Shown: piece after piece, positions 1-35,413 of the stretch
How the letters are laid out: every line of letters starts with the position of its first letter
Position numbering within the stretch: position 1 is the stretch's first letter
Assembly (NCBI GenBank): GCA_018828585.1
Contig: JAHJVW010000135.1
Location: 1-35,413 of the forward strand
Direction of reading: 5' to 3'
DNA length: 35,413 nucleotides
Origin: Bacteroidota bacterium
GTDB lineage: Bacteria; Bacteroidota; Bacteroidia; Sphingobacteriales; Sphingobacteriaceae
Made by a program: the position numbers and the translations under genes
The notes under the pieces: model-generated
The model's database searches: none
What the model was told of the DNA's origin: nothing
Seen by the model: the letters and a program-made list of their open reading frames with translations, nothing else

Positions 1-16
1 ATTTAAATCCTTAACT

Positions 17-1186
17 GTGGGCGTTGTAAGGAGTTTAAAATTAGGAATGATTGGTGGTGGTCCCGATGCCTTTATAGGGGCTATCCACAGAATTGCTGCG
101 AATCTGGATGGTAAATACGATCTAGTCTGTGGGGCATTCAGCAGCTCGGCATCAAAATCCAAGGAAATGGGTTTGCAATTGGGCTTAAACCCTAACCGTG
201 TATATGCATCCTATCAAGAGATGATTGATCAGGAAAGCAAATTACCGTCAAATGAAAGAGTACAAGTGATCAGCATTGTTACACCTAATCATTTGCATTT
301 CGATCCTGCTCAACAAGCACTAGAGAATGGTTTTCATGTAATTGTGGATAAACCCATTACTTTTTCCCTAGCTGAAGCGCTATCTCTTAAAGCTATTCTA
401 AAAAAATCGAATAAGCGTTTATTGCTCACTCATACTTATACGGGTTATCCTATGGTAAAAGAAGCTAAGGAGCAAATTGCATCTGGAAATTTGGGGAAAA
501 TCAGGAAAGTTTATGTGGAGTATCCTCAAGGATGGCTGAGTAAAGAAATAACGAATAAACAAGCTGACTGGCGGACAGATCCGAAGAAAAGTGGGATTGC
601 CGGGGCAATGGGGGATATTGGCACTCATGCTTTTAATTTGGCTGAGTATGTTTCGGGATTAACAATAACAAAATTATGTGCAGATATTAATACCGTAGTT
701 CCTGGCAGAAAGCTAGATGATGACGGCGCTGTATTATTGAAATTTAATAATGGTGCTTCTGGGGTGCTAATGGCTAGCCAAATCGCAGCGGGAGAAGAGA
801 ACAACGTAAAAATAAGAGTTTATGGAGAAAAAGGAGGCCTCCAATGGCAACAGTGCGATGCCAATACTTTACTTCTAAATTATCTGGATCAGCCTGCGCA
901 AATATTCAGAACTGGAACAGCTTATGTAGGTACCTATGCACAAGAAAATTCACGTACTCCAGCGGGTCATCCCGAAGGGTATTTGGAAGCATTCGCTAAT
1001 CTATACCGAAATTTTGCTAACTGTATTTTAGCAGAATTAAATAACGAAAAACCGACAAAAGAAGCATTGGATTATCCTAGTGTAGAGGAAGGAATCAGCG
1101 GGATGCGATTTATAGATACGGTAATAGCATCCGGAGAAAGTGAAGTTAAATGGTTAAATATAGAAAGTGAACATGAAGACAATTAA
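17..1186 (+). CDS. Gfo/Idh/MocA family NAD(P)-dependent oxidoreductase (5' end uncertain)
   Basis: Cytoplasmic-looking dehydrogenase of about 389 residues, normal for the family. The N-terminal Rossmann fold begins with LKLGMIGGGPDAF. VDKP (about residues 110-113) takes the place of the usual EKP lysine motif, and GDIGTHAFNLAEY (about 200-212) supplies the active-site Asp/His of the C-terminal domain. No signal peptide is seen. The first possible start is GTG at 17, but the frame is open to the left edge, so the true start may lie outside the window. ATG at 47 would remove the first beta strand and is unlikely. The 3' end overlaps the next gene by 14 bases. Family members oxidise or reduce sugar hydroxyls. 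Beside DUF1080 and TIM-barrel genes the likely role is interconversion of a 3-keto sugar; an inositol dehydrogenase-like role is an alternative. Family assignment is firm, substrate is inferred. Confidence 0.9.
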   Translation: MGVVRSLKLGMIGGGPDAFIGAIHRIAANLDGKYDLVCGAFSSSASKSKEMGLQLGLNPNRVYASYQEMIDQESKLPSNERVQVISIVTPNHLHFDPAQQALENGFHVIVDKPITFSLAEALSLKAILKKSNKRLLLTHTYTGYPMVKEAKEQIASGNLGKIRKVYVEYPQGWLSKEITNKQADWRTDPKKSGIAGAMGDIGTHAFNLAEYVSGLTITKLCADINTVVPGRKLDDDGAVLLKFNNGASGVLMASQIAAGEENNVKIRVYGEKGGLQWQQCDANTLLLNYLDQPAQIFRTGTAYVGTYAQENSRTPAGHPEGYLEAFANLYRNFANCILAELNNEKPTKEALDYPSVEEGISGMRFIDTVIASGESEVKWLNIESEHEDN

Positions 1187-2225
1187 AGGTCCGGGTTTAT
1201 TTATAGCGCAATTTATTAGTGATGATGCACCATTCAACAATCTGGAGAGCATGTGCAGCTGGGCTAAAGATTTAGGATACAAAGGGATACAAATACCTAC
1301 ATTGGATCCTCGCTTTATTGATTTGAAACTAGCGGCAGAGAGTAAAGATTATGCTGATGATTTAAAAGGTAGAATAAACGCTACTGGCTTAGAAATCACT
1401 GAGCTTTCCACTCATTTACAAGGGCAGCTTGTTGCAGTTAACCCTGCTTACGATACTATTTTTGATGCATTCGCACCAAAAGAATTACATGGTCATCCAA
1501 AGGAAAGAACAGCTTGGGCTATTCAACAATTGAAATATGCAGCACAGGCTTCAAAGAATCTGGGATTAAAAGCACATGCCACTTTTAGCGGAGCTTTATT
1601 ATGGCCTTTTGTATACCCATGGCCTCAAAGACCGCAAAACCTGGTGGAAACTGGCTTTAAGGAATTAGCCAGACGTTGGAAACCTATATTGGATGTATTT
1701 GATGAGAATGATGTAGATGCTTGTTTTGAATTACATCCGGGGGAAGATTTACATGATGGGATTACCTATGAAATGTTTCTGAAAGAAGTGAATAATCATC
1801 CTAGGGCCTGTATTCTTTTTGATCCTTCACATTCTGTTCTTCAATGCTTAAATTATTTGGAATTTCTGGATATCTATCATGAAAGAATCAGAATGTTTCA
1901 TGTTAAGGACGCTGAATTTAATCCGACCGGAAAGCAAGGCGTTTACGGCGGTTACCAAAGCTGGATCAATAGAGCCGGTAGATTCCGTTCTCTTGGAGAT
2001 GGACAGGTAGATTTCAAATCTATCTTTAGCAAATTAGCGCAATACGGCTTTGAGGGATGGGCAGTTTTGGAGTGGGAGTGTGTCATTAAAAACCAGGTAG
2101 ATGGAGCAAGAGAAGGAGCTGAATTTATCAAGAATCACATCATCAAAGTCACAGAGAAAGCTTTCGACGATTTTGCGTCCGCAAGTGGTGATCAGAATTA
2201 CAATAAAAAACTATTAGGAATATAA
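1173..2225 (+). CDS. Sugar phosphate isomerase/epimerase-like TIM-barrel protein (cytoplasmic)
   Basis: Xylose-isomerase-like TIM barrel (AP endonuclease 2 family) of 350 residues. Likely metal ligands are visible in order along the chain: Glu in CFELHPGED, Asp and His in ILFDPSHS, His and Asp in MFHVKDAEF, and Glu in VLEWEC. I chose ATG 1173 over the in-frame GTG at 1167 because ATG gives a compact N-terminus (MKTIKGPGLF) and keeps only a 14-base overlap with the upstream oxidoreductase. No signal peptide is seen, unlike the two TIM-barrel proteins further down the operon. In 3-keto-glycoside pathways such proteins hydrate or isomerise keto-sugar intermediates; that specific role is inferred from neighbours. 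An inosose dehydratase-like activity is the main alternative. Confidence 0.88.
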   Translation: MKTIKGPGLFIAQFISDDAPFNNLESMCSWAKDLGYKGIQIPTLDPRFIDLKLAAESKDYADDLKGRINATGLEITELSTHLQGQLVAVNPAYDTIFDAFAPKELHGHPKERTAWAIQQLKYAAQASKNLGLKAHATFSGALLWPFVYPWPQRPQNLVETGFKELARRWKPILDVFDENDVDACFELHPGEDLHDGITYEMFLKEVNNHPRACILFDPSHSVLQCLNYLEFLDIYHERIRMFHVKDAEFNPTGKQGVYGGYQSWINRAGRFRSLGDGQVDFKSIFSKLAQYGFEGWAVLEWECVIKNQVDGAREGAEFIKNHIIKVTEKAFDDFASASGDQNYNKKLLGI

Positions 2226-2226
2226 G

Positions 2227-2604
2227 ATGAAAATTAAAATTTACATGATTGCAGTTGCCAGCACATTAATTGTTGCCTGCGGAGGGTCTGGCTCCTCTAC
2301 TGAAGCTGATAATTCGACCGTTTCTGAAAACAAGGCAGCTAGTGATAATTTTGCCGCTGGTAAAGAATTAATTGTCAAATCCGACTGTCTAGGATGTCAT
2401 AAAGAACAAGAGAAACTGGTGGGTCCTGCCTATGTAGATGTCGCGAAAAAGTATGCAGCTACGGCGGATAATGTGACGCTTTTAGCGGGTAAAATTATAG
2501 CTGGAGGTAAAGGTGTTTGGGGCGAGATACCTATGACCCCACATCCACAAATTGCTGAAGCAGATGCGGAAACCATGGTAAAATATATTTTAAGCCTAAA
2601 ATAA
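2227..2604 (+). CDS. Class I c-type cytochrome lipoprotein
   Basis: Small exported electron carrier of 125 residues. The N-terminus is a lipoprotein signal with lipobox IVAC (Cys18), followed by a Ser/Thr-rich linker. The single haem site is CLGCH (Cys54, Cys57, His58), and Met103 in IPMTPHP is the probable second axial ligand, a typical cytochrome c layout. It starts one base after the upstream gene's stop codon and sits 6 bases before the DUF1080 gene, so it is clearly operonic. An exported cytochrome inside a sugar catabolic operon suggests it takes electrons from a periplasmic flavoprotein sugar dehydrogenase. None is present in the window, so its partner is inferred to lie upstream of base 1. 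Confidence 0.92.
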   Translation: MKIKIYMIAVASTLIVACGGSGSSTEADNSTVSENKAASDNFAAGKELIVKSDCLGCHKEQEKLVGPAYVDVAKKYAATADNVTLLAGKIIAGGKGVWGEIPMTPHPQIAEADAETMVKYILSLK

Positions 2605-2610
2605 AAAAAG

Positions 2611-3300
2611 ATGAAAATAGTATTTGTATGCACAATAATCTGTGCAGTTTCGTTAGGATGCAATTCCCAACAAAAGAGCCTAAAAGGCTATGATGACTTA
2701 TTGAATAGCGGCACCGCTAACTTTCATACGTATGGAAAAAGTATGGTAGGCGCAGCATGGACAGTAGATGAAGGTACGCTTCATTTTAATCCTAACATTA
2801 CTGATGCATCGCAAAGAGGAGATTTAGCCACTAATGAGAATTATGGAAACTTTCACTTAACGTACGATTGGAAGATAGCTGCAAATGGGAATTCTGGAGT
2901 CATGTTTCATGTGAATGACGATTTTAGTAAATATGCTCAACCTTATTTTACGGGACCAGAAATGCAAGTTTTAGATAATATGGGTCATCCAGATGCTAAA
3001 ATCATCAAACACAGGGCAGGGGATTTATATGATTTAATTTCATGTAGTAAAGAAACGGTAAAACCAGCTGGAGAATGGAATCATGCAGAAATTATTTCGG
3101 ACAATGGGAAATTGGATTTCATACTCAATGGAGAGACTGTTGTTTCTACCACTATGTGGACTGACGGCTGGAATAAAATGGTTGCGGCAAGTAAATTTAA
3201 AGATATGCCAGATTTTGGTAAAGAGCGGACAGGGAAGATTGTTTTTCAAGATCATGGAAATGAAGTGTGGTTCAAAAATATCATGATCAAAAAATTATAA
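2611..3300 (+). CDS. DUF1080 (3-keto-disaccharide hydrolase/lyase family) lipoprotein
   Basis: A 229-residue exported protein with lipobox VSLGC (Cys17) and then one concanavalin-like beta-sandwich typical of DUF1080. Family marks are the YDWKIAANGNSGVMFHV strand pair (about residues 85-101), GPEMQVLDN, HRAGDLYDL and the C-terminal FQDHGNEVWFKNI motif. DUF1080 proteins are known to cleave 3-keto-glycosides, including members studied in Bacteroides thetaiotaomicron, where they work with Gfo/Idh oxidoreductases and TIM-barrel partners. The gene is tightly packed behind the cytochrome gene. The likely job is bond cleavage of an oxidised glycoside at the cell envelope; hydrolase versus lyase chemistry cannot be told from sequence alone. 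Confidence 0.9.
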   Translation: MKIVFVCTIICAVSLGCNSQQKSLKGYDDLLNSGTANFHTYGKSMVGAAWTVDEGTLHFNPNITDASQRGDLATNENYGNFHLTYDWKIAANGNSGVMFHVNDDFSKYAQPYFTGPEMQVLDNMGHPDAKIIKHRAGDLYDLISCSKETVKPAGEWNHAEIISDNGKLDFILNGETVVSTTMWTDGWNKMVAASKFKDMPDFGKERTGKIVFQDHGNEVWFKNIMIKKL

Positions 3301-3330
3301 AGTTTAAACCTTCACCTAAAACCTTTATAC

Positions 3331-4560
3331 ATGAATACCAGTATCCGTTTTAAATTATCTTTAATGATGTTCCTCGAATTTTTCATTTGGGGAGCATGGT
3401 TTGTTACTTTGGGGACTTTTTTAGGTGGAAATTTGAATGCTAGTGGCACTCAAACTGCATCTGCATTTTCTACTCAATCTTTTGGGGCAATCATTGCGCC
3501 ATTTATCATTGGGCTTATTGCTGATCGTTATTTTAATGCAGAGAAAATTTTAGGGATCTTACATTTGATTGGCGCATTGCTAATGTTTCTAATGTATAAA
3601 TCTACCAATTTCGAAACATTTTATCCTTACGTATTGGGTTATATGATTGCTTATATGCCAACCTTAGCTTTGGTCAATTCCATTGCATTTAATCAAATGA
3701 ATGATCCTGAAAAGGAGTTTTCTACCATCAGAGTATGGGGAACTATAGGTTGGATTGTGGCTGGCTTAATGATTAGTTATATTTTTCATTGGGATTCTTC
3801 TGTAAATATTTCTGGAGGTCTTTTGCGTAATACTTTTTTAATGGCAGGTATAGCTTCTGCAGTCCTCGGCCTATTTAGTTTTATTTTACCGTTAACACCT
3901 CCTAAATCTAACAAAAACGAAAAAGTAACAGTTTCTGACATTTTAGGTTTAGATGCTTTAAAGTTATTGAAGAATAGAGATTTTTTGGTGTTTTTCATCT
4001 CCTCTATTCTAATCTGTATTCCTCTGGCATTTTATTATCAAAATGCTAATCCTTTTCTATCTGGAATAGGTTTAGAAAACCCGACTGGGAAAATGACACT
4101 GGGACAAATTTCCGAAGTATTATTTATGTTATTACTTCCTGTATTCTTCAAAAAATTTGGATTCAAGAATACTTTGTTATTGGGGATGTTAGCTTGGGTA
4201 TTGCGGTATGTCCTTTTTGCTTATGGTAATTCAGGCGAATTAACTTTTATGCTCATCATCGGAATCGCTTTACATGGTATTTGTTATGATTTCTTTTTTG
4301 TTTCAGGACAAATTTATACCAATGCCAGAGCGGGTGAAAAAAATCGTAGTGCAGCTCAAGGATTGATTACACTGGCGACCTACGGAATTGGAATGTTAAT
4401 AGGTTTCTACATCGCCGGAATAATCACAGATACTTATAAGACGGCAGATAATTTAGTAGACTGGAAGATGGTTTGGCTTATTCCTGCTGGAATTGCTGCC
4501 GTAGTCATGGTTTTATTTGCTCTATTTTTTAAAGAAAATAAATTGGTCAAAATAAAATAA
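3331..4560 (+). CDS. MFS transporter, nucleoside:H+ symporter (NHS)-like
   Basis: Integral membrane protein of 409 residues with about 12 hydrophobic segments. The opening MMFLEFFIWGAWFVTLG and the loop EKEFSTIRVWGTIGWI are characteristic of the nucleoside:H+ symporter branch (NupG/XapB-like) of the major facilitator superfamily. There is a 30-base gap to the DUF1080 gene and a 5-base gap to the next gene, so it belongs to the same operon. In this setting it most likely brings the product of extracytoplasmic glycoside cleavage, a sugar or keto-sugar, into the cell. True nucleoside transport is possible but not supported by any nucleoside-cleaving gene nearby. Confidence 0.88.
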   Translation: MNTSIRFKLSLMMFLEFFIWGAWFVTLGTFLGGNLNASGTQTASAFSTQSFGAIIAPFIIGLIADRYFNAEKILGILHLIGALLMFLMYKSTNFETFYPYVLGYMIAYMPTLALVNSIAFNQMNDPEKEFSTIRVWGTIGWIVAGLMISYIFHWDSSVNISGGLLRNTFLMAGIASAVLGLFSFILPLTPPKSNKNEKVTVSDILGLDALKLLKNRDFLVFFISSILICIPLAFYYQNANPFLSGIGLENPTGKMTLGQISEVLFMLLLPVFFKKFGFKNTLLLGMLAWVLRYVLFAYGNSGELTFMLIIGIALHGICYDFFFVSGQIYTNARAGEKNRSAAQGLITLATYGIGMLIGFYIAGIITDTYKTADNLVDWKMVWLIPAGIAAVVMVLFALFFKENKLVKIK

Positions 4561-4565
4561 TCGTG

Positions 4566-5438
4566 ATGACAAACAGAAGAGATGTGATCAAAACTATTGT
4601 TGCTGGTTCTGCACTTGCAAGTACCTCAACGCTTTTCAGCTCTTTTAAGGATTTAATACCATTGGATAATAATTTAAAAGGTAATATCAATCACTCAGTT
4701 TGTCGATGGACTTATGGTTTTCTCAGTTTGGATGAGCTTTGCCAATTATGTGAACAGATCGGAATAAAAGCGATAGATCTTGTAGGTCCTTCGGATTGGG
4801 AGACCCTTCAGAAATATGGGCTCTATTCCAGCATGTGTAACGGTGCTGAAATCAATCTAGTGGATGGCTTTGGTGAAGTTAAATTTCACGAACAATTAGT
4901 TAAAAACTATACCAATATGATTCCATTGGTAGCAAAAGCAGGTTATAAAAATCTGATTTGTTTTAGTGGTAACCGCAGAGGAATGAGTAATGAGGAAGGG
5001 TTGATCAATTGCACTAAAGGATTACAGCAAATTATACCCCTTGCAGAAAAACATGGAGTAACAATTGTAATGGAATTACTCAATAGTAAAGTTAATCATA
5101 TTGATTATCTAGCTGATCATACCTCTTTTGGGGTAGAGCTATGTAAGATGGTAGGGTCTGATAATTTTAAACTCCTGTATGATATTTATCATATGCAAAT
5201 AGATGAAGGCGATGTGATTCGCACTATCCAGACCTCTCATCCTTATATTGCCCATTATCATACAGGCGGTGTTCCAGGAAGAAATGAGATCGATGAGTCG
5301 CAAGAATTATTTTATCCTGCCATTATGAGGGCAATTCATCAAACAGGATTTAAAGGATATGTGGCACAGGAGTTTATTCCAAAAAATGAAAACAAAAGAG
5401 CTTCATTAGCAGAAGCCATTAAAATTTGTGATATCTAA
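4566..5438 (+). CDS. Hydroxypyruvate isomerase-like TIM-barrel protein with Tat signal
   Basis: A 290-residue protein of the Hyi/xylose-isomerase-like TIM-barrel family. Start ATG 4566 is chosen over GTG 4563. The N-terminus carries a twin-arginine signal, NRRDVIKTIVAGSALAS, implying folded export to the periplasm. Family motifs are VMELLNSKVNH (catalytic Glu), LLYDIYHMQIDEGDVI (Asp and His), HYHTGGVPGRNEID and AQEFIP (second Glu). The transporter gene ends 5 bases upstream. With an exported cytochrome and DUF1080 lipoprotein in the same operon, a periplasmic keto-sugar isomerase, epimerase or hydratase role fits better than true hydroxypyruvate isomerase, which is cytoplasmic. The substrate is not known. 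Confidence 0.88.
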   Translation: MTNRRDVIKTIVAGSALASTSTLFSSFKDLIPLDNNLKGNINHSVCRWTYGFLSLDELCQLCEQIGIKAIDLVGPSDWETLQKYGLYSSMCNGAEINLVDGFGEVKFHEQLVKNYTNMIPLVAKAGYKNLICFSGNRRGMSNEEGLINCTKGLQQIIPLAEKHGVTIVMELLNSKVNHIDYLADHTSFGVELCKMVGSDNFKLLYDIYHMQIDEGDVIRTIQTSHPYIAHYHTGGVPGRNEIDESQELFYPAIMRAIHQTGFKGYVAQEFIPKNENKRASLAEAIKICDI

Positions 5439-5448
5439 AACTAAAAAA

Positions 5449-6324
5449 ATGAATAAGCGTAGAGAATTTATTACCCAATTAGGACTTTTGGCAGCGGGAG
5501 TAGCAATTGCTCCATCTTTTGGATGCATGGCTATGCCTAAAAGCAAAAAATTTGGAATTCAATTGTATTCTTTACGCGAACAGTTGCCAAAAGGGGTGGA
5601 GGATGTAATTGCAAAAGTAGCTAAAGCAGGATATTCTTATGTAGAAGGCTATGGTTATTCTTTGGAAAATGGTTTTTGGGGTTTAACTTCTAAAGAATTT
5701 AAAATTCTATTAGATAAGTATCGGTTGACTTGTCCATCATCTCATTATGATTTTGGAGCTTATCAGCAAACGGGAGATTTAAAAATCATTCAAGAATATA
5801 TTGATGCATCACATGTGTTAGGCAGTCAATATATTACTGTTCCTCATTTGAACCCTGAAATTTATAAGGACGAGGCCAAAACAAGAGCTTGGTTACAGCA
5901 GTTGAATAGCGCTGCAAAAATGGTGAAAGATGCAGGTTTGAAACTGGCTTATCATAATCATAATATTGAATTCTATCCTTTACCAAATAATCAAACTGCG
6001 TATGATATTTTATTAAACGGTACTGATCCTCAATTGGTAGATTTTGAAATGGATATTTATTGGATATATGTGGCCAAACAAGATCCATTAGCCTTATTTA
6101 AAAAATACCCAAACCGATTCAAGTTATGGCATATTAAAGATATGAATAAGGACAATCCAAAAATTAATGAGATCATAGGAAAAGGAACAATTGATTATCT
6201 ACCGATTTTTAAGGCGGCTAAATTATCAGGATTAAAATATCCAATTATGGAGCAAGAGACATTTACCATAGATCCATTTGAAAGCATTGATCAAAGCGCT
6301 AAATACTTGAACCAACATCTGTAA
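5449..6324 (+). CDS. Sugar phosphate isomerase/epimerase-like TIM-barrel protein with Tat signal
   Basis: Third TIM-barrel protein of the operon, 291 residues. ATG 5449 is preferred over ATG 5428 because it puts the twin-arginine signal NKRREFITQLGLLAAG at the very N-terminus and avoids overlap with the previous stop. A cysteine in PSFGCMA could make it a Tat-exported lipoprotein. The barrel starts at KFGIQLYSLREQLP. Probable metal or substrate residues are His/Asn/Glu in AYHNHNIEF, Glu and Asp in VDFEMDIYW, His and Asp in LWHIKDM, and Glu in IMEQE. It is separated by 10 bases from the Hyi-like gene. Two exported paralogous barrels in one operon suggest successive steps, or different anomers or epimers, in the same periplasmic pathway. 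Confidence 0.88.
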   Translation: MNKRREFITQLGLLAAGVAIAPSFGCMAMPKSKKFGIQLYSLREQLPKGVEDVIAKVAKAGYSYVEGYGYSLENGFWGLTSKEFKILLDKYRLTCPSSHYDFGAYQQTGDLKIIQEYIDASHVLGSQYITVPHLNPEIYKDEAKTRAWLQQLNSAAKMVKDAGLKLAYHNHNIEFYPLPNNQTAYDILLNGTDPQLVDFEMDIYWIYVAKQDPLALFKKYPNRFKLWHIKDMNKDNPKINEIIGKGTIDYLPIFKAAKLSGLKYPIMEQETFTIDPFESIDQSAKYLNQHL

Positions 6325-6369
6325 AAGAGGTTAATTAAACTGACTTCATTTATAACTATTTAAATCCGA

Positions 6370-7023
6370 ATGAGCAACACTTTCGAAGCTTACCTTTTTG
6401 ACCTCAACGGTACCATTATAGATGATATGCACTTTCATGCCAGAGCATGGCATGAAATCCTGACCGATGATTTAAAATCTGATATCTCGTATGAGGATAC
6501 GATTTTAGAGATGTATGGGAAGAATTCAGAACTTTTAGAAAGGGTTTTTGGGAAAGATCATTTTACGCAAGAGCAAATGGACGAATTTTCTATGGAAAAG
6601 GAAAGGAGATACCAAGCGGCATTCAAACCTCATTTGAAACTGATTGATGGTTTAGACGAGTTCTTAGAGAAGGCGCATCAGGCGGGAATAAAAATGGCCA
6701 TTGGCTCCGCAGCTATTCCTTTTAATATCGATTTTATCTTGGATAACTTAAATTTAAGAAAGTATTTCCCAGTGGTGGTGAGCGCAGAAGACGTAACTTT
6801 AAGCAAACCAGATCCCGAGACTTTTAGCAAAGGAGCTGATATTTTAGGTGTGGATTACGATAAATGCTTGGTTTTTGAAGATGCACCAAAAGGAGTAGAA
6901 GCCGCAAAAAATGCAGGCATGCAAGCCATTGCCCTAACCACTTTACATACGCCAGAGGAGTTTCATATCACTGATAATGTAATTAGATTTGTGAAAAATT
7001 ATCAAGGTTTAGATTTATTTTAA
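6370..7023 (+). CDS. HAD superfamily, beta-phosphoglucomutase-like protein with altered motif I
   Basis: A 217-residue HAD protein with a helical cap. Motif I is FDLNGT: nucleophile Asp11 is present, but the usual general acid/base Asp two residues on is Asn13. The other motifs are intact: Ser113 in IGSAA, Lys146 in SKPDPETF, and Glu170-Asp171 in VFEDAPKGVEAA. The cap contains HFHARAWHEIL. Canonical beta-phosphoglucomutases and most phosphatases need DxD, so this is either a phosphatase with altered kinetics or a member of a related group with a different reaction. It lies 45 bases after the TIM-barrel gene and closes the + strand operon, converging with the cfa gene after 8 bases. A role on a phosphorylated sugar is inferred from context. 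Confidence 0.85.
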   Translation: MSNTFEAYLFDLNGTIIDDMHFHARAWHEILTDDLKSDISYEDTILEMYGKNSELLERVFGKDHFTQEQMDEFSMEKERRYQAAFKPHLKLIDGLDEFLEKAHQAGIKMAIGSAAIPFNIDFILDNLNLRKYFPVVVSAEDVTLSKPDPETFSKGADILGVDYDKCLVFEDAPKGVEAAKNAGMQAIALTTLHTPEEFHITDNVIRFVKNYQGLDLF

Positions 7024-7031
7024 AATCAGGT

Positions 7032-8147
7032 CTATCTAATCGAGTCATACATCCCTAATCGAACTGGTTTTGTCAACACAATGTGCCAAAGGTGGTTTTT
7101 CCTCGACCTAAAAGATGCCGCACTTGAACAAAGGAAATAACGCCACATGCGATAAAAATGTTCGTCATAATCATGTTTGATGCTATCCCAACTTTCTTCA
7201 AAGTTTTTAAGCCAAGCCATTAGCGTTGGGTCATAATAGGTTCCAAAGTTTTGCCAATCTTCCAAAACAAAAAGGCCTTGCCATGCTTTAGATAGCTGAC
7301 TTGCAGATGGAAGCATCCCGTTAGGGAAAATATATTTATCAATCCAAGGGTCAGTTGTTTTAGCATCGTAATTGCCGCCAATGGAATGGATGAAAAAAAT
7401 GCCCTCGTCCGTAAGGTTTCTGGCGGCCACTTCCATATATTCTCTAAAGTTTCTATAACCAACAGCCTCTAACATAGCAATAGATACTACTCTGTCAAAT
7501 TTCTCATTTACATCACGGTAATCCTGAACCCTAATTTCGACCGGTAAACCCTTATTAACTTTACGAGCCAAAATAGCTTGCTGTTCAGATATAGTGATAC
7601 CTACAACTGAAACACCATACTTTTTAGTAACATATTTGGCAAAATAGCCCCATCCACAGCCTATCTCTAAAAGACGCATTCCCTTTTCAAGTTTAAGCTT
7701 ACGGCAAATCAAATCAAGTTTTGCTTCCTGAGCCTCTTCAAGATTGCTTGCTTTTTCCCAATAACCGCATGAGTACTGCATTTGCGAATCGAGCATCTTT
7801 TCAAAAAGCACATTTCCTATGTCGTAATGTTTATAAGCAACTTCTTTAGCTCTGCCCAAGGTTTGCCTATTTTTAAACTTTGCGTTTAAATAATAAAATA
7901 GGGTATTAATGTCCCTTGGTAATCTTTTATCCAAGCGATGGTATAGTACCCGGTGCATAAATTCGTCTACGGCTTCACAATCCCACCATCCGTCCATATA
8001 AGCCTCTCCAAAAGCTATAGAACCACCAGCTATAATCCTATAATACAGTTTTGGATTGTGTATTTGTATATCCCATGGCTTGTCGCCATTAACCGTGACG
8101 TCAACAGATTTAAACGCTTCGATGAAAATTTTCTCTAGTGATATCAT
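7032..8147 (-). CDS. cfa: Cyclopropane-fatty-acyl-phospholipid synthase
   Basis: SAM-dependent methyltransferase of 371 residues, close to the usual length for CFA synthases. It would add a methylene bridge to cis double bonds of membrane phospholipid acyl chains. Visible family marks are the N-terminal lipid-binding-type domain (AFGEAYMDGWWDC), HYDIGNVLFEKMLDSQMQYS (about residues 107-126), the SAM site LLEIGCGWGYFAKYV (about 159-173), and a C-terminal WQNFGTYYDPTLMAWL segment. It ends 8 bases from the convergent HAD gene. It is 233 bases downstream of the metallophosphoesterase homologue on the same strand and so is probably its own unit. A TAnnTTTG element on the - strand at 8275-8268 could be its promoter. 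Confidence 0.92.
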   Translation of the reverse strand: MISLEKIFIEAFKSVDVTVNGDKPWDIQIHNPKLYYRIIAGGSIAFGEAYMDGWWDCEAVDEFMHRVLYHRLDKRLPRDINTLFYYLNAKFKNRQTLGRAKEVAYKHYDIGNVLFEKMLDSQMQYSCGYWEKASNLEEAQEAKLDLICRKLKLEKGMRLLEIGCGWGYFAKYVTKKYGVSVVGITISEQQAILARKVNKGLPVEIRVQDYRDVNEKFDRVVSIAMLEAVGYRNFREYMEVAARNLTDEGIFFIHSIGGNYDAKTTDPWIDKYIFPNGMLPSASQLSKAWQGLFVLEDWQNFGTYYDPTLMAWLKNFEESWDSIKHDYDEHFYRMWRYFLCSSAASFRSRKNHLWHIVLTKPVRLGMYDSIR

Positions 8148-8267
8148 GGTAATTCTAATCCTTTATCTAGGCAATAAATATATAAAAATTCATCTCTCTG
8201 GTCATCCTAATCGGAAAATTAGACTTTAACAAACAAAATTTTATAAAAGATGAAATGATTAGTAAAG

Positions 8268-8275
8268 CAAAGCTA
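8268..8275 (-). promoter_or_regulatory. Possible Bacteroidota -7 element upstream of cfa
   Basis: The minus strand reads TAGCTTTG here, an exact match to the Bacteroidota -7 consensus TAnnTTTG, about 120 bases before the cfa start. I do not see a good TTTG -33 partner at the right distance, so this is only suggestive. The rest of the 8148-8380 gap shows no tRNA-like or clear terminator structure. Confidence 0.25.
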
Positions 8276-8380
8276 TTACTACTATTTTCTGATTTTCAGT
8301 GCTTTGCTATACTCCTCTCCTCGAGAAAAAGTGGCTGCGGTGTAAGCTGTCGTCCCGGTTTATTTAACAAAAGACTTTGC

Positions 8381-9205
8381 TTAAAACACAAGAGGAATTC
8401 CCTGTAATTTAGTTTCCGTTTCAGGTAAAATCTCGCAGTTATCCCAAATGCCAGTTCTTAAAGTTTGTTGATAGGTTTTAGGTAATGGTTTATCATCCAT
8501 TAATTCGGCAGCTTTTTCAAAATCGTAACGTAGGGCTTTGATTTCATAATTGAATCCATTGGAATCGTCAAGAATGGCGTACCAAACTTTGGGTGTCCCA
8601 TCATTTGCGGGCATTCCTATTACTCCGGCATTAAGCCAAAGTTTATCGTTTTTCGTTTGTGAAAACGGTAAACCACAATGGCCTGCTAAAATTATATCGG
8701 CGTTAAGCGCATCAAAATTGGCTTGTTTCTTTTCCCATTCCGTCGATTTAAAAATGAACTCCGAGGTATCGAAATAGGAACCATGTACAACCGCCATTTT
8801 TTTATCAGCGTAAGCGAAAGAAAGAAACTCTGGAATGGTTGCTAGCCAATCAATATCATCCTGGTTGACTTGACTTTTTAAATATGGATACCATTGACGA
8901 GAGAATGTATCGCAGCGACTACCATCTTCAAAATTACAACCGCAATGGTCAATATCATTAACCAAATTGAGTTCAACATTGCCTGCAATGCAATGAATTC
9001 CCCAGTCTTTAATTAAAGTTATACATTCCTTAGGTTGCGCACAATATGCAACGATATCACCAGTACAAATAATATTTTTTGAAGAAATTCCATCGGCGAA
9101 AGCCAATTCCTTTATAGCTTCTAAAGCCTGGAGATTAGAATAAACTCCACCAAAAACCATAATTTTTCCGTTAAGTGTTCCTAAATCTTTTATGATTTTC
9201 TCCAT
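8381..9205 (-). CDS. Metallophosphoesterase-fold protein with degenerate metal site
   Basis: A 274-residue homologue of YfcE/MJ0936-type calcineurin-like phosphoesterases. The first motif, normally SDxHGN, reads GGVYSN (residues 19-24), so both the Asp and the His are lost. CTGD (Asp50), GN (Asn76), VHGS (His141) and the first His of GHCG (His176) remain. The catalytic His of GNHE is Val77, and the second His of GHxH is Gly178. This removes the ligands specific to one metal while keeping the full set for the other. A Cys-rich segment CGCNFEDGSRCD (88-99) is also unusual. It overlaps the symporter gene by 16 bases, so it is co-translated with that transporter. It may be a mononuclear enzyme or a ligand-binding protein. 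Confidence 0.82.
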   Translation of the reverse strand: MEKIIKDLGTLNGKIMVFGGVYSNLQALEAIKELAFADGISSKNIICTGDIVAYCAQPKECITLIKDWGIHCIAGNVELNLVNDIDHCGCNFEDGSRCDTFSRQWYPYLKSQVNQDDIDWLATIPEFLSFAYADKKMAVVHGSYFDTSEFIFKSTEWEKKQANFDALNADIILAGHCGLPFSQTKNDKLWLNAGVIGMPANDGTPKVWYAILDDSNGFNYEIKALRYDFEKAAELMDDKPLPKTYQQTLRTGIWDNCEILPETETKLQGIPLVF

Positions 9206-10551
9206 GATTTATTTAACAAAGGAATAAAGAATAATATGAAACACACTAAACTGCCCCATAAATTGACACCCAGTAAATCGTTGTATTTACCTTCGGTGAA
9301 TATCCATGATTTTGGAACCCATTCAAAAACAATCATCAAACCCATTAATAATCCAAAAATTACTGGTCCGTAAAAAGAGAATTTGGGCATGGATTTATTC
9401 CAGAATAGGAATACCGGAGCCAAACCAATTACCATCGTTCCACTAATGGTAGTTGCAGATAAAATTTCGGGTTTAAAGAAAATGGGGATGGTTCCTAAAA
9501 TAGTCAGTACTACCATCGCTATTCTCCCTTTACTGATTTTTAATTCCCGGTTTGGAAAAATATCAATGTTATACAATTTAGAGAAAGAGGAAAAAGCTGA
9601 ATCCAATGTTGAAGCAGCAGAGGTGACCATAATGAAGTTCATGATGAGTAGCATCACTGGTCCGAAGAACTTCGCTACTTCTACAGTCGCTTGTCCAGTC
9701 ATTCCTTTGGTTTGGGCGAAAATTCCTACAATTCCGAATAACGCAATACAAATTACTCCAATAATACTAGCCCAAATAAATGATTTTAAAGTTGTTTTTG
9801 GAGAGGTGATGAAACCTCTATCAGTTAAGACCGGATCGTGAAAAGGATAACTGAAACATTGTAAAAATGCGACGAGGACTAAATTTCCTCCAGTCGACAT
9901 ACTCCATGTTCCGGATTGATAAATGGGTTTATAATTACCCTGCATCTCAGGTAAAATGTAGGCTAAAATAGAAGTTAGCAATACCCCAAAAAGTATCATT
10001 TGTATCACATCTGTAAGGATAGAAGTACTCATCCCGCCTTTTAAAGCATAAGCTAAAGTGAGCAATGTAAAAACAATGATAGAAGCATAGTATGGTGTTG
10101 AACCTGCATCTCCAAAATAAGAGCCAATGACTAAGGTGTTCGACCAAACCTCGTTAAATAATCTAAAAGCGATTAATATGGAAAAAAGGTATAGCGCCCC
10201 TTTTCCATATTTTGATCCAATAAAATGATGAATACTTTTAAAGCTGCCATTCAATCTCATTTTATAAATCACAAAACCAGCCACCAAAAAAGATAGGTAA
10301 TAAGTAGCATAAGAAACCACACCTACAATTCCGAAACTCAAACCTAGGTTAGCCACATTGGTGATGGATTTAGCAAAAATCCAACTGATGACTAAACTAC
10401 TGGTAAGTAGTATCGCATTGGGTTGTTTATCATTTTTACTTCCGTAAAAAAAATCTCTAGTGGTTTTGGCAATGGGTGCCAAAGCAAAAATTAAAATGCT
10501 TGACAGTAAAATAAAACCCCATTGCAGGTAGGTGACTGTATTGTTCTCCAT
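9190..10551 (-). CDS. Sodium:solute symporter (SSS family)
   Basis: Inner-membrane transporter of 453 residues with about 12-13 hydrophobic segments, in the SSS/LeuT-fold sodium symporter family. Family features are SIHHFIGSKYGKGA near the first third, ALKGGMSTSILTDVIQMILFG (the conserved G-G-x-x-x-V-x-x-T/D-x-x-Q region), and VTSAASTLDSAFSS, the sodium-site helix rich in Ser/Ala. It begins one base after the SusD stop and overlaps the phosphoesterase homologue by 16 bases. With SusC/SusD it would complete a two-membrane import path. The substrate cannot be read from the sequence; the adjacency to arsenosugar genes makes an organoarsenical, or a sugar or nucleoside precursor, a testable idea. 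Confidence 0.9.
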   Translation of the reverse strand: MENNTVTYLQWGFILLSSILIFALAPIAKTTRDFFYGSKNDKQPNAILLTSSLVISWIFAKSITNVANLGLSFGIVGVVSYATYYLSFLVAGFVIYKMRLNGSFKSIHHFIGSKYGKGALYLFSILIAFRLFNEVWSNTLVIGSYFGDAGSTPYYASIIVFTLLTLAYALKGGMSTSILTDVIQMILFGVLLTSILAYILPEMQGNYKPIYQSGTWSMSTGGNLVLVAFLQCFSYPFHDPVLTDRGFITSPKTTLKSFIWASIIGVICIALFGIVGIFAQTKGMTGQATVEVAKFFGPVMLLIMNFIMVTSAASTLDSAFSSFSKLYNIDIFPNRELKISKGRIAMVVLTILGTIPIFFKPEILSATTISGTMVIGLAPVFLFWNKSMPKFSFYGPVIFGLLMGLMIVFEWVPKSWIFTEGKYNDLLGVNLWGSLVCFILFFIPLLNKSWRKS

Positions 10552-10552
10552 T

Positions 10553-11989
10553 TTAGTTATTCCACCAAACTTTTGTATTGATGCTATTATTGTTCGTTGC
10601 CGTTGCTGCTACTTTATAATTATCTACATTTAAAGTAGATTCTTCTTGTGGATAGGGCATTCTTACTGGATATAAACCATTATTTCTACTGGCCTGCACT
10701 GGTTTTAAATCTGGAAATCCAGTTCTTCGATATTCTATCCAAGCTTCATAACCATTCAAATTATTTGGAATCCACTTTTGGGTGATGATGAGTTTTAAAG
10801 CATCGGGAGAAAGCGGATTAAACAATGCTGGGCCGGCTGTTAAATAATTATCTGGCATGGCAACATTCCAATAATTAAAGCCCTGCATAACAGCTAAATC
10901 ATATAAAGATTTTGCCGATGCTGTGATATAACCCTTCTGAGCGGCTTCAGCCAAAAAGAAATTGGTTTCCCAAGCTGTCATATAATTAAACTTCAAATTT
11001 GCTCCGTTTTCTCTGAAAATGGTACCAGTTAGGCTATAATTAGATACATTGACAGGAGTAGTTGCTGCATTAGGTCCGTTAATTAAGCCCGTATAATTCA
11101 CTGCATTTGCAGCCGTTGGGCGATAGAATAAAGAAAGCCTTGGGTCATTATAACCTTTCAAAATTTCTTCTGCTGTTTTAGAGAGGATGTATAAACTAAA
11201 ATCGCCTACTCGAGCCGTAGTGATTCTGAAATTGTTAGGCGCTGTTGCTGAAAATTGAAAAACAGCATTATTTGTATTTGCTCCAATATAATTTCCAGCT
11301 GAATAAATTGCTTGAAGCTGCGCTTTCACATCTACTTTTCCAGAAATCCGCATTAAATATTTGATTCGAAGAGAGTTGGCGAATTTAATCCAGTTTTGTA
11401 GGTTGCCGCTGTAGATAATATCACCATCTAATTTTGTGGCGCCATTATAGACAGTCATTGCGGTAATAGCATTTTCCAGATTTTTTAGAATTCCGTTTGC
11501 ACCTTGATAGATGTCTTCTTGTTTATCATACTTTGGTGTATAGATATCTGATTTTCCTTTCAGCGCTTCACCATAAGGAACATCGCCATATAAATCAGTT
11601 AAAGCAGCAGTCATGTAAGCTTTCATCACCAAAGCCGGCCCTTTATACACTGCAAAGGTGGGATTGCTATTCGCTTTCTGCAATACAATCTCGTTATCAC
11701 GAAGGTTCTTATAAATAAATGGCCAAGGATTTCCTGCATATAGAGGTTCTGCCAAAGCATGACGATCAAAATTGTTAAAGTCAATCATCGTGAAATACTG
11801 ACCTAATAAGTTTCCGGCATCAAAAGCTTCGAACGACATTTGCTCTCCGTAGTCAAACAGAACCTTTCTAAATAAAAGGGAAGGCTGTGCGTCTATCGGG
11901 GAGTTTGGATTGGTGTTGATTTCACTCAAATCTTTGGTACACGATGCCAATCCTAGAGTTGTAATTAAAATGATTATATATTTTTTCAT
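10553..11989 (-). CDS. SusD/RagB-like outer-membrane lipoprotein
   Basis: A 478-residue surface lipoprotein that acts as a lid and ligand-capture subunit for its SusC channel. ATG 11989 is chosen over ATG 12013 because it puts a classical lipoprotein signal at the N-terminus (MKKYIIILITTLGLASC, Cys17) and sits 10 bases after the SusC stop. The mature N-terminus DLSEINTNPNSPIDAQP matches the SusD-like_2 branch. The body contains tetratricopeptide-like helices (NLENAITAM, WIKFANSLRIKYLMRI, NFFLAEAAQKGY) and the C-terminal EAWIEYRRTGFPDL motif typical of the family. It partners with the SusC gene immediately upstream. Ligand unknown. Confidence 0.93.
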   Translation of the reverse strand: MKKYIIILITTLGLASCTKDLSEINTNPNSPIDAQPSLLFRKVLFDYGEQMSFEAFDAGNLLGQYFTMIDFNNFDRHALAEPLYAGNPWPFIYKNLRDNEIVLQKANSNPTFAVYKGPALVMKAYMTAALTDLYGDVPYGEALKGKSDIYTPKYDKQEDIYQGANGILKNLENAITAMTVYNGATKLDGDIIYSGNLQNWIKFANSLRIKYLMRISGKVDVKAQLQAIYSAGNYIGANTNNAVFQFSATAPNNFRITTARVGDFSLYILSKTAEEILKGYNDPRLSLFYRPTAANAVNYTGLINGPNAATTPVNVSNYSLTGTIFRENGANLKFNYMTAWETNFFLAEAAQKGYITASAKSLYDLAVMQGFNYWNVAMPDNYLTAGPALFNPLSPDALKLIITQKWIPNNLNGYEAWIEYRRTGFPDLKPVQASRNNGLYPVRMPYPQEESTLNVDNYKVAATATNNNSINTKVWWNN

Positions 11990-11999
11990 CACTAGTTTA

Positions 12000-14900
12000 T
12001 TAAAAATTAACACCTAAACTCAAGCCAAAACTTCTGGCACTTGGGTACGACATATCTTCTGTTCCGTTCAAGAATTTATTTCCTTGTACTGCTAACTGCT
12101 CCGGATCAAAATGCGGGATTTTTGAAATCGCAAAAACGTTTTTTCCGATAAAGGATAGTTTTAGACTTTGTACATTTTTTAGAAATGTTTTGGCAAGCAA
12201 AGCTTTACTAAAAGTATATCCCAAATTAAACTGGCGAAGCTTTAAATACGAATCGCTGTAAACGCTATTCTCTTCGTGGTTACGATCGTAAAACTGACGG
12301 TAGTAGCTCTCAGCCGAAATTTTCTTGGTGTTTTGAACATAAACTGGATTTGTTGCTGTGCCTGTATTCATCACCGCATCAAAAGCTAAACCTTCAGTTG
12401 GGCGGTATTCTGTTTCTTTTAACTGTCCGGCTACTCCGGCTAATGCTAAAGTTCTAGAAACTAAAATTCCGCCTTGTCGCCAATCTAAAAGAAAGCCAAA
12501 ATCGAATTGTTTATATCTAAAGGTGTTGCTGAAACCCAGCATAAAATCAGGATTATAGTTCCCTAATTTTTTCAGTTTATTATCGGCTATTAAATTCCCA
12601 TTGTTATCTACAATAAATTTTCCATCGGCATTTTTCACGTAGCCATCTCCCCAAATATCTCCTATTTTCCCGCCTTCGGTAGCGATGTAATAAACGGTTT
12701 GGTTAGGGCTGTCATAAACTCGGGCGTAAGCCAAAGTCAATTGTTTTGCTCCGTTTGGTAAAGATTCAACGGTGGATGTATTGGTGCTAAAATTAGCTGA
12801 AACATTCCATCTAAAATTCTTACTTAAAACGGGTGTTCCGGTTAAAATCAATTCTACACCTTTAGAACGTACTGAACCTCCATTGGTCACTCTTTGCGCA
12901 TATCCTGTTGATTGTGATACGGGTAAAGAAAGAATCTGATTTTCGGTAAGTGAATTGTAATAGGTTGCGTCAATACCTAATCTATCACCAAAGAAGCGGA
13001 TATCGGCACCAAACTCGGCCGATTTAGTTTGCTCTGGTTTAAGATTTGGGTCTGATATGATATTTTGGTCAGATAGTGTAGGGCTGCTATTATAAGGCGT
13101 AGCCGGAACAAATGCGCCAGCAGTTTGATAAGGGTCGGTATCATTTCCAATTTGCGCATAACTTGCTCTAAGCTTCAAAAATGACACTTGTGGAACTTTA
13201 ACCAATTCTGAAAGCACCAAGCTTCCAGAAACTGACGGATAAAAGAAGGAGGTGTTTTTAGTACTACTTGGTGTTGCCAATGCGCTAGACCAGTCGTTTC
13301 TTCCAGTTACATCTACAAACAAGTAGTTTTTGAAACTCAACTTTGCGATTCCGTAGGCGCTATTGATTCTTTTCTTGCTTGCAAAAGTAAAAATTTCTAA
13401 TGGGGTTGCGGCATTAGATAAAGTGAATAGGGCAGGTTGCGCTAATGCGGATGTTTGTGTTTGGTTACTTTTGAATTGCTGATTCATTTGATTTGCTCCT
13501 AATGAGATATCAAAACCAAAGTCATTGATTTTTTTGGTGTAGTTTACTAATACGTCTGTGTTAATTTCTCTAAACAACACATTGTGCTCTGCATACGCAC
13601 CGTTTTTAAAACGATTGGTGCTATAATTTCTTAGTAACCTTCTACCTTCATTGCTATAATCCATGCCGCCTCTTAACTGCACATACAAATTAGGAAGCAA
13701 ATCATATTTCAGGGCAATATTCCCAAAAATACGATCACGGTTTAGCTCATTTCTATTTTCTTTTAAAATGAAATAAGGGTTATCAAAATAGGTATAATTA
13801 TAAGAGTAATTTCTTAATCCCTCTAAACCTGGCTGCCAATAGTTTTTTAGAGGAGCAATGTCTAACGACCTTGGTAACCAAGCTAATAAGCCGTATTGTA
13901 AATTTTCAGAACCGTATCCGCTAGAGGGGCGGTTATTACTTTTTGCATTTTGATAAATAATGGTTGACTTAAAATTGAGCTTGGTTACAGGTTGAAAATT
14001 AAGATTAGCTGAAACATTCTTCCTCAAATAATCGACACCTGGAATATACGATTGACTGTTTAAATCGGTATATGATAAACGGTAATTTCCTTTGTCATAC
14101 TTGCCACTAAAAGCTAAATTGTTGATAAACGTTTTTCCTGTTTGATAGAAATCTTTCAGGTTATTAGGATGTGAAATGAATGGAGTAGGAGTAATTGGAA
14201 TACCACTATAAAGCCCAACATCGCCACCTCTCACCACTCGCCCATCAGGCAAAGTAACAGGACTGTTGTATTGCGCAACTAAAGTTCCTTGGTCGAGTTT
14301 CGGCCCGTATGAATAAGTTAATACATCATTCACGCCGCCACCTAAACCATCTTTAAATGCAAAATTACCGCCATTACCTTGGCCGTAAGTATTCTGAAAT
14401 TGGGGTAGTTTAAACGGACTTTCAATAGAACTGGTAGAGTTGAAGCTCACCCCAAAACCTTCGGAATTGCTACCGTCTTTGGTGTTAATTAGAATAACAC
14501 CGTTAGCCGCCCTGCTGCCATAAAGTGCGGCAGCTGCAGCTCCTTTTAAAACAGAAACCGAGGCAATATCATCGGGATTGATGTCCATTGCGCCATTTCC
14601 AAAATCTATCGCTTGGAAACTTGAAGGTGCTTCCACAGATCTGGGTACGATTTGATTATTGTTAATTGGAATGCCATCGACCACAAAAAGTGGGTTATTA
14701 TTAGCAAATGAGCTTTCTCCCCTGATTACAATTTTTGAAGATGAGCCTACACCGCTGGCACCTTGTGTAATGGTCACCCCGGCAACTTTGGTAGTAATGT
14801 TATCAAGAAAATTAACTGATTTTACTTCTGATATCTCTTTAGCCTGAATCTGCTGGACATTATAGCCCAAAGATTTGGAATCACGCTCTAAACCTAAAGC

Positions 14901-15215
14901 CGTTACTACGGTTTCATTTAATATTAATCCAGGGCTTAAGCTTACAGAAAGGTCTAATTGCCCATTTAAGGCCAACTCTTTAGTGGTAAAGCCAATATAG
15001 CTAAAAACTAAAATTGCGTTCTTGGAGTTTACCGTTAAGCTAAATTTCCCATCCACGTTGGATGCAGTTCCGTTGGCAGTGTTTTTTTCTTTCACACTTA
15101 CGCCAATCAGTTTTTCACCAGTTACCTGGTCAGTTATACTTCCTATTACCCTAGTTTGTGCAAAAGCAAAGTTCAAGAGCAAAAAGGAAAATGCAATCGT
15201 AAAGATTGATTTCAT
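12000..15215 (-). CDS. SusC/RagA-like TonB-dependent outer-membrane transporter
   Basis: A 1071-residue outer-membrane channel. Its parts in order are: a signal peptide ending in NFAFAQ; a carboxypeptidase-regulatory-like domain (about residues 22-105, with GKFSLTV and YIGFTTKEL); the TonB plug (NETVVTALGLERDSKSLGYNV, then NNPLFVVDGIPINN, the hallmark SusC motif); and a 22-strand barrel ending in SLGVNF. It forms a SusCD pair with the next gene. The gap to the DUF2064 gene upstream is only 40 bases, with no terminator and no TAnnTTTG element visible, so read-through from the arsenosugar operon is likely. No anti-sigma or hybrid two-component regulator, the usual SusCD regulators, is nearby. 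Substrate is unknown. Confidence 0.95.
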   Translation of the reverse strand: MKSIFTIAFSFLLLNFAFAQTRVIGSITDQVTGEKLIGVSVKEKNTANGTASNVDGKFSLTVNSKNAILVFSYIGFTTKELALNGQLDLSVSLSPGLILNETVVTALGLERDSKSLGYNVQQIQAKEISEVKSVNFLDNITTKVAGVTITQGASGVGSSSKIVIRGESSFANNNPLFVVDGIPINNNQIVPRSVEAPSSFQAIDFGNGAMDINPDDIASVSVLKGAAAAALYGSRAANGVILINTKDGSNSEGFGVSFNSTSSIESPFKLPQFQNTYGQGNGGNFAFKDGLGGGVNDVLTYSYGPKLDQGTLVAQYNSPVTLPDGRVVRGGDVGLYSGIPITPTPFISHPNNLKDFYQTGKTFINNLAFSGKYDKGNYRLSYTDLNSQSYIPGVDYLRKNVSANLNFQPVTKLNFKSTIIYQNAKSNNRPSSGYGSENLQYGLLAWLPRSLDIAPLKNYWQPGLEGLRNYSYNYTYFDNPYFILKENRNELNRDRIFGNIALKYDLLPNLYVQLRGGMDYSNEGRRLLRNYSTNRFKNGAYAEHNVLFREINTDVLVNYTKKINDFGFDISLGANQMNQQFKSNQTQTSALAQPALFTLSNAATPLEIFTFASKKRINSAYGIAKLSFKNYLFVDVTGRNDWSSALATPSSTKNTSFFYPSVSGSLVLSELVKVPQVSFLKLRASYAQIGNDTDPYQTAGAFVPATPYNSSPTLSDQNIISDPNLKPEQTKSAEFGADIRFFGDRLGIDATYYNSLTENQILSLPVSQSTGYAQRVTNGGSVRSKGVELILTGTPVLSKNFRWNVSANFSTNTSTVESLPNGAKQLTLAYARVYDSPNQTVYYIATEGGKIGDIWGDGYVKNADGKFIVDNNGNLIADNKLKKLGNYNPDFMLGFSNTFRYKQFDFGFLLDWRQGGILVSRTLALAGVAGQLKETEYRPTEGLAFDAVMNTGTATNPVYVQNTKKISAESYYRQFYDRNHEENSVYSDSYLKLRQFNLGYTFSKALLAKTFLKNVQSLKLSFIGKNVFAISKIPHFDPEQLAVQGNKFLNGTEDMSYPSARSFGLSLGVNF

Positions 15216-15255
15216 CCGATTTATGTATTAAATAAGAATTTGATTTATTAATGTT

Positions 15256-15942
15256 TTAGGAAGACTGGATAACTAAAGGGGGACCTCGATCAGTATTTTG
15301 AATGATGAGTCCACTATCCTCAGTCAGAAAATCAGTAGTAAATTTGATTTCTTCCGAGAGAATGTTAGATAATATTTTTTGTATTGCGGAGTGATGTGGT
15401 TGATTTAAATAAATATTTATGGCAATCTCATTATCTAAATCAATAAAAGTTTGAAGTAATTGATAATTGGCACCAAAATGCTCAAAATTACTGATAAGCT
15501 GTTTATGAAATAAATGGCTCTGCCAATCAAGATTTTCTAATATTCCCTTATGAAAATTGTCTTTACTTACACTGATTAAATAAGAACCTCCATCAGAAGA
15601 TGGACCTATCGTTAGAATTTTAGCTTCTAAATTTCTTTGAGCCTGCAATAAATTAATGGCTGAAAGATGAGGTGTATCATCCCCTACGATAATCAGGTTT
15701 TCATACCCTAACTGAAAAATTCCTCCAGCAGCTCCTTTTATTCTTTCTCCAAAAGACTGTCCATAGGTTTTGCCATCACTGATGACATAGGCCAACCCCG
15801 ATTGTTGGATCTCACTTAAGGTCTTTTCAAATAAGACTTTCTGTATTGCATTTTGCTTCCTCTTGTGCGAAGAGAAAAGCTTTTCACTCTCTAGTTGAGT
15901 TGTGAAATATAAAATGCAGGTATTTTTAAATTGTGAATTCAA
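15256..15942 (-). CDS. DUF2064 / arsenosugar biosynthesis-type glycosyltransferase (copy 2)
   Basis: A 228-residue GT-A-fold protein of the DUF2064 (TIGR04282-like) family, recurrent in arsenosugar gene clusters. Visible motifs are FGERIKGAAGGIFQLGYENL, IVGDDTPHLS and GPSSDGGSYLI. The last contains the DGG[AS]YLI signature. Compared with copy 1 at 18525-19199 the nucleotide-binding-type motif GNDCPEL has become GDDTPHL, losing the Cys. The C-terminus carries a 40-50 residue extension ending RGPPLVIQSS that resembles the tail of copy 1. It is 16 bases after ArsM and 40 bases before SusC. Family function is proposed to be sugar transfer during arsenosugar formation; this is a family association, not shown by the sequence. 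Confidence 0.88.
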   Translation of the reverse strand: MNSQFKNTCILYFTTQLESEKLFSSHKRKQNAIQKVLFEKTLSEIQQSGLAYVISDGKTYGQSFGERIKGAAGGIFQLGYENLIIVGDDTPHLSAINLLQAQRNLEAKILTIGPSSDGGSYLISVSKDNFHKGILENLDWQSHLFHKQLISNFEHFGANYQLLQTFIDLDNEIAINIYLNQPHHSAIQKILSNILSEEIKFTTDFLTEDSGLIIQNTDRGPPLVIQSS

Positions 15943-15958
15943 ATTCTCGCATCAAAAA

Positions 15959-17017
15959 TTAACAACAGGAAACTGTAGGTTCGCCATCAGCAGTTTTAGA
16001 AAAAGGTATTTTTCCACCACAGCCTTCGTAAATACCATAATGAGTATTCCAATTACCATAAAAATCAAAAGCTTCGCGATAACGGGTATCATTTAGCATT
16101 TTGTACGTATTCCCGCAAACGGTTATCATTTTGCCTTTTGGAAAGTTATGATGGTCATCTAAATCGAAGGAATGTGTTGCGCCATCAATAGTTCCTTTAT
16201 AAGAGACGGCTTGTCCATAATCTTCACATTCACTTTCCAATCCATCTATTTTGAATAATCGGTAGGTTACAGAATATACTTTGATATCGCCCATTAATGC
16301 TTCAATCTCTTTATGATCTACCCCAATAGGTTTATCTTCTACTACTCTTGGGTCGGTAAAACCAGCATTCCTAGCGTAGTTCAAGAAATCGTTCCAATAC
16401 AATGCACCGCTAAGGCATTCGCCCCATAATATTGGATTATTTTGTAAGGTTTTAGGAAAACGTCTATCTGCATAAACATCAGAAAAATACATTTCTCCCC
16501 CTTTTTTCAAAAGTTTAAAGGCATCGTTCAATACTTTTTGCTTATCAACAACCAGGTTTAAAACACAGTTAGAAATTATTAAATCGAAACTTTCTAGTTC
16601 AAAACCCAGCTCATCCAAACTTTCTATATTGCCTTTCACAAAAGACACATTTGATCTTGCATAGCCAAATTTCTCTCTGTGATATTCTAAATGCTTATTG
16701 GCAACTGCTAACTGTTCGCTAGTCATATCCACTCCAACCACAAATCCTTCTTCTCCCACTAATTGTGCGGCGATGTAGCAATCTCTTCCGCTTCCAGATC
16801 CCAAATCCAGAATTCTTAAGCCTTTTAGTTGATCGGGTATGGTCAGTCCACAACCATAATATTTATCTTGAACCTCGTCATGTATATTTCTTAAAGCTTC
16901 CAAAATATGTTTTGGAGGAGCAGTTAGCGTACAACAAGCAGTCGTTTTTAAATCAGAACTTTGTTGAAGCTCTTTACCGTAATAATTTTGGACTTCTTCG
17001 TGAATGGTGTTGGACAT
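15959..17017 (-). CDS. arsM: Arsenite (As(III)) S-adenosylmethionine methyltransferase
   Basis: A 352-residue cytosolic methyltransferase that would convert thiol-bound arsenite to methylated arsenicals using SAM. The SAM site is ILDLGSGSGRDCY (69-81). The cysteines of known ArsM enzymes are all in place: Cys28-Cys29, Cys56 in YYGCGL, Cys151 in SNCVLNLV and Cys201 in GECLSGAL. FSDVYADRR is also typical. ATG 17017 is preferred over the longer 17077 start, which would overlap arsS by 50 bases and add an unconserved leader; the chosen start leaves a 10-base gap. A C-terminal extension of about 90 residues ends in a Cys-Cys pair. Its product would be the substrate of the adjacent ArsS. Name based on strong motif match. 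Confidence 0.93.
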   Translation of the reverse strand: MSNTIHEEVQNYYGKELQQSSDLKTTACCTLTAPPKHILEALRNIHDEVQDKYYGCGLTIPDQLKGLRILDLGSGSGRDCYIAAQLVGEEGFVVGVDMTSEQLAVANKHLEYHREKFGYARSNVSFVKGNIESLDELGFELESFDLIISNCVLNLVVDKQKVLNDAFKLLKKGGEMYFSDVYADRRFPKTLQNNPILWGECLSGALYWNDFLNYARNAGFTDPRVVEDKPIGVDHKEIEALMGDIKVYSVTYRLFKIDGLESECEDYGQAVSYKGTIDGATHSFDLDDHHNFPKGKMITVCGNTYKMLNDTRYREAFDFYGNWNTHYGIYEGCGGKIPFSKTADGEPTVSCC

Positions 17018-17027
17018 ATCTTTAATT

Positions 17028-18095
17028 TTAAGCAATCTCTCCGCCACAGCTACTTCCTGCTCCTGCAGTACATCCATAACAGTGGTTGTTTACAATAATT
17101 TTTCTGTTTAATATTTCCTCAAAATCAAAATCATCAATATGTTTTGCTTTACCTGTAAATTTTAAATCAAGCATTTGGTTAAAATCGCAATCGTACATAA
17201 AACCATCCCAACTTATGCTAATAGTGTTTTTACACATCAATCCATCTAAAGTTGACGGATTAAACGCACCAACCAACTCATGCATATAGTCCAAATATTT
17301 TCCGGTTTCTAATAAATAATCTAAAAAACGGCTTACCGGTAAGTTAGTAATGGCAAAAAGACTGTTAAACACAATGTCAAACTTTCTTTTCAATTGCCTT
17401 TTGAATTCGGCTTCCAGAGACTTTTGGTCGCCTGGTAAATACGCACCTGATGGGTTGTAGACCAAATCAATAATTAAACCGCTATCTTCTTGTCCAAAAC
17501 CTACCGCATTCAGCATTTTTAAAGCTGCAATTGAGTCTTCAAAAACACCGTCACCTCTTTGAGCGTCTGTTCTCATGGCAGAAAAGGAGGGCAATGAAGA
17601 AATCACATGAACGTGGTTTGCTTTAAAGAAATCTGGTAAATCATGGTATTTTTTATTAGCCATGATGATGGTCAGGTTACATCTCACCATTACTTCTACG
17701 CCTGCTTTGGTGCATTCTTCTACAAACCATCTGAAGTAAGCATTCATTTCTGGTGCTCCTCCAGTAATATCGACTTTTTTAAAATTATAGGTTTTAATTA
17801 AATACAGGCATCTTTCCAAAGTTTCGAAAGACATGTTTTCTTCTTTCCTATCGGGGCCTGCATCCACATGGCAATGTGAACACGTCTGATTACAAAGTTT
17901 GCCTATGTTGATTTGAAAAATCTCTAGTTCAGAAACTTTAATTGCATCTACGTTTAAAGATTTTAACTTTTTATGAAAATTCTCGTAAGCACCATCATGA
18001 ATGTCTTTTTGTGATAAAACTTTTAGCTGGTAAAAGTGATCACCCAATGCATTTCCAGAAGCCTTTAAAGATTTTGAAATTTGTTTAACACCCAT
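17028..18095 (-). CDS. arsS: Arsenosugar biosynthesis radical SAM protein ArsS
   Basis: A 355-residue radical SAM/Cys-rich protein. The [4Fe-4S] motif is CNQTCSHC (Cys68, Cys72, Cys75) followed by HVDAGP, and KVDITGGAPEMN supplies the GGxP-type SAM contact. The C-terminal third has MCKNTISISWDGFMYDCDFNQ and ends in CYGCTAGAGSSCGG (Cys339, 342, 350), the Cys-rich DUF3641-type tail. ArsS family members use a 5'-deoxyadenosyl radical on dimethylarsenite to make 5'-deoxy-5'-dimethylarsinoyl-adenosine, the first arsenosugar intermediate. It starts 2 bases after the AhpD-like gene and stops 10 bases before arsM, so the methylation and adenosylation steps are coupled. Confidence 0.93.
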   Translation of the reverse strand: MGVKQISKSLKASGNALGDHFYQLKVLSQKDIHDGAYENFHKKLKSLNVDAIKVSELEIFQINIGKLCNQTCSHCHVDAGPDRKEENMSFETLERCLYLIKTYNFKKVDITGGAPEMNAYFRWFVEECTKAGVEVMVRCNLTIIMANKKYHDLPDFFKANHVHVISSLPSFSAMRTDAQRGDGVFEDSIAALKMLNAVGFGQEDSGLIIDLVYNPSGAYLPGDQKSLEAEFKRQLKRKFDIVFNSLFAITNLPVSRFLDYLLETGKYLDYMHELVGAFNPSTLDGLMCKNTISISWDGFMYDCDFNQMLDLKFTGKAKHIDDFDFEEILNRKIIVNNHCYGCTAGAGSSCGGEIA

Positions 18096-18097
18096 AA

Positions 18098-18430
18098 TTA
18101 CATTGTATTATCTTTAACATGATTCATCATTTGTACTCCGAAAACTAAGGTTGCGCCACCTTTAATCGCTGCCGCCACATGTACAGCTTCCATCATTTGC
18201 TCTTCATCAGCTCCTTTTTTAAGGCAGTCTGAAGAATAAGCATCGATACAATAAGGACATTGAACAGCATGTGCAACTGCTAACGCGATTAACGATTTTT
18301 CTCTAACGGTTAAAGCACCTTCTTTAAAAACTTCGGTATAATACTCGAAGAATTTATCTCCCATTGGTTTTTGAAACTCGGTGATGTTTCCGAATTTTTT
18401 AAGATCTTCTGAATTAAAATAATTTGCCAT
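18098..18430 (-). CDS. Arsenosugar-associated peroxidase-like (AhpD/carboxymuconolactone decarboxylase fold) protein
   Basis: A 110-residue all-helical CMD/AhpD-like protein. The redox pair is CPYC (Cys58, Cys61) in HAVQCPYCIDAY, with a further Cys at 69, and KGGATLVFG follows. Family length is normal. This small protein is a recurrent companion of arsM and arsS in arsenosugar clusters. Its likely role is thiol-disulfide chemistry, for example keeping arsenic in the trivalent, thiol-bound state or removing peroxide, but this is inferred. It is 2 bases upstream of arsS. Nothing is seen in the 94-base gap to the first DUF2064 gene. Confidence 0.9.
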   Translation of the reverse strand: MANYFNSEDLKKFGNITEFQKPMGDKFFEYYTEVFKEGALTVREKSLIALAVAHAVQCPYCIDAYSSDCLKKGADEEQMMEAVHVAAAIKGGATLVFGVQMMNHVKDNTM

Positions 18431-18524
18431 GATAATTGTGTAATGTTTTTAATGATGCCAAAGCATTATTAAAAATTATGTACTAAAAAGATTTTGTTGG
18501 TTTTTTAAAACGAAAGCTATTTGC

Positions 18525-19199
18525 TCAGGCAAATAACGGTGGGCCTTTTAAGAAGGCTCTGCTCACAAAAAAGAAATCAAGGATAAAAGGAGTTATAGTT
18601 ACCTTTAAATCTAATTTGAAATCTTGAATGATGTGGTGTAGAAATCTAATCAATGTGTTTTTTGGATTTACAGCTGAAATTGCATTTGCCGAATCTAAAT
18701 CTGTAAATAGCTCTAATTCTGTAATTGGAGAGTGATAAAGGCTTTTTAAATCTTTAAAGGTCTTTCTTTTTTGCCATTTGATATTTAAAAATGAAGCGCT
18801 ATGGAAAGAGTTTTTAGGAATGCCAATTAAATAAGCTCCACCATCCCGGGTTGGACCTAGAACCACGTTACCTTTTTCTGTTTCGAAAATGGCATTTTGA
18901 AGCTGATTCAAATTTAATTCAGGACAATCATTTCCTATGCAGATCACATTTTCATATCCTTTGGCGTATACCTCAGTAAAAGCGTTTGTAATTCTTTCCC
19001 CAAATGTTTTACCTTTTTGATGATAACTATCTATTAAGAAAGTGTCGGCAGAGGTTTGCGTTGCTAATGTGTAAAAATGTTGCGTTAAAGCAATAGATAT
19101 TTTTTGGGTAGCTTTTTTTGATGAGATAGCTGACATACTCTTAGCCCTAGCCTCAAACTCTGGAAGATGCGCAAAAAGTATAATCGCTGTTTTTGTCAT
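18525..19199 (-). CDS. DUF2064 / arsenosugar biosynthesis-type glycosyltransferase (copy 1)
   Basis: First gene of the - strand operon, 224 residues. The GT-A-like core shows KTFGERITNAFTEVYAKGYE, CIGNDCPELN and GPTRDGGAYLIG, all hallmarks of DUF2064/TIGR04282. It is therefore the more canonical of the two paralogues. A hydrophobic C-terminal extension (VTITPFILDFFFVSRAF) ends LKGPPLFA, and the GPPL is shared with copy 2 at 15256-15942. Its start is 130 bases from the divergent ArsR-family gene, so its promoter lies in that shared region. Proposed role: sugar transfer or nucleotidyl-like chemistry in arsenosugar synthesis, by family association only. Confidence 0.9.
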   Translation of the reverse strand: MTKTAIILFAHLPEFEARAKSMSAISSKKATQKISIALTQHFYTLATQTSADTFLIDSYHQKGKTFGERITNAFTEVYAKGYENVICIGNDCPELNLNQLQNAIFETEKGNVVLGPTRDGGAYLIGIPKNSFHSASFLNIKWQKRKTFKDLKSLYHSPITELELFTDLDSANAISAVNPKNTLIRFLHHIIQDFKLDLKVTITPFILDFFFVSRAFLKGPPLFA

Positions 19200-19329
19200 T
19201 CTATAATAGCTTACGTGATTTAGTCAGCTTTAGATTTATATCCTTACAAATAAAAGTAAACATTTGTTTGAAACGTTCGAGATATTTTTATATCTATATA
19301 TGATAATATGTTCATAGATTTGTATCGTT
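19200..19329. promoter_or_regulatory. Divergent promoter region between the arsenic and sulfur operons
   Basis: AT-rich 130-base spacer between the DUF2064 start (- strand) and the ArsR-family start (+ strand). It contains a perfect inverted repeat GATAT-TTTT-ATATC at 19281-19294 and an overlapping dyad TATC-TATATA-TGATA just after it, the kind of AT-rich palindrome ArsR dimers bind. TAGATTTG at 19315-19322 matches the Bacteroidota -7 consensus exactly, but it is only 7 bases before the ArsR ATG, implying a very short leader. No exact -7 element is seen for the - strand. One operator could serve both directions; this is inference. Confidence 0.5.
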
Positions 19330-19641
19330 ATGACAGAAACACTCACTAGAAATTTAACACCTGATAAATTGGAAAAGGCTGCCTTTATACTCAAGACAGT
19401 TGCGCATCCTATTCGATTAGCCATCATTAACCTATTGGATGTTCATCATCAAATGAGCGTAAACGAAATTTGTGAACAGTTAACCAGTGAGCAATCCTTA
19501 ATTTCCCACCATTTAACCAATATGAAAATCAAAGGATTATTAAAGGCAGATAAGCAAGGCGTACAAGTTTTTTATTCTTTAAAAGAGAAAGATTTGGTTA
19601 AGCTTTTGGATTGTATGGAAAACTGTAACTGTAATATGTAA
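19330..19641 (+). CDS. ArsR/SmtB-family transcriptional repressor, BigR/SqrR-like cysteine layout
   Basis: A 103-residue winged-helix repressor. The recognition region is SEQSLISHHLTNMKIKGLL (about residues 53-71) and the wing is KQGVQVFYSL. The ELCVCDL arsenite site of classic ArsR is absent. Instead a single Cys48 lies in VNEIC, the position of the first reactive Cys in the persulfide sensors BigR/SqrR, and three more sit at the C-terminus (Cys95, Cys99, Cys101). This pattern suits either persulfide sensing through an inter-helix sulfur bridge, or arsenite binding as in type 2 ArsR proteins with C-terminal cysteines. The stop codon overlaps the next start (TAATG). It heads a sulfur operon and faces an arsenic operon, so both ligands are plausible. 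Confidence 0.9.
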   Translation: MTETLTRNLTPDKLEKAAFILKTVAHPIRLAIINLLDVHHQMSVNEICEQLTSEQSLISHHLTNMKIKGLLKADKQGVQVFYSLKEKDLVKLLDCMENCNCNM

Positions 19642-20438
19642 TGATAAATTTCCACACGTATTTAACTTATTTTTTAGCTCTTTTTATTGGGATTTCCTTA
19701 GGTTTAACTGGCGGGGGTGGATCCATTTTAACTGTTCCGGTTCTGGTATACGCAGCTAAAATAGAACCCGTTATTGCAACGGCTTATTCGCTTTTTATTG
19801 TGGGATTAACTTCCTTAGTGGGTGCAGGTAGCTATTACAAAAGGAGATTAGTCAACGTAAAGATGGCTGTCATTTTCGCAATTCCAGCTTTTATTACCGT
19901 TTGGTTGATGCGCAAATTTGTGATTCATGCCATGCCTGATACCTTGTTTCAAATAAGAAGTTTTACACTTACAAAAGATTTATTTTTAATGTTATTTTTT
20001 GCATTGATCATGCTGATTTCAGGAGTAAAAATGGTATTTGGAGTAAAGAAAGAGATTAAAGAAAAGCAAGAAATAAAATATGGTTTAGTTTTGTTAAATG
20101 GTGTAATAGTTGGCGTTTTATCTGGTTTGGTAGGTGCTGGCGGAGGTTTCTTAATTGTACCCGCATTGGTTTTCTTTATGAGTTTACCCATGCACAAAGC
20201 GGTCGGAACATCACTTTTAATTATTTCCATCAATTCGTTAATTGGTTTTACCGGAGATATCTTGAACCTGCCACAAATTAATTGGGAATTTTTATTGATT
20301 TTCTCTTCTATCGCATCGGCAGGGATTTTCTTAGGGATTTATTTAAACCAGTTTTTAAATAGTGAAAAGCTAAAAAAAGTATTTGGATATTTTGTTTTGG
20401 CAATGGCTGTCGTGATCATTTTTAAAGAATTAATTTAA
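19641..20438 (+). CDS. TauE/SafE (TSUP) family sulfite or sulfur-compound exporter
   Basis: Inner-membrane protein of 265 residues with about 8 hydrophobic segments. The two internal family repeats are visible as LGLTGGGGSILTVPVLVY (about 20-37) and LVGAGGGFLIVPALVFF (about 161-177). The start overlaps the repressor stop by one base and the stop overlaps the methyltransferase start by one base, so translation is coupled. In BigR and Cst-type sulfide detoxification operons a TauE protein exports sulfite or thiosulfate made from persulfides. That role fits the persulfide dioxygenase-like gene two positions downstream. Arsenical export is an alternative but there is no family precedent I can name. 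Confidence 0.9.
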   Translation: MINFHTYLTYFLALFIGISLGLTGGGGSILTVPVLVYAAKIEPVIATAYSLFIVGLTSLVGAGSYYKRRLVNVKMAVIFAIPAFITVWLMRKFVIHAMPDTLFQIRSFTLTKDLFLMLFFALIMLISGVKMVFGVKKEIKEKQEIKYGLVLLNGVIVGVLSGLVGAGGGFLIVPALVFFMSLPMHKAVGTSLLIISINSLIGFTGDILNLPQINWEFLLIFSSIASAGIFLGIYLNQFLNSEKLKKVFGYFVLAMAVVIIFKELI

Positions 20439-21028
20439 TGGAAATGCTTCATGCAGATTATTGGAATAGTAGATACATCAACCAAGAAACAAGGTGGGAT
20501 TTAGGAGCCATTTCTCCGCCTATCAAAAGCTATATCCATCAGTTAGAAAATAAAGAATTAAGAATTTTGATCCCAGGAGCTGGCAATGCCTATGAAGCCA
20601 TTTATTTATTAGAGAATGGTTTTAAAAATGTAACAGTTGTTGATTTTGCTGAGAAAGCATTGAGCAATTTAAAAGAGAAATTAGTAAAAATTGATACTTC
20701 AAATTATAATTTAATTCAAGATGATTTCTTTAATCATGAAGGAGAATATGATTTAATTTTAGAGCAAACATTTTTTTGTGCTATCAATCCAGAACTAAGA
20801 ATAGCATACGTAAAACACACGCATCGTTTATTAACCGAAAAAGGAAAAATTGTAGGTCTTTTATTTAACAAAGAATTTCCTTTCGAGGGACCACCTTTTG
20901 GTGGGAGCGAAGATGAATACAGAGAATTATTCGAGCCAAAATTCGAGATTAAAATAATGCATGAAGCTCATAACTCAATAGCGCCAAGAAAGGGTTCTGA
21001 GTTGTTTGTGATTTTAAGTAAAAAGTAG
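20438..21028 (+). CDS. TPMT-like SAM-dependent thiol methyltransferase
   Basis: A 196-residue class I methyltransferase of the thiopurine S-methyltransferase-like family. The N-terminus has the family pattern YWNSRYINQETRWDLGAISPP. The SAM loop is LIPGAGNAYEA (about 45-55), VVDFAEKAL contacts the adenosine, and LEQTFFCAINPELR is the family hallmark after strand 4. No signal peptide is seen. Members methylate sulfur, selenium or tellurium nucleophiles. In this operon a plausible job is capping sulfide or persulfide as methylthiol; acting on arsenic-thiol species from the neighbouring operon is a second possibility. It is coupled to the TauE gene by TAATG. Confidence 0.87.
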   Translation: MEMLHADYWNSRYINQETRWDLGAISPPIKSYIHQLENKELRILIPGAGNAYEAIYLLENGFKNVTVVDFAEKALSNLKEKLVKIDTSNYNLIQDDFFNHEGEYDLILEQTFFCAINPELRIAYVKHTHRLLTEKGKIVGLLFNKEFPFEGPPFGGSEDEYRELFEPKFEIKIMHEAHNSIAPRKGSELFVILSKK

Positions 21029-21080
21029 AAAGACGCAAGATTCTCATATCTAACATCTCAATACTCAAATCTAAAATAAT

Positions 21081-22493
21081 ATGAAAATAGAACAAATTTA
21101 CACTGGATGTTTGGCACAAGGTGCTTATTATATGGAAAGTGATGGCGAAGCAGCTATTGTAGATCCGCTTAGAGAAACGCAACCTTACATTGAAAAGGCA
21201 GAGCAGGCTGGCGTTAAAATTAAATATGTTTTCGAGACGCATTTTCATGCTGATTTTGTGAGCGGACATGTTGATTTGGCAAAAAAAACAGGAGCGAAAA
21301 TCATTTACGGGCCAACAGCAGTTACAGGTTTTTCTTCCCACACGGCTAAGGATAACGAGGAGTTTAAAATTGGTAAGATTACCATTAAAGTGTTGCATAC
21401 GCCAGGTCATACGCCAGAATCTACTACTTATTTATGTTCGGATGAAAATGGCAAGCCTTATTGTATTTTCACTGGTGACACGCTATTTATAGGTGATGTG
21501 GGTCGCCCGGATTTAGCTCAAAAATCTGCTAATACCACAGAAGAAGCAATGGCTGGGCATCTTTACGATTCGTTAAGAGAAAAAATTATGCCTTTGCCAA
21601 ATGATGTGATCGTTTATCCGGCTCACGGTGCTGGTTCGGCTTGCGGTAAAAACATGAGCAAAGAAACTTTTGACACTTTAGGTCATCAGAAGGAAACAAA
21701 TTACGCTTTAAGCGATATTTCTAAAGATGCTTTCATTAAAGAATTAACTACTGGAATTTTGCCTCCGCCACAGTATTTTCCTAAAAATGCGAAGATGAAT
21801 AAGGAAGGGATCGACGCTATAGATGAGATTTATGAAAGAGGATTAAATGCCCTAGATCCAGATGAATTTGAAACTGCTGCAAATGCTACAGACGCTTTAG
21901 TTCTAGATGTTCGCTCTCCTCAAGCTTTCGCGGAATCTTTTATTCCAAATTCAATTTTTATTGGTTTAGATGGTCAATTTGCACCTTGGGTTGGCGCTTT
22001 AATCACCGATTTAAAGCAACACCTTTTATTAGTTGTTGATGAGGGAAGAGAAGAAGAAGCCGTAAAAAGATTGGCTCGTGTAGGTTATGATTATACCATG
22101 GGTTATTTAAAAGGTGGAATCAAGGCTTGGAAAGCGGCAAGAAAAGAAGTGGATTCTGTTAAAACAGTATCTGCTGATGAGTTAAGGAATTTAGCAGAAA
22201 AAGAAAAGCTAGAAGTTTTAGACGTTAGAAAGCCAGGCGAATACGATGCGGAACATTTAGAGTTTACATTAAGCCGTCCGCTGGATTTTATTAACGATTG
22301 GACAAACGAATTTGACAAACAAAAGCCTTATTATTTGCATTGTGCTGGTGGTTACCGCTCTATGATTACCTCTTCGATTTTGAAAGCTCGTGGTTATGAC
22401 GATATAACAAATGTGGATGGTGGTTTTGCCGCTTTAAAGGATGCTGGTTTTGAGACTACAGATTTTGTTTGTCAGAGTAAGAAGATGAAATAA
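21081..22493 (+). CDS. Persulfide dioxygenase-rhodanese fusion (CstB-like MBL-fold protein)
   Basis: A 470-residue fusion protein. Residues 1-245 form an ETHE1-like metallo-beta-lactamase domain: THFHADFVSGH (His54, His56, Asp58), TPGHTPEST (His110), TGDTLFIGDVGRPDL (Asp133) and YPAHGAGSACG (His182). His54, His110 and Asp133 match the ETHE1 iron ligands. Residues about 265-355 are a first rhodanese domain with no catalytic Cys (loop VVDEGREEEA). Residues about 363-455 are a second rhodanese domain with Cys421 in HCAGGYRS. This is the layout of CstB, which oxidises persulfides to thiosulfate or sulfite. A Cys in the C-terminal FVCQS may also be reactive. The leader 21040-21080 contains no G. 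Confidence 0.92.
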   Translation: MKIEQIYTGCLAQGAYYMESDGEAAIVDPLRETQPYIEKAEQAGVKIKYVFETHFHADFVSGHVDLAKKTGAKIIYGPTAVTGFSSHTAKDNEEFKIGKITIKVLHTPGHTPESTTYLCSDENGKPYCIFTGDTLFIGDVGRPDLAQKSANTTEEAMAGHLYDSLREKIMPLPNDVIVYPAHGAGSACGKNMSKETFDTLGHQKETNYALSDISKDAFIKELTTGILPPPQYFPKNAKMNKEGIDAIDEIYERGLNALDPDEFETAANATDALVLDVRSPQAFAESFIPNSIFIGLDGQFAPWVGALITDLKQHLLLVVDEGREEEAVKRLARVGYDYTMGYLKGGIKAWKAARKEVDSVKTVSADELRNLAEKEKLEVLDVRKPGEYDAEHLEFTLSRPLDFINDWTNEFDKQKPYYLHCAGGYRSMITSSILKARGYDDITNVDGGFAALKDAGFETTDFVCQSKKMK

Positions 22494-22766
22494 GATTTGG
22501 TCGTTTTCCCGAGCTATCAGGACACGCTATCCGCTCATAATGCTCAAGGCATTAGCCACAAGCCGGTATCCGGTGCTATCGTTAACGCAATCAAATAACT
22601 TCGGTCAGTGCCCTCACAGACCGAAACAATAATTAAATAAAATGATCTGTGAGGGCACAGACCATGGAGATAAAAATTAGAAAACTCCGTCATGTCGGCG
22701 ATAGGAGACATCTCACTAGCAAGATTAAAACTTGCAAATGAGACCTCTCGTTCCTCGAGGTGATGA
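22494..22766. repeat. Mosaic of REP-like hairpins between the dioxygenase and YeeE genes
   Basis: The 293-base gap inside the sulfur operon holds no gene that I can support, but it is dense in inverted repeats. Four hairpins are visible: TAATGC-tcaag-GCATTA (22538-22554); CGGTCAGTG-ccct-CACAGACCG (22602-22623, one mismatch); TCTGTG-aggg-CACAGA (22646-22661); and TCTCACTAGCAAG-attaaaa-CTTGCAAATGAGA (22711-22743, two mismatches). The second and third are inverted copies of one core, so they also pair with each other through 13 exact bases (22608-22620 with 22646-22658). The fourth sits inside a larger imperfect palindrome, 22689-22766. This resembles interspersed palindromic elements, placed here between co-oriented genes. 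Confidence 0.6.
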
Positions 22767-22786
22767 TAAAATTATAATTAAAACAA

Positions 22787-23356
22787 ATGTTAGAAATCAT
22801 CAGACAACCTTGGCCATGGTACGTGGCCGGAGTATTAATTGGATTAACTGTACCCGCTTTATTGTTGATAGGCAATAAATCATTTGGAGTGTCATCCTCA
22901 TTGCGACACATTTGCGCAGCTTGTATGCCTTCAAAAATTCCATTCTTCAGTTATGATTGGAAAAAGGAAATATGGAACTTGTTTTTCGTTGGAGGAATTT
23001 TATTAGGAGGTCTTATCGCAATGCAGCTTTTATCAAATCCAGAGCCTATACAAATTGCCGAAAGCACTAAAGCGCAATTATCCGCTTTAGGCGTAAAGGA
23101 CTTCAGCGGATTGATGCCCAACGATATTTTCGGTGTCGATCAAATCTTTACTTTAAAAGGATTGATTTTTATGGTTTTTGGAGGTTTTATGGTAGGCTTT
23201 GGCACTCGCTACGCTGGTGGCTGTACTTCAGGACATGCCATTATGGGCTTATCAAATTTACAGCTCCCATCTTTAATTGCCACCATTAGTTTTATGGTTG
23301 GAGGTTTCATCTCCACCTGGATTTTATTACCCTACATTTTTAAATTAATAGCATAA
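22787..23356 (+). CDS. YeeE/YedE family membrane protein, first half of a split thiosulfate-type transporter
   Basis: A 189-residue membrane protein with about 5 hydrophobic segments. Conserved cysteines are Cys43 and Cys46 in [10 protein letters not shown], and Cys146 in the family signature [16 protein letters not shown]. Full-length YeeE (TsuA) imports thiosulfate using a relay of conserved Cys residues. Here the protein is half size and is followed directly, with a one-base overlap (TAATG), by a second half-size member, so the two probably form a heterodimer. Paired half-size YeeE genes also occur in BigR-type sulfur operons. The gap to the upstream dioxygenase gene is filled with hairpins. 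Confidence 0.9.
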
Positions 23357-23847
23357 TGGCCGAAGTAGAAGAATTTGTGATTGAACACCCAATGGAGTGT
23401 GAAGCACCAAACGACCAAATTAAAAAAGAGCGTTTATTCTCTAACTTAAAATACCTTGTTTTAGGAGTTTTATTCGGGATAGTTTTTGTAAAAGCCGAAA
23501 TCATTTCCTGGTTCAGGATTCAGGAAATGTTTAGGTTAGCAGCTTTTCATATGTATGGTGTAATTGGAACTGCAATAGTGGTAGGGGCAATTTCTATTTT
23601 TTTAATTAAGAAATTCAATATCAAAACCATAGAAGGTGAAAAAGTAGCTTTTCATCCCAAAACATTTAATAAAGGACAAATTTTTGGAGGATTAATTTTC
23701 GGTTTAGGCTGGGCCATAACAGGTGCTTGCCCTGGGCCTTTATTTGCTCAAATTGGAAGTGGATTTCTAGCTGTAATAATTACTTTATTAAGTGCAATAG
23801 CTGGGACTTGGGTTTATGGAAAGTTTAGGGACAAATTGCCGCATTAA
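23356..23847 (+). CDS. YeeE/YedE family membrane protein, second half of a split transporter
   Basis: A 163-residue partner of the preceding gene. A charged cytosolic N-terminus (EEFVIEHPMECEAPNDQ) precedes four or so hydrophobic segments, and the family signature is GWAITGACPGPLFAQIGSG with Cys125. Start codon overlaps the previous stop by one base. Together with the first half it would give the GGCxxGH and GACPGP motifs that a full-length YeeE-type protein carries in one chain. Likely role: moving thiosulfate or another reduced sulfur species across the inner membrane, supplying or draining the persulfide dioxygenase. Direction of transport cannot be judged from sequence. Confidence 0.9.
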   Translation: MAEVEEFVIEHPMECEAPNDQIKKERLFSNLKYLVLGVLFGIVFVKAEIISWFRIQEMFRLAAFHMYGVIGTAIVVGAISIFLIKKFNIKTIEGEKVAFHPKTFNKGQIFGGLIFGLGWAITGACPGPLFAQIGSGFLAVIITLLSAIAGTWVYGKFRDKLPH

Positions 23848-23849
23848 AT

Positions 23850-24023
23850 TTGAAACCGACAAAATATTATATCTATCGTCACACCATCGCATTAACCTTT
23901 TTGTTGTTGCTAGGTTTAAGGTTTGGGAAACTCAGAGGCATTTTAATTGTGATTGTCGTTTATTTGGCACTAAATATGGATGCAGTAAGGTGGGTTTATA
24001 ATAAGTATATTAAAGGTGGTTAG
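23850..24023 (+). CDS. Small membrane protein, TTG start, unknown function
   Basis: An open frame of 57 codons starting two bases after the YeeE stop with TTG, and ending TAG at 24021. The predicted peptide begins MKPTKYYIYRHTIALTFLLL, has a second hydrophobic run GILIVIVVYLAL (about residues 30-41), and ends VRWVYNKYIKGG. Two short hydrophobic stretches separated by the basic loop RFGKLRG, and a basic C-terminus, look like a real small membrane protein rather than noise. The frame is closed by a stop at 23826, so TTG 23850 is the first good start. I do not recognise a family. Its position inside the operon, before thioredoxin, suggests a helper of the YeeE pair. Confidence 0.5.
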   Translation: MKPTKYYIYRHTIALTFLLLLGLRFGKLRGILIVIVVYLALNMDAVRWVYNKYIKGG

Positions 24024-24026
24024 GTT

Positions 24027-24089
24027 GTTGGTTTGTTAGTTAATTAGACTGGTAAAACCTAACAAACCAACCAACTAATCACTAACAAA
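24027..24089 (+). promoter_or_regulatory. Competing-hairpin leader upstream of thioredoxin
   Basis: A C-free block is followed by a G-free block that are complementary. GTTGGTTTGTTAG-type bases at 24027-24039 can pair with 24059-24071 (13 bases, 19-base loop). The overlapping segment 24032-24047 can instead pair with 24075-24089 with minor mismatches, so two exclusive structures are possible just before the trxA start at 24098. There is no T-run for an intrinsic terminator. It may tune translation or RNA stability of trxA relative to the sulfur genes upstream. Confidence 0.4.
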
Positions 24090-24097
24090 CTAAAAAA

Positions 24098-24397
24098 ATG
24101 GGAAATTTTAAAGAAATCATTAGTCAGGATAAACCAGTTTTAGTAGATTTTTTCGCTACTTGGTGTGGTCCATGTAAAGCGATGTCTCCAATATTGGAAG
24201 AATTAAAGAAGGAATTGGGAGAAGGAGTTTCCATCATCAAAATAGATGTAGATAAGAATCCGAAGGCTGCTCAGGCCTACAACGTACAAGGAGTACCTAC
24301 TTTAATTTTATTCAAAAAAGGCGAATTAAAATGGCGACAATCTGGTTTGGTTCAAAAGCAACAACTTTTAAATATTATTGCTAGTTTCGCGGCATGA
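24098..24397 (+). CDS. Thioredoxin
   Basis: A 99-residue thioredoxin, slightly shorter than the 105-110 usual, with active site [10 protein letters not shown] (Cys23, Cys26) and the cis-proline loop QGVPTLILF. No signal peptide is seen, so it is cytosolic. It probably reduces persulfides or disulfides formed on operon products, such as the rhodanese domain or the AhpD-like protein. Its stop overlaps the start of the next gene by four bases (ATGA). The chosen ATG follows a 44-base stretch with no G, an unstructured leader of the kind Bacteroidota use in place of a Shine-Dalgarno site. Confidence 0.93.
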
Positions 24398-24636
24398 AAT
24401 TTAAACCGTCGGACCATGTAAAATTAGCATTAATATTATGCGTAACTATTGGTCTTACTCCTTATTATCCTATGCCACACTCTTACGAGAAGTTAAAATG
24501 GCTTTTTGATGGCGGTAATGGAATGCAGCTTTTAGATTATTTTGATTTAGTTTTTCATAATCTACCTTGGTTGTATTTAATATTCACAACAATTTATTGG
24601 TATAAAAAGCGTCAGGAAAAGGAAAATTATTCTTAG
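24394..24636 (+). CDS. Small membrane protein of unknown function, coupled to thioredoxin
   Basis: An 80-residue protein with two hydrophobic segments, [16 protein letters not shown] (about 10-25) and [14 protein letters not shown] (about 57-70), and a basic C-terminus [11 protein letters not shown] recognise no family. A four-base ATGA overlap with thioredoxin makes it very likely to be expressed. It ends exactly where the convergent outer-membrane protein gene ends, with no spacer. One Cys (Cys16) lies in the first segment. Possible role: membrane anchor or partner for the thioredoxin; this is speculation from position. Confidence 0.75.
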
Positions 24637-25194
24637 TTAAAACCAACTTCCAATACCTAATCCAATAGATTGAACATAAATTTTTCCGCTTGCATTAGAA
24701 AAGTCATCGAAAGATTGATAGTTATATAGTGCTTGTAGAAAATACCTTCCACCTTTTTTTGTTGTTAATATTCCTCCCACTGCTCCTTCATAAGTTAGAC
24801 CTTTGTCGTAATATCGTGAAATGCTCACCGCATAACCAGCAGCTCCTTTAGCAAAGAAATTGAGTTCTTTAGTTTCAATAGGCTTTGCCAAAACATGTAG
24901 GTTTCCAGTAAAAGCCAAAGTATTAAAATTAGCGCCAGAGCCTGTACTTGACTTAAAACTTCCGTTCTCCAAACCAATTCCAAACCCTACTTGAGGCATT
25001 GTAAGGCCAACTACTGTTTTAACATGTAAAGCATTTACTTTTTGATTTGGGAAGGTTTCATTTAATCCAAAAGTATAGCTCAATCCAGTACGATTAAAGA
25101 ATTTGAACTTTTTGGCAGGTTCCGTATCTTTCTGTTGCGCAAAGCTAAGGCTAGTGATTAGTATGAATAAAGTAACTAATAGGGTAGATCTCAT
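24637..25194 (-). CDS. Small outer-membrane beta-barrel-like protein
   Basis: A 185-residue exported protein. ATG 25194 is chosen over ATG 25269 because it places the signal peptide MRSTLLVTLFILITSLSFAQ at the N-terminus. The mature part alternates polar and hydrophobic residues in short strands with many Gly and aromatic residues (TGLSYTFGLNETF, VGFGIGLENGSF, KGAAGYAVSISRYY) and ends VQSIGLGIGSWF, an aromatic C-terminal residue typical of outer-membrane barrels. About 8 strands could fit. No specific function can be given. It is monocistronic, convergent with the sulfur operon and divergent from the polyprenyl synthase gene. Confidence 0.75.
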   Translation of the reverse strand: MRSTLLVTLFILITSLSFAQQKDTEPAKKFKFFNRTGLSYTFGLNETFPNQKVNALHVKTVVGLTMPQVGFGIGLENGSFKSSTGSGANFNTLAFTGNLHVLAKPIETKELNFFAKGAAGYAVSISRYYDKGLTYEGAVGGILTTKKGGRYFLQALYNYQSFDDFSNASGKIYVQSIGLGIGSWF

Positions 25195-25288
25195 TGTAAT
25201 TATAAATTTATGAAGTAAAGATATATAAAAGCCGCAGTTAAGACCTTTATCCCTCAAAATTACCTTCAAATTATCCGCTTTTTTACCT

Positions 25289-25296
25289 TATGTTTG
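25289..25296 (+). promoter_or_regulatory. Bacteroidota-type -7 element for the polyprenyl synthase gene
   Basis: TATGTTTG matches TAnnTTTG exactly and lies 34 bases before ATG 25331. Transcription would begin a few bases downstream, near 25302, giving a leader of roughly 30 bases for ATG 25331 but only about 10 for ATG 25313, which favours the later start. A clear TTTG -33 box is not seen. Confidence 0.5.
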
Positions 25297-25330
25297 CAAA
25301 CCGAACCCACAAATGCTTGTTTGGATGGCA

Positions 25331-26302
25331 ATGCTGAAGCTCGACGAGATAAAAAAACCCATAGAAAAAGAAATTGATGCTTTCGAAGAAAAGTTTAAAA
25401 CTTCGATGCAGAGCTCAGTACCTCTTTTAGACCGAATCACCCACTACATCGTAAAAAGAAAAGGAAAGCAAATGCGCCCGATGTTTGTTTTCTTTTCCGC
25501 AAATATTTGTGGGGGGATTACAGAATCTACCTATCGTGGTGCCGCCTTGGTAGAATTATTACACACCGCTACCTTGGTGCATGATGATGTGGTGGATAAT
25601 TCCTTTGAACGTCGCGGTTTTTTCTCTATCAATGCTTTATGGAAGAATAAGATTGCCGTTTTAGTAGGCGACTATTTACTTTCTAAAGGGTTACAACTTT
25701 CTGTAGATAATGGTGAATTTAAGTTATTAAAGATTGTCTCTGATGCGGTACAACAAATGAGCGAGGGCGAATTACTGCAAATAGAAAAGGTAAGGCGAAT
25801 GGATATTAGTGAGGAAGTTTATTACGAAGTCATTCGTCAAAAAACTGCTTCTCTAATTGCTTCTTGTTGTGCTGCTGGTGCAGCTTCTGCTGGTGCCGAT
25901 GAGGAAACAGTGAAATTGATGCACTCTTTTGGAGAGAAAGTTGGAATTGCTTTTCAAATAAAAGATGATTTATTTGATTTTGGACTAGATGATGTAGGGA
26001 AACCAAAAGGAATAGATATTAAAGAGAAAAAAGTGACACTTCCACTAATATATGCATTAAACAAAGCTGCAAAAGCCGAGAAAAAGAAGATGATTAATTT
26101 GGTAAAAAACCATAATGATGACCCGATGAAGATTAATCAAATCATAGATTTTGTGCATCAGAGTGGTGGTTTAGCTTACGCCGAGCAAGAAATGATGAAA
26201 TATCAAGCTCAAGCTTTTGAGATTTTAAATACTTTCCCCAATACCGAATCTAAAGCAAGCTTAGCCGATTTAGTACGCTTTACCACAGAAAGGAAAAAAT
26301 AG
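25331..26302 (+). CDS. Polyprenyl (octaprenyl-type) diphosphate synthase
   Basis: Trans-prenyltransferase that elongates isoprenoid diphosphates with IPP, giving the side chain of menaquinone. Starting at ATG 25331 gives 323 residues (MLKLDEIKKPIEKEID), the normal length; in-frame ATGs at 25313 and 25325 are possible but leave almost no leader after the predicted promoter. The first Asp-rich motif is LVHDDVVDNS, with RRGF supplying the following basic residues, and the second is KDDLFDFGLDD with GKPKGIDIKEKK. KGKQMRPMFVFF near the N-terminus is also conserved. It starts the operon with the terC-like gene, whose ATG follows its stop directly. Confidence 0.92.
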   Translation: MLKLDEIKKPIEKEIDAFEEKFKTSMQSSVPLLDRITHYIVKRKGKQMRPMFVFFSANICGGITESTYRGAALVELLHTATLVHDDVVDNSFERRGFFSINALWKNKIAVLVGDYLLSKGLQLSVDNGEFKLLKIVSDAVQQMSEGELLQIEKVRRMDISEEVYYEVIRQKTASLIASCCAAGAASAGADEETVKLMHSFGEKVGIAFQIKDDLFDFGLDDVGKPKGIDIKEKKVTLPLIYALNKAAKAEKKKMINLVKNHNDDPMKINQIIDFVHQSGGLAYAEQEMMKYQAQAFEILNTFPNTESKASLADLVRFTTERKK

Positions 26303-27346
26303 ATGAGCCATGAACTGATCTTCTTTGGTGGGTTTACATTTTTCATTATTTTAATGTTAGCCCTTGATTTAGGGATCTTCCATAAACAAGATAAACCAGT
26401 TTCTTTTTCTCAGGCTGCGGTGATGAGTGCTGTTTGGGTTAGTTTTGCCATCTGCTTTTATTTCTTTTTAAAGACCGAAGGACAGGAGCTTCACAATATT
26501 CAAACCCAAACACAACTTGAACAAATAGTTAAATCGCATCAGCATCAAATCAGTGTTAATTCAACTAATTTTCAAGAGAATCTTAATCGCTATAAAGAGA
26601 ACTTAAGTTTAGAATTTATTACGGGTTATATAATAGAATATGCACTATCTGTAGATAATATTTTCGTGATGGTGCTCATATTTGCAGCCTTTGGAGTGAA
26701 GGAGAAATATTATCACAGAGTATTATTTTGGGGAATTTTAGGTGCCATTATTATGCGCTATATCTTTATTTTTCTAGGGGCAACTTTGGTGAATCAGTTT
26801 AGTTGGATATTATATGTCTTCGGTGCTTTCTTAATTTATTCGGGAGGAATGATGTTTTTTACCAATGATAACGAAGAGATAGATGCTGAAAATCATAAAG
26901 TAGTAAAGCTTGCCTCTAAATACTTTGCTGTTTACCCTAGATTTGTAGGCAAAAAGTTTTTCGTAAAAGAAAATGGTAGAAGATTTATTACGCCACTTTT
27001 TTTGGTTTTACTCATCATAGAATTTACTGATGTGATTTTTGCAGTAGATTCTATCCCAGCAATCTTCTCTATCACTAAAGATCCTTTTATCGTTTTCTTT
27101 TCCAATATTTTTGCGGTTTTGGGTTTGCGTTCCATGTTTTTTCTATTGGTAAATGTGATTCAGAAATTTCATTATTTGCAAACTGGATTGGCTGTTTTAC
27201 TGGTGTTCATAGGTGTCAAAATGTTGGTACATCACTGGCTAACGCTTTGGGGATTTACCACTATACATTCACTTTTCGTAATTGTGGGGATTTTAACAGT
27301 GAGTGTTGTTGCGTCTTTGATTTTCCCTAAAAAAGAAACAGCCTAA
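26303..27346 (+). CDS. TerC/Alx-family integral membrane protein (metal ion exporter family)
   Basis: A 347-residue membrane protein with about 9 hydrophobic segments. Family signatures are the acidic membrane motifs EYALSVDNIFVMVLIF (about 113-128) and LLIIEFTDVIFAVDSIPAIFSIT (about 237-259), which carry the conserved Asp residues of TerC/Alx. Between the second and third hydrophobic stretches is a polar loop of about 45 residues. Several members export manganese, and others take part in loading metals into exported proteins. No yybP-ykoY-type manganese riboswitch is visible upstream; the start abuts the stop of the prenyl synthase gene, so it is co-transcribed. Confidence 0.9.
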   Translation: MSHELIFFGGFTFFIILMLALDLGIFHKQDKPVSFSQAAVMSAVWVSFAICFYFFLKTEGQELHNIQTQTQLEQIVKSHQHQISVNSTNFQENLNRYKENLSLEFITGYIIEYALSVDNIFVMVLIFAAFGVKEKYYHRVLFWGILGAIIMRYIFIFLGATLVNQFSWILYVFGAFLIYSGGMMFFTNDNEEIDAENHKVVKLASKYFAVYPRFVGKKFFVKENGRRFITPLFLVLLIIEFTDVIFAVDSIPAIFSITKDPFIVFFSNIFAVLGLRSMFFLLVNVIQKFHYLQTGLAVLLVFIGVKMLVHHWLTLWGFTTIHSLFVIVGILTVSVVASLIFPKKETA

Positions 27347-27365
27347 AAGATTTCAATAGAGATTT

Positions 27366-27806
27366 TTAGAGTGAAAACTCCATTCTATACAAATCAAAAC
27401 CAACAGCCCAAAAATCTTTAATAATTTCTTTGGTTTTAAAACCGAATTTCTCATAAAATGGATAAACCAATTGGGAAGTCCTAACAGAAATAGTTTTAAC
27501 GGTGGGATATGTTTTTAATTTATCTATCCTAAAATGCGTAAGTAGGGTTCCAAATCCCTTTCCTTGATGCTGAGGATGAAAAATGTCCCAGCTTAACTTG
27601 CCAACACTTAAATCTTCAGAAAAGTTGAAGCCACCGCACCCTAAAATTTCTTTTTCCATTTCTATAACGAAGAAATTTTCAGCATGATTTTCTAAATAGT
27701 AGCGTAAATCTTTTTCTTCTTCTTTAGCAAAATAAAGAGGGGTGTTAAGTTTTAATAGTTTGATTATTGCTTCGTAATCTTGTTTTTGAACTGTTCTAAT
27801 TTGCAC
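27366..27806 (-). CDS. GNAT family N-acetyltransferase
   Basis: A 146-residue single-domain acetyltransferase. The acetyl-CoA pyrophosphate loop is HQGKGFGTLLTHF (about residues 84-96), preceded by the beta-4 strand VGKLSWDIFHP and followed by VRTSQLVYPFYEKFGFK, the motif B region with the common YPFYEKFGF ending. The acceptor substrate is unknown. It converges on the terC-like gene with 19 bases between stop codons, and is separated by 88 bases from the SDR gene upstream, so it may be transcribed alone. Confidence 0.85.
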   Translation of the reverse strand: MQIRTVQKQDYEAIIKLLKLNTPLYFAKEEEKDLRYYLENHAENFFVIEMEKEILGCGGFNFSEDLSVGKLSWDIFHPQHQGKGFGTLLTHFRIDKLKTYPTVKTISVRTSQLVYPFYEKFGFKTKEIIKDFWAVGFDLYRMEFSL

Positions 27807-27894
27807 CGTTTACTTATTAAACCAATTTTATACTCGTTATTTTGATAAATTTTGTTCTTATCTAACAATATTTTGTCTTTTACGATTTTTTAAT

Positions 27895-28656
27895 TTAATT
27901 CCCTTTAATCCAACCACCATCAACCGCTAGCGATTGACCAGTGATATAACTAGCTCTTTCACTTAGTAAAAACGCAGCTGCACCAGCAAACTCAGAAGGT
28001 TTACCAAAACGTTTCATCGGAATGGTTTCTTTCACTTCATTGACTTTAGGATTTTTCTCAATTAGTCCTTCTAAACGGTTGGTGCTGGTATAACCCGGCA
28101 TTAAGTTATTTACAGTAATACCATAGGCAGCCACTTCATTGGATAAGCTTTTAACCAAACCTAATAGACTAGTTCTTACCGCATTGGATGAGATTAAATT
28201 ATCGGCAGGTTGTTTTAAAGTGATAGATGTAATGGTTAAAATTCGGCCATAACCTTTAGCTTTCATAGTTGGTAAAACTTGTTGAATGATATCTACGGCA
28301 CTTAAGAATAAAGCGTTGTAAATATTCTTCCAGTCTTCTAAATTAAATTGCTCGAATGGTCCAGAGGCTGGTCCACCAGCATTGGTTACTAAAATTTGTA
28401 TATTTCCAAAGGCTTTAACACTTTCCATCACCAAGTTCTTGCGTTGCTTTTCATCGGTTAAATCGCATACAATGGCTGCTACATGATTTGGCGCAATTAC
28501 TTCAATTTCGGCTTTTGTTAGTTGTAAAGCAACTTCATCAGTCCCACAAATAATCACTTTTGCACCTTCTTTAGCTAACTCCAAAGCAACAGCTTTTCCT
28601 AAACCTTTGCTTGATGCCAATACCAGAGCAACTTTATCTTTTAATCCTAAATCCAT
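27895..28656 (-). CDS. SDR-family oxidoreductase-like protein lacking the catalytic Tyr and Lys
   Basis: A 253-residue Rossmann-fold protein of the short-chain dehydrogenase/reductase superfamily. The cofactor loop is ASSKGLGKA instead of TGxxxGIG, and NAG is kept in VTNAGGPASGP (about 91-100). The Ser of the tetrad lies in ITSITLKQP, but the expected YxxxK reads SNAVR (Ser157, Arg161), so both key residues are missing. These features match a recognised ketoacyl-reductase-like SDR group with an imperfect catalytic tetrad. C-terminal ITGQSLAVDGGWIKGN is typical of SDRs. The start overlaps the cupin stop by one base. It may reduce substrate by another route or serve as a binding protein. Confidence 0.87.
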   Translation of the reverse strand: MDLGLKDKVALVLASSKGLGKAVALELAKEGAKVIICGTDEVALQLTKAEIEVIAPNHVAAIVCDLTDEKQRKNLVMESVKAFGNIQILVTNAGGPASGPFEQFNLEDWKNIYNALFLSAVDIIQQVLPTMKAKGYGRILTITSITLKQPADNLISSNAVRTSLLGLVKSLSNEVAAYGITVNNLMPGYTSTNRLEGLIEKNPKVNEVKETIPMKRFGKPSEFAGAAAFLLSERASYITGQSLAVDGGWIKGN

Positions 28657-29015
28657 TATTTCCTTAAGTATGCGTCAGAACCATCAATCCAATCTTGTCT
28701 TGGTGGAGCGAAAGTGTCAATTTCAATTACTTTACCAATCATTAAGGCTCTATGTCTGCGATTTTCTGGAATCACAATCGATTCGCCTGGTAAAATATCA
28801 AGGTGTTTATCCTCTACATCATCAAACCAAAAACGTAGCGTACCTTCAAAAACTTCGGTAACTTGTTCATTATGATGCGAATGCCAAGGCACTTCAAATC
28901 CATCTTCAAATTCCATTTTGGCAATCATCACTTTCTCTCCATGAATAAATTGTCGTTTCATTTTTTCATTTACCTGTTCTACTGGAACACTGCTCCAACT
29001 GATTTTCTCTATCAT
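28656..29015 (-). CDS. Cupin-domain protein
   Basis: A 119-residue single cupin barrel. Motif 1 is VPWHSHHNEQVTEVFEG (His45, His47 and Glu50 or Gln51 as metal ligands) and motif 2 is LPGESIVIPENRRHRAL (His88). The length and single domain suit small metal-binding isomerases, dioxygenases or sensors; the reaction is not evident. It lies 5 bases after ilvE and overlaps the SDR gene, so the three are one operon. A role around branched-chain keto acid chemistry is an inference from position only. Confidence 0.85.
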   Translation of the reverse strand: MIEKISWSSVPVEQVNEKMKRQFIHGEKVMIAKMEFEDGFEVPWHSHHNEQVTEVFEGTLRFWFDDVEDKHLDILPGESIVIPENRRHRALMIGKVIEIDTFAPPRQDWIDGSDAYLRK

Positions 29016-29020
29016 TATGT

Positions 29021-30094
29021 TTAGTTTATTTCTTCAAATACCTCAACTGGCACTAACCAATTGCGTTTATCTGCTATGGTGCCAGCTCTTAAGCCGTTAA
29101 TTTCTTTAAAAAGCATGTTGCTAATTTCTCTTTCTTCAACATTAGGTAAAACCATTAAAGTATCATCATGTGTAATTTCAGAAATATGAGAAACCACTGC
29201 TGCAGTTCCTGATCCAAAAGCTTCTTTTAATTCGCCTTTTTCATGGGCGGCTATAATTTCATCAATGTAAATATCTCTAATCTCAACTTTTATATTTTTC
29301 TCTTTTAAGATGTCAATAAAATAAGTTCGATTAGTCCCTTTTAATACTGCTCCAGATAGCTTTGGTGTTAATACGGTATCGCCAATTACAAAAAACAAAT
29401 TCATCATTCCGGCTTCTTGTACTTTTTTAAATTCGGGACTTTCTAACCAAACTATTTGGTCGAATCCTTTTTGTTTGGCTAACTCGCTAGCCTTTAATGA
29501 GCCAGCATAATTACCTCCAGTTTTTGCTTCACCTGTTCCACCGGGCACTGCTCTAATTAATGTTTGTTCTGTAACTAAGCGAACGGGTTTTGTAAAATAG
29601 GGCTGAACTGGACTGGTATAAATGTAAAATGTATAAGTATCTGAAGGGGTAACTGCTAGTGAACTTTCTGTAGCAATCATGGTTGGGCGTAAGTATAAAG
29701 CGCTTCCTTCTGCTTTTGGAATCCATTTAATTTCTGTAGCGATGATCGCTTTTAAAGCTTTTAAAAAAACATCTTGAGAAACTGAAGGCATACACATACG
29801 CTCTGCAGAAAGGTTAAAACGCTCGATATTCAAATCAGGACGTAATAGTTTTGGGACGCCATCTATTCCCATCGTTGCTTTCATGCCTTCAAAAATACAT
29901 TGGCAATATTGTAGGGCTTTTGATTGAGGATCGAGGACAAAACCTTGATAAGGAATAATTCTGAAATTCCCCCATGCCCCATCAGCATATTCCATCACAA
30001 ACATGTGATCTGACGTATTTTTGCCAAAAGGGATATCATCAAAATCAATATCTTCTAATTTTGAATGTTGCGTTTTGGTAATTTTAATATCCAT
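29021..30094 (-). CDS. ilvE: Branched-chain amino acid aminotransferase
   Basis: PLP-dependent class IV aminotransferase of 357 residues, the length of the eukaryote-like BCAT branch. It transfers the amino group between glutamate and the keto acids of leucine, isoleucine and valine. The PLP lysine is Lys191 in GEAKTGGNYAGSL. Other signs are QCIFEGMKA (about 65-73), ALYLRPTMIATES, and the C-terminal EAFGSGTAAVVSHISEI, where Gly/Thr bind the phosphate. It is the first gene of the ilvE-cupin-SDR operon. The 264-base upstream gap holds a 10-base inverted repeat (30189-30198 with 30244-30253) and a terminator-like hairpin for the previous gene, but no clear attenuator peptide. Confidence 0.94.
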   Translation of the reverse strand: MDIKITKTQHSKLEDIDFDDIPFGKNTSDHMFVMEYADGAWGNFRIIPYQGFVLDPQSKALQYCQCIFEGMKATMGIDGVPKLLRPDLNIERFNLSAERMCMPSVSQDVFLKALKAIIATEIKWIPKAEGSALYLRPTMIATESSLAVTPSDTYTFYIYTSPVQPYFTKPVRLVTEQTLIRAVPGGTGEAKTGGNYAGSLKASELAKQKGFDQIVWLESPEFKKVQEAGMMNLFFVIGDTVLTPKLSGAVLKGTNRTYFIDILKEKNIKVEIRDIYIDEIIAAHEKGELKEAFGSGTAAVVSHISEITHDDTLMVLPNVEEREISNMLFKEINGLRAGTIADKRNWLVPVEVFEEIN

Positions 30095-30188
30095 GAATAG
30101 ATTTATTGGTTAAGTATTCACTTTAGAAATGAATTTTAAAGGTAGCAATTTTTTGATTTGGCTATCCATGTTGGCAATGATTTAATTG

Positions 30189-30253
30189 TAATTATTGGGT
30201 TGCAAAAGCTGGAAGAATAAAAATTCACGTTTTATTACAAAAGCCAATAATTA
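30189..30253. repeat. Inverted repeat upstream of ilvE
   Basis: TAATTATTGG at 30189-30198 is matched exactly by CCAATAATTA at 30244-30253, with 45 bases between. The arms lie about 95-160 bases before the ilvE start on the - strand. It could be a regulator site or a weak RNA structure; nothing else in the gap resembles a gene. Confidence 0.3.
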
Positions 30254-30302
30254 TAACCCTAATTATAGCGATAGCTTTTTTGCTTTTGAATTATAGGTCA
30301 GC

Positions 30303-30330
30303 AAAAAAATAGCCTAAAGAGAGACTCTTT
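30303..30330 (-). terminator. Probable intrinsic terminator after the FMN reductase gene
   Basis: Read on the minus strand, AAAGAG-TCT-CTCTTT (30330-30316) is a perfect six-base stem, followed six bases later by seven T residues (30309-30303). It lies about 30 bases after the reductase stop codon and before ilvE. The stem is AT-rich, so termination may be partial. Confidence 0.4.
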
Positions 30331-30358
30331 GAATTTAAGAAGTAGCAGCGTTGCTTTT

Positions 30359-30880
30359 CTAAAATTTTATAAATCGATCTATTTGCTGATTGGTAAATTT
30401 TAGGGTGTCTTCTTTATAAAGATGATGCACTTTGTTAAGCTCTAAATTAATGTAGGGAATATGTATTTTTAGTGGTAACACATGAAGATTGGCATAATTG
30501 CAAACGCCAGTGAAGTGATCAATTCCACGAATATTTCCATATTTTCCTGTTGAAATACCTACTAAGGCCGCTTTTTTATCAAAAAATGAATTTGGATAGG
30601 CGCAAGCATCAACAAAAAGTTTCAATATGCCAGGGTAACTACCATTATACTCTGGAATAACGAAGATCAGTTTTTCTGCAGCATCTATTTGAGTTTGAAA
30701 ATCTTGAAAATCGGTATAATTTTTTTGATAAGAATTTGGGCTAATTAAAGATTCTGGAAGATTGCACAAATCTAAAATAGTAGAATCGATACCTTTTTCG
30801 GCTAAAACTTTTTGGTAATACTTTGATACTTTAAAGGTATTGCTATTTGGTCGGTTGGTACCCGAAACAATTAATATCAT
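30359..30880 (-). CDS. NAD(P)H-dependent FMN reductase-like flavoprotein
   Basis: A 173-residue flavodoxin-fold protein. ATG 30880 is chosen because it opens directly on the first beta strand and phosphate loop, MILIVSGTNRPNSNT; the longer frame to 30985 adds an unconserved Lys/Tyr-rich leader overlapping the par promoter region. The flavin-contact motif is VIPEYNGSYPGILKLF (about 74-89), and GISTGKYGNIRG matches the third FMN loop. Family members reduce FMN, quinones or azo compounds using NAD(P)H. It is divergent from parA and appears monocistronic. Confidence 0.88.
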   Translation of the reverse strand: MILIVSGTNRPNSNTFKVSKYYQKVLAEKGIDSTILDLCNLPESLISPNSYQKNYTDFQDFQTQIDAAEKLIFVIPEYNGSYPGILKLFVDACAYPNSFFDKKAALVGISTGKYGNIRGIDHFTGVCNYANLHVLPLKIHIPYINLELNKVHHLYKEDTLKFTNQQIDRFIKF

Positions 30881-31045
30881 GCGCTCTTTTTGTTTATAAA
30901 TTGCTTTAACGTGTGGAAATTGATATTGTTTAAATTTGTATCTTGCCGACTTGTTGAAAAACGTTAAATATTGGCTAAAATACAAAAAATAGCCTATTTT
31001 TAACTTAAAACATTGTAAACAAGAAGCTTCAAAGGATAATCATAC

Positions 31046-31852
31046 ATGTGTAAAATCATCGCCATTGCCAATCAGAAAGGAGGAGTAGGAAAAACGACTA
31101 CTTCTATAAATTTAGCGGCAAGTTTAGCAGTTTTAGAATTTAAGACTTTAATTGTGGATGCAGATCCACAGGCTAATTCTACCTCAGGGATTGGTTTTGA
31201 CCCTCGTACCATAAAAAATAGCATTTACGAGTGTATCATCAATGACGTTCCGGCCAAAGAAGCTATTCAGAAAACAGATACACCCAACTTAGATTTATTG
31301 CCCGCTCATATTGATTTAGTAGGAGCAGAGATTGAGATGATTAATCTGCATGACCGTGAATATAAAATGAAAGCGGTTTTGGAGAAAGTGAAGAAAGATT
31401 ATGATTTTATTATCATCGATTGTTCCCCATCCTTAGGTTTAATTACCATTAATGCATTAACAGGTGCAGATTCTGTAATTATACCGGTTCAATGCGAATA
31501 TTTTGCACTAGAAGGTTTAGGCAAATTATTAAATACCATTAAAATTGTACAAAACAGATTAAATCCTGAATTGCAGATTGAAGGTATTTTATTAACGATG
31601 TATGATGTTCGTTTACGTCTGTCAAATCAGGTGGTAGAAGAAGTTCGCTCGCATTTTGAAGATTTGGTTTTTCAAACCATCATCGCCAGAAATACCAGAT
31701 TGAGCGAGGCACCAAGTTTTGGAGTATCCGTAATTATGCATGATGCGAACTCTAAAGGCGCCATCAATTATCTAAATTTAGCCCGCGAAATCATTTATAA
31801 AAATGGTTTAAGTAAAGAAAACCCAGCTGATAAAACGGAGGTAGTGAAATAA
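31046..31852 (+). CDS. parA: Chromosome partitioning ATPase ParA/Soj
   Basis: A 268-residue deviant-Walker ATPase that moves ParB-parS complexes during chromosome segregation. Walker A is KGGVGKTTTS (residues 11-20), preceded by IAIANQ. The A' motif is LIVDADPQANST and Walker B is DFIIIDCSPSLG. There is no N-terminal HTH, as expected for a chromosomal type Ib-like ParA. The stop overlaps the parB start by one base (TAATG). I searched the neighbouring spacers by eye for the parS palindrome around CACGTG and found none. TAAATTTG at 30931-30938 could be a distant -7 element for this operon. Confidence 0.95.
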   Translation: MCKIIAIANQKGGVGKTTTSINLAASLAVLEFKTLIVDADPQANSTSGIGFDPRTIKNSIYECIINDVPAKEAIQKTDTPNLDLLPAHIDLVGAEIEMINLHDREYKMKAVLEKVKKDYDFIIIDCSPSLGLITINALTGADSVIIPVQCEYFALEGLGKLLNTIKIVQNRLNPELQIEGILLTMYDVRLRLSNQVVEEVRSHFEDLVFQTIIARNTRLSEAPSFGVSVIMHDANSKGAINYLNLAREIIYKNGLSKENPADKTEVVK

Positions 31853-32775
31853 TGAGTAAAGACAGAAAAATAGGTTTGGGAAGAGGCTTAAGTGCATTAT
31901 TAAATGATAATCCTGATTACTCGCGTGGTGGAAACGACCGTAATAACAGTAACTCGATTACAGACAATCCATCAGCAGCGTTAGGGGCTATTAGTCATAT
32001 CAAAGTTAATCAGGTAGCAGTTAATCCTTATCAACCTCGTTTCGAGTTTGATGAAGACGCTTTAAGAGAGTTATCAGAATCCATCAAATTACAAGGATTG
32101 ATTCAGCCTATCACAGTTAGGCAAATGGGGCATGATAATTATCAACTGATTTCGGGAGAACGTAGATTGAGAGCCTCTAAAATGGCAGGATTTACAGAGA
32201 TTCCAGCTTATATTCGTACTGCGGATGATCAGCAAATGCTAGAAATGGCATTGATTGAGAATATCCAACGTGAGAATTTAAACGCTATTGAAGTCGCTTT
32301 AAGCTTTCAAAGGATGATTGAGGAGTGTGCAATCAATCAGGAAGAATTAGGAGATCGCGTTTCAAAAAATAGATCAACGGTTACCAATTATTTAAGATTA
32401 TTAAAATTGCCGCCAACTATTCAAGCTGCTATTCGCGATAATAAAATAAGTATGGGTCATGCTCGAGCATTAATCAATGTTGCTGACCCTGCTACCCAAC
32501 TTTTTATCTTTCAAGAGATTTTAGATAAGGATTTATCGGTTCGTAAAGTGGAGGATATGGTTCGCTCTATGAAACAAACTGGAATAAAACCTACATCCAA
32601 AGAAAAGAAAAGCGATGGAATTTCGTTTCAATACCAAAAAATTCAGGATGATCTTTCATCTAAGTTTGCAACAAAAATTAAAATGAAAGTTCAGGACGGT
32701 GGAAAAGGAAGTATAGAAATCCCTTTTCTTTCTGATGATGACCTTAGCCGTATCCTCGAATTGCTAGACTGGTAA
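31852..32775 (+). CDS. parB: Chromosome partitioning protein ParB/Spo0J
   Basis: A 307-residue CTP-dependent DNA clamp. N-terminal basic segment GLGRGLSALL, then the ParB/Srx CTPase domain with NPYQPRFEFDEDAL, YQLISGERRLRA and MALIENIQRENLN, then the HTH domain NQEELGDRVSKNRSTVTNYL (about 162-181) with GHARALI. The C-terminal dimerisation region ends in GSIEIPFLSDDDLSRILELL. Normal length for the family. It is coupled to parA upstream and to the DUF5683 gene downstream, each by a TAATG overlap. Confidence 0.95.
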   Translation: MSKDRKIGLGRGLSALLNDNPDYSRGGNDRNNSNSITDNPSAALGAISHIKVNQVAVNPYQPRFEFDEDALRELSESIKLQGLIQPITVRQMGHDNYQLISGERRLRASKMAGFTEIPAYIRTADDQQMLEMALIENIQRENLNAIEVALSFQRMIEECAINQEELGDRVSKNRSTVTNYLRLLKLPPTIQAAIRDNKISMGHARALINVADPATQLFIFQEILDKDLSVRKVEDMVRSMKQTGIKPTSKEKKSDGISFQYQKIQDDLSSKFATKIKMKVQDGGKGSIEIPFLSDDDLSRILELLDW

Positions 32776-33434
32776 TGTTGAAATACTATTTTTTGGTTTT
32801 GTTTACTTTTGCGATGTTGCAGGGAAAAGCTCAGCAAGAAGACAGTGTGCGGTTAAAATCTCCACCAAGTACCAAATCAGATTCTTTAAAGCTAAAAGCC
32901 AAAAAGTTTGGTCAAGAAATAGGATCCTTATTTAAAGATTCTACCTATTTACAAAACACGAGGAAAGCAGCTTTAAGATCAGCCGTATTACCCGGTTGGG
33001 GACAAGCCCGTAACCATCAATGGTGGAAGGTACCTTTAATTTATGGTGGATTTGTAGGTATTGGTTTAGTTTACAACTTTAACAATAAATATTACAAAGA
33101 ATTCCTTACCGAAAGTCAATTCAGAAAAGCCAATCAAAATTTAGCTCAAATTGATCGCTATAAATTCCCACAATATCAGGGAATTCCTGATCAGCAGATT
33201 TACAGTGCAAAAGACTTTTACCGTAGAAATAGAGATTTGTCTTTGTACGGTTTCATCGCATTTTATGGCTTCCAAATTCTAGACTCGTATGTGAGTGCAA
33301 AACTGGCCACGTTTGACGTGGGCGATGATTTATCTTTTAGAATAAAACCGTCAATTTATATACCTTCGTACGCGTCAACTGGCTATGCGGCACCAATGCC
33401 CATGTTGACGCTAAAACTAAATTTTAATAAATGA
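32775..33434 (+). CDS. DUF5683 membrane/envelope protein
   Basis: A 219-residue Bacteroidota protein of unknown function. A signal peptide (MLKYYFLVLFTFAMLQGKAQ) is followed by a Ser/Lys-rich spacer, then the DUF5683 core RSAVLPGWGQARNHQWWKVP and a hydrophobic segment LIYGGFVGIGLVYNFNN, with a second hydrophobic helix LYGFIAFYGFQILDSYVSA. The C-terminal part PMPMLTLKLNF resembles an outer-membrane strand. Its start overlaps the parB stop by one base and its stop overlaps dapB (ATGA). The conserved position suggests co-expression with growth genes; no activity can be assigned. Confidence 0.88.
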   Translation: MLKYYFLVLFTFAMLQGKAQQEDSVRLKSPPSTKSDSLKLKAKKFGQEIGSLFKDSTYLQNTRKAALRSAVLPGWGQARNHQWWKVPLIYGGFVGIGLVYNFNNKYYKEFLTESQFRKANQNLAQIDRYKFPQYQGIPDQQIYSAKDFYRRNRDLSLYGFIAFYGFQILDSYVSAKLATFDVGDDLSFRIKPSIYIPSYASTGYAAPMPMLTLKLNFNK

Positions 33435-34174
33435 AAATAGCCCTATTAGGTTACGGAAAAATGGGTAAAATGATTGAATCTATTGCTTTAGACAGAGGTC
33501 ATGAAATTGTTTTGACGATAGATCAAGATAATAGCCACGAACTGACGCCAGAAAATCTGTCTAAAGCAGATGTAGCGATTGAATTTAGTACACCAGATGC
33601 TGTAATGAATAATATCGAAGAATGTATCAAATCTAGAACTCCTTTAGTGGTAGGTACAACTGGTTGGTATGGGAATCTACAAAAAGTAAAAGACGAATGC
33701 GAAGCGGTAGGATCTACCGTAATGTACGGCTCTAATTTTAGTGTAGGGGTGAATATCTTTTTTCAGATCAATCAGCAAGTCGCTAAGATAATGAATCAGT
33801 TCTCGGATCAATACGACGTGGGAATGGAAGAGATTCATCATATCCATAAATTAGATGCACCAAGCGGTACTGCCATTACCATTGCTGAAGATATTATCGA
33901 ACAATTTGATCAAAAAACAGAGTGGGTAGCTATAAATGTAGATGATGATGTAACAGTTCATCCACCCAATCATCTAATCATAGAATCTTACCGAGAAGGA
34001 GAAGTTCCTGGAACACATGCGGTAATTTATGATTCGGATGTAGACCGTATAGAATTAAAGCATATAGCACATGGCCGTCAAGGGTTTGCGCTGGGCGCTG
34101 TGTTAGCTGCCGAATGGATAAAGGGTAAAACAGGATTTTACTCCGTTAAAGAAATGTACGATTTTAAAGCCTAA
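33431..34174 (+). CDS. dapB: 4-hydroxy-tetrahydrodipicolinate reductase
   Basis: A 247-residue NAD(P)H enzyme of the diaminopimelate/lysine pathway, needed for peptidoglycan. Rossmann loop LLGYGKMGKMIES (4-16), VVGTTGWYG, and the catalytic and substrate-binding signature EIHHIHKLDAPSGTA (about 134-148) with catalytic His and Lys. IEFSTPDAV is the cofactor-domain motif. At 247 residues it is a little shorter than the E. coli enzyme, as is usual in Bacteroidota. It overlaps the DUF5683 gene by four bases and is followed by lepB after 11 bases. Confidence 0.95.
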   Translation: MKIALLGYGKMGKMIESIALDRGHEIVLTIDQDNSHELTPENLSKADVAIEFSTPDAVMNNIEECIKSRTPLVVGTTGWYGNLQKVKDECEAVGSTVMYGSNFSVGVNIFFQINQQVAKIMNQFSDQYDVGMEEIHHIHKLDAPSGTAITIAEDIIEQFDQKTEWVAINVDDDVTVHPPNHLIIESYREGEVPGTHAVIYDSDVDRIELKHIAHGRQGFALGAVLAAEWIKGKTGFYSVKEMYDFKA

Positions 34175-34185
34175 ATCAATTTAAA

Positions 34186-35283
34186 ATGAATTGGAAATTC
34201 TGGAAAAAGAATAAAGAAAAAAAGAAAAAAAGCGCTGGCCGCGAGTGGCTTGATGCGATTGTTTTTGCAGTTATTGCAGCCACGATTATCAGAGGGTTAT
34301 TCATCGAAGCCTATACCATTCCGACTGGTTCGATGGAGCGAACGCTTTTAGTGGGTGATTTTCTTTTTGTAAGTAAAATGAGTTATGGTGCTCGTACACC
34401 TATGACACCTGTCGCATTTCCTTTCGCACATCATACGATGCCAATTATCAATACAAAAGCTTATTGGGATGGTATCGAGTTACCTTACTATCGTTTACCA
34501 GGTTTTGGGCATGTAGAAAGAAATGATGTAGTAGTATTTAATTATCCAATGGATGCAGATCCTCCGCTAAGCCGTCCAGTAGATAAGCGAGAGAATTATA
34601 TCAAAAGATGTATTGGTATTCCTGGTGATACTTTAAAAATTGTAGATGCTCGGGTATTTATTAACGGAAAAGCGAATGAGTTGCCTATGATGAGTCAAAC
34701 GCAATACTATATAAAGACTGACGGTACTGATTTCAATCCAAAAGCTTTAGCTGATATTAAGGTTGATGTAGAAAGAGCCAATACCGATGAATATATCATG
34801 ACCATGCCTAAAGAATCAGTTGAAAAAATCAAGGCATTTTCGAATGTAAAAGCCATCACGCCAATTGTAGGAGATAGAGCAGATTTTGATCAACAGGTAT
34901 TCCCTCATGATCCTCATTTTAAATGGAATCAGGATAATTTTGGTCCAATCATCATTCCGAAAAAGGGATGGACAATTACTTTAGACAGCCTAACATACCC
35001 TGTCTATCAAAGAGCAATAACTATTTACGAAGGCAATACTTTAGAAATAAAAGGTAACGATTTCTATATCAATGGTAAAAAGTCTAATAAATATACCTTT
35101 AAAATGGATTACTATTGGATGATGGGTGATAATCGTCATAACTCTTTGGATTCGCGTTATTGGGGGTTTGTTCCCGAAGATCATATTGTTGGTAAAGCCT
35201 TATTTGTTTGGATGAGTTGGGATGAAAATGGCTCATTCTTGAACAAAATTAGATGGAATAGATTGTTGATGGGAATTCATTAA
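34186..35283 (+). CDS. lepB: Signal peptidase I
   Basis: A 365-residue membrane serine protease that removes signal peptides from exported proteins. A Lys-rich cytosolic start (KKNKEKKKKSAGREW) precedes a single membrane helix (about residues 22-40). The catalytic Ser49 lies in IPTGSMERTLLVGD, the catalytic Lys is in YIKRCIGIPGDTL (Lys140), and box E is GDNRHNSLDSRYWGFVP. The insert of about 150 residues between these blocks is typical of Bacteroidota LepB and explains the length. It is the last gene of the par operon in the window and is followed by a strong terminator. Confidence 0.94.
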   Translation: MNWKFWKKNKEKKKKSAGREWLDAIVFAVIAATIIRGLFIEAYTIPTGSMERTLLVGDFLFVSKMSYGARTPMTPVAFPFAHHTMPIINTKAYWDGIELPYYRLPGFGHVERNDVVVFNYPMDADPPLSRPVDKRENYIKRCIGIPGDTLKIVDARVFINGKANELPMMSQTQYYIKTDGTDFNPKALADIKVDVERANTDEYIMTMPKESVEKIKAFSNVKAITPIVGDRADFDQQVFPHDPHFKWNQDNFGPIIIPKKGWTITLDSLTYPVYQRAITIYEGNTLEIKGNDFYINGKKSNKYTFKMDYYWMMGDNRHNSLDSRYWGFVPEDHIVGKALFVWMSWDENGSFLNKIRWNRLLMGIH

Positions 35284-35304
35284 GCAATAAAAAATACAAG
35301 TTTC

Positions 35305-35337
35305 AAAAGGAAATTCAGCAATGGGTTTCCTTTTTTT
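35305..35337 (+). terminator. Intrinsic terminator after lepB
   Basis: AAAAGGAAA (35305-35313) pairs with TTTCCTTTT (35326-35334) around a 12-base loop, and T residues run on to 35337. The stop codon of lepB is about 20 bases upstream, so this closes the parA-parB-DUF5683-dapB-lepB transcript. Confidence 0.75.
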
Positions 35338-35380
35338 ATTTTAGAAAAGTTAGAGATTGGTATTTCAATGAAACTCTGTA

Positions 35381-35413
35381 CCCTCACCCTCGATCCCTCT
35401 CCCACAGGGAGAG
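35381..35413. repeat. Palindromic interspersed repeat, cut by the window end
   Basis: The last bases run CCCTCACCCTCGATCC and then form CTCTCCC-aca-GGGAGAG (35397-35403 with 35407-35413), a perfect seven-base hairpin. It matches the general look of intergenic repeat hairpins seen in many genomes. The window ends inside it, so its full extent is unknown. Confidence 0.5.

Follow-up and report, generated by a model that had tools for sequence, protein, structure and literature searches.

The window, i.e., the whole stretch of 35,413 nucleotides from a Sphingobacteriaceae contig that was analyzed, carries a run of nine ORFs on its minus strand between positions 8381 and 19199 (Table 1). All nine genes listed in the first-pass annotation were present, and recomputing their coordinates and the intergenic gaps (in run order 94, 2, 10, 16, 40, 10, and 1 bases, then a 16-base overlap) gave identical values. 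Families were assigned with NCBIfam and Pfam profiles and the scores were set against the curated cut-offs.

Table 1. Features of the nine-gene run, in run order, and the terminator-like stem-loop within it.
Feature	Position	Strand	Evidence and remarks
DUF2064a	18525..19199	-	TIGR04282 86 bits, below cut-off 134; heads the run, before the AhpD-ArsS pair
Terminator-like stem-loop	18516..18537	-	Consensus scan; spans the DUF2064a end, ahead of the AhpD-like gene
AhpD-like, arsenosugar biosynthesis-associated peroxidase-like protein	18098..18430	-	TIGR04169 176 bits, cut-off 120
arsS, arsenosugar biosynthesis radical SAM protein	17028..18095	-	TIGR04167 424 bits, cut-off 300
arsM-like arsenite methyltransferase	15959..17017	-	NF008823 170 bits (cut-off 263); NF038099 97 bits (cut-off 400)
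DUF2064b	15256..15942	-	TTG start; TIGR04282 68 bits, below cut-off 134; heads the SusC block
SusC-type TonB-dependent outer-membrane transporter	12000..15215	-	TIGR04056 625 bits (cut-off 368); TIGR04057 signature
SusD-type surface lipoprotein	10553..11989	-	PF12771 282 bits (cut-off 27); lipobox Cys17
SSS (SLC5-like) sodium:solute symporter, distinct clade	9190..10551	-	PF00474 22.7 bits; TIGR00813 34 bits (cut-off 184)
PE (phosphoesterase), calcineurin-like fold	8381..9205	-	PF12850 36.8 bits (cut-off 27)

Gene Content of the Run

ArsS and the AhpD-like protein both score above their curated cut-offs. The methyltransferase falls below the cut-offs of the arsenite methyltransferase models that it matches and, by its NF038099 score, is not an ArsM of the arsenosugar type. 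A longer mechanical ORF for arsM begins at 17077.

The two DUF2064 genes of the earlier description are indeed in the run, but both are degenerate TIGR04282 paralogues that score under the cut-off and lack the KTR motif found at the N-terminus of canonical TIGR04282 copies. Canonical TIGR04282 (206.6 bits) and TIGR04283 genes are located on other contigs of the same genome. Among the best 80 of 186 symporter relatives 62 loci could be assessed for a DUF2064 gene immediately ahead of SusC, and 50 have one; the KxR motif is absent from all 48 copies counted there, one of which (L139) is truncated at that site; L085 and L086 were excluded from this count, the same genomes being represented already by G007 and G011, and in the DUF2064 tree the row G014_x229, which had no blast hit, was ignored. 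The location of the canonical gene elsewhere in the genome and the missing motif led us to reject DUF2064a and DUF2064b as the canonical glycosyltransferase of the pathway.

SusC and SusD pass their cut-offs, are encoded by adjacent genes, and the lipobox cysteine that marks SusD as a lipoprotein is invariant across 71 orthologues. In this the run is similar to polysaccharide utilization loci, from which it differs in that none of the nine genes encodes a glycoside hydrolase, lyase or other glycan-degrading enzyme, that a symporter and PE follow, and that ArsS is linked. The symporter scores just below the PF00474 gathering score of 22.8, but its AlphaFold2 model (pLDDT 89.7) matches SSS structures in Foldseek, i.e., SiaT, SGLT, DUR3, and CHT1, at 14 to 17% identity among the first 20 fold matches. 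As these nearest solved folds transport sialic acid, sugars, urea or choline, no substrate can be named from them; a choline-like substrate was not pressed, its sole support being a choline transporter chain matched weakly in sequence (E 1e-4). The symporter shares its fold with SSS/SLC5 symporters, from which the low identity and the association with arsS (below) set it apart. Plasmids yielded one symporter record, from Marinobacter, and no arsenosugar genes are listed within about 9 kb on either side of this more distant relative (44%).

Neither a terminator nor a -7 element had been seen before susC in the first-pass annotation, and motif search and stem scan gave the same picture. The Bacteroidota -7 element, TAnnTTTG, was not found in the 40-base gap; one match, TAATTTTG at 15490, falls within DUF2064b and has no upstream element paired with it. 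Of five minus-strand terminator-like stems only the one at 18537-18516 extends beyond coding sequence and none of that sort precedes susC, although the scan is weak evidence because 9 stems were found in total where 7.6 are expected by shuffling. Rfam gave no matches at gathering score across the window. As far as the sequence goes, a single nine-gene transcript would fit both the gaps and the absence of any clear promoter upstream of susC. It is doubtful that the divergent ArsR is the arsenic regulator of the run, as it has its own operon of TauE, a TPMT-like methyltransferase, an MBL-rhodanese, and YeeE.

Conservation of Gene Order and Association with arsS

The order [degenerate DUF2064]-SusC-SusD-SSS-PE recurs patchily across Bacteroidota and, to judge from organism names, the loci presumably span at least five orders. 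Because it recurs in many other genomes this gene order reflects more than chance. Comparison with relatives indicated that the SusCD-SSS-PE block stays together: in the assessable loci among the best 80 of 186 symporter relatives SusC precedes the symporter in 63 of 66, SusD lies directly before it in 71 of 74, and PE comes after it in 71 of 74. Gene maps were drawn with a simple ORF picker and an overlap filter, which may have dropped ArsM in G005 and did drop PE in G037, where it sits right after the symporter.

It had been proposed beforehand that the link to arsenosugar genes would fall if the transport block were common without arsS in relatives, and this was not what we found. In a phylum-wide sample of 392 genomes the symporter was present in 10 and arsS in 151, and all 10 symporter genomes carry arsS (hypergeometric 6e-5, treating genomes as independent). 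The two genes are on one contig and at most 10 kb apart in seven of the 10 and on different contigs in three. Likewise, 72 of the 80 genomes with the best symporter loci (of 186) have ArsS, 38 of them in the flank and 34 elsewhere, the latter from a genome-wide search of the 42 without ArsS in the flank; where at least 9.9 kb was available on both sides, ArsS was flanking in 31 of 49 loci. arsS was not found in the remaining eight genomes of this set, i.e., seven MAGs and the isolate Nonlabens xylanidelens (L136), in which SusCD and PE are both missing next to the symporter; one arsS-negative MAG of 10.2 Mb (L132) has the full block. The suggestion that the block is attached to arsS therefore holds in that the block tracks arsS, but not as regards physical attachment, seen in 38 of the 80 flanks only, and 141 of the 151 arsS genomes lack the block, which makes it an optional add-on that is dispensable for the core pathway. 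Similarly arsM, part of the run in the window, is not regularly included in the linkage, as blast with the window gene found it in six of the 80 flanks. Neither SusC, SusD nor a sodium symporter is listed for any of five arsS regions on annotated plasmids, including one from a Hymenobacter, although the gene table for these is incomplete.

In the 38 linked loci ArsS is located downstream on the same strand (23), upstream on the same strand (10), convergent (4) or divergent (1), and in 34 of them nothing but AhpD-like, ArsS or DUF2064 genes lies between ArsS and the block. Two of the 10 upstream cases (L101 and L120) read ArsS-SSS-PE without SusCD, and L101 carries an arsenosugar-type ArsM (570 bits). 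The downstream cases are not independent, since 21 of the 23 belong to a single flavobacterial clade. Still, the linked or unlinked state changes at least seven times on the symporter tree, and the arrangement five times among linked rows. The block is also found within fuller gene clusters, of which L092 reads AhpD-ArsS-DUF2064-SusC-SusD-SSS-PE-rhodanese-DUF2064 (KTR motif)-PNP-DUF547-TIGR04283. In G037, despite the presence of block and arsS, which are on different contigs, no TIGR04283 match was found at 1e-15.

The Altered Phosphoesterase

Active binuclear metallophosphoesterases have the signatures DxH, GNH, and GHxH, which contain metal and catalytic residues. In PE these read Gly20-x-Tyr22, Asn76-Val77, and His176-x-Gly178, and the substitutions (GxY, GNV, and HxG) are shared by the window protein and at least 95% of 71 orthologues. 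Asp50, Asn76, His141, and His176 are kept, and Cys55, Cys88, Cys90, and Cys98 are invariant in the orthologues. The model (pLDDT 93.3) has its best PDB matches in the metallophosphoesterase 3rqz and the SapH-type asymmetric Ap4A hydrolase 3qfm, with TM-scores by query length of 0.67 to 0.76 over the first six matches. PE has the fold of these proteins but differs in that its metal ligands are partly replaced, as is the GNH histidine, and that four cysteines are fixed. With substitutions fixed across 71 orthologues a decaying pseudo-enzyme was rejected; judged from the alignment, PE is a repurposed protein that has partly lost its metal site and kept four cysteines.

In 18 of the 71 orthologues PE and the AhpD-like protein form a single in-frame fusion, and the one fusion that was scanned (L106) exceeds the TIGR04169 cut-off. 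The fusion indicates that PE is part of the arsenosugar gene set and not of transport alone, which corrects the earlier placement of the degenerate phosphoesterase in a transport module.

Discussion

The conserved cassette, its co-occurrence with arsS, the repeated changes of linkage, the fusion of PE to the AhpD-like protein, and the conserved repurposing of PE all emerge from the computational analysis, and a functional tie between the cassette and ArsS is in our view highly probable. We somewhat favor the explanation that DUF2064b-SusC-SusD-SSS-PE is an uptake-and-processing cassette of arsenosugar metabolism that works with ArsS and has an organoarsenical as its likeliest ligand. SusD would capture the ligand and SusC pass it through the outer membrane, energized by TonB, after which the symporter would carry the ligand, whole or as a fragment, into the cytosol on the sodium gradient; there PE, together with DUF2064b, would bind or process it beside the AhpD-like protein and ArsS. 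The candidate ligands are arsenosugars, arsenosugar phosphodiesters or lipid headgroups, and methylated arsenicals, either salvaged or recaptured. The direction of import and the membrane route are inferred from what is known of the families, and the ligand, the roles of PE and DUF2064b, and co-transcription are putative. A point against the explanation is that small organoarsenicals might cross porins without a SusCD pair.

VPS29 uses the fold of PE as a scaffold subunit, and VPS29 chains occur among the PE fold matches. It is possible, though we hold this tentatively, that PE likewise is not a catalyst but a subunit that binds a metal(loid) or acts as a scaffold, its cysteines sensing a trivalent arsenical or passing it on; such a role would be one form of the uptake-and-processing explanation and not its opposite. 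The four invariant cysteines, the replaced metal-site signatures, and the Cys88-Cys98 loop, where the model is least certain (block mean pLDDT 78 and 62), would agree with such a role, but the cysteines could instead serve zinc binding or structure, and Cys55 is no longer invariant when a Roseomonas relative joins the alignment, while Cys88, Cys90, and Cys98 remain so.

It is unlikely, but conceivable, that the compound brought in by the cassette is a precursor or partner free of arsenic (a nucleoside, a sugar phosphate or a glycerol- or sulfur-bearing aglycone) that is joined to the dimethylarsinoyl-ribose unit. Linkage to ArsS is equally strong evidence for this as for an arsenical, and nucleoside-type ligands would fit because of the Ap4A hydrolase fold match and the purine nucleoside phosphorylase of L092. 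On the other hand, the arsS genomes that lack the block evidently do without it, and heterotrophs synthesize such precursors themselves.

A reading that we find distinctly improbable is that the ArsS gene set of Bacteroidota makes or handles a compound other than arsenosugars, with another element or none, which the cassette transports. arsS is found in more genomes than arsenic exposure would suggest, arsM is rare in the flanks, and sulfur chemistry is suggested both by the divergent operon and by the rhodanese that neighbors PE in some clusters of flavobacteria. Against this, the cassette is accompanied by the arsenosugar-type ArsM in L101 and by TIGR04283 in L092, and ArsS of Synechocystis is, according to the accessible parts of the reports, an arsenic-adenosylating radical SAM enzyme (PMC8552651, PMC12159101). 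Finally, two unrelated abutting units, as raised in the first-pass annotation, with their linkage due to hitch-hiking of a mobile segment, were rejected as extremely improbable: the 40-base gap before susC, the 42 of 80 flanks without ArsS, and the separate contigs in G037 would agree with this, but it is contradicted by the co-occurrence with arsS (34 genomes carry both without linkage), the variety of arrangements, the repeated gain or loss of linkage, and the PE-AhpD fusion, and chance would place the block within 10 kb of arsS in fewer than one in 100 genomes of this size by simple arithmetic.

The arsenosugar pathway of Synechocystis was reportedly the subject of a 2019 study. The first steps in making arsenosugars are reported to involve ArsS of this organism together with ArsM, and the accessible parts of the reports make no mention of a transport arm (PMC8552651, PMC12159101). 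The genome of the window resembles Synechocystis sp. PCC 6803 in having ArsS, the TIGR04169 partner, and canonical TIGR04282 and TIGR04283, but its run adds SusCD, the symporter, and PE, and its ArsM is of another type. Outside the phylum, a PE 42% identical to that of the window is last in a run that also holds TIGR04282 and an importer on plasmid p546-1 of Roseomonas haemaphysalidis (TIGR04282-DUF547-two radical SAM-PhnD-PhnE-ATPase-PE), with a TIGR04283-like gene nearby (165 bits, cut-off 182). It differs in that a PhnD/PhnE-type ABC importer replaces SusCD-SSS and that the radical SAM genes are below the ArsS cut-off (the better one at 61 bits). Titles and opening lines of abstracts of the listed arsenosugar and organoarsenical literature matches, mostly non-subscription, contain no description of a SusCD/symporter arm, and relative to the literature searched the cassette is apparently new as a dedicated uptake route.

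Arsenosugars are among the main forms in which algae contain arsenic. As far as searched, the literature on bacterial uptake and turnover of arsenosugars is sparse, and the cassette supplies concrete genes for it (susC, susD, the symporter, and PE) as well as a marker gene by which organoarsenical turnover could be followed in metagenomes. The altered PE and the degenerate DUF2064 would join the arsenosugar gene set and so widen the pathway past the first steps described in the accessible parts of the reports. It is tempting to speculate, at somewhat short of an even chance, that arsenosugar-class organoarsenicals have a dedicated uptake system of a TonB receptor pair, a sodium symporter, and a PE rebuilt as a four-cysteine arsenical handler. 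If so, Bacteroidota would import and recycle the organoarsenicals of algae or other microbes, beyond detoxifying inorganic arsenic.

Gene Content of the Putative Operon and Its Surroundings

The nine genes on one strand and all eight spacings described in the first-pass annotation were reproduced by an ORF check of the window, and a scan of the gap upstream of susC likewise gave no recognisable promoter or terminator. A single minus-strand terminator-like stem extends beyond coding sequence, at the end of DUF2064a, in a stem scan where the overall stem frequency was about that of chance. ArsS and the AhpD-like protein pass the curated cut-offs, SusC and SusD have clear family assignments and PE, the altered calcineurin-like phosphoesterase, is over the Pfam cut-off; the symporter scores 0.1 bit below the Pfam gathering score and its model (pLDDT 89.7) resembles SSS structures. 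ArsM is an arsenite methyltransferase homologue of other than the arsenosugar type. Neither DUF2064a nor DUF2064b reaches the cut-off of TIGR04282, the canonical glycosyltransferase. The KxR motif is absent from all 14 DUF2064 copies found in the window, in its genus and in the related genome G037, and from 48 of 48 copies located 5' of SusC (one truncated at the motif); six of the seven other copies have it, namely those 3' of a rhodanese-type gene. Other contigs of the window's genome encode a canonical TIGR04282 protein (206.6 bits) and a TIGR04283 protein (223.4 bits), so known arsenosugar families are present but scattered in this genome. Among 11 genomes searched, canonical TIGR04282 was found in all and TIGR04283 over cut-off in eight (not G001, G013, or G037). 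Flanking runs and further features of compared loci are listed in the table; pieces of the divergent operon also adjoin the ArsS operon in loci L077, L078, L079 and L080.

Coordinates of flanking and comparison features
Locus	Position	Strand	Genes or feature	Reading
Window	17-7023	plus	GFO/IDH/MocA oxidoreductase, 3-keto-disaccharide hydrolase, nucleoside H+ symporter, IolE-like, beta-phosphoglucomutase-like	probably sugar catabolism
Window	19330-23847		divergent operon: ArsR/SmtB regulator, TauE/SafE, thiopurine-methyltransferase-like, MBL-rhodanese fusion, two YeeE-type sulfur transporters	resembles sulfide/persulfide handling rather than arsenic control
L079 (G011)	16491-17183		third degenerate DUF2064 (52% to DUF2064a), immediately after PE	
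L084 (G005:C151)	73-3257		second ArsS (99% identical), DUF2064b (68%), SusC of lower identity (61%, truncated at the contig end)	may be a second cassette; G005 assembly has 7% contamination
L141 (Winogradskyella MAG)	3502-4559		ArsS split over two ORFs (185 and 154 aa)	may be a frameshift or assembly error
L166 (Roseomonas plasmid)	2853-9813		TIGR04282-DUF547-two radical SAM-PhnD-PhnE-ATPase-PE	

The Phosphoesterase

By structure comparison the predicted model of PE (pLDDT 93.3) shares its fold with the phosphoesterase 3rqz and with those of the SapH type. In the alignment with 3rqz the D-x-H, GNH, and GHxH signatures, whose positions we take from family knowledge to be metal ligands, are replaced by Gly20-x-Tyr22, Gly75-Asn76-Val77, and His176-x-Gly178, and Asp50, Asn76, His141, and His176 are kept. 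Cys55, Cys88, Cys90, and Cys98 are invariant across 71 PE orthologues; in a 20-row alignment including the Roseomonas relative the last three are still invariant, but Cys55 is not. The Cys88-98 loop is the region of lowest certainty in the model. An in-frame fusion of PE to the AhpD-like protein was found in 18 of the 71 orthologues. On the symporter tree 17 of these fusions fall within the flavobacterial clade, and the remaining one is from Lewinellaceae (L154). The sole fusion scanned (L106) scores 194.5 bits against TIGR04169. Judged from sequence, internal initiation in the fused gene may yield a separate AhpD.

Association of the Transport Block with ArsS

Among 60 related genomes, arsS was over cut-off in 16 and the symporter above 200 bits in six, five from the window's genus (G000, G005, G007, G009, G011) and G037 from a different family. 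ArsS and DUF2064b-SusC-SusD-SSS-PE are contiguous and ordered as in the window in G007 and G011 (no ArsM was seen at the G011 cassette locus), a window-like order is spread over contig ends in G005, and in G037 DUF2064-SusC-SusD-SSS-PE and ArsS lie on separate contigs. In G009 (77% complete) the symporter lies at the edge of a contig, and arsS did not reach cut-off. A SusC homologue was found in none of 12 arsS loci without the adjoining block (L066-L075, L078, L080; 7 to 20 kb fetched each), which argues that SusC-ArsS adjacency is not background.

The proposal in the first-pass annotation that the transport block belongs with the arsenosugar genes is supported at larger scale. In a phylum sample of 392 Bacteroidota genomes (requested completeness at least 90%) arsS was present in 151 and the symporter in 10, and all 10 also have arsS; for a random draw of 10 genomes p = 6e-5, relatedness being ignored (the 10 span nine genera). 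Symporter and arsS lie on one contig within 10 kb in seven of these and on separate contigs in three. Many arsS-positive genomes of the sample share a family code, f38; they are small (1.6 to 3.3 Mb), and the 10 symporter genomes include none of them. Among 186 symporter relatives found by scanning a species-genome collection, we analysed the best 80, all Bacteroidota by record title. ArsS is in the flank of 38 of these 80 loci (31 of 49 where at least 9.9 kb was available on each side), and 34 of the remaining 42 genomes have arsS elsewhere. It was not found in eight of the 80, seven MAGs (L087, L090, L094, L104, L108, L132, L160) and one isolate, Nonlabens xylanidelens (L136), in which neither SusCD nor PE accompanies the symporter.

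The block itself is compact. Within the same best 80, PE is immediately 3' and SusD immediately 5' of the symporter in 71 of 74 assessable loci each, SusC is ahead of it in 63 of 66, and DUF2064 is immediately 5' of SusC in 50 of 62. ArsS follows the block on the same strand in 23 of the 38 linked loci and precedes it in 10 (two of which lack SusCD); it is convergent with the block in four and divergent from it in one. Only AhpD-like, ArsS, or DUF2064 genes intervene in 34. On a quick maximum-likelihood symporter tree (58 rows could be scored: 39 linked, a figure that includes the window, and 19 unlinked) the linked or unlinked state changes at least seven times, so linkage was repeatedly gained or lost; the arrangement changes at least five times among linked rows. 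A single hitch-hiking event as the source of the linkage fails to explain these repeated changes, although one flavobacterial clade holds 21 of the 23 downstream cases.

Fuller Clusters and Plasmid Relatives

Gillisia (L092) has the run AhpD-ArsS-DUF2064-SusC-SusD-SSS-PE-rhodanese (NF045521)-DUF2064 with a KTR motif-PNP-DUF547-TIGR04283. Flavicella (L101) carries ArsS-SSS-PE without SusCD and an arsenosugar-type ArsM (570 bits) nearby, and in Euzebyella (L126) a TetR-type gene follows ArsS. In the Roseomonas plasmid cluster, whose radical SAM genes are below the ArsS cut-off, the terminal PE is 42% identical and stands with a PhnD/PhnE/ATPase importer instead of the SusCD-SSS of the window's cassette. 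In this one case a PE of the same kind is combined with another importer in an arsenosugar-like gene neighbourhood. In an incomplete gene table none of five annotated plasmid arsS regions lists SusC, SusD, or a sodium symporter; that of Acinetobacter ends with an inorganic phosphate transporter. The nearest plasmid symporter, from Marinobacter (44%), has no arsenosugar gene among its listed neighbours.

Discussion

There is good support for a functional coupling between the block and ArsS. SusCD and SSS proteins are importers. Because of this, and because PE occurs as a fusion with a pathway protein, its cysteines are fixed, and most arsS genomes are without the block, we favour import as the putative direction of transport and an organoarsenical as the putative substrate.
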